From Antedon mediterranea (Eukaryota; Echinodermata; Crinoidea; Comatulida; Antedonidae), in the NCBI RefSeq assembly GCF_964355755.1, contig NC_092677.1:24522101-24586100 (forward strand): a stretch of DNA of 64,000 bases, read 5' to 3'. A program made the position numbers and the translations under genes. The notes beneath the pieces are model-generated. The model made no database searches. It was not told the origin of the DNA and saw nothing but the letters and a program-made list of their open reading frames with translations. Shown one piece after another: positions 1 through 64,000 of the stretch; within the stretch, counting starts at the first letter, position 1; every line of letters starts with the position of its first letter.

Positions 1-267
1 CCTGGGAATTACTTCCGAAAGAGAAACTTGTCACAAAATGAGACCAATTGTTTAAGTCAAATTTAAACAAACTTAATTTGTGTTTTGTATGTAACATTAT
101 GGTTGAGGGATGGGGAAGAGGATGGGTGCAAAGAGTAACAATTTTTAAATATATTCTTTATCCATTTAGTAACGAAATATTAATTGTTTTCATGTTTTAC
201 AAATAATATACCACTAAACACAGTAAAACATTACGATGTAATTACTATTATAATGTTAAACAATTTG

Positions 268-356
268 TGAAAACCACCTCTATTCGGGGCAAATCATAAA
301 TTCGATTTAATCGTTAATAAATATTAAATTTTCTAACTCAACTTAATTAGTAGGCC
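268..356 (+). repeat. Diverged direct repeat, copy 1
   Basis: The segment from 'gtgaaaaccacctctattc' through 'aacttaattagtag' matches 940-1032 ('cagaaaacacccctatttgg' through 'caatttaattagtaaa') with substitutions and small gaps. Both carry the shared core 'ggggcaaatc'. The family is unknown. Confidence 0.6.
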
Positions 357-939
357 TGATAGTTTTCAATTGTTTCTAGAGCCAATTCATACTTAAGTTG
401 GTTCCTACCCTACCCACCAGAGTTGTTGTTGATCCTTCGTACCACCGTAGGCCTATCCTCTACTGGCTTTACAACGCTATTCATGCCAGTTCCCGGGGTG
501 GTTTAACTGCAATAATAAAGATTTGTACATAATATACGGCGACTGAAAACGCTAGCTCATTATACGTTAAAAAAAATCTATATCCAACCTCTGCAGCACA
601 GATTGAAAAAAAATGGATCGAATTTCTGTTATGAGTATACAGTACTTGCCTTTACGACGCCTGAGGGAATAGACACTTGTGGAACAGAGATTAGAATGTT
701 CCATTCATCGCAAATCAATACATTTGTATAAACATATATTAAATGTATCAAAATAGCATTTTTTAAGGAAAATCGGCCTGTCTTCAACATTATGACGCTG
801 TACTCCAGCTGTTCAACCGGTTTTCAGCTATTAAAAACAATTATCGTAGGAGGAGATAGGAAAATGCGAAGTGTCCTCGTATTATTGTATGCGGGTATTT
901 TTCAAATTGACATCTAATAGACAGTGTATACCACGATCA

Positions 940-1032
940 GAAAACACCCCTATTTGGGGCAAATCGTTGAACCTAAATTCGTTTTAATCGTCAATAACTA
1001 ATTACCGAACTCAATTTAATTAGTAAACAGGG
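940..1032 (+). repeat. Diverged direct repeat, copy 2
   Basis: Second copy of the repeat at 268-356, in the same orientation and about 670 bp downstream. The divergence indicates an old duplication or two copies of a dispersed element. Confidence 0.6.
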
Positions 1033-1353
1033 TTACATCAGGTGGTTAAAATCAGTACCAAAAGTATGAACCAACTTTATATACCATCGAGTAAACATTC
1101 TAGAAATAACGCGCGATTTACCGAATTTTGCCCTTACGTAAATGTATATATAGATTAATTTATGTTTCTGTTCTATTGTATTGTATTGTGTGAAACAATA
1201 AACTTGAAACTTTAAACTTGAATAATCGACGACCAATAACAGGCAAATCGGGCCCAAAAACAATTTTGACAGATGCCGAAGAGGATGTGAGTATTTTAAG
1301 TTAATATTGTAAAGTCACGACCAAACCAAAGACCCATAAAAACAATGATAATC

Positions 1354-1463
1354 AGGGTCGGATTTAGAAGAGGATTGGAATGGCCCCTTCCGCCCTTTTG
1401 TATAATACAAAAAACACGGGGGCCCGTGCCTTAAAATACTTGGTGTATCCTGGATCCGCCCCT
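1354..1463. mobile_element. Candidate small MITE
   Basis: The left end 'agggtcggatttag' and the reverse complement of the right end 'ctggatccgcccct' match at about 11 of 14 positions, bracketing about 110 bp with no coding capacity. A short non-coding element with imperfect terminal inverted repeats is the simplest reading. No clear target duplication was found. Confidence 0.4.
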
Positions 1464-1494
1464 AATAATTGTTACTACTTTGGTTGTATTTCAG

Positions 1495-1680
1495 TTATTA
1501 TCAGACTGGTTAATTAATATGTCAAGAATCGGGTATCCGTTGACGAGTGGCAGCTTCAGGATGAAGTAAAGCGTATAACAGACGAAGATGGAAGAGAAAA
1601 TGTCTTTGTAGATAATCGGCCAGGAAAAAAGTGGATATCACTTTTTTTTTAAACGCCACCCAGGACTTACTGAGCTCTCC
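1495..1680 (+). pseudogene. Relic of a pogo/Tigger/jerky-type DNA-binding (HTH) transposase segment
   Basis: After an acceptor-like 'tgtatttcag', one frame reads LLSDWLINMSRIGYPLT. A shift near 1548 then gives DEVKRITDEDGRENVF followed by NRPGKKWISLFF and RHPGLTEL. The pattern WI..M..IGYP...DG R..F...RPGKKW...F.KRHP is characteristic of the CENP-B/pogo-type helix-turn-helix region of pogo-superfamily transposases and domesticated jerky-like proteins. The frameshift, the in-frame TAA just before RHP and the absence of a catalytic domain downstream show that this is a dead fragment. Family assignment is by eye. Confidence 0.5.
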
Positions 1681-2361
1681 TAATTGTATCTATAATATTA
1701 GGCCTATATGATTATTTGTTTAATCTCAAGTTGTTTTAGGCCCATATAACACTATGTTTCATTGTTTTTATGATTATTTTACGAAGGAAAACGGACACAC
1801 GCCAATTGAACAGGAACCAGGCCCAAAATATTAAAGGCATCACACACGTTTAGAGAAAAATATAATAATATGGGGATACACAGCTATTTGGAGGCATACC
1901 CGTGACACCATACACCTTAGAATAACTGTTAGAAGCCTATTAGGAGGATACGATAATAATGTTTCGGGCTAGAAAGGTATGTACCCAATGAAATCAACGG
2001 GTATTTCACTATATACAGAATATTCAGATTGCACCACCTGAAACTGTATAATTGGTATACATTTTACTATAATAAACCTACTATATTGTAGTTCTTGTAT
2101 TAAAAGGTTAGGCCTATCTTCACTTGTTTATTATAATGATAATATTAATAATATTTCTAATTCGGCAGATAAGACGGTGTAACTGATGGACCACAGAAAA
2201 CTTCACACTGTCTTCAATCAATATTTCATTATAACCGTAACTATGTGCCAAACAAAGGTAAAACTCATAGTGCAAAATAGTAATGGCCATTGCAAAAATC
2301 CAAGTCTACAAATATTAATATTTGCAAGTTAAAAATGTGTTTAGCCTATATGTGTATATTT
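1681..2361. other. Gene-free AT-rich stretch
   Basis: No supported gene, RNA or element was recognised. Short open frames lack domain signatures and splice context. Confidence 0.5.
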
Positions 2362-2610
2362 TGCATTTTCTTGAGAACTAAATGTCCAAAAAACTACATT
2401 ATTGTACAAGAAGCACAAGTTATAATTTGTAATTTTAAAACATTATTACATTTATGTACAGGTTTTTTGATACAAGTAGTTTTAAAAACACTATTTCTCA
2501 AATTCACCCATTTGTTTCCGACATTGCATTTCCATTTTTTAAGCTATTGTTAGTTGAAACTAGGCTGGTTACAAAACCATTACACACAATTTGCGTACAC
2601 ATGGTTATAG
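2362..2610 (+). repeat. Dispersed repeat R1, copy 1
   Basis: From 'tgcattttcttgagaacta' to 'gtacacatggttata' this aligns along its length with 49322-49590, sharing segments such as 'aatgtccaaaaaact', 'gttataatttgtaatttt' and 'tgtacaggttttttgat' or close variants. An open frame crosses it but is not conserved between the copies, so it is a non-coding dispersed repeat. Confidence 0.7.
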
Positions 2611-2611
2611 C

Positions 2612-2636
2612 AGGGAAGAGTTAAAAACTCTTCCCT
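2612..2636. repeat. Short perfect hairpin
   Basis: The 11-bp arms 'agggaagagtt' and 'aactcttccct' are separated by three A residues. It lies at the end of repeat R1. No function can be assigned. Confidence 0.6.
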
Positions 2637-2887
2637 GGTTATAGTGACATTAACCTAATCACAGTATTTTTCCTATGAAATGTAAACTTTAAAAAAAAAT
2701 TCTCCATCTGGCCATTTTAATAGTATATTGGTATAGGCATCTATAACATATATTTATTTATAGATTATATTGTTTTGCCTATAATTTAGTATATTTACAT
2801 GTATAACATGTAAACATGTAAATGAGATAACATAATAAAACTACGGAAGCCCGTTCGGGCCACAAGTTAACTATATTTTAAAAGCTG

Positions 2888-2997
2888 TTATCTGGCGGCC
2901 GCCACTTAATTATCTGGCGGCCACCACTTAATTATCTGGCGGCCACCACTTAATTATCTGGCGGCCGCCACTTGATTATCTGGCGGCCGCCACTTAA
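2888..2997. repeat. GC-rich 22-bp tandem array, five units
   Basis: Five head-to-tail units start at 2888, 2910, 2932, 2954 and 2976, each 22 bp, with the pattern 'ttatctggcggccgccact' plus 'taa'. Three units contain the palindrome GGCGGCCGCC; two have GGCGGCCACC. One unit ends in 'ttga' instead of 'ttaa'. The array is strikingly GC-rich against AT-rich surroundings. Confidence 0.9.
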
Positions 2998-3003
2998 TTA
3001 TTA

Positions 3004-3030
3004 GTACATGTCCCGTCACGTGACATGTAC
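3004..3030. repeat. Palindrome around CACGTG
   Basis: Outer arms 'gtacatgtc' and 'gacatgtac' flank an inner 'gtcacgtgac' palindrome. It directly follows the 22-bp array. It might be a protein-binding site or the terminus of a repeat unit. Confidence 0.6.
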
Positions 3031-3056
3031 GTGCATTGGATCCGAGGCGATGTTGC

Positions 3057-3104
3057 ATATGGAACGCCATCGCTGCCTCCGGCAGCAAACTTTAATTCTA
3101 TTCG
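3057..3104 (+). repeat. Short repeat R2, copy 1
   Basis: 'atggaacgccat' through 'cggcagcaaac' and 'tttaattctattcg' recurs at 41555-41601 with two small differences. Here it leads into the TTCGGCTCTTT array; in the other copy it leads into a large foldback. Confidence 0.7.
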
Positions 3105-3415
3105 GCTCTTTTACCATTACGTTCGGCTCTTTTAGCATTCGGCGCATCTCTATTCGGCCCATTTACCATTACGTTCGGCTCTTTCAGCATTCGGCGCATT
3201 TCTATTTGGCCCATTTACCATTACGTTCGGCTCTTTCAGCATTCGGCTCTTTCAGCATTCGTCTCTTTTTTATTCGGCCCATTTACCATTACGTTCGGCT
3301 CTTTTAGCATTCGGCTCTTTTTTATTCGGCCCATTTACCATTACGTTTTGCTCTTTATACGGGCCTTTTTTATTCGGCTCTTTCTGCATTACGTTGGGCT
3401 CTTTTTAAATTGGCA
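3100..3415. repeat. Degenerate tandem array based on TTCGGCTCTTT
   Basis: Blocks of 'ttcggctcttt', 'agcattcggcgcat' and 'ttcggcccatttaccatta' repeat with a higher-order period of about 52 bp that degenerates to the right. The open frame through it (3008-3307) is a by-product of the repeat and contains no recognisable domain. The array sits immediately upstream of the truncated NACHT of copy A. Confidence 0.8.
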
Positions 3416-3462
3416 TTTTTTTATATGGCGCAATTAAAATCTAACCTTTGACATGGGGTCAA

Positions 3463-6400
3463 ATGGAAGAAAATCAACGACTGGAAATGCAAGAGCAAGT
3501 TAGTCTGTCTATTTTTAGTAAAAATACTAGTCTTCCGAAAGATAAAACAATTATACAAACGTTTATAGAGAGACATGACAAAGAATTAGTTGTGCTGTTG
3601 GATGGATTAGATGAGTTAGAATATAATGTTGTGGGCCCAAAAGAGATATTAGAAGGCAACGAACTGAGGAAAGGCACAGTTATTATGACATCACGACCGG
3701 GTTTTTCTATAGACTTACTTAATCATTGCGATATTTATGTAAAAGTAGAAGGGTTCTCTAAATATAACATAAAGAAATTCATTCAAAAATATTTTATATT
3801 TATTGAAAAACCTGCGCTTGGCGATTCTTTGAGTGAAGAATTCAATCTTGATTCGATATATCCAAGTGCTTGGGGTGGTGATCATACAATAATATTTAAA
3901 CTATTGCACTCCCCTTTTTTGTTACTTAATATGTGTACTATATGGCAACATGAAGAGATAATCCCTAACAATTTTCAAAACTTTTTTATAGAACTTTTTC
4001 GCTGCATTTTAAATCAGTACAGCAACAGAAATAGTACTTCAAAAGCAATACCAAAATTTGACGACTTTCCGGAAGAATTTATCCTATCCATTCGAATATT
4101 AGGACATATTAGTTACAAAGAATTACAGAAAAATTTACTTCATTTTACTAAATTGGATTTAGGAAAACTAGTAGAAAATGAAACTTTAGTTGACTTATCA
4201 CTTAAATTAGGTTTTGTTTACAAGGATCCACCTGCTGTTCAAAACTCATTCTCGGAGACTTACCGATATCCACATAAGTTACTGGCAGAGGCATTAGCTG
4301 GGTTCTATTTGTCTTACAAATGCCAATTTGAGACATTCGATTTTGAGGAAAGTGAAGAAATAAGAACTAACTACTATCTACATATGACTAGAGTGTTTAC
4401 AATTAGTTTTCTAGGCCCCAACGCGGACAAACTTATGAAATACTGGTCGATGAACAATGCTTCTCATTATTACTCATTTGCAGAATATTTTACATATGTA
4501 AACCAAGACCACGAAAAAAAGGTATTAAAATCACTTGATGGGTACAGCACATCTGAAGAATTGAAATTAGTTCAACGTTTAAAACAGTCCTTTGAAACGT
4601 TTTATAGTATTACAAATTTACACTTCATACAGCTTTTGAAAAAAATGTTACATGACCAACAAGCAGTAATAAACGTTAACATCTTCATACATGAACATAT
4701 ACATGAACAATCAACTCAAAAATCATCTGAAGATGTTTGTAGGCTTGTAGCGCATGTCTCAATGCTATTACTTCACGATGATGTTACAAAAAATGCTTTA
4801 TATTTACTGTCTCTAATTAATAAAAGGGGTGATAGAGCTATTGAAATTCTTTCAGACGAATGGAGAAGATACCATTTTAGTGAACAAATACACTTCCTTT
4901 TTTTAAACAAAGATATGTTTTCTATTAATTTCAATGGCACATGTTTATGTAGATTTTTTCAAATTGTTCCCAACCTTCAATTTCTTGAAATGAGCCGTTT
5001 TTCTGATGGTATGGTTTTAAACGAAATGTTAACCGAATGTGAAAACATGTTTTCGAAATTAAGGAAACTTGATCTTATGGGCAATGATTTAACAGATATA
5101 AATGGAACATTATTAGGTCACATAATAAATATTTCTAACCATTTGAAACAGATTAATTTAAGCTATTGTAAATTAAATGGTACACATATAAATACTATGT
5201 TTGAAAAAATTAATTATCTAAAGAATATTACCATTACATTAGAAAACAATAACCTCTCAGATATTGATACAGATTCACTTGTAAAGCTGATAAACTTTAA
5301 AACAGGCATGCAGTTAGAATGGAACGATTATGATCTATCAGCCAAGCACTTACAAGCTCTTCTGATTTCACATCAGAAGTACAGATTTCTAAGAGTCGAT
5401 AGTATTGATTTGGATAATATAGACCTATCATTAATTAATGGAAGTATACTAGCTAACATTTTTGTTATATTTCCAAATATGAAACATCTTTATATGATTG
5501 ATTGTAATTTAGTAGGTAGCACTATTTCTGATATGCTAAATACACAAATATCTAGTAGTACGCACGTAAATAGTATGTTGAAGGAAACTGTTGCAAAGTA
5601 TCTAGAATCTAAAAAAATTGTCATTTATTTAGAAAATAATGACCTTTCAGATATTGATACAGATTCACTCGGAAAGCTGATAGACGTACACCTTGATAGT
5701 AGATATTATTGGTTTTATTTATATTGGAAATCTAATTATAATCTATCAGCCAACAACTTACAAGCTCTTCTTATTTCACCTCAGAAGTACAGATTTTTAA
5801 GATTCGAGCGTGTTTATTTGAATAATGTAGACTTATCATCAATTAATGGAAGTATACTAGCTAACATTTTTGTTATATTTCCAAATATAACACATATTTT
5901 TATGAATAACTGTAATTTAGTAGGCAGCACTATTTCTGATATGCTAAATACACAAATATCTAGTAGTACGCATGTAAATAGTATGTTGAAGGAAACTGTT
6001 GCAAAGTATCTAGAATATAAAGAAATTTCCATTGAATTAAGTGGAAATAACCTTTCAGATATTGATACAGATTCACTCGGAAAGCTGATAGACTTGTGGA
6101 ATAGTTTTGAGTTTCACTACAATTGGAAAGGTGATTACAATCTATCAGCTAACAACTCACATGCTCTTCTGAATTCACCCCAGAAGTACCGGTTTTTAGG
6201 ATACTTTATTGTTGATTTGAATAATGTAGACTTATCATCAATTAATGGAGGTATACTAGCTAACATTTTTGTTATATTTCCAAATATAACACATCTTTTA
6301 ATGAATAACTGTAATTTAGTAGGCAGCACTATTTCTGATATGCTAAATACACAAATATCTAGTAGTACGCATGTAAATAGTATGTTGAAGGAAACTGTTG

Positions 6401-7662
6401 CAAAGTATCTAGAATCTAAAGAAATTTTCATTGAATTAAGTGGAAATAACCTTTCAGATATTGATACAGATTCACTCGGAAAGCTGATAGACTTGTGGAA
6501 TAGTTTTCAGTTTCAATTATCTTGGAAAGGTGATTACAATCTATCAGCTAACAACTTACAGGCTCTTCTGAATTCACCCCAGAAGTACCGGTTTTTAGGA
6601 AACTTTATTGTTGATTTGAATAATGTAGACTTATCATCAATTAATGGTAGTATACTAGCTATCATTTTTGTTATATTTCCAAATATAACACATCTTTCTA
6701 TGAATGATTGTAATTTAGTAGGCAGCACTATTTCTGATATGCTAAATACACAAATATCTAGTAGTACGCACGTAAATGGTATGTTAAAGGAAAATGTTTT
6801 AAATCATCTAGAATCTAACAACATTACAATTGAATTAAGCAGAAATGATCTTTCAGATATTGATGCAGACTTACTCTGGAAGTTAATAGAAGACCTAATA
6901 TCATTGACAAATGAACATTATAGTCGTTATGATTTTAGTTTTAATATAATCTGGAAAGATTATAATTTATCAGCCAAACATTTACATGCTCTTCTAATTT
7001 CACCTATGAAATACAGATTTTCTAGATTAGATATTGTTAATTTCGATAATGTAGACTTATCATCAATTAATGAAAGTATACTAGCTAACATTTTTGTTAC
7101 TTTTCCATATTTGGTATATCTTGATATGAGAAATTGCCATTTAGTAGGTAGCACTATTGCTTATATGCTAAATAAATGTCGAGAAATGAATATTGAATTG
7201 AGAGAGAATTCAATATCACTAAAAAACAATAACCTTTCTAATATTGATGGCGAATCACTACTTAAATTATTGTGTGTTATAAGAAACGATGAATACAGAT
7301 GCTCAGAAACATTAGAATGGAGGAATTATGGTTTGACAGGTGACAATCTTAACGCTATATTACAACGACCTAATAATGTTATACTGAAGTGGAAATATGT
7401 CGACCTAACGGACATAGATCTAACTTCAATTAGTGGCTTTACACTAGCCAAAATATTTAAATTATTTCCAAACTTGACTTATATAAGACTGAAAATATTA
7501 GACGATATTCAGCGAGATATGTTGAAAGAATGTGGTAAACTCAGAGTTCCATTACGATATATCACAATTGATGTTTCACTTTCCTCTGAACAGTTCTGTC
7601 TTCAACGAGAGCTATTTGAAAAATGGATGCTTAATTTATACAAATTTGAAATTAGTATATAA
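3463..7662 (+). CDS. NLR copy A: NACHT-LRR exon, 5'-truncated (no Walker A)
   Basis: A single open frame of about 1,400 codons whose first ATG is 3463. The P-loop part of NACHT, about 140 codons present in copies B, C and E, is missing: homology begins abruptly near 3488 at EQVSLSIFSKNTSLP. Walker B (VVLLDGLDELEYN) and the sensor-like MTSRPGF follow at about residues 45-80, then SPFLLLNMCTIW and the helical NACHT-associated region. Leucine-rich repeats run from about residue 500 to the end. Four highly similar super-units, anchored by LVGSTISDMLNTQISS at 5509, 5917, 6316 and 6715, are about 400 bp each, followed by a degenerate fifth. NLR LRRs usually sense ligands and NACHT oligomerises on ATP; without Walker A this copy should not bind nucleotide normally. 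No upstream DED, TM or FN3 exons were found. It could be a pseudogene with an intact frame or a decoy. Confidence 0.85.
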   Translation: MEENQRLEMQEQVSLSIFSKNTSLPKDKTIIQTFIERHDKELVVLLDGLDELEYNVVGPKEILEGNELRKGTVIMTSRPGFSIDLLNHCDIYVKVEGFSKYNIKKFIQKYFIFIEKPALGDSLSEEFNLDSIYPSAWGGDHTIIFKLLHSPFLLLNMCTIWQHEEIIPNNFQNFFIELFRCILNQYSNRNSTSKAIPKFDDFPEEFILSIRILGHISYKELQKNLLHFTKLDLGKLVENETLVDLSLKLGFVYKDPPAVQNSFSETYRYPHKLLAEALAGFYLSYKCQFETFDFEESEEIRTNYYLHMTRVFTISFLGPNADKLMKYWSMNNASHYYSFAEYFTYVNQDHEKKVLKSLDGYSTSEELKLVQRLKQSFETFYSITNLHFIQLLKKMLHDQQAVINVNIFIHEHIHEQSTQKSSEDVCRLVAHVSMLLLHDDVTKNALYLLSLINKRGDRAIEILSDEWRRYHFSEQIHFLFLNKDMFSINFNGTCLCRFFQIVPNLQFLEMSRFSDGMVLNEMLTECENMFSKLRKLDLMGNDLTDINGTLLGHIINISNHLKQINLSYCKLNGTHINTMFEKINYLKNITITLENNNLSDIDTDSLVKLINFKTGMQLEWNDYDLSAKHLQALLISHQKYRFLRVDSIDLDNIDLSLINGSILANIFVIFPNMKHLYMIDCNLVGSTISDMLNTQISSSTHVNSMLKETVAKYLESKKIVIYLENNDLSDIDTDSLGKLIDVHLDSRYYWFYLYWKSNYNLSANNLQALLISPQKYRFLRFERVYLNNVDLSSINGSILANIFVIFPNITHIFMNNCNLVGSTISDMLNTQISSSTHVNSMLKETVAKYLEYKEISIELSGNNLSDIDTDSLGKLIDLWNSFEFHYNWKGDYNLSANNSHALLNSPQKYRFLGYFIVDLNNVDLSSINGGILANIFVIFPNITHLLMNNCNLVGSTISDMLNTQISSSTHVNSMLKETVAKYLESKEIFIELSGNNLSDIDTDSLGKLIDLWNSFQFQLSWKGDYNLSANNLQALLNSPQKYRFLGNFIVDLNNVDLSSINGSILAIIFVIFPNITHLSMNDCNLVGSTISDMLNTQISSSTHVNGMLKENVLNHLESNNITIELSRNDLSDIDADLLWKLIEDLISLTNEHYSRYDFSFNIIWKDYNLSAKHLHALLISPMKYRFSRLDIVNFDNVDLSSINESILANIFVTFPYLVYLDMRNCHLVGSTIAYMLNKCREMNIELRENSISLKNNNLSNIDGESLLKLLCVIRNDEYRCSETLEWRNYGLTGDNLNAILQRPNNVILKWKYVDLTDIDLTSISGFTLAKIFKLFPNLTYIRLKILDDIQRDMLKECGKLRVPLRYITIDVSLSSEQFCLQRELFEKWMLNLYKFEISI
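5400..7160 (+). repeat. LRR super-repeat array of copy A
   Basis: The anchor 'ttagtaggcagcactatttc' or a close variant occurs at 5509, 5917, 6316, 6715 and (degenerate) 7141, giving spacings of 408, 399, 399 and 426 bp. Each unit encodes about four LRR motifs (..CNLVGSTISDML.., ..LSDIDTDSLGKLI.., ..YNLSAKHLQALL.., ..VDLSSINGSILANIF..). Long stretches are almost identical at the DNA level, including third codon positions. Confidence 0.9.
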
Positions 7663-9060
7663 TTTACAGATACAAACATACCTCACTGTCCCCAAACCAT
7701 GTTCTTTAATATAAGTTATGTTGCATAGGCTATGGAGAAATAAAATCGAAGTTATATTTGTATTCTGTGGAAATATAGGTTATTGGCATTAAACGTTATC
7801 GTATGGATTTTTTAGGTAAAAAAATTGATAGCAAAATGCTTTGGTATTGTATAAATCCAGAACTTCGTGTTACACAAGTTTTCTGTTGGTTGAACCAAAC
7901 GTTTTTGTTTGAATATTTTTAATTAATACATTTATTATATGGATATTTCATTTCATTTATAATGTTAAATTTCAAACACTTTTTAAAAGTTAATAAATTG
8001 TTCAATTGTATACTTAATCTATCACATGTTTATTTGCGTTAATGTAAAATAATGTAGGCCTAACGTATTTTGATTAATATGGTATAATATATTATATATA
8101 TCCTGATTTTTTTTAAATTATTTTAATTAATTTATTATTTATTTATGTTAGGTGTACAAAATTTCATAATGTTTCGTTATATTATTATTAATTCTTAATG
8201 GGGCACTTTGTAAAAACGTTTTTGGTTGTTGTGGCTCGCCCTGTCCCTCTTTAATGTTTGCTTTTACAATATTACTTTGTTTTGGTATTTTAGTGTGATT
8301 ATTTTTGGTATAATATAATAATAATATTCAGATTTTTTTAATGATTTCTAATTGATTAGTTATTATTTTATATTATATGCTCAAACCTTACGTATTTCAT
8401 AACATTACATTATATTATTAATCTCTTTTTCTCCTTTATATGGCATCATTGTATTCAGCTTTTGCTTTTGCAATGTTTCTTTTGTTTTTTCATTCCATGA
8501 ATTAGAATAAATTAATAGCAATCAGTCAATCACTTAAGGTATACATTTTACCAATTCAGTTAAATGTAATGTAATTATCTAATTGTATGTAGGCCTATAT
8601 CATATTATCAATTTGCATTTAATAAAGTTTAATTGTAAATATTGTAAATATTTGAATGCTACACTTAATTAAACAATATTCGCTAAATGGATGTACCGCT
8701 AAATATACTGTATATAATAATATCGATTTAGTAAATGTGTATAATAAATAGAGAATTTGTAAACATTTGATATAGGCCTATTGGTAACAGATTTAGTGAT
8801 TGTTCAAATGTTGGAAAAGCGAATATACACTAGTAAAGTTAGCGAATGGAAATAAAGTATGGTTGAGAATGTCTCGATGTTTCGGTTGTGCTACAGACTG
8901 TCCTCTGCTTATTCTGCATTGAAACCACCATAAAAGGTTCATTTTTCACATACAAGAAGTAGATTTCATCTGCTTAAATTCATCTTTTATTTTAGTTATT
9001 GTACACGTTTGTTTACAATTTTGCAATACAGGTTACACAATTTGTAGCAAATAGAATTCG
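7663..9060 (+). repeat. 3' flank of copy A, duplicated at 38640-40000
   Basis: From 'tttacagatacaaacatacc' onward the flank follows the flank of copy C: 'ctcactgtccccaaac', 'gcataggctatggagaaat', 'cacatgtttatttg', and 'ggttgagaatgtctcgatgt'. The shared UTR and intergenic DNA shows that whole NLR units, not only exons, were duplicated. No gene is seen in it. Confidence 0.8.
7739..7744 (+). promoter_or_regulatory. Candidate polyadenylation signal AATAAA of copy A
   Basis: AATAAA lies 76 bp after the stop codon inside a block ('ctatggagaaataaaatcg') that is conserved in the flank of copy C. This supports a retained 3' end signal. Confidence 0.5.
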
Positions 9061-9089
9061 GATTACTAATAAATATATTAAATAAATGT

Positions 9090-10660
9090 TGCTTCTGTCA
9101 TAGCAATTCCTATACACCAACGGTTGGTCAGAATAACAAACAGTACCGTGTAAGTAAGTAAGTGTTTTGAAACGAACACTATGCCCATTGAAAGATGGTA
9201 GATTTGCATACAAAGATTTTAATAGACTGTATGACCGCAGCAAAAATATAGGAGAAACTTATGAGAGATTTGTTTCTATATAGTGTTCAACGTTATATTT
9301 CAACAGCAAAAACTACAGTAAAGGAGCGGATAAAACGAATTTATATAAATCACCATTTTATTTTGGAAGCCTATTTCGGTAAAGTAAACTATACAGTCTG
9401 TTAGGTTTTACAATGTCTAACCATAGAGATATTATTATAGTTCACTATAATATCTCTATGTTCACTATAATATCTCTATGGTCTAACTGCTTTAGGGTTT
9501 GGATATAATAATATAGAGACCTAAAGAATTATTGTACGACAGTTCCATTGTACTATTATCAATAGAAAGACCTATTTAAAAAAAACTTTTCATTAAATTG
9601 CATTGAAGCAGAAAGTATGTATATAATACTAGTGTACTGAGGCCTGCCATGGATTAGTATGTACCGTATACTGTACAGGCAAATTATAGAATAATTATAG
9701 GCTTTTTCCATAAGTATACACGAAAATCGAGTGATATAATAACAGTGTTGCTGTAAAAATACGGCAACAGGCAGGTCTGATTAATTTAAATTTTCTATTA
9801 AAAAGTAAAGTTTTTTTTAATTAAATTAGATTTTTATACAAGGTTTGTATGAGAAAATGCTTAAAATATTGTTAAGTGAGGTTAAGTTAAACCATTGAAG
9901 ACCGGTGAATATGTATCAATAGTAAGCAATCGTATAGGCATGTTTTAAGGTCTGCCATTATTAAGTTTTTTGCTTGCAAATGAATCAATTTTTAATGAGT
10001 ATAAACCTGATAGTGTGGATTGTATAACGCATAATAGACCACTCCTAACAAAATCAGGAAGTGCATTGCGGGCATTATGGTGATGTGCACTGCTCACAGT
10101 GGGCCAGACTCGGAATCATGATGTCGTGAGGGGGTTTCCCGATTAATCGTACGATCAAAACGGTACTGAGTATGATCAACTAGCGTTCGTGTTCCCACCC
10201 AATCATCCATTCATAGAAGTACTGATGAAGATATCAATCTGTGGCGACAATAGAATGGATCCGAGACCTGGCTATCTTCGACTTTAAATAATAGAAAGTT
10301 TAGAAAAATGTTTTTGTTAGACTAGAAATACGTTGTATGTATATAGAAAAATGGTTGTAGTTTTCAAAATTACGTTGTATAAGTTGCGATGTGAAAAACT
10401 GTTATTTGATCGTTAGTTGTCGTGTACATAAAGCAAAAATATAAATATAATAAAATAAAATAAAAATCGTTAGTAAAACTTTTAAAAAGAGTAAAGATAT
10501 ATATAGACCATTGAAATCGCGTCAACTTTCGGAATCATTCTGTGAATACATAATTGTAAAAAAACATACAATTTACGTAAAGTTTGGGTGGTAGTATGGG
10601 ATTAGTTTGTAGTTCGTTATTTAGATTATTTTAGTCAGAAATTCAATCAGCTATAGTTAT
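9090..10660 (+). repeat. Intergenic duplicon, related to 40800-41545 and 41980-43300
   Basis: Blocks such as 'ttgaaagatggtaga', 'gtatgaccgcagcaaaaata', 'ggtaaagtaaactatacagt', 'gcattgaagcagaaagtat' and 'tataacgcataatagaccac' recur in the same order downstream of copy C. No coding region is supported. It contains a GCATTG(T/C)GGG box near 10060. Confidence 0.75.
9422..9480. repeat. Hairpin with a duplicated arm
   Basis: 'catagagatattattatag' pairs with the downstream 'ctataatatctctatg', and that arm with its loop ('ttcactataatatctctatg') is repeated directly at 9441-9460 and 9461-9480. It looks like a replication-slippage product at a palindrome. Confidence 0.7.
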
Positions 10661-10954
10661 TAATATTAGAAGGATTAACATTATTTTGGAATCAGTGAAA
10701 ATGCAATTCGTGCAATCCCGTTATCAAGATTATGGTTTGAGTTGCTTGACCCTGTAACAAAAATACACTTTGGAATTTCTATCAACTATTCTACATTTCT
10801 AAAATAGATGTACACAATTTGATAACAATGCATAACAGTGATAAACGCAATCAATATGGCTGTGACTATTATAACTAATTTACAAACAGTGGCTATTAAG
10901 CGGAATGATACACCTCCAAAACATGCGAAATTATTACAGTTGGTATCTTATACG

Positions 10955-11373
10955 GATAGGTCGTTCTAATACAAGGTCATTTCAATTAATTATCTATATT
11001 TTAGAAATATTACAAACTAATACTATTTTACGGAATTAACCATAACAACTTCTATTAGAAACAAATCAAGACAATTACACAATACATCACACCATATAAC
11101 TTTCTGTGGCACGGTTAAATCACGGAGGATTAAATTAAATTTATTACACTGATAGGTCGTTCTAATACTGTACAGCATGTCTTCCAATGTCATCAATCAA
11201 TATCTATATTTTATAAATATTAAAAACTAATACTATTTACAGAATTAACCATAAAAACTTCTATTAGAAACAAATCACGAAAATTACGCAATACATTATA
11301 ACATACAGAGTAACTATATATATATATATATACTGTAACTTTGCGTGGCACAGTTGAATTACAGAGGATTAAA
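10955..11373 (+). repeat. Tandem duplication of about 200 bp
   Basis: 10955-11137 and 11150-11373 share 'gataggtcgttctaatac', 'tctatattttagaaatatta', 'aaccataacaacttctatta' and 'cagaggattaaatt' or close variants. The second copy carries a (TA)n run near 11318-11333. No coding sequence is present. Confidence 0.75.
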
Positions 11374-11453
11374 TTGCTCCATGGTTGAACATGATGGTCA
11401 TTTATACTGTCATTTGTAAGGTTAACGGGACTAGTAGCAATATGGGTTTCCTA

Positions 11454-11651
11454 AAGGCCAACTCAGACAGCGTCGTACGACAAGGCCCGACGAGTCGTCT
11501 TGTCGGGAAAAATTTAACATGTTTAATGTTCTCGCGACAACCTAAGAATTACGCCCGACGCTATCGCAAAAGACGACTCGTCTCGTCGGGATCCAACTCA
11601 GACAGCACCGGCGCGTTTCGTCAGGCCTCGTCGTACGTCTGAGTTGGCCTT
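11454..11651. mobile_element. Foldback/MITE-like element, family F1, copy 1
   Basis: Perfect 15-bp termini 'aaggccaactcagac' and 'gtctgagttggcctt' bound 198 bp of subterminal inverted CG-rich motifs (cgtcgtacgac, cccgacgagtcg, gacgactcgtctcgtcggg). The open frame inside is a by-product. A second, inverted and end-trimmed copy lies at 27765-27922. It is non-autonomous and no transposase is present. Confidence 0.8.
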
Positions 11652-12024
11652 AATTTGTATTTTGTTATAATGACCATTGATGAAACATATTTGAATGGAA
11701 AGTTCTTACAATGTCAACCTCACAACTTGAATGGTTCAAAAGTGTATACCACTGTATTGGTCTGATGGTCGCTTAATTGTCACATAACATAAAATGGAGG
11801 TGCGCATGTGAGTCACAATCTTGAGAGTGTACCGTACTGATTAAATATGTTGCAGCTGAAAAGTCATCATACATGGCACTCTCAGACATTATTTCAAACT
11901 GTAATTTATGCATTATGTTCGAATAATTGTTATCGTATATTATATATACTTATATTACGGTAGCATGGTAAGTATAAAGATAAAAGCGTAACTATGAAAC
12001 TACTACTAACACTTTCTTTTACAG

Positions 12025-12552
12025 TAACATAATGGAGGATAGATTTACAGACTTTCTTCAAGAATTCAGTGATGCCTATCCTGGGGAAGATGTACAGGAG
12101 ATTACTTCTACATGATCACCTACCGATTGGTAAATTAGCATGTGACAACTTAGGAATGAATTTATTTACTGAACTCAAGCATAAAGGCCTTATCGCATAC
12201 CATGATGTTAACATTATGTCAGAAATTGCAGAATTGACAGAAAATACTGCTGCAAAAGCCAGTGTAATGAGATACAAACAAGACGTTGTTGAATATTATG
12301 ATGGTTTCGGTCAGTATCGGGCAAGTTTGAAGGAAAGGCGTAAACAACTTTATAAAGCTATGTGTAGTATAACTGAAAATAAGGGGGGTGATTTTCACAA
12401 ATTGATTGCGTTCTACGGACTGCGTTCATACGGATTTACAAATAAATGGGATTTAGTATTTTATCTGGAGAAATAACTCAAATTAGATACACAGGTGAAG
12501 TTGAAGAGATTTGCCAATCAGTTAAATGAAGGTGCAAAAACGATATTACTTA
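12025..12552 (+). pseudogene. Copy B exon 1: tandem DED, frameshifted
   Basis: The acceptor 'actttcttttacag' precedes 'taacataatgg'; the ATG at 12032 matches that of copy C. MEDRFTDFLQEFSDAY runs into a stop at 12113 after about 5 bases are lost relative to copy C. The remaining DED sequence continues in another frame (NLGMNLFTELKHKGLIAYHD, then RASLKERRKQLYKAMCSITE and FTNKWDLVFYLEK) to a TAA at 12474 that replaces an Arg-type codon. The donor GTACGT at 12553 is still intact. The hydrophobic pattern fits two successive death-effector domains, as in copy C. Confidence 0.75.
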
Positions 12553-12695
12553 GTACGTATTCAAACCATTGTATTGTTGGAGGTAAAGGAACAACTACTA
12601 CACTGCAAGGTTGGTTTTATACAATATATTTACTAACAATTAACAAGGTCTACGTGTAGTAGTAAATGCATTTATTATTTTTTTTCATTATTTAG

Positions 12696-12740
12696 AAACA
12701 TCAATGTCAAACCGAATCTACAATAAACCAATTTATACTT
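12696..12740 (+). pseudogene. Copy B linker exon
   Basis: A 45-bp open segment between acceptor 'ttcattatttag' and donor 'gtaagtatg', phase 1 on both sides, reading TSMSNRIYNKPIYT after the split codon. It occupies the position of the 75-bp linker exon in copy C but has little sequence similarity to it. It is supported mainly by splice sites and phase. Confidence 0.4.
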
Positions 12741-13027
12741 GTAAGTATGACATTAGTAAAGTCTTGTAAGAATGATATTATTTGTAAAACTGTTATTATT
12801 ATAATACTGTAAAGTAAACTCTTTAAATTGTATAGATGAGGGGGTCAATTTTATTTCTTTATAACACGAATAACTTTCTTTTTATTATTGAACATTATTT
12901 AACGACGGTAACCCCAAACAGAGTTGGCTGCATAAGGTCCAATATCAATACAAATAATATGAGTTATTATTATGATGCAATTAAAAATTGTTATTAATAT
13001 TTAAAAATTCCTTTTGCTTCTTTATAG

Positions 13028-13111
13028 CTCTGATTGTTGCTTTCATCGTTCTTTTATTAAGTATCGGAATCTCAATAAAATACTATGGTTTTGACCACAA
13101 ATTGACAGAGA
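13028..13111 (+). pseudogene. Copy B transmembrane exon with GC donor
   Basis: After acceptor 'ctttatag' the phase-1 frame reads LIVAFIVLLLSIGISI, a clear membrane helix, then KYYGFDHKLTE. The donor is 'gaga|gcaagt', a GC-AG type site; the equivalent end in copy D is 'gaag|gtaagt'. The 84-bp length keeps phase 1 at both ends, so it can join directly to the NACHT exon at 13300. The helix would place the DED and NACHT parts on opposite sides of a membrane. Confidence 0.6.
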
Positions 13112-13299
13112 GCAAGTATATTTTAATAGAATTTGTTATAGTACAGAAATAATAACTACGGCGTACTACATGTCATGAATATCTTGTCTATGGTTTTAAA
13201 AGAAAGGATTGGGCGTCATTCAAATCAGAAAATTTATATTCTATTTAACATGATTGCACAACAGATGGCCAAACAATTTTGAATTATTTTTAATTTCAG

Positions 13300-16259
13300 A
13301 TGAAATTATTAGAAACTTTCTGATAGCAGAACAGAAATTCCAATTCAGGAAACCAAACAAACCACCGCCGACGTGGCAACACAATTATAACATTTCACAG
13401 ATGTTTACCGATCCAGTGTTACATATTAAGCACAAACACATGAAAGAGGGAACACAAATACCATTAAAAGAACTTTTAGGTGTTGTCAAATCCATGGATT
13501 CATGTAAAGTATGCATGACGGGAAATGGAGGAATTGGTAAGACGACTTTACTTCAGTATATATCTTACAACTGGGCAACTGATTCAGATTCTACGTTTGC
13601 TGGTAAAATATTATTTCATATAAATATAAGAGATATCAAGGCAGGTCAAACAATTACAGATATGATTATAGAGCAAGTTAGGCTTCCTATTTTGAGTAAA
13701 CATACCCGACTCCCAAAAAATAAAACAATTATAGAAACGTTTATAGAGAGTAATGACAAAGAATTAGTTGTGCTGTTGGATGGATTAGATGAGTTAGAAT
13801 ATGGTGTTGTGGGCCCAAAAACGATATTAGAGGGCGACGAACTGAGGGAAAGCACAGTTATTATGACATCACGACCGGGTTTTGCTGGAGACTTACTTAA
13901 TCATTGCAATTTAGATGTTAAAGTAAAAGGGTTTTCTGAAAATAATATCAAGGCATATATTCCAAAATATTTTAGACTTGTTGGAACACCTGCGCTTGGT
14001 GATTCATTGAATGAAGAATTTAAACTTGATTCACAAGATGAAGATGATTGGGGTGGTGATCACAAAATAATATTTGAACTCTTGGACTCCCCTTTTTTGT
14101 TACTTAATATGTGTACTATATGGCAACATGAAGAAAAAATTCCTAACAATTTCCAACATTTTTTTATAGAAATGTTTCTTTGCATTTTAAATCAGTACCT
14201 TAACAGAAATAGTACTTCAAAAGCAATACCAAAATGTGACGACTTTCCGGAAGAATTTAACAATTCCATTCGAATAATAGGACATATTAGTTACATAAAA
14301 CTACAGACAAATTTACTCCATTTTACTAATTTGGAAAACTAGTAAAAAATAAAACTTTAGTTGACTTATCTCTTAAATTAGGTTTTGTTTACAAAGATAA
14401 CCCACCTGTTGTTCAAAACGAATTCTCGGAGACTTACCGATATCCACATAAGTTACTGGCAGAGGCCCTAGCAGGTTTGTACTTGTCTTATAAAAGTAAA
14501 TTTGAAACATTAGATTTTAAGGAAAGTGATGCAATAAGAACCAATGCGTATCTAGATATGACAAGAGTGTTTACAATTAGTTTTCTAGGTCCCAATGCGG
14601 ACAAAATTATGAAACACTGGTTAGTGAACAATGCTTCTCATTATTATTCATTTTCAAAGTATTTTAAGTTTGTAAATAAAGAACACGAAAAACAAGTATT
14701 AGAATCACTGGATGAACACATGTCCGCAGACATGAAATTACAAGTTGAAAGTTTAAAACAATCATTTATGACGTTTTTAGGTCACAGCAATTTACATTTC
14801 ATACAGCTTTTGAAATTATTTCATGAAGAACTGACAAATAATTTAGAAAACAAAGTTATAGTTGAAGTGTGTACATACATACGTGAATCAACTGAAAAAT
14901 CTTCTGAAGCTATTTGCAGGCTTGTAGCGCACGTCTCAATAATAATACAATTACATCATTATGAAAACCCGGATGTATTAAACAGAGGCGATTCTTATTT
15001 ACTGTTACTAGTTCACAAATGGGGTAATACAGCTATTGAGATTCTTTCAAACGAATGGTCTCGATACCATTTAAGTGAACAAATACACTCACTTGCTTTA
15101 TCTGAGGATGATTGGGTTAACGAATTTTTGGAAACCAACACTACATTTATGCGCGGTTATGTTATTGGTGCACGTTTGTTGTGCAATTTTTTTCAAATTG
15201 TTCCTAACCTTCAATTTCTTTATATGACATCCGGTAGCATTCGATATAAAGGTAAACTTATTAACGAAATGATAACCGAATGTAAAAACAGCAAAGTGTT
15301 TTTAAAATTAAGAGAATTTAACCTCATGAACAACGATTTAACATGTATCAATGGAACGTTATTAGGTCACATAATGAATATTTCTAATCATTTTGCAAGT
15401 TTTGATTTAGCTAATTGTAAATTATCTGGTTCACAAATAAAAAGTATGTTTACAAAATATGATATGACTTATTTAAAGTCCAAAAATATTAAGGTTAGTT
15501 TAGATATAAATGATATTTCCGATATTGATATTAATTCACTTATTAGTCGTATTAGAAGGTTATGATAACACGTTACGTTGGACTAGTTATGATTTATTAG
15601 CCAAACACCTGCACGGACTTCTGATTTTACCTATGAAATACGAATTTTTAAAATGGAAAACTGTTGATTTTAATAGTGTAGATCTGTCATCAATTAATGG
15701 AAGTATAATTGCAAACATTTTTCTTATATTTCCAAATTTAAAACATCTTTCTATGAATAATTGCAATTTAGCAGGTACCACTATTACTGATATGCTAAAT
15801 ACATGTCAAGAAATGAATATTAAATTGAAAGAAAATTCAATATCACTAATAAACAATAACCTGTCTAATATTGAAGGTAAATCACTACTTAAATTACTGT
15901 ATGTCATGACGTCAAGTAGTTACAAATTCCCATCAACAATAGCATGGAGGCATTATGGTTTAACAGTTGAAAATCTTAAAGACATATTACATCGATCTAA
16001 TAATAATAAAATGTTTAAATGGCGAACTATCGATCTAGCGGGTATTGATTTATCTTCAATTAATGGCTCTACACTAGCCAGAATATTTAAATTATTTCCA
16101 AACTTGAGTTATATAAGAATGAAACTCTCGAAAGATATTTATCAAGATATGTTGGAGGAATGTGATAAACTTGGTGTTGTAATAAAATTAAAAATTACAA
16201 TTGACTTAGTGCAAACAACATTTCCTCCATTACAGTTTTTGGATGATAATGAAATTTAG
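13300..16259 (+). pseudogene. Copy B NACHT-LRR exon, two frameshifts
   Basis: It starts after acceptor 'tttttaatttcag' with (D/N)EIIRNFL, as in copies C, D and E. It carries Walker A GNGGIGKTT (about 13528-13554), Walker B VVLLDGLDELEYG, MTSRPGF and SPFLLLNMCTIW. The first frame stops at 14341 because about 7 bases are missing relative to copy A. The second frame is open from about 14342 to 15565 (NACHT-associated helices and first LRRs), and a third frame carries the last LRRs to 16259. It has only about one LRR super-unit, far fewer than copies A, C and E, which suggests the array was never expanded here or has contracted. Confidence 0.85.
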
Positions 16260-16739
16260 ACTATAAATGTTACAAATACGACATGTAGTTTATAAAAATT
16301 GTATAAACATAAATGGAGAAATATTTTCCCAATTGTATAGAGATTATCGTTGCCAAACTTTTGTGGGTTTTAGTTGGAAACAAAAGTTTGACCTGTTTCT
16401 AATTGAACAATCATGGAATGAGTCAAATGTCATAAATATGTTGTTATATGATACTAGTAATTTTATATTGGTAACGTTATATTATTTAAAACAGTATAAG
16501 AAACTTATACTGTATAGGATAACGCTGTATAAAAATTTAATGGAATAAACTATTATTTAGAAGAATATTACCATTGTTGCTAAATTCATTGAATTTATTG
16601 TAGATGTCTGGTAGATTAAGGAATTTAATCGATTTATTAAAATTAAATTTTTTTAAAAACATCGATCTATATTTTTTTATTAAATTCATTTTGTAAAGAT
16701 AATTGCTATATCGTATAGTTGTAAATTGTTTTTCTAATT
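16260..16739. other. 3' flank of copy B
   Basis: AT-rich DNA between the LRR stop and a LINE fragment. A short frame (16267-16548) has no recognisable domain. Nothing else was recognised. Confidence 0.5.
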
Positions 16740-17335
16740 TGCAAATGTAAATTGAAGTACAAACACATATTAGAATATCTTGAAGCGTCTTCATAGAAGA
16801 GCGGCTCGCATTGTTACCCAAAATTTTGATTTTGTTGACGTGAGGGGTGATGACATAATTTAGGATTTCCTGGAAAACATTTGAAAGGAGAAGAGATTTT
16901 TATCTAGCTAGTCTAATGTATAAATGTATCCACGGCCTTGCGCCAACCAGATTGACAAATGAAATTGAACTAATTGGGAATGTACACATCCATTCAACGC
17001 GTGGAGTTGATAACTTAAATATTGTTATACCTCATTATACCCGTAGCAAAATGGATTCGTCTTTTAAAGTTGCAGGCGGAAAACTATGGAATGACTTGCC
17101 AGCAGATATAAAACATTCACCCACGATTATGTCCTTTAAAGTATAGATACAGATCTCATTTCTTTTCATAACATTTAACTTCCAGTTTATATTTTTGTTG
17201 CTATTATTATTAATTGTAATTGTATAAGATTTAAATTTGTATCCACAATGCAAAACAAGTTTATTTCTACTTGATTGTGTATAATCCTGTATAAATATGT
17301 TGTTAAATAAATAAATAATAAATAAATAAATTAGT
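16740..17335 (+). mobile_element. LINE 3' fragment (non-LTR RT C-terminus)
   Basis: Plus-strand frames give RLHRRAARIVTQNFDFVDVRG, then FERRRDFYLASLMYKCIHGLAP and, at 16916-17146, GGKLWNDLPADIKHSPTIMSFK. The series RAAR.IT..F....RG, RRD....L.YKC.HGLAP and F..A..LWN.LP..I is the conserved C-terminal end of many non-LTR reverse transcriptase polyproteins. The fragment ends in an A-rich (AAAT)n run at 17307-17335, a typical tail. It is 5'-truncated and carries a frameshift and a stop near 16860, so it is inactive. Confidence 0.75.
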
Positions 17336-18158
17336 TTTACTTGTATGACGGGTAGATTGAAAATACTATATTTGAGTACTTAATAACAGCAAGATTAAGC
17401 TATATATTATTACTGTATTTTGAAGAAACTGCTAATTTTGAGTTTTATAATTATTCCTAACGGCATTACGAATATTATTTGTAAGTAACTTAAAAAAGAT
17501 AAGGAATATGTATGTCAGGTATGTAGGTCTACATTAACCGCATTAACGCGGCGAATGAAGAATGAATCCAAAAACAAATGTTGTTTATCCTGCAACTATG
17601 CTGGATTTTTCCAACACACTTTGAACTCCATCTGCTTCAAATTTAGGCTTTTCTTTCCGCGTTATACACTTTTAGGTACAACAAATCATTTTCACTTCAT
17701 TTATACACCGTTTTCTTAAATTAATTGAGATTCTAACATATATGAACAATTTGATCAATTAGGTGAAATGTACGATGGCACGTTTTAGACTTTTGAAGCT
17801 TAAAGAGCCCAGATTATCATGTTCCTATTGTTTTTACTTTTTTGAGTCTAATAAAGATGTATATATCGAATGACAGTCAGCATTAAAAGTACTTATGTTT
17901 GTATTTTACGTGGGGCGTAAACTTTGTCAATACGTTGGTACAATCGACAGCATCAACATCAAACAATATATTGATTTTTATTTCTATCTGGAAAATCAAT
18001 GAACTTCTGAATTTCCACACAGTGAACAGCTGCGCCTCACATATTGTACTGTTAGCCGATTTGTTTAATATTGATTATTATTATAATAATGGTTTCGCAA
18101 TTTCAAAGTGTACACATAACAACAATATATACAATGTTATTATACACTTACTACAGGC
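17336..18158. other. Gene-free stretch before the BEL element
   Basis: AT-rich DNA without recognisable genes. The open frame at 17899-18174 lacks domain signatures and runs into the 5' LTR. The target site of the BEL/Pao insertion (GATAC) ends this stretch. Confidence 0.5.
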
Positions 18159-18163
18159 GATAC
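18159..18163 (+). repeat. Target site duplication, left (GATAC)
   Basis: GATAC immediately precedes the 5' LTR and recurs immediately after the 3' LTR at 25292-25296. Five bases is usual for BEL/Pao integration. Confidence 0.9.
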
Positions 18164-19168
18164 TGTTTCGTTAGAGAAAGGAATTAACGCCCTCTACAAA
18201 GTTGTGGTTTTACAGTAATACACGTGAGAAGACTGCATACTTTTCTGAGAAAACGTGAAAACATTAAGAGAAATAATTGAGTAAATTAACGCCGTTGTTT
18301 AAGAGTATTTTAAGAAACGATCGGTGAGTTAATCTATTTTATTGTATTAAACGTGATTATAAAAGTATTAGTTATATTAGAACGATTTAAATGCCGAAAT
18401 CATAGTCTATAAATACGGTAACAGTATAGATAGTTAGTGAACTTAAAGTTTGAAAGAGAGTTGACTGTATGTTTAATTACTTAATCAACATTATAGCTTA
18501 TGGTTGAACTAAGTTGTGGATTGAATGATACGGCATATGTATTAGTAATGCATGTTAGTTGTAGATGTTTAAGAACATTATATTATTGGAACTATATTCT
18601 ATCCGTGTATTAATGTAAGAGTAAAATGTTAGTAATGTTCTGTACAAGTACATAACGCGGATTGATATCATTTTGAGTTTCTATTGTGCTGAGGTTGGGG
18701 TTCGGCTCGTGAATGTTGATCCCTGATTAATGGTATTTTGTGGTTAGAAGTTTTTGAGTGTAGAAAGATAAGGAGAGATTTTATTACTTTGATTTGATCT
18801 ACTTTTATTAGTTTTGAGCTTACAATTTTACGGAATGATTTAACATGTATAAACGTTCTTGTGTTTTTTTTAGGTGATATTTAACATTTCAATGTTCAAG
18901 CTGTTGAGTAATTTGAGTTGAGTTTTGGATGTCGAAAAGTGTAAGTTTGCGTATACACTTTGATCATGAGCTGAACTTTAATTTTAATTATAAATAGCTT
19001 AGATTATACATTTGTTACTGAGTTAAACGTTCTAGGATTTACGTATAGTATTGTATTTTTATTGATAGGTTCGAACAACCTACTTGAGATAATCAGTTGG
19101 GACACAATAAATCCACTATTCAAGTCAATCTGAGTTCACGAGTTTTTATCAGTTTGAATATCGAAACA
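18164..19168 (+). repeat. 5' LTR of the BEL/Pao element
   Basis: Begins TGTTTCGTTAGAG and ends ATATCGAAACA. Line-by-line comparison with 24286-25291 shows identity except for one base in a poly-T run near 18865. Promoter and polyadenylation sites are expected in it but were not located. Confidence 0.95.
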
Positions 19169-19178
19169 TTCGAACACT

Positions 19179-19196
19179 TGGCAAGATTGTCAACGC
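19179..19196 (+). other. Candidate primer binding site
   Basis: TGGCAAGATTGTCAACGC lies 10 bp after the 5' LTR. The TGG start fits the complement of a tRNA CCA end. I cannot name the tRNA, and the 10-bp gap is longer than usual. Confidence 0.35.
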
Positions 19197-19202
19197 ACAG
19201 AG

Positions 19203-21032
19203 ATGGAGGATGCAAAAAGGCACAGACGGAGGAGAGAACGGAGCTTTAAAACAAAGGCAGAGGAGATGAAAACATCGGTACACGCAAATCATCCACCGGA
19301 GTTGTTAAAAGATTTGTATGAAGAGTTGGACGAGTCATTCCAAAATTTAAAGATTGCGCACGAGAAGATACTAGATCTGACTGAGGCTGACAAAGAAGCG
19401 GAAGAAGACGCATGGATGCTACCACGGATAGACGTTCATAGCTCGATCAGACTACTCTTTTATAAACATAGAAAAGATCAAGAAGAGGCGGTACAAAAGG
19501 ACTCCAAAGACGGAATGAGACAAACCGAAACACATAAAATTGAGCTAAAGAAAATGGAGTTGCCGAAATTCAATGGGGACATAAAGACATACACGAGGTT
19601 TAAGACGGACTTTAAGAAATTTGTGGAAAAGGCTACACATCCAGAGCAGTTGCCTTTCAGACTCCGGTCTTGTTTAGGTAACGAGGTGAATAAAGTTGTT
19701 GTACAAGCAGCTGAAGACGATTATGAGCAAATGTGGACCCTACTAGACGAGAAATATGGCGATAGACACAAGCTGGTCAATGCGCTCATAGGGGACATTC
19801 TGAAGCAAAATCCTTTAAAGGAAGGAGAAGAGAAACAATTTGTTGAGTTCATAGATCTAATTTCAGCATGCCATCGAAATCTGAAGCGGATGGCAATAGA
19901 GCACGAGATGAACAATACCAGAGTAATAAGTGAAATTGAGAGTAGATTACCCGACGATCAAAAGAGAAGATGGGTCAGACTAATACATGATCCTCAATCG
20001 AAGGATAAAATAGAAAAAGACGGTAAACTGAAGATTCTTTTGGACTACCTAGAAGAAGAAGCCAAAAGTTTGAAATATATGATGACTAGCTTACACGAAA
20101 CTAATCAGAGACCAAAACAGCAACGCAGCATTGTCAACACGGTATTTACAGAGAAGCCCACAGATATTGCTGCTTGTATCTTACATGACAATGCTAAACA
20201 CCAAACGCAAGACTGCAAAGGTTTTAAGGCCATGTCAATGCAAGAACGAATAGAGGTCATCAAACAGAAAAGAGTTTGTTTCAGATGCCTCAAACATGGG
20301 CATCAAGTGAAAACATGTAAGTTGGGAAATTGTGGAAAGGATGGATGCAGTAGGAAGCATCACCCGTTAATTCATTTTCCACCGAAAAAAGAGCCAGCTT
20401 CAAATACTCAGAACACCGCAACGTCGCAACAGACTAGTACCGGCACTGACGCGCCGTGTATCTTAATGGCCAAGAGCGTGATAACGAAAGGGGGCACCAA
20501 AGTCAACGCGATGTTTGATACGGCAAGTACGTCATCCGTTATATTGGCAGACGTAGCTGAAAAACTAAAGTTGAAAGGAAAGCCGCTGACAGTCTCTGTG
20601 ACAAAATTTGGCGGTGAAACTGAGCAAATCGAGACATTCAGTTATACATTGCCGCTAAAGACGAAGTATAATGGATATATTAAAATAGAAGTATTTGGGA
20701 TGCCACGCATTACAAACAGACTACTCCCTCAAGACACTGAGAAGTTAGCTGACATCTTTAAGGTGGAAAAGCATCTGATAGAGAGACCTACAGGTGCGGT
20801 AGAATTGTTGATAGGAGCAGACAATGCAAGTCTATTTCCGAACATTCTGCGGACTGAAGGGGAATTGGCTCTATGTGAAGGGACGTTTGGAGTAATGGTT
20901 TTTGGTAAACATCCTGTGTGTCGGAGTGAGTCTAACGCAACCAACCTTACGTACATAGAAAAACAGGTTTCTTCGCAATTCCTTGATATAGAAAGTATGG
21001 GAGTTGCTTGCAATCCGAAGTGCGGAAGTTGA
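19203..21032 (+). CDS. BEL/Pao Gag with aspartic protease
   Basis: An ATG-initiated frame of 609 codons, 35 bp after the LTR. Residues about 115-280 carry the Gag region common in BEL/Pao (ELPKFNGD..., FR..L...YG...). A CX2CX4HX4C zinc knuckle lies at about residue 359, followed by a second Cys/His cluster. The protease signature is FDTASTS at about residue 437, with Ala in place of the usual Gly of DTG; DTAS variants occur in this superfamily. The frame ends at a TGA in a Cys-rich conserved stretch, and the next frame continues in the same register. Gag packages the RNA and the protease matures the polyprotein. Confidence 0.9.
   Translation: MEDAKRHRRRRERSFKTKAEEMKTSVHANHPPELLKDLYEELDESFQNLKIAHEKILDLTEADKEAEEDAWMLPRIDVHSSIRLLFYKHRKDQEEAVQKDSKDGMRQTETHKIELKKMELPKFNGDIKTYTRFKTDFKKFVEKATHPEQLPFRLRSCLGNEVNKVVVQAAEDDYEQMWTLLDEKYGDRHKLVNALIGDILKQNPLKEGEEKQFVEFIDLISACHRNLKRMAIEHEMNNTRVISEIESRLPDDQKRRWVRLIHDPQSKDKIEKDGKLKILLDYLEEEAKSLKYMMTSLHETNQRPKQQRSIVNTVFTEKPTDIAACILHDNAKHQTQDCKGFKAMSMQERIEVIKQKRVCFRCLKHGHQVKTCKLGNCGKDGCSRKHHPLIHFPPKKEPASNTQNTATSQQTSTGTDAPCILMAKSVITKGGTKVNAMFDTASTSSVILADVAEKLKLKGKPLTVSVTKFGGETEQIETFSYTLPLKTKYNGYIKIEVFGMPRITNRLLPQDTEKLADIFKVEKHLIERPTGAVELLIGADNASLFPNILRTEGELALCEGTFGVMVFGKHPVCRSESNATNLTYIEKQVSSQFLDIESMGVACNPKCGS
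21030..21032 (+). other. In-frame TGA between gag-protease and RT
   Basis: The two large frames share the same reading register (19203 and 21111 are both multiples of 3) and are separated only by this TGA, followed by AAG. No other stop lies between 19203 and 24216 in this frame. It could be a recoded (readthrough) stop or a recent inactivating change. Confidence 0.85.
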
Positions 21033-24000
21033 AAGTGTGGCAATTGTCCCATTGGGTCAAAACGATTTACCCTAAAGGAAGAAAGAGAACTGAATCTTAT
21101 TGACGAAGGTTTGAGTTATTCAGATGGTAAATGGACAGCCAAATATCCATGGATCAGAGATCCTAAAGATTTACCGGACAACCGATTAGTTGCGGAAGCG
21201 AAACTGAGAGCAACCGAAAAGAGATTGCAGAAAAATGAGAAATATGCAGAGTGCTATGCTTCACAGATAGATGATATGTTACAGCGGAAAGTTGCTCGTA
21301 AGTTATCTGACAGTGAGATGAGGAGCTATAAAGGACCTGTTCACTACATATCACATCACGGAATAGCAAAACCGGACAGTAAAAGTACACCTTTAAGAAT
21401 TGTTTTTAACAGTAGTGCAAACTATAAGGGCCATGTGCTGAACGAATATTGGGCCAAAGGACCAGACGTTAACAATAACTTGTTGGCCGTTCTATTTCGA
21501 TTTAGAAGAGAACAAGTTGCTTTAGTAGGAGATATCAAGAAAATGTACCACAGTATTGATATTTCAATGTTGGACCAGCATACCCATCGCTTTCTTTGGA
21601 GGAATATGGAGATAGATCGTCCAATTCACACTTATTGTGTCACAGCGGTGAATTTTGGAGATGGACCATCTGCTACTATGGCTATAAGAGCACTACAAAG
21701 GACAGCAGAGCTTTCGGCAGAACTGTTTCCGGAAGCAGCACAAACGCTACAGGAAAACGTGTATATGGACGACATAGCCGATAATCTACAGACCGTAGAA
21801 AAGGCCTACGAGAGATCCGAAGAGATCAACGCTATACTGAGCAAAGGAAGTTTCAATGTAAAAGAATGGACCATCTCAGGTGTAAACATGGACACTACCA
21901 AATTTTTAGGGTTAGAATGGAACCCCCGAGACGATAAGCTAAAGGTACCAGTACCAACGTACTGCGAAGAAATAGGAAGCCTGACTAAGAGAAAATGCTT
22001 AGGTGCAGCCAATTCCATATATGATCCATTGGGGTTACTATCTCCGGTGACCGTAAGAGCAAAGATACTACTGAGAAATTTGTGGGGAAAGAAGGTGGAT
22101 TGGGATCAAGAAATTGAGCCGGGAGACTTAGACGAATGGCGCAGCTTTCTAAAGGATGTTAAAAATTGCGAAAAGGTGTCAATACCTCGAAGTGTAAAAC
22201 CAAGCAAACAAAGCGAAAACCCTACGTTGATAATGTTCTCAGATGCCTCAAAAGAAGCTATGGGGACAGTTGCCTACATCAGATATGAGACGAATCTTGG
22301 GGTATTCGAATCTCGCTTGATGGCTGCTAAAAGTAGAGTTGCCCCCGTGAGAATAACAAGTATAGTCAGGTTGGAGTTGAGCGCGGCAGTAATGAGTGTG
22401 CGACTAGCAAAAACAATCAGAGAAGAGAGCAGAATCCCGTTTGTGAGGGTTTTATACCTAGTAGACAGCGAAATTGTCCGATCCATGATACAGAAAGAGA
22501 GCTATGGTTTTAAAACATTTGCTGCGACCAGGATAGGAGAAATTCAGCAGTTTAGTGACTCTACAGACTGGTTCTGGGTTGCCGGCAAAGATAACATTGC
22601 AGATATTATTTCTAGGAGTATTACGAGCAAATGTTTAGAAGAGAATAAACAGTGGTTCCAGGGGCCAGAATTCATGAGAAATCCTTTAGAGCAATGGCCA
22701 ATCTCTCAGAGTTGTAGCGTTTCGGACATACCAGAAAGAGTTGGAGTGATCATGGTGGCAGACGTAGAGGAAGTGATAGAAAGCCCTATTAACATTAAAA
22801 GATTTGGAAGCTTCGACAAATTGTTAAAAACAACCGCCATGGTTAAGCGCATAGCAAAGCAAAAAAGCTTTAAGTCCGCTGGAATAGATCTGAACGAGAA
22901 CGACATATATGAAGCCGAACGGTATTGGATCAAGACTGTACAACGCCCGATAAGAGACTTAAAGATTAAAACGCCAGTAGCATTTACGAACAAATATGGT
23001 AGCTTAGGACCGATGATAGACGAAGATGGAATTGTGGTAGTGGGAGAGAGAATCAAGAACCATGTTCATTTCAGTTACAATAACAAACTAGTACCTCTAC
23101 TTCCAACAGATCATACGTTTTCTAAGTTGTATACCGAGAAGGTACATAAATTATCTCACAGTGGAGTGAGCGCTACTATGGCAAAGGTTAGAGCAAAATA
23201 TTGGATAATCCGATTAAGGCGCATAGTATCATCAGTAAGAAACAAGTGTATGGGTTGCAGACGCCTTGAAGGGAAAGTGCAGGAACAAATTATGGGATCA
23301 CTACCTATCCAAAGACTAAAACCGTCACCCCCGTGGACTTATGTAGGGTGTGATCTGTTCGGCCCATTCAGAGTAAGAGGTGAAGTCCAGAAGAGGACTC
23401 ACGGCAAGGCGTATGGAGTGATACTAAACTGTCTAGTGACTAGAGCTGTGCATCTCGATTTGGCGGTTGACTACAGTGAGGGTGCAGTGCAGAAAGTATT
23501 TAGGAGGTTTTCTGCGATAAGAGGATATCCAGCAGAGGTATTTACGGACTGTGGGTCACAGTTGGCAGCGATGCATGAGACACTCAAGAAATCGTCGCTG
23601 GAGTATAATGTTAAGTGGACATATAGTACGCCGGATGCTCCTTGGCAAAATGGGGTTACTGAGTCTTTAATTAAAGGCATAAAGAAAGAACTATTTCATA
23701 CAGTAGGTGAACAAGTGTTGTCATTTGAGGAGCTACAGACCGTGTTATTTGAAATATCGGATCTGCTAAATAGTAGACCGATAGGTCAACATCCTACTAG
23801 TCCGGAAGATGGCACGTATCTTTGTCCGAACGACTTGTTGCTGGGTAGATCTGATAAAGCGGCACCTATGGGACCATGGAATGACAGGGGAGGTCATGCG
23901 AGAAGGATGAGATACATGCAGTGTCTGATAGAGGAGTTCTGGCAGAAATGGACCAAATGTTATTTTACGTCATTGATTGTGAAAAAGAAATGGAGAACGG

Positions 24001-24218
24001 AATGTAGGAACTTGAAAGTTGGCGACGTAGTATTAATACAAGAAGAAGGAATTAAGCGAGGTAAATGGAAGACAGGAGTAGTTGAAGAAGCAATTGTTAG
24101 CAATGATGATAGAGTGCGCAACGTGATTGTACGATCGACAACAAATACTGGAGCTATAACAAGATTGAGAAGAGCAATTCAGAGATTGGTATTATTACTA
24201 CCTGTTGAAGAGAGTTAA
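21033..24218 (+). CDS. BEL/Pao Pol: reverse transcriptase, RNase H, integrase
   Basis: Open in the gag register from just after the TGA to 24218, with no good internal ATG near its start, so expression probably depends on passing the TGA. Reverse transcriptase shows RIVFNSSA and the catalytic YMDD (around base 21763). RNase H begins near LIMFSDAS (22230). The integrase has an HHCC zinc-binding region at about 23140-23265, and a DDE triad in GCDLFGPF, FTDCGSQ and TESLIKG (23346, 23543 and 23659). A C-terminal basic region with LKVGDVVLIQE follows. Together these copy RNA to DNA and integrate it. All visible catalytic residues are present. Confidence 0.92.
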   Translation, partial: KCGNCPIGSKRFTLKEERELNLIDEGLSYSDGKWTAKYPWIRDPKDLPDNRLVAEAKLRATEKRLQKNEKYAECYASQIDDMLQRKVARKLSDSEMRSYKGPVHYISHHGIAKPDSKSTPLRIVFNSSANYKGHVLNEYWAKGPDVNNNLLAVLFRFRREQVALVGDIKKMYHSIDISMLDQHTHRFLWRNMEIDRPIHTYCVTAVNFGDGPSATMAIRALQRTAELSAELFPEAAQTLQENVYMDDIADNLQTVEKAYERSEEINAILSKGSFNVKEWTISGVNMDTTKFLGLEWNPRDDKLKVPVPTYCEEIGSLTKRKCLGAANSIYDPLGLLSPVTVRAKILLRNLWGKKVDWDQEIEPGDLDEWRSFLKDVKNCEKVSIPRSVKPSKQSENPTLIMFSDASKEAMGTVAYIRYETNLGVFESRLMAAKSRVAPVRITSIVRLELSAAVMSVRLAKTIREESRIPFVRVLYLVDSEIVRSMIQKESYGFKTFAATRIGEIQQFSDSTDWFWVAGKDNIADIISRSITSKCLEENKQWFQGPEFMRNPLEQWPISQSCSVSDIPERVGVIMVADVEEVIESPINIKRFGSFDKLLKTTAMVKRIAKQKSFKSAGIDLNENDIYEAERYWIKTVQRPIRDLKIKTPVAFTNKYGSLGPMIDEDGIVVVGERIKNHVHFSYNNKLVPLLPTDHTFSKLYTEKVHKLSHSGVSATMAKVRAKYWIIRLRRIVSSVRNKCMGCRRLEGKVQEQIMGSLPIQRLKPSPPWTYVGCDLFGPFRVRGEVQKRTHGKAYGVILNCLVTRAVHLDLAVDYSEGAVQKVFRRFSAIRGYPAEVFTDCGSQLAAMHETLKKSSLEYNVKWTYSTPDAPWQNGVTESLIKGIKKELFHTVGEQVLSFEELQTVLFEISDLLNSRPIGQHPTSPEDGTYLCPNDLLLGRSDKAAPMGPWNDRGGHARRMRYMQCLIEEFWQKWTKCYFTSLIVKKKWRTECRNLKVGDVVLIQEEGIKRGKWKTGVVEEAIVSNDDRVRNVIVRSTTNTGAITRLRRAIQRLVLLLPVEES

Positions 24219-24272
24219 AACAAACAAACAAACAAACAAAAAATAAACATATGTAATTTTAGTAATTGTATT

Positions 24273-24285
24273 AAGGTGGGGGGAG
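24273..24285 (+). other. Polypurine tract
   Basis: AAGGTGGGGGGAG directly abuts the 3' LTR, the expected site of plus-strand priming. Confidence 0.85.
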
Positions 24286-25291
24286 TGTTTCGTTAGAGAA
24301 AGGAATTAACGCCCTCTACAAAGTTGTGGTTTTACAGTAATACACGTGAGAAGACTGCATACTTTTCTGAGAAAACGTGAAAACATTAAGAGAAATAATT
24401 GAGTAAATTAACGCCGTTGTTTAAGAGTATTTTAAGAAACGATCGGTGAGTTAATCTATTTTATTGTATTAAACGTGATTATAAAAGTATTAGTTATATT
24501 AGAACGATTTAAATGCCGAAATCATAGTCTATAAATACGGTAACAGTATAGATAGTTAGTGAACTTAAAGTTTGAAAGAGAGTTGACTGTATGTTTAATT
24601 ACTTAATCAACATTATAGCTTATGGTTGAACTAAGTTGTGGATTGAATGATACGGCATATGTATTAGTAATGCATGTTAGTTGTAGATGTTTAAGAACAT
24701 TATATTATTGGAACTATATTCTATCCGTGTATTAATGTAAGAGTAAAATGTTAGTAATGTTCTGTACAAGTACATAACGCGGATTGATATCATTTTGAGT
24801 TTCTATTGTGCTGAGGTTGGGGTTCGGCTCGTGAATGTTGATCCCTGATTAATGGTATTTTGTGGTTAGAAGTTTTTGAGTGTAGAAAGATAAGGAGAGA
24901 TTTTATTACTTTGATTTGATCTACTTTTATTAGTTTTGAGCTTACAATTTTACGGAATGATTTAACATGTATAAACGTTCTTGTGTTTTTTTTTAGGTGA
25001 TATTTAACATTTCAATGTTCAAGCTGTTGAGTAATTTGAGTTGAGTTTTGGATGTCGAAAAGTGTAAGTTTGCGTATACACTTTGATCATGAGCTGAACT
25101 TTAATTTTAATTATAAATAGCTTAGATTATACATTTGTTACTGAGTTAAACGTTCTAGGATTTACGTATAGTATTGTATTTTTATTGATAGGTTCGAACA
25201 ACCTACTTGAGATAATCAGTTGGGACACAATAAATCCACTATTCAAGTCAATCTGAGTTCACGAGTTTTTATCAGTTTGAATATCGAAACA
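24286..25291 (+). repeat. 3' LTR of the BEL/Pao element
   Basis: 1006 bp, TGTTTCG...GAAACA, identical to the 5' LTR except for one extra T in a poly-T run. Confidence 0.95.
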
Positions 25292-25296
25292 GATAC
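25292..25296 (+). repeat. Target site duplication, right (GATAC)
   Basis: Matches GATAC at 18159-18163, confirming a single transposition event. Confidence 0.9.
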
Positions 25297-26334
25297 TACG
25301 GAGATACGAATACTTTTATATTATAGAATAACCTATCCTTGCTTCCTTTCCTAGGAACGTTTCAATTTATTATTTGTACATAGGTCATTGGCCTGAATAC
25401 AACAATGAAAAGAATTTACGATAGAACTTAAGTATGTGTTAAATACTTTTCTGTTTTCCCTTAAATAAATGAACTTAATGAGATTAAACATTTTCTTTTT
25501 TACTGGACATTTATAAAAAAAATAAACATTTCTACTGTAGGAAATTTAAGTATAATGGTAAAAGTAATCGTTTTCTTAAATTATTATTATATAATGGACA
25601 TTTAAAGAAAAAGAAAATTATTGTTATACACCTTAAACATTCTTTCTTCTTTTGTTGTTTTTTTTTCAACATCCTTGTTCAATACCAAGGTCAAGAACAC
25701 CTAATCTAAACTTAGTTAAAATTGGTTTTATTTCAAATTCAATTTGTATTGAATATCTTGTTTAAATTTAGATACTTTATTCTGGAAAATGAACCTAGGT
25801 TTTCAACAACAAAAGTTGTCTTTCAATCTCTTGAACGTAATTTAAGCTCATTTATAAAACTATATTATAATTAACGTTTTGTGCAAGCCAAAAATAATTA
25901 AACCCAATTGAGAGTTGATTCTTTTCATTTCTTTCTATTCTTTCTGAACACTAAAAATACCATAACACTTTGAGAGGAATCTACTTTTGTCTGTCTGAAT
26001 AATAAGATAACCAATATCGAATAATAATAGGTAAACGTGTCATTAATAAAGAAAATTGTCCCATTTTGAAAAGGGTTGACATGTTTGGCCTAAAATATAT
26101 CTACAAAATGTCCTCTCGTCTTCTTAGAGCGCCGTTATCAAAACCTATAGTTTGGTAACACTAAGTTCAGGACCAGCTTACTGCTAGGCATTTATTTTGT
26201 AGATTAACATGAAAACATTTTCAGCGTCTGTGTAATTCTGTTATTATATATTCTATATGAAGATGATTCTATGTTACACTTGCAAGTGAAATATTTTAAT
26301 AATGGTAATCCTACAATCGAGTTTAAAGCAAAAT
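25297..26334. other. Gene-free AT-rich stretch
   Basis: No gene, RNA or named repeat was recognised between the BEL element and the minus-strand LINE fragment. Confidence 0.5.
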
Positions 26335-27005
26335 TACAAGATACAAGATACAAGACACAAGATACAAGATAACTTTATTGTCAAAATTGTTAACAATTTC
26401 GAGATATGTTTTGTACCTGAGTAGAATAAATAATACGATGTGATAATTATATAAATAAATACAAATGATACAAGTGACTATCTTGAAAAGTTTTTGTTAA
26501 ATAAATTGCATGCTATGTACATTGGTGAAAATCTGAAACGGTTTGTGGATATTTTTTCCTGTGTCAGTCTGACCCTTCCTGATCTACTTATAATGATGTC
26601 TGAATGTAATGGGTGTGATGGGTCTTGCATAATTGTGTCAAATTTCTTAAGTATGAATGTATTAAACATTTCATCTAAAGATTTCACTTCTACACCGATA
26701 ACTCTGCTGGCCTTGTTTACTAATCTCTGAATTTGACTTTTACTGTTTACATTGATATGAGAAACCAAACAATAATACAATAAGAAATGATTGATTGAAC
26801 AACAGAGGAATAAAACATATGAATGAGATGAGAACTAACATTAAACCGTTTCATTTTGTATATAAAGTACATTCTGTTATTAGCCTTGGTACGGAGGTCT
26901 TTAGTGTTGCTCCCCCAATTTAGTTTATTATCAATTATTAATCCCAAGTACTTATGACTTTCTACTATTTCAACAACATAGTAAGTGAGCAGCTTGAACA
27001 ACCGG
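26335..27005 (-). mobile_element. LINE 3' fragment, CR1/L2-like, minus strand
   Basis: Minus-strand frames give VESHKYLGLIIDNKLNWG and FYSSVVQSIISYCIIVWF (27001-26747), then LVNKASRVIG and MQDPSHPLHSDIIISRSGR (26780-26478). This is the post-RT part of CR1/L2-type LINE polyproteins (YKYLG..IDN.L.W, L..I..KA.RI., DP.HPL). The 3' end at 26335-26375 is a short tandem 'gatacaa' repeat, the usual tail of this group. It is 5'-truncated and split by a frameshift. Confidence 0.8.
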
Positions 27006-27081
27006 TTTAAAACGACGCTTAAACTAATGCGATTATCTTTGTGTTTTTGCTACTAACGCCGAAAGCTGACATTTCTAAAAG

Positions 27082-27261
27082 ATGTGGGATGATGAATCTA
27101 TAAAATGTTTATTAGGAATTTGGAACTCGCAGGATATTTACCCGCAGTTTGGCGGCACACGAAGGAATGGAGTCGTGTATAATGTGATTACCGATCGACT
27201 GAAAGAACAAGACTACGATCGAGCGAACCGTGGCCCAAGTACGTACCAAGATACAAGATAC
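27082..27261 (+). pseudogene. Myb/SANT-like DNA-binding domain relic
   Basis: MWDDESIKCLLGIWNSQDI is followed by RNGVVYNVITDRLKEQDYDR. The pattern W....I..LL.IW....I......R...VY..I...L.E.GY.R fits the Myb/SANT-like domain of Harbinger-associated or MSANTD-type proteins. Normal domain homology fades at 'caagatacaagatac', where a short tandem repeat resembling the LINE tail interrupts it. There is no transposase next to it. Likely a transposon-derived fragment; a host regulator fragment is possible. Confidence 0.45.
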
Positions 27262-27402
27262 AAATTGGAGATGATGACACCATCCAATTTGTTGATTTGG
27301 CACGGAATTAACCAATACAAAAGGGCACATATAGTGTCTATCAATCGCATCTTTGTTATGCATAATTATTATACAATAGTAATCGATCGCAAAGATACCT
27401 AG

Positions 27403-27764
27403 ACCAATTTAACCGACAGAAAATCATACTTTCCCAGGCGAGACATGAGAGCGCTAAACAAATCACATCCTATCATTTGGAAGATTTCAAACAGAAAATG
27501 ATCTTTTTGTTTACTTCGTTTCTGTAAATCATGTGTGTTTGGGTGTGTGTGTGAGTTTGCTGTTAGTAGAATTTATAATGTACACCTATTCAACTGACGC
27601 AATAACAAAGATAAACACAGAATCAGGATTAACAGGATCAAAAAGATCATTTTCTATACAGCGGACATTGAGCAGTAAGACGCACATTTCTTGGGACTTT
27701 CAGTAAATGAAATTTACCGTAAGTATTATTGCATATCCTGTCAGTTAAGCCAATTGAGAAAGCA
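27403..27764. other. Gene-free stretch
   Basis: AT-rich; contains a short (GTGTGT) run near 27540. Nothing else was recognised. Confidence 0.5.
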
Positions 27765-27922
27765 TCGTACGACGAAGCCCGACGAAACGTCCTGACTCGT
27801 CGGTGCTGTCTGAGTTGAATCCCGACAGCGATAGCATCGGGTGTAGTTTTTAGGTCGTCTCGAGAACTTAGCTCTAAACATGTTTAATTTTCTCCCGACG
27901 AGACGACTCCTCTCGCCTTAGT
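27765..27922. mobile_element. Foldback element F1, copy 2 (inverted, trimmed)
   Basis: The sequence 'cgtacgacgaagcccgacg' ... 'ggtgctgtctgagttg' ... 'ctcccgacgagacgact' follows the reverse complement of 11454-11651 block by block but lacks the outer 'aaggccaactcagac' ends. It lies about 370 bp upstream of the copy C exon 1 acceptor, while copy 1 lies about 380 bp upstream of copy B exon 1. Confidence 0.75.
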
Positions 27923-28290
27923 AAAACCATTAAGCGAATGAATGATATAGTAATTACAGATTTGTTGTTTGAATTAAAACTATATAAACTTTATACTTAA
28001 CGTGGAAAACATACGAAATAGCTGCATAGTAATCTTTATACTACACCTCTAAACAGAGTGTACAAAAAAATATATATTTACGCATTTGAAGAAGTCATAC
28101 ATGACCCTTCTTAGACATTAAGTTCAAATTGTGATTGATAATTATGTTCGCAACATAATAATGTATCGTAAATCAATAAATAAATCAAATCATTGGTATA
28201 AATAAAGGCTATCAAACAACTAGCCTTGGCATAAAGCATATTTAAAACATAAATTGAAAGTCCTTAAGAGACATTAACACTTTTCTTACA

Positions 28291-28833
28291 GTACCATAAT
28301 GGATGCTAGATTTAGAGATTTTCTTCAAGAATTCAGTGATGCCTATCCCGGGGATGAGGTACGGGAATTGAGATTTCTTCTGCAGGATAACCTATCGATT
28401 AGTGTATTATCTAAGAAACACAACTTGGGAATGGATTTATTTACACAACTTGAGCATAAAGGCCTCATTACATACAATGATGTTAACATTATGTTAGAAA
28501 TGGCAGAATTGACAGAAAATACTGCTGCAAAAGCCAGGGTAATGAGATACAAACAAGACGTTGATGAAAATTATGATGGTTTCGGTCCGTATCGGGCAAG
28601 TTTGAAGGAAAGGCGTAAACAACTTTATAAAGCTATGTGTAGTATAACAGAAAATAAGGGGGGTGATTTTCACAAATTGATTGCGTTCTACAGAGTGGGT
28701 CCATACGGATTTACAAATAAATGGGATTTAGTATTTTATCTGGAGAGAGAACTCAAATTAGATATACAGGATGAAGATAGTGTTACGAAATTTGCCAATC
28801 AGTTGAATGAATGTGCAAAAAGGAAATTACTGG
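28291..28833 (+). CDS. Copy C exon 1: tandem death-effector domains
   Basis: The acceptor 'cacttttcttacag' ends at 28290, so a 5' UTR exon must lie upstream. ATG at 28299 (context ATAATGG). DED 1 spans about residues 5-85 (FRDFLQEFSDAYPGDEVREL, then MDLFTQLEHKGLITYNDVNI), and DED 2 about 103-177 (LYKAMCSITENKGGDFHKLI, NKWDLVFYLERELKL). The spacing of helices (F..LL, L.FL, .LF..LE..G.I...N) matches DED. The RxDL motif of classic DEDs is not conserved in either. The exon ends in phase 1 at donor 'gg|gtacgt'. Copy B exon 1 is the closest relative; copy D has a diverged version. Tandem DEDs are typical of caspase-8 and FLIP rather than NLRs. Confidence 0.7.
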
Positions 28834-31800
28834 GTACGTATTCAAACAATTGGTAACATTATTCCAACGTTTAACGTTGACCACGTTTTTAGGTTTTAGA
28901 GATCTTTAGTGGCTTTGGTCTGTAATTAGAATCCCTCTAACTATAAAAACCGATACTTGGATTCGTCTTTACAATTTTTAGTCGCGTGCACTCTACACCT
29001 CACTATGTCGGTCGGTCGGTCGGTCGGTAAACACTAACTTGTACATGGCCTTGTCTTGATATCAGTTTCATCTAGGTAAGTCAATTTTTCACAGTATATT
29101 CCTTATGACCAGGAATCGATGTGGTTATGTTTTCACGGTGCGCAATCAAAAATTACGCGGTCTACGCATGATTTAACGAAATCACGTTTGTAATCATATC
29201 TTCACAAGCATGAATCACAATTAAATAAAATTTGGTAGTTTTAAATTTCAGGGCATAAATCATCATATGGCAATACAATTACGTACGTAGCGCATAACGC
29301 ATGAGTACGCGCGCTTAAAATTTTCAAAATTGTAAAAATATAAATATGAACTCTTTTTGCCCGATTTCTGTTTTACAACCTTTCTTTAATAATATCATCA
29401 TAATATTTGATTCACTTTTCAACTCGAAATTACGTTATACGAGCACGTCAACCATGACAGGCTACGCACGAGTAAATTAAAAAAAATATAAATGTTTTTA
29501 AACATTTTCTACATTATTAACATGTTCAGCAATTTCGGTCGGTTGGTCAGTCAGTTGGTCGGTAAACACTAACTTGAGCACGCGACTGCAGCCATCTGTA
29601 TGGTCCTGTTGATATTATTCGATTGCATTGTGGATTTAAAGGCGGCACGAAGAATGGAGCTTTAAATAGTTCAAATTAATTGAATACCTAAACAATTGAT
29701 CATTAGTAGTAGTAAATACAATTGTCTGTTTAATCCATAATAAAATATGAAATTAAATTTGGTTGTATTATTAAAATTAAAAACAAAGGTCATGTTCTCT
29801 ATCTTTTCTTGTCACATGCAAGTGACGCATGCACTTGTGATTATTGTTAAAACGTAGTTTTTTTAGTGACATAGTGTCTTTAAAAAATATATAAATAAAA
29901 TTTACAATTATTAAAAACATTTACTTATGACCTACATACAGTATATATACAGACATGCTGAATATTGCGGATTTCATATATTATTACAATTGTCTAAAAA
30001 CACATAATCAATGTTTACATTTAAACTTATACAGCATATTTCACGCTAATATATAATACAATTGTAAATCGTAGGGAGAGAGATCTCCAGCACATATTTA
30101 TTTTAATAGGTCAATAGGTCAAATATCTTGTCTATTTTTCCATTTCTGATCAGTAGTATAAAAGTTATACGAATACTTATTATTTATAATTTCATTTTTA
30201 AACAGACCCCAAATATTTGCAGATTCTCTTTTTTCTGTCCTTTCCAGTTCTTTATATATTTTATATAGAGGATTTATATATACAACAAGTAAAAACTGAA
30301 ATCCTAATGTTCTTTTACTTGCTTAGATACAGGTGAACAACAAGTTGATGTAGTTAAAAACGTAGACATTGAATTACCAACAACAGCAATAACAAAAACA
30401 GGTATGTAAACCAGTTTAGCTGATTGATTTTTAGTAACATGATCAAACAATTTTTGATATTATTCGATTGCATTGTGGATTTAAAGGCGGCACGAGGAAT
30501 GGAGCTTTAAAAAGTTCAAATTAATTGAATACCTAAACAATTGATCATTAGTAGTAGTAAATACATTTGTCTGTTTAATCCATAATAAAATATGAAATTA
30601 AATTTGGTTGTTACTATTTTGTTTGTCTTTTATGAGCTCGTCCCACTTTTATTTCAGTCTGCTGTACAAATTATTGAAATAGGCCTATATACAAGTTCTC
30701 TAGGCCCTATATAAGGCATAGAATATGTATGTATATTCTCTTGTATAATATTAAAATTAAAAACAAAGGTCATGTTCTCCATCTTTTCTTGTCACATGCA
30801 AGTGACGCGTGCATGTGATTATTGTTAAAACGTGTTTTTTTAGTGACATAGTATCTTTAAAAAATAGATAAATAAAATTTACAATTATTAAAAACATTTA
30901 CTTATTACCTACATGCAGTATATACAGACATGCTGAATATTGCGGATTTCATATAGTACTACAATTGTCTAAAAACATAATCAATGATTACATTTAATTG
31001 GCACTTTATTGGCCGCGAGAACTGTGACAGAGCCATGATTTGAACCCAGAACCCAGGCTTGTTAAGCAAGTAAATCCGACACCAAAGGATCCACAGATCA
31101 GAAACTTAAATATTTTGCTCTGTATTTCTTTTTTATACGTATGTTTTTGTGTCTTGTATTTTATAATCATTTCCTATAACAGTCAGACTTCATCTTTTTT
31201 TAAATCAATAATATTGTTATACTATACAGTACATCAAATGCAGTACAGTACACGGTTTGTGATGTTGTTAAGACATCAATGTTAACATTATGTTTCTTTA
31301 TAGTACTGGTTGTTGCTGTTGTCATCGCTTTCATCGCTGTTGTCATCACTTTCATTGCTGCTAGGCCTATAGGAGGTGATGATTTATCTTTTTTTTTTAT
31401 GGTTAGGTTGAGGGTTAGGTTATGGTCTATCAATACTAGGTGATACACGTGAAACACATATGATGCTATAATTCAAATGACACTGGAGAAATTTAGATAC
31501 AGTATCAAGAATCAGTTGCACGTCACGAGTAAAATCCATCTGTCATGATTAGGTTAGTCATATGGCATATGACACAGGCATCACATGTGATACATATATG
31601 ACATTATTACAGAATTGTATAAAGTGATATACATGGACAAATTATACATAATGTATTAAGTACTGACATTTGGTAGGGAGAACGGTATGAGGGAAATAGT
31701 GAACCTCCAGGAAACCACTGTCAGGAGGCCAATGGGTTTTGATTAAATGTAATGTTTATTTTGTCGTAGGCCTATAATCATTCGTTTATTTAAATGATTT

Positions 31801-34800
31801 TCTAATTTGTTTGAGCAGTAATTATTTTGTATTTTATTTGTCTTTTAACTTAAATGTAACTGTTTATTTTGACATTTTATAACAAAATTATTATTTTTAA
31901 ATATTAATTGTGTTTTGCCTACTATACTAAGTACTGTATTTTTTTATTTTATTAATCTTTTAAATGTTAATTGAATTATAGGTCGACCAAATGCGCCTAC
32001 AGTCACACTGTTGGAACAAAACCTCACTTCCATCACACTACGCATAGAAGACCCTGAATACACCGGTGATCTTGACCTAATTTTCTACAATGTCAGCTTT
32101 AAATATGAAAGTAGGGGAAAGGATGTCGTTGAATTTAATATGTTTGATTACAGTAAGTCTTCATCAATTAAGTAAAATAAAAACAAACTATTGATTGGCA
32201 TTGATATCGTAACCAAGGGCTGCACAGAATTTGTTTTTTATTTCTTTTTTTTTTTATATTATTCCACCAGAGGATAAAAATGAAGAAGATTTTCAAAATT
32301 ACACAATCAAAGGACTGTTAAAAGCGAAACCATACAAAATCAGAGTAGCTGGCAAGAATGAATATATGTTAGGAGACCAAAGCGAAGAATTATACGCTAG
32401 AACACTAACAGAAGGTAGGTATCGTTATTTCATGAAGGATACATAACTTAAGATTTCAGTACAACAATCCATTAGACTTAGGTACCATCAAAAGGTTGGT
32501 ACTGTGGGAAAAAAAAGACTTTCTAAATACAAAAAAAGTTATCTGTTGCAGTTAAATGCACATGATGGTAAATATTACATAGTTGGAAACAAATCTGTAT
32601 TGCCACCTGGCTGAAAATGAAATGCGACAAAGGCTGTACAGTAAGATCAACCAAACTCTGTAAACCAAGGATTGGTCCAATCCGCCATGTAAAAACCCAA
32701 CGAAACTGAGCAAACATTAATGCAATGAAAATTGTGTGTAAATTTAATAACTTATTTAAACATGCAGTAAAACACTTAATTTAATACTTATACAGTACTG
32801 TATAATAGGCAAATATAATAGTAGAAAAACAAATGAAATGACAAATAAATAATCAATAATATGATATTGTATTAATAATTCTAATAAATATTGTGAATTG
32901 TGAATTAATAATAATTGTGATATAAGAGTTTAGTAATTAATTTTAATTCTAATTGTCAAATTCATTAAAAAATATATGGAAATATTAGAATAAATTGTCA
33001 AAATAGTTAGGGTTGGGAAGGGCATGGTTTGGAAGAGGTCAGTAAACCATGCACATTCTGAGTCACTTGTGAATTCAACAAAAATAATAATTCTTCACCA
33101 ACCATAATTATATTTTATAATAGATTTCAAATATTAAATTCCTTTTGAAACTTTACGCACTTTGACCTTTTGTAATTGATCACATTCTACAAGTGAATAA
33201 TTATATTTTTCAATTTTGGATAATCCAACATGTTTAGATTCAATATAATAACTAGGATAATGATAAATCTCATCTCTATTATTTTGAAACATATAATTTG
33301 CATAATAAATACCAATGTAATGTCTAATGCGAATATTTTTTAGCATCTTCAAGGAAAGTCTTTAAACAGTGATTGGGTTCACTTTTGACAATCCTGGCTT
33401 TTTGTTTAATTTTGTATTTTTATGTATTCTGTTGTAATTGTAATGAGCCGATATTGAATAAATCAAATCAAATCAAATCTGGGAGATAATTTTCATAGAT
33501 ATATTACAAAGTATTGGACCAAGGATGGACTCTTGTGGAACATAACAATGGGAAATGAATTTTCATCAACATTGTTATTGACCAAAGAACATGCCTATTG
33601 AACATTTATTAAACATATGCATACAATAAACAATATTCAATTCAATGGGTACGTAGATACTTACGTATAAAGTATCGGTATGTGACAAAAACAATCAATT
33701 GAAAAATGTTTTGTTAATTTACTAATGTAGGCCTAATATTGTATGTATTTGTTGTTTTATAATAATACAAAAATCTTCACCAACCATATATTAATTACAA
33801 AATCCTATTTATACGATTGTGACATTATAATTAGATAATGAGATATGGAGATTTAAGCCTTTGGACAAATCAAAGAAATTTCAGATTGTATTTATTTAAT
33901 TATTTGCAATCATAAGCATGTTTACAATAGGTTGATATATAGCAAGGTTGTAGTTACTGTAAAATGATAGTATTTCTAATGCAGAGAATAATGGATAACA
34001 ATTATTTCTGTTTTCAGATGAAATTATCCGAAACTTTCTAACAGAAGAACAGAAAAGGAAATTCCAAGATCCAAACATAAATCCGCCGACGTGGAACGCA
34101 TATTTTTTTAATTACAATATTTCACAGATGTTTACTGATCCAATATTAACTTCAACAATGTTGAAGGAGCGCAACTACCCGAATCTAAACATCTCAAAGA
34201 ACCCATCAGTAAAAGAACTCTTCAATGTTATCAACTCAATGGACTCGTGTAGAGTATTGATGACTGGAGATGGAGGAATCGGTAAAACAACTTTACTTCA
34301 GTATATATCTTACAACTGGGCAACGGATTCAAATTCTACATTTGCCGGTAAAATATTATTTTGTATAAATTTAAGGGACATCAATAAAAGTGAAACAATC
34401 ACAGATAAAATTGTTGAGCAAGTTTCACTAAAAATGCTTCATAAAACTACCGGTCTTCCTGAAAATAAAACAATTATAAAAAGGTTCATAGAAAAAAACG
34501 ACAGGGAATTAATAGTATTGTTAGATGGATTAGATGAGTTAGAATATGGTGTCGTAGGAGCAGACAAGTTATTAGAGGGTAACGAACTGAGAGAAAGTAA
34601 GGTTATTATTACATCACGACCAGGTTTTTTATTAGACAAATTTAAACATTACGATTTAGATGTAACAGTAGAAGGGTTTGCTAAAAAAAATATAAAACAA
34701 TACGTTCTAAAATATTTTACCAACAACCATACACGTGGTCAGTTATTAATTGAAAAATTAAAACTTGATTCGATGTTTAAAAGTGATTGGGAACTCTTGC

Positions 34801-37800
34801 AATCCCCTTTTTTGTTACTACAAATGTGTACCATATGGAAACACGAAGAAAACATATCCACAGATGTTCATCAATTTTTTAAAGAAATGTTGCTTTCTGT
34901 TTTAAATCAGTATATTAACAGAAGTGGTACTTGGAAAGCGATAAAAACATTGGATCACATTCCATCGAACTTTAACCATTCCATTCTATTATTAGGAAAT
35001 ATTAGTTATATCAATTTACAGACAAATTTACTTCATTTTACAAAAACTGATTTAACACAGCTACAAGAAAATGAAGATATAGTTGACTTATCACTTAAAT
35101 TAGGTTTTGTTTACCAAGATAAACCTACTGTTGAAAATTCTTTTTTCGAGACTTACCGATGTCCACATAAGTTACTGGCAGAGGCACTAGCTGGGTTTTA
35201 TTTGTCTCACAAAATTCAATTTGAGACTTTAGATTTTAAAGAAAGTGAAGAAATAAGAACTAACACGTATCTACATATGACTAGAGTGTTCACAGTTAGT
35301 TTTCTAGGTTCCAATGCTGACAAACTCATAAAACACTGGGTGGTAGACCATGCTTCTAATTATTACTCAATTTCGAAATATTTCCAATATGTAAATCAAG
35401 AACACGAAGAAAAGGTATTAGAATCACTTGATGAGCACATAAATGAATCGAAAGAAATAACGTTACAAGTCGAACGCTTAACGCGTTCCTTTACAACGTT
35501 TTATAATAAAAAGTTACACTTCATACATTATTTGAAATTGTTACATAAAGAATTAACATCAAGTAGTGGTTACTCACTGGTAGACAAAAGAATTATGAAA
35601 TTTATAAATGAATCAACTAAAGAATCATCTGAAGATATTTGCAGGCTTGTAGCACACGTCTCAATAATAACAACACAACATATGAATGGAAGAATTGACT
35701 TATATTTACTGTATCTATTTAATAAATGGGGTGATACAGCTATTAAGATTCTCTCAAATGAATGGAGAAGATGTCATTTAAATGAAAACATACAGGAATT
35801 GTATTTTCCTCACCCCAATCCCACTTTTACTAGTTCGAATGGCACACATTTAGGTCGTTTTCTTCAAATTGTTCCCAACCTTCGATTTGTCGACATGAGC
35901 CACGGTGGTTCTATATATAATGGTAAGCTTATTAACGAAATGTTAACCGAATGTAAAAACAGTACAGTGTTTTCAAAATTAACGGAGCTTGATCTCAGTC
36001 ACAATGATTTAAGAGATATAAATGGAACATTATTAGGTCACAGAATAAATAATTCTAACCATTTGAAAAGTATTGAATTAAGCTCTTGTAAATTACATGG
36101 GACACATATAAATAGTATGTTAAATGAAATAAATGATCGGAAGTTAAACAATATTACCATTAAATTAGAATACAATGACCTTTCAGATATTGATGGAGAT
36201 TCACTCCGAAAGCTGATAGATGTACACTTTCATAGTGAACATTTACATTGGAAGGATCGTTATAATCTATCAGCCAAAAACTTACAAGCTCTTCTGATTT
36301 CAGCTCAGAAGTACCGATTTTAAAAAATTCGTTTTTTTGGATAATGTAGACCTATCATCAATAAATGGAAGTACATTAGCTAACATTTTTATTATATTTC
36401 CCAATATAAAACATCTTTCTATGAAGAAATGTACTTTAGTAGGTAGCACTATTTCTGATATGCTAAATACACAAATATCTAGAAGCAAGCATGTGAAGGA
36501 AAATGTTGCAAATTATTTAGAATCTAAAAAAATTGTCATTGATTTAGACAAAAATGACCTTTCAGATATTGATGCAGATTCACTCGGAAAGATGATAGAA
36601 GTAGAATTTTATATTAGAAGACATGTTGAATTGTTTCATTTACGTTGGAAAGATTATTATAATCTGTCAGCCAACAATTTACAGGATCTTCTGATTTCAC
36701 CACAGAAGAACAGATTTTTAAGAGTCCATAGTGTTAATTTGGGTAATGTAGACCTATCATTAATTAATGGAAGTACACTAGCCAACATTTTTGTTATATT
36801 TCCAAATATAAAACATCTTTCTATGAAGAAATGTAATTTAGTAGGTAGCACCATTTCTGATATGCTAAATACACAAATATCTAGTAGTACGCATGAAATT
36901 AGTATGTTGAATGTTGCAAAGTTTCTAGAATCTAAACAAATTTCTATTGAATTAGTCGAAAATGACCTTTCAGATATTCATACAGATTCACTCGGGAAGT
37001 TGATAGTATTATTGAAACATGAATATCATTATAATGATTATTATGATGGTGATTATCGTAATAAAAAATGTAATCGTGGTGGTGTTTTGAAGTTACTCTG
37101 TTGGAAAAATTATAATTTATCAGCCAAGCATTTACAATCTCTTCTAATTTCACCGCAGAAGTACACTTTTTTAACATTCGATATTGTTGATTTATATTAT
37201 GTAGACCTATCCTCAATTAATGGAAGTTCACTAGCTAACATTTTTATTATATTTCCAAATATAAAAAGTCTTTTCATAAATAATTGCAATTTAGTAGGCA
37301 GCACTATTTCTGATATGCTAAATACAGAAATATCTAGTAGTACGCATGTAAATAGTAAGTTGAAGGAAACTGTTGTAAAGTATCTAGAATCTAAAGAAAT
37401 TGAAATTGGATTAACAGGAAATAACCTTTCAGATATTGATGTAGATTTACTCGGGGAGTTGATAGTGTTGCATCAAAGAGTTTATCTTGATGATTTATTT
37501 TGGAACAATTTTAGTTTATCAGCCAAACACTTACAAGTTCTTTTAATTTCACCTATGAAATACAGATTTTCTATATTGCAAACTGTTGATTTGGAATTTG
37601 TAGACTTATCATCAATTAATGGAAGTATACTAGCTAACATTTTTATTATATTTCCTAATATGAAGCATCTTTCTATGAAAAGTTGTAATTTAGTAGGCAG
37701 CACTATTTCTGATATGCTAAATACACAAATATCTAGTAGTACGCATGTAAATATGTTGAAGGAAACTGTTGCAAATTATCTAGAGTCCAAAGAAATTACC

Positions 37801-38616
37801 ATTAAATTAAGCAGAAATGACCTTTCAGATATTGATGTAGATTCACTCAGGAAGCTGATAGAAGGCGCACTAAAACCACCTAAATTAGGTTTAGAACCAA
37901 TAGTGGATAGTTACACTTTCTCTAAAAGTTTCAGTCTAATTTGGAGTGAGTATAATCTATCAGCCAAACACTTACAAGATCTCCTGACCTCACCTTTGAA
38001 ATACAGGTTTAATGAATGGCGTTCCATTAATTTGGATTTCGTAGACTTATTATCAAGTAATGGAAATACACTAGCTAACATTTTTGATGTATTTCCAGAT
38101 TTAACCCATATTTATATGAATAATTGCAGTATAGTAGGCACCACTATTACTGATATGATAAATGAAATGAATATTGAATTGAAAGAGAATTCAATATCAC
38201 TAATTAACAATAACATTTCTAATATTGATGGCGAATCACTACTTAAATTATTGTATGTTATAAGAAACGATGAATACAGATGCTCAGAAACATTAGAGTG
38301 GAGGAATTATGGTTTAACAGGTGAAAATCTTAAAGATATATTACAACGACCTAATGATGTTATATTGAAGTGGAAATATGTCGACCTGACGGATATAGAT
38401 CTATCTTCAATTAGTGGCTCTACGCTAGCCAACATATTTAAATTATTTCCAAATTTGACTTACATAAGACTGAAAATATCAGACAATATACAGCGAGATA
38501 TGTTGAAGGAATGCGTTGAACTCAGTTTTCCATTAAAAAATATCACAATTGATGTTTCAATTTCCTCTGGACAGTTCTGCCTTCAACGAGAGATAAAAGA
38601 AAAAAGGGACGTTTAA
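28299..38616 (+). CDS. NLR copy C: tandem DED-TM-FN3-NACHT-LRR gene
   Basis: Gene model from six coding exons: 28299-28833, 30327-30401, 31304-31375, 31982-32152, 32271-32414 and 34018-38616. Every intron is GT-AG and phase 1, and each internal exon is a multiple of three (75, 72, 171 and 144 bp), so frame is kept throughout. Predicted order by residue: tandem death-effector domains about 1-178, linker 179-203, membrane helix 204-227, FN3 228-332, NACHT from 333 (Walker A near 415, Walker B near 501), then LRRs to about 1865. DEDs recruit other DED proteins such as initiator caspases, NACHT is an ATP-driven oligomerisation switch, and LRRs usually sense ligands. The helix between DED and NACHT would put them on opposite membrane faces, which is hard to square with usual NLR signalling. 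A one-base frameshift at about 36321 truncates the LRRs unless it is a sequence error. RNA data are needed to confirm the exon joins. Confidence 0.75.
28980..29587. mobile_element. MITE-like element F2, long copy
   Basis: Termini 'agtcgcgtgca' and 'gagcacgcgact' are inverted repeats. Inside each end lie CGGTCGG repeats and 'cggtaaacactaactt' (about 29000-29040 and 29537-29575). A compact relative of 77 bp is at 44048-44124. No coding capacity. Confidence 0.6.
29612..30010 (+). repeat. Intronic duplication, copy 1
   Basis: From 'gatattattcgattgcattg' to about 'acacataatcaatg' it is nearly identical to 30455-30990 in the next intron. Copy 2 has an extra insert of about 135 bp (about 30609-30745). 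The leading part also occurs at 47850-47930 in copy D. Confidence 0.8.
30327..30401 (+). CDS. Copy C exon 2: linker
   Basis: 75-bp phase 1-1 exon after 'ttacttgcttag' and before 'gtatgtaaacc'. It reads TGEQQVDVVKNVDIELPTT and continues AITKT, an acidic, Thr-rich spacer. The end of the equivalent exon in copy D (47752-47799) keeps EDFGLPRTAK and the same donor block 'ggtatgtaaacca', supporting the model. Confidence 0.65.
30402..31303 (+). other. Copy C intron 2
   Basis: Contains the second copy of the intronic duplication (30455-30990). No coding segment seen. The acceptor is 'tgtttctttatag'. Confidence 0.6.
30455..30990 (+). repeat. Intronic duplication, copy 2
   Basis: Matches 29612-30010 with a 135-bp insert ('ttactattttgtttgtc' to 'ctcttgtata') splitting it near 30609-30745. 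Confidence 0.8.
31304..31375 (+). CDS. Copy C exon 3: transmembrane helix
   Basis: 72-bp phase 1-1 exon between 'tgtttctttatag' and 'gtgatg'. The frame reads LVVAVVIAFIAVVITFIAA then RPIG, an uninterrupted hydrophobic run of about 20 residues with Arg at its end. The homologous exon in copy D (50886-50966) differs by 9 bp in whole codons and keeps hydrophobicity; copy B has an unrelated-looking helix at the same place. This argues that the membrane segment is selected. The topology of DED versus NACHT around it is unknown. Confidence 0.65.
31982..32152 (+). CDS. Copy C exon 4: FN3, first half
   Basis: 171-bp phase 1-1 exon after 'ttgaattatag', before 'gtaagtct'. It begins RPNAPTVTLLEQNLTSITLR and continues EDPEYTGDLDLIFYNVSFKY. 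P..P.V......TSI.L....P...G.....Y.V.Y is the A-C strand pattern of fibronectin type III. The usual core Trp of strand B is replaced (LRIEDPE). FN3 domains are commonly split by an intron at this point. Confidence 0.8.
32271..32414 (+). CDS. Copy C exon 5: FN3, second half
   Basis: 144-bp phase 1-1 exon after 'ttatattattccaccag', before 'gtaggt'. It reads FQNYTIKGLLKAKPYKIRVA then GKNEYMLGDQSEELYARTLTE, matching the FN3 E-G strands: Y.I.GL....PY.I.V...N..G....S.....RT. It ends LTE-G/D, the same join used before NACHT in copies B-E. FN3 is mostly extracellular; directly in front of NACHT it is unusual. Confidence 0.85.
33384..33479 (+). mobile_element. LINE-like 3' tail
   Basis: 'cgatattgaataaatcaaat' followed by (CAAAT)n is a common 3' end of non-LTR elements. 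No coding part remains upstream. Confidence 0.4.
33480..33570 (-). mobile_element. Scrap of LINE reverse transcriptase, minus strand
   Basis: The reverse complement of about 33481-33548 reads VPQESILGPILCNISM, the conserved VPQGSILGPLLFNIY motif of non-LTR RTs with changes. Only about 30 codons remain. Confidence 0.55.
34018..38616 (+). CDS. Copy C exon 6: NACHT and LRR, one frameshift
   Basis: Begins DEIIRNFLTEEQKRKFQD after acceptor 'gttttcag'. Walker A is GDGGIGKTT at about 34265, Walker B LIVLLDGLDELEYG at about 34510, and sensor-like ITSRPGF at 34610; SPFLLLQMCTIW and the helical region follow. LRR super-units are anchored at 36436, 36838, 37291, 37690 and 38131. The first frame ends at 36323; the second, open from before 36337 to 38616, is displaced by one base. 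The break lies in 'gattttaaaaaattc', where one extra T relative to the other copies explains it, so an assembly or sequencing error is a real alternative to a mutation. One LRR (about 37016-37087) carries an Asn/Asp/Tyr/His-rich insertion. The end, LKNITIDVSISSGQFCLQRE, matches the end of copy A. Confidence 0.88.
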
Positions 38617-40000
38617 TTTATACAAATTTGTTATAGGACATGACATGAGTATATAATTTACAGATACAAACTTACCTCACTGTCCCCAAACAATGTGCTT
38701 AAATATAAGTTTTGTTGCATAGGCTATGGAGAAATAAAATCGTTATATTTTTATTCTGTGGAAACATAGGTTATTGGCATTAAACGTTATGATCGTACGT
38801 TAAACGGATTTTGTTTTTATGTAATGTCCATGGAACTTATCTTGACACAAATCAGACGTTAGGTCCACTTGTCCTATGAAACAATTTGCCGTTTCCTTTC
38901 TTAAAGGTTTCGTATAAATCTACAACTTCATGTTACACAAGTTTCTGTTGATTCGCATCATCGAACGGTTTTGTTTGAACTCGGCGTTTAAAGCAAAATA
39001 TTTAATTTAATTAATAAATTTATTATATGGATATTTCATTTTCATTTATAATATTAAATTTCAAACACTTTTTAAAGGTTAATAAGTTGTTATATTATAT
39101 ACCTAATCTATCACATGTTTATTTGTGTTAATGTAAAATTAATGTAACATATTTTTGTAAGTGATTAATATGGTGTAATATAATAATTTTCTGGTTTTTT
39201 TTTATGTATTATTAATTTATTATTAGTTATTTTATGTTAGGTACATATTTCATAGTGTTTCACTATAATTATTATTAATATTGTTCTATTTTATAGGGCA
39301 CCACTATTTTTAAAAGCGTTTGCTTGTTGTGACTGACCTGTTCCTCTTTTGCTTTTACAATGTTACTTTGATGGGGTTTTTTCATTACATTAATTAGAAT
39401 AAATTAATAGCAGTCAATTAAACACTTAAGGTATACATTTAAAAGAATTACCAAATCAGTTTAGTCAAATTTAATGTAATTTTATGTATATCATTTATTG
39501 GTAATTAAAGCAATCAATTTGCATTTGACAAAAGTTTAATTGTAGATATTGTAAATATTTGAATGATACATTTTATGTGATTAATTAAAAAAATATCTCC
39601 TAAGAGGAGTACCGGTATATATAAATATTGATCTAGTAAATGTGTATTATAAATAGAGAATTTGTAAACATTTGATATAGGCCTATTGGTAACAGATTTA
39701 GTGATTGTTCAAATGTTGGAAAAGCGAATAAACACTAGTAAAGTTAGCGAAAGGAAATAAAATATGGTTGAGAATGTCTCGATGTTTCGGTTGTGCTACA
39801 GACTGTCTTCTGTTTATTCTGCATTGACACCACCATACACGGTTCAGTTGTCACATACAAGAGGTAGATTTCATCTGCTTAAATTCATCTTTTATTATAG
39901 TTATTGTACACATTTGTTTATTTACAACTTTGCAATACAGGTTACAACATTTGTAGTATATAGCCTTGTCGAATTATTATTAAATGTATTTAATAAATAT
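38617..40000 (+). repeat. 3' flank of copy C, duplicate of 7663-9060
   Basis: Collinear with the flank of copy A from 'acagatacaaacttacc' through 'atggttgagaatgtctcgat' to 'tttaataaatattgcttctg'. No gene is seen; the frame at 39764-40063 is not conserved in the other copy. Confidence 0.8.
38733..38738 (+). promoter_or_regulatory. Candidate polyadenylation signal AATAAA of copy C
   Basis: Lies in the same conserved block ('ctatggagaaataaaatcg') as the signal of copy A, about 120 bp after the stop codon. Confidence 0.5.
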
Positions 40001-40605
40001 TGCTTCTGTCAAAAGTATATACGTTATTTGTGCGTTTTATTCCATTTAATATATATAAAATAGTTAAAACAATTATATAGGATGTCACAGTCGCAAGGCG
40101 GCAATTACTATACACCAATAATACCGTAACCAACAGCGCGCGGAGTTCGCGAACGGAGTGGTGGAAAGTCACTGCTGGCCTGGATGTGACGGACTTTCAG
40201 TAGGGCTAGCACACATTGGCCTAAGTTTTAGAGGGAATTGTTGTCTAATAACGTACTAAAATGTATATTTTCTTTTCACTATCCTTTTACAAACATATAG
40301 TCACGTCGTAGGTGACAAACGACAAACGCAAAAAAAAGTTGTTGATAGAGATGACGTAATTTCAATCATGTCGTTGGTTGGCTAGAATCCATAATTACCG
40401 CGCGGTATTTTCACAAAATCGCATTTGTTTCTATCCTGAGCGGATTCCCGCTCAACCACTCGTCCGCTCCGCGTTCTATGTAAATGGTCATAAGAAATAA
40501 CATAGATTCTATTTTTGCGTTTTCCGCTTACCTTTACCGCTTACCGTTACCGTCTGTGTAAATTGGCCTTTATAAGGAATTATAATAACAACAACAGCAA
40601 AAGAA

Positions 40606-40770
40606 CTAAGATCTAGTCATCAGGTGCTACTGGACATTCCAAGGAGAAAACATAGTTGGGGAGATCGGACTTTCAGTGTTGTTGGACCTAGCCTCTGGAA
40701 CCACCTACCCTTTAACATTAAACACACATCATTATTGAGTCACTTTAAGATTTTTTCTACAGCGTCATGA
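40606..40770 (+). mobile_element. LINE C-terminal fragment
   Basis: One frame reads LRSSHQVLLDIPRRK, then WGDRTFSVVGPSLWNHLPFN and IKHTSLLSHFK. GDR.FS..GP.LWN.LP..I......F is the conserved C-terminus of CR1/L2-type LINE polyproteins. It ends at TGA 40768 and is followed by 'gattgattgattg', a plausible tail. Confidence 0.75.
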
Positions 40771-40799
40771 GCAATGAATGTTGGAATGAACGATTGATT

Positions 40800-41545
40800 G
40801 ATTGATTGAAAAGGAATACAGTTAAGTAAAGGAGCGGATAAAAACGAATTTATATTATAAACCACCACATTATTTTGGAAGCCTATTTGGGTAAAGTAAA
40901 CTATACAGTTAGCTACATTTACTATAATAATAATATAGAGAATTATCGCACGTGTCGACAGGTCTATTGTACTAATGTCAATTATATAGAAGGCCCTATT
41001 TTCAAAAACCTTTTTATTAAATTGCATTTAAGCATACTGTAGGGTATGTAAAGAGAAGGTTAGATGCTATACTATATTAGTGTACTGTAAACCTACCATG
41101 GATTAGTGTGTACCGTATACATGGAAATTATAGAATGTAGGCTTGTTTGTACACAAAGATCAATGAAAAAATACGGCACAAGGAGGTCTGATTGATTTGA
41201 ATTTGCTATTAAAAAGCACAGGTAAGTTTTTCAAAATTGAATAAGATGTTTATACAAGGCTAGTACGAGACAATGTGAAGTTAAGTGAATCCACTGTAGA
41301 CCACTGTAGATTATGTATCACATCAAGAAATCGTATAGTAGGAATGTTTTAAGGTCAGCAATTATTTAAAAGTTGCCAGAGTTGTTTGCTTGCAATTACT
41401 GTAGTCAATTTTCTATGAGTATAAAAAAATGTGGATTGTATAACGACAGAATAGACCACTCCTAACAAAATCACGAAGGGCATTGTGGGCGTTATGGCGG
41501 TGTGCATTGTGGAACTGCTCACAGTGCACCAGCCAGACTAGGAAT
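40800..41545 (+). repeat. Intergenic duplicon, second copy
   Basis: Runs parallel to 9300-10130 and 42180-42910 ('ggagcggataaaaacgaat', 'gtaaactatacagtta', 'aggaggtctgatt', 'tagaccactcctaacaaaa'). It ends with the repeat R2 and the large foldback, which separate it from the third copy. No gene seen. Confidence 0.75.
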
Positions 41546-41554
41546 AATGTTTAT

Positions 41555-41601
41555 TATGGAACGCCATTGCTGCTCCCGGCAGCAAACTTTAATTCTATTC
41601 G
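41555..41601 (+). repeat. Short repeat R2, copy 2
   Basis: Matches 3057-3104 ('atggaacgccat', 'cggcagcaaac', 'tttaattctattcg'); directly abuts the foldback at 41599. Confidence 0.7.
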
Positions 41602-41953
41602 ACGTTAGTCGACGCTATCATCGTTAATTGTTACAAGTTCAACAACGATCGTTTGAAAACGATCAAGTTGAAATGATGACAATAGCGAGTACCTTTTTCT
41701 GTAAATCGTTACCATTTCAATGTTTACGTGGAAGATCGCCGATTATTGTTAACGATAGCGTCGGCTAACAGGAAAACAGGCTTTAGTCGACACTATCGTT
41801 AACAATAATCGGCGATCTTCTATGTAAACATTGAAATGTTAACGATTTACAGGAAAAGGTACTCGCTATCGTTATCATTTCAACTTGATCGTTTTCAAAA
41901 GATCGTCGTTGAACTTTTAACGATCAACGACGATAGCGTCAAATAACGTCGAC
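41599..41953. mobile_element. Large foldback element of about 355 bp
   Basis: Two arms of about 165 bp are imperfect reverse complements: 'gtcgacgctatcatcgttaa' near the left end pairs with 'aacgacgatagcgtc' near the right, and 'ggaagatcgccgattattgt' at 41731 pairs with 'acaataatcggcgatcttc' at 41803. The central spacer is about 30 bp around 'ggctaacaggaaaacagg'. 'aggaaaacaggctt' occurs both in the spacer and after the right arm. No coding capacity; foldback transposon or MITE. Confidence 0.8.
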
Positions 41954-41979
41954 AGGAAAACAGGCTTAATGCATAATTC

Positions 41980-43300
41980 GTATACACCAACGGTTACCAA
42001 CAAACCTGTTGAAAGATGGTAGAACTACATTCAAAGATTTCTTTTTTCTTTATGTTTAAGTTTATAATCTATTCGCGATCTTTAATTGACTGTATGACCG
42101 TAGCAGAAATATAGGAGAAATTAAAATTTCAGAGAGCTATGTTTCTACAAAGTGTTCAACGTTATATTATATTATATCATAAGGAATACAGATAATTAAA
42201 TGAGCGGATAAAAACAAATGTATATAAACCACAATTTTATTTGGGTAAAGTAAACTATACAGTCAGTTACGTTTTACAATGTCTCTATTTTAGGGTTTGG
42301 ATATAATAATATAGAGACTTTTAGAATTATCGTGCGTGTCGACAGTTCCATTGTACTATTATCAATAGAAAGACCTACAGTATTTTCAAAAAACTTTTTA
42401 TTAAATTGCATTGAAGCAGAAAGTATTATACTAATACTGTACTAGTGTACTGAGGCCTGCTATGGATTAGTATGTACCGTCTACTGTACAGGCAAATTAT
42501 AGAATAATTACAGGCTTGTTCCATAAATACACACAAAAATCGAGTGATATAATAACTCATGGATGCTGTAAAAACACGGCACATGGAGGACTGATTTATT
42601 TAAATTTTCTATTAAAAGGCACAGGTAAGTTTTTAAAATTGAATAATATTTTTATACAAGTTTAGTATAAGACAATGCTTAAAATATTGTTAACTGAGGT
42701 TAAGTTAAACCATTGTAGACAAGTGAGTATATCATCGTAAGCAATCGTATAGGCATGTTTTAAGGTCTGCAATTATTAAAAAGTTACCAGAGTTTCTTGC
42801 TTGCAATGAATCAATTTTCTATGAGTATAAAAATAATATGGATTGTATAACGACAGTATAGACCACTCCTAACACGAAATGCATTGTGGGCGTTATGGTT
42901 GTGTGCATTGTGGATCATGACTATACCATTGGAATCGCGTTAAGTTTGCGAAATGCATTGTGGGCGGTATCTGATTGTAGAAACTAGAAGAAATATATAA
43001 TTTCCTCCATGGTAGAACTGCAGTGGGCCAGAATCGGAATCATTATTATATGAATATATTTGTATAGACCATTGGTATCGCGTCAAGTTGCGAAATGCAT
43101 TGTGGGCGGTATGAAATGTGCATTGTTGAACTGCTCACAGTGGGCCAGAATCGGAATCATTATTCTATGGATATATTATAATTGTATAAAACAGACTATA
43201 ATTCACGTCAAGTTTGGGTTTTATGGGATTTCGGAACGATGATGGGTAGATGCAACTACATTTTAGTTTGTTGTTCGTTATTTAGATTATTAGTGGGTCT
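41980..43300 (+). repeat. Intergenic duplicon, third copy
   Basis: Collinear with 9100-10640: 'tacaccaacggtta', 'ttgaaagatggtagaac', 'gactgtatgaccgtagcag', 'tagggtttggatataataat', 'gcattgaagcagaaagtat'. No gene seen. Its end holds several GCATTGTGGG boxes. Confidence 0.75.
42870..43160 (+). promoter_or_regulatory. Cluster of GCATTGTGGGCG boxes
   Basis: 'aaatgcattgtgggcg' or close forms occur near 42875, 42952 and 43094, with further copies near 41476 and 44174 and a variant near 10060. Two are preceded by 'gaccattgg.atcgcgt'. The boxes lie 2-3 kb upstream of the first exons of copies D and B. They could be binding sites or simply part of the duplicon; there is no direct evidence of promoter activity. 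Confidence 0.3.
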
Positions 43301-46047
43301 TTTAGTCAGAAAAACAATCAGCTATTAGGCCTACCACCAAATGTGTATGGCATTTTGTAGGTGGTCTGTAGGGTGTACCAGTTGATTTTATCTTATCCTG
43401 TGATAAAACAACAGTAAGCATCAGTAAGGATGTTGAGGTTTGAATTTATTCCATTCCTGCTTTTAAAAATATATAATCAAACAGTAAGTATGTATTGTCC
43501 CGAAAAACAACAAATACTTACCGTATTATGCGACATTAAAATAACTTATTTAACAAAAACAAATTATGAAAATATGTGTCTTTAAACTATAATACAGATA
43601 ACATGATAATGGAGGTCATGATGAAATTATACAGTCATTCTTATCCAACGATTGAAATTAATTTGAAATCAGTAAAAATGCAATAAAAAATTAGGTGCTA
43701 GTTAGTTTAATTTTGACCTTGTAACAAAACTAAACTTTTGAATTATTATCAACTTTTCTACAATTTCTAAAAATAGATCAATACAATTTGATAATAATGC
43801 ATAACAATGGCCGTGTTCCCGCAGCCTGTTTAATAGAAACATATGCATTTAAATCAGAGTTATTTAAAAATAATAGATCTGAGCCGATTGGTCGAACCTT
43901 CAAAATGGAAAAGATGCACTAATATGATATTTTGTTTAGATTTGGTGATTTAACATCATCACTACAGTAATTATGTTTAAAAAGGAAACCATTCCTTTTT
44001 ATTATTGTGCTGTGTCTTAAATTAAACAAGGCCATATACATGGCTGCAGTCGCGTGCTCAAGTTTACCGACCAGCCGACCGGCCGACCGACATAGTGAGC
44101 TGTAAAGTCGCGTTGCACGCGACTAATAATAGCGGATAGATCGTGCACATACAGTAAACCACGTCATGTTTCCGAAATGCATTGTGGGTGGAGCCCATTG
44201 CGAAACGGTGGTGTGTATTACATTATTTGAATGAAGTTATTTAGATTATGAATGCGGTCTAATGACACGATTTGTTACGAGAGGTGGTCGCTTACAAGAG
44301 GTGATCGTTTTTACTTACGAGAACCATGTTGCCCTCAATTGTGCAAACAATCACATTTGTGCAAATATGGCACCGTCGAACGTGCTTTTCGGGATTACTT
44401 TTTCAAACCAAATAGGGAGTGAGGGGTGGGGGTGTAGGTGCGGGTTGGAGGGCATCATTCAATGTTATGCCTTCAAACGTTAAGAGAAAAAGTGCAGTCT
44501 AGATTTGGTAATGTGTTTACAGTTTTATTTGATAGTGAATGTCAAAAGCCTACACAAAAATTAGAATCTATCAAAATGCTTAAATTACAAATAAATTAAC
44601 AATTATTGTGTTTAACTGAGAGAAAAGTACAAGTTTTCAGCTGTAATTAAATTTCAGAATTTTGTTGTTGAAAATTAAAGAATACTTTTCCTTTCAGTTC
44701 AATATTACTAGGCCTACTAGCATAACATTGGTTATTTAATTGTGTGTAAACTGAATGCAACGATTGTTGCTTATTGAGTTGTATTTCTATTTTTATTTAT
44801 ATGTTTTACTTTTTTATGTATTTTATTTCTTCCGACTAAAACAGATTGCACAAATCCCACAACCACTCCTTCTTCCTAGAATATAAATTAAATACACAAC
44901 TCAAAAGGATAATTATGAAAATAAGGTCTAACTTTTTCTTGTTATCATTCACAACAGAGACAAGCTATTTTTCTATTACATTACCTATCCTGTCGATAGG
45001 GTATAGGCCCAATGGTGAAAATGATGTGATATAGGAAAAACATTTGGGAGAAAATAATCATACATATTTCCAGTAGTTAGTCTGCGGTGTTCCACGTTCA
45101 ATGTTTCAATGGCGAAAATTGTAGTAGACTAAATAAGATGAAGGCAAATTGCTTTTGTTTTACAAAGTATAGGCCTGTATAATTATAAGGCTGGATGGAA
45201 GGTATTTTAAAAATTTAACAATCCGTAGTGCGTGTCGACGTATTATTATCAATAGAAAGACACTATTATAAGCTTTTTATTAAAATTCATTGAAGCAATA
45301 AGTGGTATGTTGACCTAAATTATGAGCTATTAGATATTTACTCTACTTGTACTGCATAACTGTACTGCCAAGTGCATAGAAAAATTGGGAGGTAAGCTTA
45401 GTACATACATTGATGAAGGTCAGACAATCTATAACAACAAAATGCTATAGATTTCTGGTCAAATGTTACCGTTGAGGTTCAAGTAACTGGAATAAATATT
45501 ATTGTTATTAGTTAGTTGTTTAATTAAAGGCACATTAATACACGAGGTTAGTATGATGAGTCGTCAATGGTTAACTTAGACGTTAGACCTACTGTTTGAG
45601 TATTACGCCATCGTATACAATAGGGTTGAAGGGTTAGATAGGCTAGCTACAGGTTAGGGTTAGCAATGTTGATTGCAATGTACCATTTTGAGTATGGGGA
45701 TAGCTCCTTCTAACAAAAAACTAAGACGGGGCTGTATATTTTTGGTAACATCTGTTATAATCATTCTAAATTGAAGAGAAAATATCCGCATTGACATTAA
45801 ACAATAATTTATTTGATGATCTGAATTTTGCTATTACGGCGTAATAATAGCGTTTGTTTCGAATAACTTATTTCGTTCTTTTAGAAACATCGACAAATGT
45901 ATATCCATGGACGAATGTATACAAATCTGTATTTACACAGCAAACAACGAGTAACGGTTTTGTGCCAGCCAAGTGTTGTGAATACTGTTCAAGCATATTA
46001 TTGAACAACGCTTTTTCTATTGCGGCCAGACAGTATTATCAATAAAA
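43301..46047. other. Gene-free stretch upstream of copy D
   Basis: AT-rich DNA with MITE F2 (44048-44124) and a short repeat at 44336-44370 whose reverse complement is at 47606-47641. Frames at 44262-44483 and 45854-46045 have no recognisable domain; the latter follows an acceptor-like 'gttcttttag' and could include 5' UTR of copy D. Confidence 0.45.
44048..44124. mobile_element. MITE-like element F2, compact copy
   Basis: 77 bp bounded by 'agtcgcgtgct' and 'gcacgcgact', with internal 'gaccagccgaccggccgacc'. Shares ends and the CGGTCGG/CCGACC interior with 28980-29587. Confidence 0.65.
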
Positions 46048-46063
46048 ATGGCAAACAGCACAG
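46048..46063 (+). CDS. Copy D exon 1: start codon exon
   Basis: AAAAATGG is a good initiation context; five codons (MANST) and one base end at donor 'acag|gtagga', phase 1, matching the acceptor phase of the DED exon. Very short, so support is from phase and context only. Confidence 0.45.
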
Positions 46064-46582
46064 GTAGGAAACAAATTAATATACTACAAGCCTAAAACGA
46101 AGTAAATTTACCGACTTCATATTTGCAGGGCAACAATAGCTGGACAAGGCTGATTGTATTTTATTGGTCAGATATTTTGCCCTATCTTACGTATTATACT
46201 GTGTACTTAGTACATTTACTCATTCTCATTGGATTTTTTTTTCAAGTGTTCTCAATGTAATGAATAAACACAGTAGAGTGAAACATCTGACCAGTAGTAG
46301 TTCCTTAACTCTTTATCGCAAAACTACTTACATATCATCAACAGTATTATGTTTATAAATAACGCTTTAGTAAAAACTAATGGTGATGAAGGTAGAATGA
46401 TGGAGTTATGGTGATTTAATCTATTTTTTAGATCTCCTTTGTGGTGTAAGCCGGTACCACTTTTATTCGTTCGCCATGTATCATAAATACATATTTATAG
46501 ATGTTCGTTTATATTTCTCTCCATATTACCCTCTTTTTTTCATTATTTTCTTCAATTTACTCATACTAGTCATACAGTGGTA

Positions 46583-46777
46583 TATATAAAATGACTATAT
46601 AAAATGACTATATAAAATGACTATATAAAATGACTATATAAAATGACTATATAAAATGACTATATAAAATGACTATATAAAATGACTATATAAAATGACT
46701 ATATAAAATGACTATATAAAATGACTATATAAAATGACTATATAAAATGACTATATAAAATGACTATATAAAATGAC
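46583..46777. repeat. Perfect 13-bp minisatellite, 15 copies
   Basis: 'tatataaaatgac' is repeated 15 times without a mismatch (195 bp). It lies in the intron between copy D exons 1 and 2, about 170 bp before the acceptor. Perfect identity points to recent expansion and likely length polymorphism. Confidence 0.97.
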
Positions 46778-46945
46778 TCAAGAACACCAAGAATAAACAG
46801 AAACTATTTTTATATATGATAAATATGTATGTATAACCAGCTCGATTAGCATTGTCGATTTTATTTTTTTTATACTTTTGTTGTGTAACATTACATTGTG
46901 TAACACTAAATATATTCAATATTTTACAACTTTTATAATTTACAG

Positions 46946-47476
46946 CATTATCAAAAGAGGAATGTAGCCTATTGAAAAGTTCTGTGGCAAACTGGTTTGA
47001 CCAACGTTGTTCAATCAGTATGATCAAAGTTTTGTACGAAGAGTTGGTGACTAATAAAACTGACTTACATAAATCTACTACAATGATGGAATTGATCAAC
47101 TTGGTAAATACTTTTAATGGATTTAGTCAAAATGATCCAAGTATTTTACTTGCGACAATAAATGTTACTGGGCAACACGGCATATGGAACAAAATAGAAA
47201 AATTAAAATTACCTGAGCTACGTCAAACAAGAACAGTATCAATGTTCAGTGAATTTAGACAGAAGGTAATGAGGCTCGGATTAAAAATGACAGATAGTGA
47301 AGTACAAAGGATAAGTCATTTGTATGAAGAAACAAAGTTTAGAAAGTATGACGATAGCTGGAGTTTGATTATTGATCTTGAACGTAACGCCCACTTATCT
47401 AATGAAAACATGACGAGGTTCATTAGAACGTTAAGCGAGAATAGTCTCGGTCATTTGATATACACTATAGATGGCG
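46946..47476 (+). CDS. Copy D exon 2: diverged tandem death-effector domains
   Basis: 531-bp phase 1-1 exon between 'ttttataatttacag' and 'gtatgt'. It opens (A)LSKEECSLLKSSVANWF. DED 1-like: SMIKVLYEELVTNKTDL then MMELINLVNTFNGFSQND. DED 2-like: MFSEFRQKVMRLGLKMTDSE then DDSWSLIIDLERNAHLSNEN. Helix spacing (L..LY, LI.LV/LI.LE, S..N) matches DED and the second half aligns with DED 2 of copy C (DLVFYLER versus SLIIDLER). Sequence identity to copy C is low, so this is an older branch of the family or a different N-terminal exon type. No stop codon interrupts it. Confidence 0.6.
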
Positions 47477-47751
47477 GTATGTATTACATTTTATCATGAT
47501 ATTGTTTATTTATACTATAAAATTAAATTTACTAACCAGTATATCTAATTAAGAAATTCACATTACTGAATTACGAATTTGTACAGATTTGCACATTTGA
47601 GGATGCCATATTAGCACAAACGTGGTTGTTTGCACATTTAAGTGCAAAATGTTTGCACAAAAAATAGTGTTTTTTGCACAAATGTGACTTTCTGCACATT
47701 TCACGGCTAAACAAGCCTCCTAATGTTTCTTTTACATTTTAATATATACAG

Positions 47752-47799
47752 TTGTAATCGAAGACTTTGGATTACCAAGAACAGCAAAAAGAGGTACCG
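47752..47799 (+). CDS. Copy D exon 3: linker
   Basis: 48-bp phase 1-1 exon after 'ttttaatatatacag' reading VIEDFGLPRTAKRGT, before 'gtatgtaaacca'. The end and donor match copy C exon 2 (DIELPTTAITKT, 'gtatgtaaacca'). Confidence 0.6.
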
Positions 47800-49029
47800 G
47801 TATGTAAACCAATTTAGAAAAATCCTTTTTTTTAACCTTATCAAACAACCTTTGATATTATCGATTGCATTGTGGATTTAAAGGCGGCATGAGGAATAGG
47901 GTTGTAGATTTTCAAATTAATTGAACACTTATAAAAGCACAATTTGTTCATTACAAGCATCTAGTCATCAATTTCAGGATGAGAAACAAGCCCATGCCTT
48001 CTAAACCTGAAGTATAATTTGAGCCAAGGTATAAGTGGCACTTCATTGGCTGTTTTTTTTATTTTTTTTATTTAATCGGTATAAAAATACTCAAAATACA
48101 ACTCATAGTTGAAATGAAGAGCTTACATATGAAAATGATAATTCACATAAACAAAGTTAAACGAAGAAAAAACACATTAAAGCCTATGAAACAGTAATAA
48201 TTAATGTATAATTCGTTAAACTTAAAATTACTATAAAAAATGCACAAATTCTTAAATATATACAATTTTAAAAAATAGAGACTAATATTAATAATCACAT
48301 TATTTTTATACACCAATAAAATATATGTAAAATTCATTAAACTAAAAGTACAATAAAAATTGCACAAAATTCAAATTCAAAGGATGATATTAATAATTAC
48401 AAATTCTTATATTATATTTACAAATTTAAAAAATTGAATCTTATAAATCACATTTTTATAGTCCCATAAGTAGTTACAAAAAAAAATTTAAAGCATAAAA
48501 CAACCACTTGACAAAGAGACAATAGAACATACTCTTCGAAATGTCTTTAAAGGTTAATTGTCCACACGGAACTGTGACAGCCGTGATTTGAAGTCTATCA
48601 AACACCAAGGGAGAAACTTACAGTATATCTTTGGTTCTGATGCGTTGTTGTCTTTTGTTTTATAATCATTTCCTTTAATTCATTCCTAATTATAGTCGGT
48701 TTTATTTTTGTTTAAATCAACAATATTGTTATACAGTACATCAAATGCAGTACAGTACTCGGTTTGTGATGTTGTTAAGACAACAATGTTATTCGTGTGT
48801 TTCTTTAAAACATGTGTGGTTCTCCTGTTCTTTTGGTGTCAGAATTTACATATTTATTTTCCGGTCTAACACAACAAATATCTCTATCAGTGTCCCTGAA
48901 GTAACAAATATCAATAATTTATATTTAATCTACAAAAACGCGCCCTCGGGATTTGTGCAGGGACATTGTGACTATCCCATACGAAACCCTTATTTACCTC
49001 CGCCAAGGAGGTATATGTAATCGGTAGCG

Positions 49030-49160
49030 TGTGTTTGTTACTTGGCCAAATTGAAAATTGGCCAAGTATGTTGATCTGTTTGGTTTGTGTGTTTGTTTGT
49101 TACTTGGCCAAATTGAAAATTGGCCAAGTATGTTGATCTGTTTGGTTTGTGTGTTTGTTT
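49030..49160. repeat. Two 62-bp units with a TTGGCCAA-type hairpin
   Basis: 'tacttggccaaattg' paired with 'ttggccaagta' occurs at 49039-49068 and again at 49101-49130, each followed by 'tgttgatctgtttggtttgt'. Just upstream (48996-49012) is the palindrome 'acctccgccaaggaggt'. Confidence 0.85.
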
Positions 49161-49321
49161 TGTTTGTTTGTTTGTTTGTCATCACTCTAGCGCTCACAGT
49201 TTTGATTCGAATGACTCCACATTTCTACCATACATGTCACCTGCTGCAAGGACGACACCACCCAATTTTGGTTAAAATCCGGACCACGGTTCCAATTCTG
49301 GACTAAAATTAAAACTAAAAT

Positions 49322-49590
49322 TGCATTTTCTCGAGAACTAGGCCTACATGTCCAAAAAACTTCAGTTTTGTACAAGAGGCAAGAGTTATAATTTGTGATT
49401 TGTAATTTTAAAACTTAATTAGATTTAATGTACAGGTTTTTTAATGCGAATAGTTTAAAAACCCTATTTCTTTTCAAATTCACCCGTTTGATTTTCGCGT
49501 TGCTGTTCTATTGTTAGCCAACTGAAGCTATTGTTAATTGAAAGGCTTGTTACATAACCATTACACCAAACTCGCATACACATGCTTGTA
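49322..49590 (+). repeat. Dispersed repeat R1, copy 2
   Basis: Aligns with 2362-2610 along its length, same orientation. No shared open frame. Confidence 0.7.
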
Positions 49591-50885
49591 ATGAAATTAG
49601 CCTAAATCACAAACAGCATTAAGACACACACAATATATATATATATATTTTTTTTACCGGAGAAATCTTATGTAGGAGAATTTTACAGTAGGCTGAGGTA
49701 TGCCCTCTCGGAGTGGCTTTCTAGTTTCATAATTTAAAACTCTTAACATCTTTGATTGTTGATTTGCAAATCAACAATCTAATAAACATGACCATAAGAT
49801 TTTCTAAATGTAATGTCTTGCCTGAAAAACATATATCTTTATCCAGACAAAATTAAATTTTCTATAATGGCCCTAATTTATGGAATTCTTTTAACAATAC
49901 AATAAAATAAATAATAAATAAAACGATTTCTTCTTTTAAACGTAATATTTTAAAAAAAAATGAATATTTGGTAGTGTAATTTTTGTGTTTATTTATATAA
50001 TAATAATATAATAGTGGGTGTACCTGAATGGTTCTCGGAAACATGGCCAATGCCTCTGAAAAACGGCTGACACCTATGCATATGACTATGAGTTTGCATG
50101 TTTCAATATACTAAATTCACAATGTATAGGCCTAGATATGAAATGTATCAGTACATTAATATTAATTATGTCTCATGTCAGTTAAAAATGTAAAGAAAAC
50201 TTGACAGCAATTGACCAGACCCATCATAAGCATTTTTTAAATAAGAAAATTGATGTGTTACATAAAACGTATATACGTATTTAAATGTGCACTGGAGGAA
50301 AACGTCAATTGAGGCTACACCGACACTAAAGTGCTTGACAGCCGGATGGGGGTGCTTAGCTAAATGCTAATTATTAAAATATGCACATTTTCCAAGTTAG
50401 CGTCACAATCATGTATTTTCAATACAAGTTGGATATCATATTTTATGGCCTTTCATTTGATATCAAACATTTGAATTAGTTAACATTATATAAATAAACA
50501 CAAAAAATACACTAAATATTAATTGTTTATAAAAAAATAATCAAATTATTCACATTTTTTTTTTTAATTACAAATGTTCAATACAAATTTGGTATCAGTT
50601 GATAGCATATTCTATGGGCGTTCATTTGATACCATACAGGCTGTCTATTGACATCTTAAAGAATAATTTAATTTTTTTCGGGGGGGGGGGGAAGGGAGTT
50701 CAAAGGTCAGTAATAGCATTTCCGGTCACTTTTTCGCAAAAGTTGTGTTAGACCAAAAAATAAATATGTGTATTCTGAACAAGTGGTTGTCAAGATATAA
50801 GAACACGTTGTTCTCCTCAAATCAGTCCTAAATTGAAATGCATACAAATCTTACTCAGGTCCTAGACTACCTAGACTACTTAAAG

Positions 50886-50966
50886 TACTGGCTGCTGTCA
50901 TCGCTTTCATCGTTGTTGTCATTGCTGTTGTCATTGCTGCTGTCAACGCTGCTAGTCCTATCAAGG
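50886..50966 (+). CDS. Copy D exon 4: transmembrane helix
   Basis: 81 bp, phase 1-1, reading LAAVIAFIVVVIAVVIAAV then NAASPIK, before donor 'agg|gtaagt'. Homologous to copy C exon 3 with three extra codons. Its upstream pyrimidine tract has been displaced by the 2.07-kb insertion, leaving only 'gactacttaaag', so recognition as an exon is doubtful now. Confidence 0.5.
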
Positions 50967-51463
50967 GTAAGTATATTTATGGTTTTTATGGTTAGGTTGA
51001 GGGTTAGGTTATGGTCGATGATACTAGGTAATACAAGTGAAACACAGGCGATGCTATATTCCTATACGATGCTGGAGAAATCTAGATACATCACCAAGAC
51101 TCGGGTGCACATGAGCAAAATCCCTGTATTGTGTTTAGGTTAGGCATATTGCATATGATACAGGCATCACATGTGATACATATCTGAAGTTGTGTTAATT
51201 ACATAATTCCTCTGTGATATTCATGAACAAATTATACTATAGTGTATTAAGTACTGACATTTGGTAGGAAGAAAGGTATGAGGGAAATAGTGAAACCTCC
51301 AAGAAACCTACTATCTGGAGGTCAATAGGTTTTGATTAAAGTTAATGTTTATTTTGTCTTTGTTATTTTATTTATCCTTTTAAACCTATTGTCTGGAAGT
51401 CAATAGGTTTTTGGTTAAATTTAACTGTAAATCATTATTTTGTTATTATAAATTATTTTTATT

Positions 51464-51661
51464 TTGCCTATTATAAGTACAAGTATTTTTGTCTGTTATG
51501 CATCAACACTAAACGCGGATGATGATGTTAAAGTTGTATTCTATGACGATCTAGTACGAGTATTGAATGATATTCACAAGGAAGAGAAACTGATTATTTT
51601 AGGAGATTTCAATTCAAGAGTAAATGAATCTGATTCGGAATTGTTGTTTACAATGAATTAA
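51464..51661 (+). mobile_element. Relic of LINE AP-endonuclease domain
   Basis: The frame reads CYASTLNADDDVKVVFYDDL then EEKLIILGDFNSRVNESDSE. Y.P........F...L.......ILGDFN.R.G is the signature of the endonuclease-exonuclease-phosphatase domain of LINE ORF2. Only about 60 codons remain. It lies where the FN3 exons sit in copy C. Confidence 0.7.
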
Positions 51662-51803
51662 TAAGTTGTAATGGTGGGCATTGTCATCATAATTGAAAAG
51701 TGAGATATTGAGATCAAAGGCTTTGCAAGAAAATGCAAATCATATTATAGTAATGATAATGAGAATAAGAAGAAGAATGGATAACAAATATTTTTCTTTT
51801 CAG

Positions 51804-52703
51804 ATGAAACTATCCGAAACTTTCTAACAGCTCAACAAAAAAAGAAATTCCAAAACACAAAACTGTCAACGTTGGACCCAAGTGTAAAATACAATATTTC
51901 ACAGATGTTTACTGATCCAATATTAACGCCAAAAATATTAAATACGTATAAATACACGGATCTAAAAATCGGAAGTCACCTATCATTAGAAGAACTATTA
52001 GACAAAATGATGTCTATGGACTCGAGTAAAGTATGCATAACTGGAAAAAGAGGAATTGGTAAGACAACTTTACTTCAGTATCTGTCTTACAACTGGGCAA
52101 CAAATCCGAATGCTGCATTTGCTGGTAAAATATTATTTTTTATAAACGTGAGAGACATCAAAGCAGAAAATACCATTACAGATACGATTGTACAAACAGT
52201 TCCAATGAATACATTTAATGTAAAAACCGGTCTTCCTAAAGATAACTCAATTTTAAAAACGTTTATGGAGAAACGGAGCATGGAATTAATTGTGCTGTTA
52301 GATGGAATAGATGAGTCAGAAGATGATTTCAAAGAACTAGTAAATATATTGGATGGAAACGAACTGACAGAAAGCACAGTTATTATTACATTACAAACAG
52401 GTTTTGAAAAAGATTTACTTGATCATTGCGATTTAGCTGTACAAGTAGAAGGGTTTTCGAAAATGAATATAAAGACATTTATTCAAAAACATTTCAGATT
52501 CGTCAAAACAACTGCACTTGGTGATTCATTGATTGAAGAATTAAAACTTAATTCGAAGTCTGAAATAGATTGGGGTGGTGATCACAAAGCAATATTTGAA
52601 CTCTTGAAATCCCCTTCGTTGTTACTTAAAACGTGTACCATATGGGAACGCGAACAAAAAGTGCCAGATTCAAACCAGATTTTAGACCATCAATTGACAG
52701 AAG
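51804..52703 (+). CDS. Copy D exon 5: truncated NACHT with new 3' splice donor
   Basis: Starts after 'tttttcttttcag' with DETIRNFLTAQQKKKF. Walker A is GKRGIGKTT (about 52043) and Walker B is changed to LIVLLDGIDESEDD. The sensor-like SRPG becomes ITLQTGF. NACHT homology ends near 52663 (CTIWEREQKVP); a short tail DSNQILDHQLTE and donor 'gaag|gtaagt' follow. The tail resembles the end of the copy B TM exon (GFDHKLTE), so the 3' end looks recombined. The phase-1 end fits the start of the copy E NACHT exon. Without splicing the frame stops at 52750. Confidence 0.75.
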
Positions 52704-55700
52704 GTAAGTCTATTTACTATTATTGTTATGATTGTGAATTGAAATTATGAAATAAATTAATGGACAGAGAAACAAATATTTCTCCAGAAATATTGATGCA
52801 GGTAATTGGAATGGAATGAGAAATGGAAACAAAAAATCAAACAAATTTGATATTTATGTGCTGTCCTGACAGAGAGCTTGAAAACTTTATATTCATTTCG
52901 TCATGGAAGCGCAACCCTTCCAATAACATTTGCAATGTTGAAGGCTATTCTTACATATATTAAGAAGGAATTCTTACGATTTATCTTGTGCACCAACAGA
53001 GATATTTCTGTAGAGTTACACTATAAGTAGAACATAGATACAACTCAAAAATAAAGTTGAACTTAAATGTTGAAGATTTAGTAAAATTTAAATTTAAATA
53101 ACAATTGTTTCTGTCAGAATATTTATTTATTCTTTCTCGAGATTTGATTTGAATTTATTTGAAAAACAATTATAAAAATACATACAAAGTGATAAATTAC
53201 TGACATTAAAAATAAATACATTTATAAAACATTTTCCCAGGACAGCCCAAACAAAGCTACTTTTAAGGCTTTACGTTTGATCATCCACTTATTTATTTTT
53301 AAATAAATTACATTAACTAATCAATCTAAATTAACAAAAAGTAATATATTTTATTTTTGACAACATTGCATTCAATGATTTAATGACTATAAAACATTAC
53401 AATTAGAAAATTTTAAAAAATTGTCATTGTTCGTAGAGGAAACAATAAGCCACAATGAGTCGTTCATAATATAAGAATAAAATTAAATGTCTCAAAAAAA
53501 TAAATAAGTAAATAAATAAAACAATGACATGATAACGTTTAACCTATTACTTGAGATAATGTAGACACTATAAAGTGGGTCATTCCATGTCAAATCAACC
53601 AGTGGTAGTACGGGTCACGCCATGGATTTGGCCAATTTTTTTTGTTAGGGTACCTCAATATATATAATGAACACATGCAAAGTTTTAGCGCTTAACTCCA
53701 AGTCGTTTTTAGCCTCGTTGATATATAACCTTTTATCATTCACCTCATGCTATTATTTGTACCATAACACTCATAAACATTCATTATTTGTATATTATTA
53801 TATTGTATTGTATTATATTGTATTACAATATAAAGCGTGAAGTACTGACAAGATTAAATATGTTCATAAAATATCGGAGTATATTGTGGGGAATAGTATA
53901 TAAAAGTACGTCGAGAGAACACTTGTTTAAAATCGGGGAAACCCCGACAGCTGATAGTTGGACAGCCAGTCGACAAATCGTGTCAAATTTCTAATTTAGT
54001 TCAAAATTGCTTAATTTTTGGGTGTTGGAAAAACACAATATTTGTAAATTTAGTTGATTATCGGAAAAAAAGTTGTTAGTGAAATAAATTCATAAATAGT
54101 TTTAATATATTGTCATGTAAAATTAAATGTATTTGAACAAAACGATAATCTGTAATTTAACCGCAAAATCAACCAATGTCTTTTTTCCGAAATTGTACCC
54201 TAGAAAATCATTAAAATAAAATATTTAGAAAAATTGAACAGTCCTGAATTTAAAATCCCTGTTAGAAAAATTAATAATCTACAGAATACGATATTAAGAT
54301 ACAAAATTCGGTGGTTGGGATGCAGCTCCGACTATTCAAACTAAAGGTACCACTATTTGTTCCATCGAAAACTAGCGAAACCGCCATTTTGTAAACACAT
54401 CGTCATCGTGTTTATGAATTTATTTATAGCGAAAGATATACGCGATGTTTATAATTGTCCGCGTATAAGAATTCATATAAATAAATACATTCCAATACAA
54501 CGTATATTATTACTTGTTTATTTATCACAGTATACATTTTAGTTGAGGAATATTTATCATAACTATTATAATAGCTTTTATACGAGTCCGAGGCCTAGCC
54601 CTATTAGCGAGCGATTGTTCCAGGGGCGGAAAGTCACTTAGTGACGTTGTGATCGGGCGCGTCGGGCCTAGCTAATATTAATAATATGACCTGAAATAAG
54701 TGGCTAACAAGAACTGTTATATACTTGCTTACAATTGTTTTGTTATTGATGAACAAACAAGCAATTAGATTGAATAACAAATTATTTATTCATTTTTTTT
54801 GGGTAAAAACATGTAGGCCTACAAACTAGTACTGTATAATATAAATTAATAGTTACAGTATTAATAAAATATAAAATAGGCCTAACATACAATAAATATT
54901 CAATTTTTAAGGTCTACCACATGACAATAACATAATTTACAGAGTATAGTGTAGTAGGTTTGCATTCAACATAAATATTTGTATTGTAATTCATCTAAAT
55001 CCTCTGCAACATACATATATATTTGTAATTCAACATTTTGTTTTAAATAATTAAATTATAGTTTGGGTATGACAATGTCGGTAGGTACCAGTGTCATCTT
55101 TTTATCCACTTCACTCTCAGTTTGAAGTCACAAAGACAAAGAACTCTGCATCATCAACGATTCCTGAAAGTGTCAGAAAAAAATAATAAATATTATTTAA
55201 AAAAAATGTTAATGTCTGGTTGTATATATAATTATATAATATTATACATAAAAGTAAGGCAAATGGAAGCTGTATTTTATTAATTAAATTACAGTATACT
55301 AGTATTATTTATATAATCTAGGCCTACTATAGTAGTAGCCTAGCTAGGCATCTATTGAGCCTAATAAATCAAATAATAAATGAAAAATAAAATAATAATA
55401 TTAATACTGATTGAAAAAAAGTATTTTTTGGGGGGATCAGATCACCAGGCTAGGCCGGCCAGGACCAATGATACTCGTAATCAGTACAACTTAACGACTA
55501 TCGGATCAGCATCAACACAGTACAACACACGTCTCGCTATCGCCTATACTGACACACGTGTCTCGCGTTGCCGAAACCACGCTCACAGCTAGAAAATGTA
55601 CCTACCTTTCGAGGCCTGAGAATACACCAACAAATTTTGAACAGGATAGAAATATATCATACTCGATTAAACTAATATTATTCTTGATAAAACAATTGAT

Positions 55701-56116
55701 TACAATTTTTTTAATTTGTTGGGATGCACCTCCGACTATTCAGAAAATGGACAACAAAACAGTAGTCAAATCGTACCACATTTATAAATTTCACGAGTCC
55801 CGACTTCAGTCTTTGAAGGAAACCGATTGGTTATTCAATTATACTTATTAGGAAATGCTTTTACCATAATAGGTAATGTTGGGCGGTTCTTAAATATTCA
55901 TGAGAGCTTAAAATAAAACAGTACTTATTTGCTAGGCGACGAAAAATCGTGGTTTCAGTTTTCAACGATAGGTGGCGCTTCAAAATCGTCAATGCGGAAG
56001 TAAGTCGATTTTACACGATTTAACGGTCAAAACGCGAAGTGGCTTTCCCACTGCTGAGGTGTTGAGTAAGCTGGAAGGTCTGTATACTGCGCGCTATTTG
56101 TGTCCCGTTAGGACCC
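52704..56116. other. Gene-free stretch between copies D and E
   Basis: AT-rich. Near 53575-53700 is a segment starting 'gggtcattccatgtcaaatc' that looks like a dispersed repeat. 'gggatgca.ctccgactatt' occurs near 54308 and 55720. A possible minus-strand terminal exon lies at about 55100-55180. No convincing gene. Confidence 0.45.
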
Positions 56117-56117
56117 T

Positions 56118-56245
56118 GTGGCCGTATTCACCAATCTCACTTAGGCTAAGGGAAATACTTACCCTTAAGTGAAACCCTTAATAAGGGAAATTCTTATGAT
56201 CTAAGGGAAATATCTCACTTAAGTATGATTAGTGAATACGGCCAC
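56118..56245. mobile_element. MITE with GTGGCCGTATTCAC termini
   Basis: Perfect 14-bp inverted repeats 'gtggccgtattcac' (56118-56131) and 'gtgaatacggccac' (56232-56245) bound 128 bp containing several 'cttaag' and 'aaggg' motifs in both orientations. No coding capacity. Confidence 0.85.
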
Positions 56246-56689
56246 TGGGATACTTCTGCCCCTGTTGCAAGCCGTCTAAAAAGTTTTCCTTAGACCAAAA
56301 CGGCCTACTGTGTCATGGAAGTTTCACAAGATGTTTAAACTAAATAATGTATTTACTAATTAAGATGGTTGAATAAACGCCCAACACCCCACACATATCG
56401 TCATCTCTTCAAGGTATGCCATTCGTTGAGCATTGGACTGCCTCATATGTATTGGGTATTCTATTGGGTTCCGCTAAATTTAAAGTGTGTATCGGTTTTT
56501 TTAAACTTTTCACAATTTCAACAATAACATCATTATATGGCGTGAATGTCTTGGCTGTCGGGTTAAGTTGTTCTATGATTTCTAAGAGGAAGAGTAATTA
56601 AAAATGGGAAATAAATTTGCATAACATTTAGGCATATTGAGCATTCATTAAACATATATACATTAAACTAAATACACTTCAATTTCAAT

Positions 56690-57010
56690 ATTATGCTGAT
56701 GAAATTCGGATTAGGCCCTCCACGGTAGCCAGCAGTGCAGAACCTACCAGATCAGCACACCGGGTCCGGGAGACGATCTCCTACTTTGTGTACCAAGTTC
56801 TTTAACGTGCACTGTATGTACATGTACTTTACGTCCTATCCGAAGAACGAGGCAATGAGAGAGTAAAGCTTACTAAAGATACAATACGTATGGAACAGAT
56901 AGGCTCGAACCCATGCTTATCATCACTCTCAGGTATAGGCCTATACATCACCCCAGAACGCAGCCGGGCTTAACGAACGTTGCTTAACATCGGTGATCTG
57001 ACGAGAACCG
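56690..57010. repeat. Candidate dispersed repeat, mixed composition
   Basis: A locally GC-richer stretch with 'ttctttaacgtgcactgt', 'ttacgtcctatccgaagaac' and 'ggctcgaacccatg'. The style resembles dispersed repeats common in marine animal genomes, and 'gctcgaaccc' recalls a tRNA-like B box, but no second copy occurs in this window. Confidence 0.35.
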
Positions 57011-57303
57011 ATGTTTCAACGCAGTATGGCTGTAAATACTTATTTATAATTATGTGGAAAAACAATCAATTGAAAACAAAAATCGTTTCCATTTACTAAT
57101 GTAATATTCTATGTATGTTTTTCTATTGTTGTTTTACAATAATACGACAATTATTCTTTACCAATCACTATTAATTAAGAGATTCTGACAGATTGAGATA
57201 TAGAGATCGAAGGCTTTGGACAAATCAAAGAAAATTTTGCAATAAGCATACTAGGCCAAATGATGTAAGGAAAATAATGGTTAACAATTATTTTTCTTTT
57301 CAG

Positions 57304-60300
57304 ATGAAATTATCCGAAACTTTTTAACAGCAGAACAGAAAAGGAAATTTAAAGATCCAAACAGGAAACCGCCGACGTGGAACACGTATTTTGGACATAA
57401 ATACAACATTTCACAGATGTTTACTGATCTAATATTGAAACCAGAAATTTTGAAGAAGTATAAATACCTGGATTTAAAAATCGAAAGTCCTACATCATTA
57501 AAAGAACTATTATACTTTATCAGGTCCGTGGAATCATGTAAAGTATGCATGACAGGAGAAGGAGGGGTTGGTAAGACGACTTTACTTCAGTATATATCTT
57601 ATAACTGGGCAATTGATTCAGATTCTACGTTTGCCGGTAAAATATTATTTCTTATAAATGTACGAGATATCGAGGCAGGTAAAACAATTACAGATATGAT
57701 TGTAGCGCAGGTTAGTATGAGTATTTTTTTTAAACATACTAATCTCCCGACAAATGAACTACTAATAGAAAGGTTTATACAGAAGTATGACAGGGAGTTA
57801 ATTGTGTTGTTAGATGGATTAGATGAGTTGGAATATGGTGTCGTAGGGCCAAAACTGATATTAGAAGGTAATGAACTGAGGGAAAGCATAGTTATTATGA
57901 CATCACGACCGGGTTTTACGAAAGACTTACTTATTCATTGCGATTTAGATGTAAAAGTAGAAGGGTTTTCTAAAAATAACATTGAGGAATATATTCAAAA
58001 ATATTTTATACTTGTTGAAAACCCTGCGCTTGGTGATTCATTGATTGAAGAATTCAAACTTAATTCGGAATATACAAGTTGTTGGGGTGGCGATCACAAA
58101 AAAATATTTGAATTCCTGCAATCCCCTTTTTTATTACTTAAAATGTGCACCATATGGGACCATGAACAAATAATTCCTAAACATTTTGAACACTTTTTTA
58201 TAGAAATTTTTCGATGCATTTTAAATCAGTACCTTAATAGGAACGGTACTTCTAAAGCAATTCCAAAATATCTTGACTTTCCCGACGAGTTTAACAATTC
58301 ACTTCGAATATTAGGCAATATTAGTTACATAAAACTACAGACAAATTTACTTCATTTTTATAAAACGGATTTGATAAACCTAGCAGGAAATAACAGTTTA
58401 GTTGACTTATCTCTTAAATTAGGTTTTGTTTACAAAGACCCTCCATCTGAAAAAGATTCCTTTTTGGAGACTTATCGATGTCCACATAAGTTACTGGCAG
58501 AGGCCCTAGCAGGATTTTACTTGTCTTATAAAAGTCAATTTGAAATTTTAAATTTTGACGAAAGTGAAGAAATAAGAACTAACACGTATCTACATATGAC
58601 TAGAGTGTTTACAGTTAGTTTTCTAGGTCCCAACGCGGACAAACTTATGAAATACTGGTTGTTGAATAATGCTTCTCATTATTACTCATTTGCAAAATAT
58701 TTCCAATATGTAAATAAAGAACACGAAAAAAGGGTATTAGAATCACTTGATGAGCACATAAACCAATCGAAAGAACTAACGATACAAGTCGAACGCTTAA
58801 CGCGTTCCTTTACAGCGTTTTATAATTACAATTTACACTTTATACAGCATTTGAAATTGTTACATGAAGAAGTAACAAAATCAGGTAGATATGTAATAGA
58901 AAATAAAATTATCGAATTGATAGAAAAATCGACAAAAGAATCATCTGAAGATATTTGCAGGCTTGTAGCACACGTATCAATAATAATACAACAAAATAAG
59001 AATATAGGGATCGATGAATACGTTGAATACAGTGACTTATATTTACTGTATTTATTTAATAAATGGGGTGATACAGCTATTGAGATTCTCTCAAACGAGT
59101 GGAGAAGATGTCATTTAAATGAAGAAATACAGGAAATTAGTTTTTCTTACCCCATGTCCACGTTATTTCTTATTACTTATTTGAATGGCACACACTTATG
59201 TCATTTTTTTCAATCTTTTTCCAACCTTCGATTTCTCTACATGGACGAGGGTGGTTATATATATAATGGTAAGCTTATTAAAGAAATTATAACCGAATGT
59301 AACAATAGTACAGTGTTTTCAGAATTAACGGAGATTGATCTCAGTCACAATGATTTAACAGATATAAATGGAACATTATTAAGTCACATAATTCATATTT
59401 CTAAAGATTTGAAAAGTATTGATTTAAGATCTTGTAAATTACATGGTACCCATATAAATAGTATGTTTAAAAAACATGAAGTAAAGTATCTGAAGTTAAA
59501 AAATATCACCATTCAATTACAAGAAAATAACCTTTCAGATATTGATACAGATTCACTTGTAAAGCTGATAAACGTTAAAAAAAAACAGCGGTTAGAATGG
59601 AAAGATTATAATCTATCAGCTAAAAACTTACAAGCCCTTCTAATTTCAGCTCAGAAGTACAGATTTCTAAGAGTCGGTTGTGTTGATTTGGATAATGTAT
59701 ACCTATTGTCAATTAATGGAAGTATACTAGCTAACATTTTTGTTATATTTCCAAATATGAAACGTCTTTCTATGAATAAATGTAATTTAGTAGCTAGCAC
59801 TATTTCTGATATGCTAAATACACAAATATCTAGTAGTACGCATGTAAATAGTATGTTGAAGGAAACTGTTGCAAAGTATCTAGAATCTAAAGAAATTACC
59901 ATTGGATTAAATGGAAATAACCTTTCAGATATTGATGTAGATTCACTCGGAAAGCTGATAAACTTAAAAACATCCGGGTTTTTAAGATGGAACAATTATA
60001 AACTATCAGCCAAGCACTTACAAGCTCTTCTGATTTCACATCAGAAGTACAGATTTATAAAAGTTGTTGATTTGGATAATGGAGACCTATCATCAATTAA
60101 TGGAAGTACACTAGCTAACATTTTTGTTATATTTCCAAATATGAAACATCTTAATATGGAAAACTGTAATTTAGTAGGTAGCACTATTTCTAATATGCTA
60201 AATGCACAAATATCTAGTAGTACGCATGTAAATAGTATGTTGAAGGAAACTGTTGCAAAGTATCTAGAATCTAAAGAATTTACCACTGAATTAAGCAGAA

Positions 60301-61958
60301 ATGACCTTTCAGATATTGATACAGATTCACTCGGAAAGCTGATAAACTTAAAAAGGTCGTGGTGGTGGTTGAATTGGAAAGATTATAAACTATCATCCAA
60401 GCACTTACAAGCTCTTCTGATTTCACATCAGAAGTACAGATTTCTAAGAGTCGATCATGTTGATTTGGGTAATGTAGACCTATCATCAATTAATGGAAGT
60501 ACACTAGCTAACATTTTTGTTATATTTCCAAATATGAAACATCTTAATATGAAAAACTGTAATTTAGTAGGTAGCACTATTTCTAATATGCTAAATACAC
60601 AAATATCTAGTAGTACGCATGTAAATAGTATGTTGAAGGAAACTGTTGCAAAGTATCTAGAATCTAAAGAATTTACCACTGAATTAAGCAAAAATGACCT
60701 TTCAGATATTGATACAGATTCACTCGGAAAGCTGATAAACTTAAAAAGGTGGTGGTGGTGGTTCAATTGGAAAGATTATAAACTATCATCCAAGCACTTA
60801 CAAGCTCTTCTGATTTCACATCAGAAGTACAGATTTCTAAGAGTCCATCATGTTGATTTGGGTAATGTAGACCTATCATCAATTAATGGAAGTATACTAG
60901 CTAACATTTTTATTATATTTCCAAATATAAGACGTCTTTTTATGAATAATTGTAATTTAGTAGGTAGCACTATTTCTGATATGCTAAATACACAAATATC
61001 TTTTAGTACGCACGTAAATGGTATGTTGAAGGGAACTGTTGCAAATTATCTAGAATCTAAAGAAATTACCATTGAATTACGTGGAAATAACCTTTCAGAT
61101 ATTGATGTAGATTCACTCGGGAGGCTGATAGGAGCCGCACTAAAACCTAAACCAAATTAAAAATCAATGCTTGATATTTACAGTTTCTCTAAAAGTTTAG
61201 GCCTAATTTGGAGTGAGTATAATCTATCAGCCAAACACTTACAAGATCTCCTGATCTCACATTTGAAATACAGGTTTAATAAATGGCGTTCCATTGATTT
61301 GGATGATGTAGGCTTATCATCAATTAATGGAAGTATACTAGCGAACATTTTTTTTATATTTCCAGATTTAACCCATATTTCTATGAATAATTGCAGCATA
61401 GTAGGTACCACTATTACTGATATGATAAATAAATGTAATGAAATGAATGTTGAATTGGAAAGAAAAACAATAATACTTACAAATAATAACCTTTCTAGTA
61501 TTAGTGGTGACTTGTTACTGAGATTAATACCTGTTATAAGGGAAACTACCCAATACCCGTTAGACGATGACTTGTTAGACATAGACACGTTAATATGGAG
61601 ACTTTATGGTTTTACAGTTCAACATCTTGAATATATATTACGACCTAACAGCATCACATTTAAGTGGGGAAACGTCTCTCTAACGCATATAGACCTCTCA
61701 TCAATTAATGGCGGTATACTAGCTAACATTTTTGTAATATTTCCAAATTTGAAACATCTTTTTATGAATAGTTGCAATTTAGTAGGCACCACTATTACTG
61801 ATATGCTAAATACATGTAGAGAAATGAAAATTGAACTGAAAGAGAATTCAATATCACTAATGAATAATAACCTTTCTAATACCGTATTCAAGATTCAAGA
61901 TTCAAGATTCAAGAAATTTTATTTGTCCATAAAAATGAAAATTCACTTTGCTTGGTAG
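57304..61958 (+). CDS. NLR copy E: NACHT-LRR exon, internal stop, 3' end lost to a LINE
   Basis: Begins DEIIRNFLTAEQKRKFKD after acceptor 'tttttcttttcag'. Walker A is GEGGVGKTT (about 57556), Walker B LIVLLDGLDELEYG (about 57800), followed by MTSRPGF and SPFLLLKMCTIW. LRR super-units are anchored at 59787, 60171, 60564, 60957 and 61398. The frame is open to a TAA at 61158; the next segment (61161-61958) is in the same frame, so the only lesion is that stop, at a site where copy C has a short extra segment. LRR homology ends at about 61881 at a LINE tail; the last ~130 residues seen in copies A and C are gone. No DED, TM or FN3 exon lies directly upstream, so it is either an orphan exon or the second NACHT of copy D. 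Confidence 0.88.
59700..61110 (+). repeat. LRR super-repeat array of copy E
   Basis: Anchors 'ttagtaggtagcactatttc' at 59787 (one change), 60171, 60564 and 60957 are spaced 384, 393 and 393 bp. The units at about 60045-60440 and 60440-60835 are almost identical and differ mainly in a (TGG)n run that encodes three or four Trp residues. Confidence 0.9.
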
Positions 61959-63476
61959 ATTAAAACAACAATATTGCAACAATTTAAAAAACGTGCAGTA
62001 TTATAAAAGATTAAAAATACAAGATAAAAAGTTAAAAATACTGTTAAAAATGTAAAACTATTAAAAATTGCATTAACGTCTTACATTAGAATTAAAAATA
62101 TGAATGCTATTTACAACGAAGGATTTTCTAGTTCTACAAAGATTTGCTCTTGGAGGTCGTAGCCTAATGCCTGATCTATTTAAGTTATAACAGTAATGTA
62201 ACGGATGAGTGGGGTCTTTCATAATATTGTTTACTTTTTTTAGAATACTCTTTTCATAGATAAATGAACAAGGCGTAAGATCAGCTTTAATAATACGTTG
62301 TGCAATTTTACGTGGTCTCTCAAAATTTTTCTTATCATTTTCAGTAAAGTTACCATAAAAACATCCAATGCTAAAAGATAAAATACTTTGAATAATACTT
62401 TGATAAAATAGAATTAAAATAGTGTTATCAACTCTAATTTGCTTGAGTTTTCTGAGAAAGTAGAGCCTTTGAGATGCCTTCTTGGAAATCATGAGAGAGT
62501 TTGACTCCCATTTTAATTTGTTGTCAATTATAGTACCTAAGTATTTGTATTGGGTTACTCTTTCAACCTCGGTTTCTTTAATAGTTATTACATTATGTTC
62601 AACTGCAGTTTTACGAAAATCTATTATCATCTCTTTGGTTTTAGTAATATTAAGTATTAAGTTTATATCTTCACACCAATTAACAAATCTTCCAACTTCA
62701 TTAACAAATTCATTTACATTATGCTTACTATCGCAAAGAAAACCACTAAAACAGTATCGTCAGCGTATTTTACAATATTGCAATCTTTACTTAAAATATT
62801 AAAACTACTAGAATAAAAAGAGAACAAAATTGGAGAGATAACACATCCTTGAGGAGCTCCAACACTGGTAGATTCTTTGTTGGATAGGATACCATTGCAC
62901 TTAACCATCTGCGGTCTATTAATCAAAAAACTATATATAACTTTGGCGAGCTGAGGTTAGACATTAAAACTTAATAATCTATCAATTAAAACATGTGGTA
63001 AAATAGTATTAAAAGCACTGGAGAAATCGAAAAATATAGACCGTACATAATTTCTTTTTGAATCAAGGTGATGATATGTATCATGGAGATAAGAATTAAC
63101 AGCATCGTCAACCCCTCTATTTTTCTTGTATGCAAATTGATTCTTATCTGCATTACCAATATTTTCCTTAAGTCTAGAAACAATCAACCTTTCTAAGCAT
63201 TTCATTAAATTTGAAGTAATTGCAATTGGTCTAAAATCTTTTGGTACACTAGGTTTATTAACTTTAGGCAATGGATTTATGATAGAAGTTTTCCATATGC
63301 GTGGAACAGTACCATTTCTAAAAATAATATTAAAAATATGAGTAAAAATTGCACACTTTTAAAATTCTGTTTGAAATCCCATCTGGTCCAGTTGCCTTAT
63401 TGACTTTTACACGTGCAAATTCTCTTAAGACCTCGTCTTCATTAACAAGAACATTATTATTATCATCATTACCAAT

Positions 63477-63510
<34 letters not shown>

Positions 63511-64000
63511 GTGTTAGTGTTAGTGTTATTATTATTATTATATTCATTATCTTTAAGATTGTTAAGTTTCTCACTGGTAGCCAACATGTCTGTTTCATAT
63601 TGACCATCATCAAATCTGCAGAAAAATTTGTTTAAGGAGTCCACAAACTTGTCACATTCACCTACGTATTTTTTCAGTTTTTCTTTGTAGTCAGTGAGCA
63701 TATACATTGCCTTCCAGGCCGAACGCGTGTCTTTATCCTTGAAATGTTTTTCCATTTTAGCTTTATATTTTTGTTTTGCTTTTAATATACTAGCATCAAT
63801 CTCCTTCTGAATTCGCTTCGCTTCATCTTTCTTACCGGCTGCATATTCTTTTTTCTTTTTAACTATGAGACATTTCGTTTCATGTAAAAACCATGGCTTG
63901 CAATTTGGGTACATTTTTGTCTTCCTTTTAGGTATAATGGTATCAGCACAATAGTTTATGTATGAACAAACAGCATTCACTTCAACATCGATAGAATTTT
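61885..64000 (-). mobile_element. CR1/L2-like LINE, minus strand, runs off the right edge
   Basis: Four minus-strand frames in order: 63980-63330 (endonuclease-RT linker ending NKATGPDGISNRILKVC), 63271-62957 (RT start: DFRPIAITSNLMKCLERLI, FFDFSSAFNTI), 62926-62714 (VGAPQGCVISPILFSFYS, KYADDTVLV) and 62630-62073 (YKYLGTIIDNKLKWES, DPTHPLHYCYNLNRSG). These are the RT and C-terminal motifs of CR1/L2-type LINEs. The second and third frames share a register and are separated by a stop; the other joins need frameshifts, so this copy is inactive. The 3' end is a 'attcaag' tandem repeat (minus strand CTTGAAT) at 61888-61916. Insertion truncated NLR copy E. Confidence 0.88.
63480..63545. repeat. (TTA)n microsatellite inside the LINE frame
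   Basis: A run of TTA with interspersed TTAGTG encodes, on the minus strand, an Asn/Thr-rich tract between the endonuclease side and the RT domain of the LINE. It keeps the frame open. Confidence 0.9.

What the first reader, a model, noticed from the sequence alone, without database searches (positions are those of the whole stretch)
28299..38616. Membrane-spanning NLR: tandem DED, TM helix, FN3, NACHT, LRR
Seen: six exons, all joined by phase-1 GT-AG introns, give one frame with two DED-like domains, a 20-residue hydrophobic helix, a split FN3 domain, an intact NACHT Walker A/B and a long LRR array. Known: NLRs are normally soluble, carry CARD, PYD or single death-fold N-termini, and tandem DEDs belong to caspase-8/FLIP-like proteins. 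Inference: this is a distinct NLR architecture, possibly anchored in the plasma or an internal membrane, with an extracellular-type FN3 next to NACHT. I know of no described NLR with this order, but I could not search.
Basis: partly seen in the sequence, partly recalled or inferred. Interest (0 to 1): 0.9.

Follow-up and report, generated by a model that had tools for sequence, protein, structure and literature searches.

The report
Membrane-anchored death-domain NLR in feather star
A feather star carries immune sensor genes that join cell-death adaptor domains, a predicted membrane helix, a fibronectin-like domain and an NLR sensor body in one protein; the layout recurs in sister genes, but the copy in this window has a break in its reading frame.

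Summary
They give tandem DED, a hydrophobic helix, a two-exon FN3 domain and NACHT. The "one frame" claim fails: the NACHT exon stops at 36321-36323 inside the repeats, which continue in another frame to 38616. The genome is Antedon mediterranea, a crinoid. The plan is not an artefact of this locus: a dispersed copy 10.5 Mb away splices the same six exons into 1081 residues, identical to an NCBI protein, and a second NCBI protein (1082 aa) has the same plan. The FN3 pair occurs at five genomic places, four upstream of a NACHT exon of this family. A hydrophobic exon also lies between DED and NACHT in sister genes without FN3; it is clear in C9 genes (one NCBI model contains it) and weaker in three short C8 genes. 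FN3 thus looks like a later insertion of phase-1 exons. Membrane NLRs (sea anemones, sponges, sea cucumber Ig-TM-NACHT) and DED-NACHT proteins are already published; my searches listed no report of this combination. A new variant of a known kind. Insertion, orientation and function are inferred; whether this window's own copy works is doubtful.

The parts
28299..28833 (+). Exon 1: start codon and tandem DED (178 codons), phase-1 donor
30327..30401 (+). Exon 2: 25-residue linker, phase 1-1
   Evidence: GT-AG; homologues in L029, L033, L036, L039 by tblastn
31304..31375 (+). Exon 3: predicted transmembrane helix VLVVAVVIAFIAVVITFIA, phase 1-1
   Evidence: GT-AG; KD 3.33; helices of the three FN3-type sisters and D 2.90-3.62
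31982..32152 (+). Exon 4: N-terminal half of FN3, phase 1-1
   Evidence: Pfam fn3; exon and splice sites kept in 4 copies
32271..32414 (+). Exon 5: C-terminal half of FN3, phase 1-1
   Evidence: as exon 4
34018..36323 (+). Exon 6: NACHT (Walker A GDGGIGKTT, Walker B LLDGLDE) plus first LRR-like repeats, ends at TAA 36321-36323
   Evidence: Pfam NACHT 2.8e-18; NLRP3 chain at 0.0011; frame
36298..38616 (+). Rest of the LRR-like repeat array, open for 772 codons but in another frame than exon 6
   Evidence: 1 of 11 repeat units picked by a pattern breaks the frame
3445..7662 (+). Paralogue A: NACHT lacking its 5' part including the P-loop, then LRR-like repeats
12032..16259 (+). Paralogue B: DED exon with a frame break, hydrophobic candidate exon inside 12985-13150, NACHT and repeats in several frames, no FN3 found
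46947..52750 (+). Paralogue D: another tandem-DED-like exon (46948-47484), linker-like 47750, TM-like exon about 50885-50968, NACHT cut short; no FN3 found
57303..61958 (+). Paralogue E: NACHT and long repeat array; no DED, TM or FN3 found upstream in the window

Best explanation
The locus is one member of an NLR subfamily of the feather star Antedon mediterranea with the plan tandem DED - linker - single hydrophobic helix - (FN3) - NACHT - LRR-like repeats. Shown: the exons and splice sites, an unbroken six-exon copy, and two NCBI proteins with the same plan. Inferred: the helix is a signal anchor that puts the tandem DED in the cytosol, and FN3, NACHT and the repeats on the far side of a membrane (cell surface or an internal lumen). 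Ligand binding by the repeats and FN3 would cluster the receptor, and the clustered tandem DEDs would nucleate a DED filament that recruits FADD- or caspase-8-like proteins, a death-receptor-like route without a soluble inflammasome. FN3 is a later insertion of two phase-1 exons. The copy in this window makes at most a product of about 1100 residues that ends early in the repeats, or is a recently broken copy.
For: My splice of the dispersed copy is identical to NCBI protein P0001, 1081 of 1081 residues; P0002, 1082 aa, has the same plan with a diverged but hydrophobic helix (KD 2.90). FN3 exon pair at five places, four upstream of a family NACHT exon (seven weaker rows at E 0.07-0.58 not counted). 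A hydrophobic exon or exon candidate lies upstream of NACHT in 13 of the 14 family loci that I examined, E being the exception. The FN3 type and D score KD 2.90-3.62. In a splice-aware scan C9 gaps score 2.64-2.72, against 0 of 32 control tiles at 2.8 and 4 of 32 at 2.35; P0003, an NCBI C9 model, contains the helix (3.07). NACHT dN/dS is 0.32-0.57 in 19 of 21 pairs, 0.89 in one and undefined in one. K+R in the 20 residues before and after the helix: 3 v 1, 3 v 2, 3 v 2 for P0001-P0003; 2 v 2 for gene C; 3 v 2 and 3 v 3 for two short genes. A sea-cucumber NLR with a reported extracellular NACHT exists (PMC13133943).
Against: Orientation: net flanking charge is mixed (P0002 0 v +1 and gene C -1 v +1 lean the other way), and an ATP-dependent NACHT outside the cytosol is odd. 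Helix in the three short genes B, S636, S674: only 2.07-2.22 in the splice-aware scan, where 9 of 86 control tiles reach 2.0 and 6 of 86 reach 2.2; the three are close kin. P0003 has a second hydrophobic stretch near its C-terminus (2.59). A splice acceptor lies just before the start codon in C and sister copies, so an upstream exon, coding or not, is possible; no signal-peptide or TM predictor was run. DED and FN3 exons show no clear purifying selection: DED 0.32-1.03 in 10 pairs, FN3a 0.18-1.29 in 6, FN3b 1.24-2.53 in 5 and undefined in 1; three tests against 1 were not significant. P0003 lacks the DED although a DED ORF lies upstream. Gene C is absent from the protein collection as searched. 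The two Anneissia relatives found have no such helix. No transcript data were available.
Confidence: 0.55

Rival explanations
1. The architecture is real in the family, but the window's copy is a pseudogene broken recently in the repeat array.
For: Stop at 36321-36323; 1 of 11 repeat units picked by a pattern breaks the frame; no near-identical protein in the collection, best hit 62%; copies A, B and D nearby look damaged.
Against: NACHT is unbroken, and the product up to the stop (1100 aa) is about as long as P0001 and P0002 (1081, 1082 aa); the rest of the array is still open for 772 codons.
Confidence: 0.45
2. The frame break is a sequencing or assembly error in an A/T run and the gene is intact.
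For: The break lies among A and T runs; the 772 codons after it remain open.
Against: The protein collection, as searched, holds no product of this locus; B and others nearby carry further breaks.
Confidence: 0.3
3. The hydrophobic exon is not membrane-spanning but a buried or oligomerising helix in a soluble NLR.
For: NACHT normally needs cytosolic ATP (established knowledge); the helix is only moderately hydrophobic in the three short genes.
Against: 19-residue KD means of 2.90-3.62 in the FN3 type and D, kept hydrophobic while the sequence diverges (P0002).
Confidence: 0.2
4. DED exon and NACHT exon also occur in alternative transcripts, the linker-TM-FN3 exons being skippable, so that one gene gives soluble and membrane forms.
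For: Exons 2-5 are phase 1-1 and multiples of three; P0003 has TM-NACHT without DED.
Against: P0001 and P0002 keep all exons.
Confidence: 0.3

Closest known systems
AjNLR-new, Apostichopus japonicus (PMC13133943; outline, abstract and passages seen)
   Same: Echinoderm NLR-like protein with TM helices, an Ig-type domain and a NACHT reported as extracellular
   Different: Ig domain between two TM helices and reported inside the cell; Ig-TM-NACHT without the DED of this gene; here one TM, with FN3 and NACHT after it and tandem DED before it
AjNLRC4, Apostichopus japonicus (PMC8699970; passages seen)
   Same: Membrane NLR combining NACHT with a beta-sandwich domain
   Different: Extracellular Ig, intracellular NACHT, two TM; reported to lack CARD and LRR
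Sea-anemone NLRs with N-terminal transmembrane helices (PMC5094078; passages seen)
   Same: TM helices before NACHT
   Different: 3-5 helices at the N-terminus; no tandem DED or FN3 mentioned for them in the passages seen
DED-NACHT proteins of amphioxus and sea urchin (PMC2575513; passages seen)
   Same: DED joined directly to NACHT in one chain
   Different: No TM or FN3 mentioned for them in the passages seen
Caspase-8 / cFLIP / vFLIP tandem DED
   Same: Two DEDs in tandem; profile matches cFLIP at 0.0018, model of DED2 aligns with PEA-15 and cFLIP
   Different: Attached to TM-NACHT, not to a caspase-like domain

Membership tests
NLR (NACHT-LRR) | NACHT domain with Walker A and B | tested here: met
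   Pfam NACHT 2.8e-18; GDGGIGKTT and LLDGLDE in the translation, motif names recalled
NLR (NACHT-LRR) | C-terminal leucine-rich repeats | tested here: inconclusive
   LRR_6 at 0.031, ribonuclease inhibitor at 0.27; LRR-like pattern by eye; most of the array out of frame at this locus
NLR (NACHT-LRR) | N-terminal effector of the death fold | tested here: met
   DED in 11 of 11 members of A3 at E up to 1; below Pfam's own cut-off in gene C
Tandem DED proteins | First DED | tested here: met
   Pfam 4.8e-6; profile to cFLIP 0.0018
Tandem DED proteins | Second DED | tested here: inconclusive
Fibronectin type III | fn3 domain match | tested here: met
   1.2e-4 in gene C, below cut-off; sister piece 5.7e-6 above cut-off, full P0001/P0002 below it; NCAM1 3.6e-7; AF2 did not model it
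Membrane-bound NLR (AjNLRC4/AjNLR-new type) | Transmembrane helix in a NACHT protein | tested here: met
   Hydropathy only
Membrane-bound NLR (AjNLRC4/AjNLR-new type) | Ig domain | tested here: not met
   Pfam names fn3, not Ig, so it is not filed as an AjNLRC4-type member
Membrane-bound NLR (AjNLRC4/AjNLR-new type) | Surface location and topology | not testable with these tools
   Needs experiment

The most novel reading that the evidence does not exclude
A crinoid NLR subfamily is built as single-pass type II receptors: FN3, NACHT and repeats face the outside or a lumen, and tandem DEDs face the cytosol, so that an NLR body works as the ectodomain of a death receptor and triggers a caspase-8-like pathway directly across a membrane. 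(Odds lowered from 0.30 after the splice-aware scan weakened the helix in three short genes.)
Probability: 0.27. Interest if true: 0.85.

Novelty: new variant of a known kind. Interest (0 to 1): 0.55.

Why it matters
NLRs are usually described as cytosolic sensors. A family that fixes tandem DEDs, a membrane helix and NACHT in one chain would link surface or lumenal sensing to caspase-8-type death in one protein. [quoted passage not shown] The FN3 insertion is a clean case of phase-1 exon shuffling in a fast-changing immune family.

Tried and rejected
Hydrophobic exon as chance. A first scan read each DED-to-NACHT gap without regard to splice sites: 7 of 7 gaps without FN3 reached KD 3.0, against 1 of 86 control tiles of 750 bp, 1 of 32 of 1600 bp and 0.4% of 500 shuffles of one gap. 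That overstated the case, because the reading ran past the acceptor. The splice-aware scan gives 2.07-2.22 for B, S636 and S674 and 2.64-2.72 for four C9 gaps; controls reach 2.0 in 9 of 86 and 2.2 in 6 of 86 tiles of 740 bp, and 2.35 in 4 of 32 and 2.8 in 0 of 32 tiles of 1650 bp. The loci are related, so counts are not independent. Chance is rejected for the FN3 type, D and C9, and not firmly for the three short genes.

Other points. 'All family members carry FN3': rejected, five FN3 places (21 candidates scored). Full-length AF2 model of P0001: mean pLDDT 58.9 with 14 sequences, FN3 not modelled; its Foldseek hits are NLRs (NOD2 1.8e-9). hhalign of the C-type DED profile with the D exon was weak (probability 5.7). 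Upstream hydropathy of eight NACHT loci of other subfamilies is not used: one orientation only was scanned and several lie on the other strand. The Ka/Ks rows with the TM of the 24.618 Mb copy used a wrong frame and are discarded. Own-genome searches for the C9-type TM and for fn3 did not complete. Homologue searches scored only the roughly 8000 candidates sharing most words; with a 5-row alignment gave only P0001-P0003 at E <= 1e-20; one search also listed P0006, a weak metagenome hit (9.2e-4) not followed.

Literature searches: 20 of 42 papers listed; 1 of 1; 15 of 101; 3 of 3; 4 of 4; 7 of 7; no listed title or abstract start named a DED-TM-FN3-NACHT protein. Only open-licence PMC papers are held. 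Passages were seen in PMC13133943 (also outline and abstract), PMC8699970, PMC11797021, PMC12909245, PMC5094078 and PMC2575513; the rest only in listings.

Full report
What the window is. It lies at 24522101-24586100 of contig C8 of a 354 Mb genome in 18 contigs. A protein I spliced from a sister locus of that genome is identical over 1081 residues to an NCBI 'uncharacterized protein [Antedon mediterranea]', so the organism is that feather star, a crinoid.

The observation. Pfam sees DED, fn3 and NACHT, the first two below their cut-offs. The second DED is below Pfam's sight in this gene; its predicted structure aligns best with DEDs of PEA-15, cFLIP and caspase-8, though Foldseek's own E-values are weak. 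The one-frame claim is wrong: the NACHT exon ends at TAA 36321-36323 and the repeats go on in another frame to 38616. Of 11 repeat units that a pattern picked in copies A, C and E, only this one breaks the frame. The repeats look LRR-like by eye, but Pfam and PDB support is marginal.

The neighbourhood. The window holds five family members: A (5'-truncated), B (frame breaks, no FN3 found), C (the finding), D (another tandem-DED-like exon, TM-like exon, shortened NACHT) and E (NACHT and long array, no upstream modules found). The genome has at least 103 NACHT matches and at least 150 places like the DED exon; both are lower bounds. The nearest relatives of the NACHT exon lie on C8 around 24.5-24.7 Mb, at C8 14.06 Mb, and on C9, mostly around 22.6-22.95 Mb.

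The architecture recurs. The 14.06 Mb copy has the six exons in the same order and splices to 1081 residues without a stop; NCBI's model is letter for letter the same. The copy at 24.650-24.664 Mb corresponds to NCBI's P0002, 1082 aa, same plan, with a diverged but hydrophobic helix. I do not know what evidence NCBI's models rest on. A third copy has linker, TM and FN3 at 24.616-24.619 Mb, the next NACHT exon at 24.627 Mb (7.7 kb on; that they belong together is assumed) and only a degraded DED fragment far upstream. A fifth FN3 pair lies at C8 26.85 Mb with 57% identity and no DED or NACHT listed beside it; I could not read it.

The helix is wider than FN3. I examined the region upstream of NACHT in 14 family loci. 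Thirteen have a hydrophobic exon or exon candidate: C, its three FN3-type sisters, D, three short C8 genes (B, S636, S674; DED and NACHT about 730-750 bases apart) and five C9 loci. E has none; A was not examined, nor were the other C9 genes. How sure each is differs. The FN3 type and D score 2.90-3.62. Four C9 gaps score 2.64-2.72 under splice rules (control: 4 of 32 tiles at 2.35, 0 of 32 at 2.8), and one C9 gene has the helix in an NCBI model (P0003, 3.07). The three short genes score only 2.07-2.22 (control: 9 of 86 tiles at 2.0, 6 of 86 at 2.2). The likely common plan is DED-DED-TM-NACHT, with FN3 inserted in a few copies. The two Anneissia japonica relatives found have no such helix, so it may have arisen within the Antedon line, on a sample of two.

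Selection and history. NACHT exons evolve under constraint: dN/dS 0.32-0.57 in 19 of 21 pairs, one 0.89, one undefined. DED and FN3 exons do not show it clearly (DED 0.32-1.03 in 10 pairs; FN3a 0.18-1.29 in 6; FN3b above 1 in five of six pairs with very few synonymous changes); three tests were not significant. Between gene C and the 14.06 Mb copy, synonymous change is lower in the DED exon than in the NACHT exon (9 of about 101 against 79 of about 241 sites, P 1.4e-6), which suggests exon-wise exchange among copies.

How it may work. Membrane insertion, orientation and signalling are inference. The two NCBI six-exon models begin at the DED, and slightly more K+R precede the helix than follow it in the three Antedon NCBI proteins, but not in gene C, and net charge is mixed. 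An N-inside anchor is the reading I commit to: DEDs in the cytosol, FN3-NACHT-repeats on the far side. That matches where DED partners live (established knowledge) and the reported topology of AjNLR-new (PMC13133943). An extracytosolic NACHT is unusual, so the reverse orientation or a soluble helix remains open; I ran no TM or signal-peptide predictor. P0003, a C9 model with TM-NACHT but no DED, shows that DED and NACHT are not joined in every annotated product.

What is known. Membrane NLRs: sea anemones, 3-5 N-terminal helices (PMC5094078); sponges (PMC12909245); sea cucumber Ig-TM-NACHT (PMC8699970, PMC13133943). DED-NACHT: amphioxus and sea urchin (PMC2575513). My searches listed no DED-TM-FN3-NACHT protein. 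The combination is new as far as those searches reach; the kind is not.

The window's own copy. Nothing near-identical to gene C came from the protein collection, which fits a locus that NCBI did not model as coding; a model outside 0.55-1.75 times the query's length would also escape. Its product up to the stop is 1100 residues, close to P0001 and P0002, so a working short form is possible.

Noticed in passing
window 19158-24218 (+): A Pao-type LTR-retrotransposon-like pair of adjacent ORFs of 624 and 1061 aa (DUF1759, aspartyl protease, Peptidase_A17, integrase zinc finger).
   Followed up: partly
window 57303-60711 and G000:C8:24626794-24630284: Paralogue E's NACHT exon is nearly identical to the 24.627 Mb copy: 0 synonymous and 5 non-synonymous differences in 406 codons, a very recent duplication or conversion; the wider stretch is 94% identical.
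   Followed up: partly
window 46948-47484 (+): Paralogue D uses a different DED-like exon (Pfam DED 5.1e-5) that by eye resembles the N-terminus of Anneissia japonica P0004, which carries an OTU domain before NACHT.
   Followed up: partly
G000:C8:26849435-26850150 (-): A diverged FN3 pair (57% identity) with no listed NACHT or DED nearby; possible donor of the FN3 cassette or a relic. Its letters could not be read.
   Followed up: no
window 62073-63998 (-) and 26478-27049 (-): LINE-like reverse-transcriptase pieces (RVT_1 3.8e-12 at 62960-63358); the pieces at 26478-27049 are judged by eye.
   Followed up: no
window 46583-46778: Perfect 13-base tandem repeat TATATAAAATGAC, 15.1 copies, just upstream of paralogue D.
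   Followed up: no
window 29609-30024 and 30454-30997: A direct duplication (158 bp at 98% and 287 bp at 91%) inside introns 1 and 2 of gene C, perhaps a repeat element.
   Followed up: no
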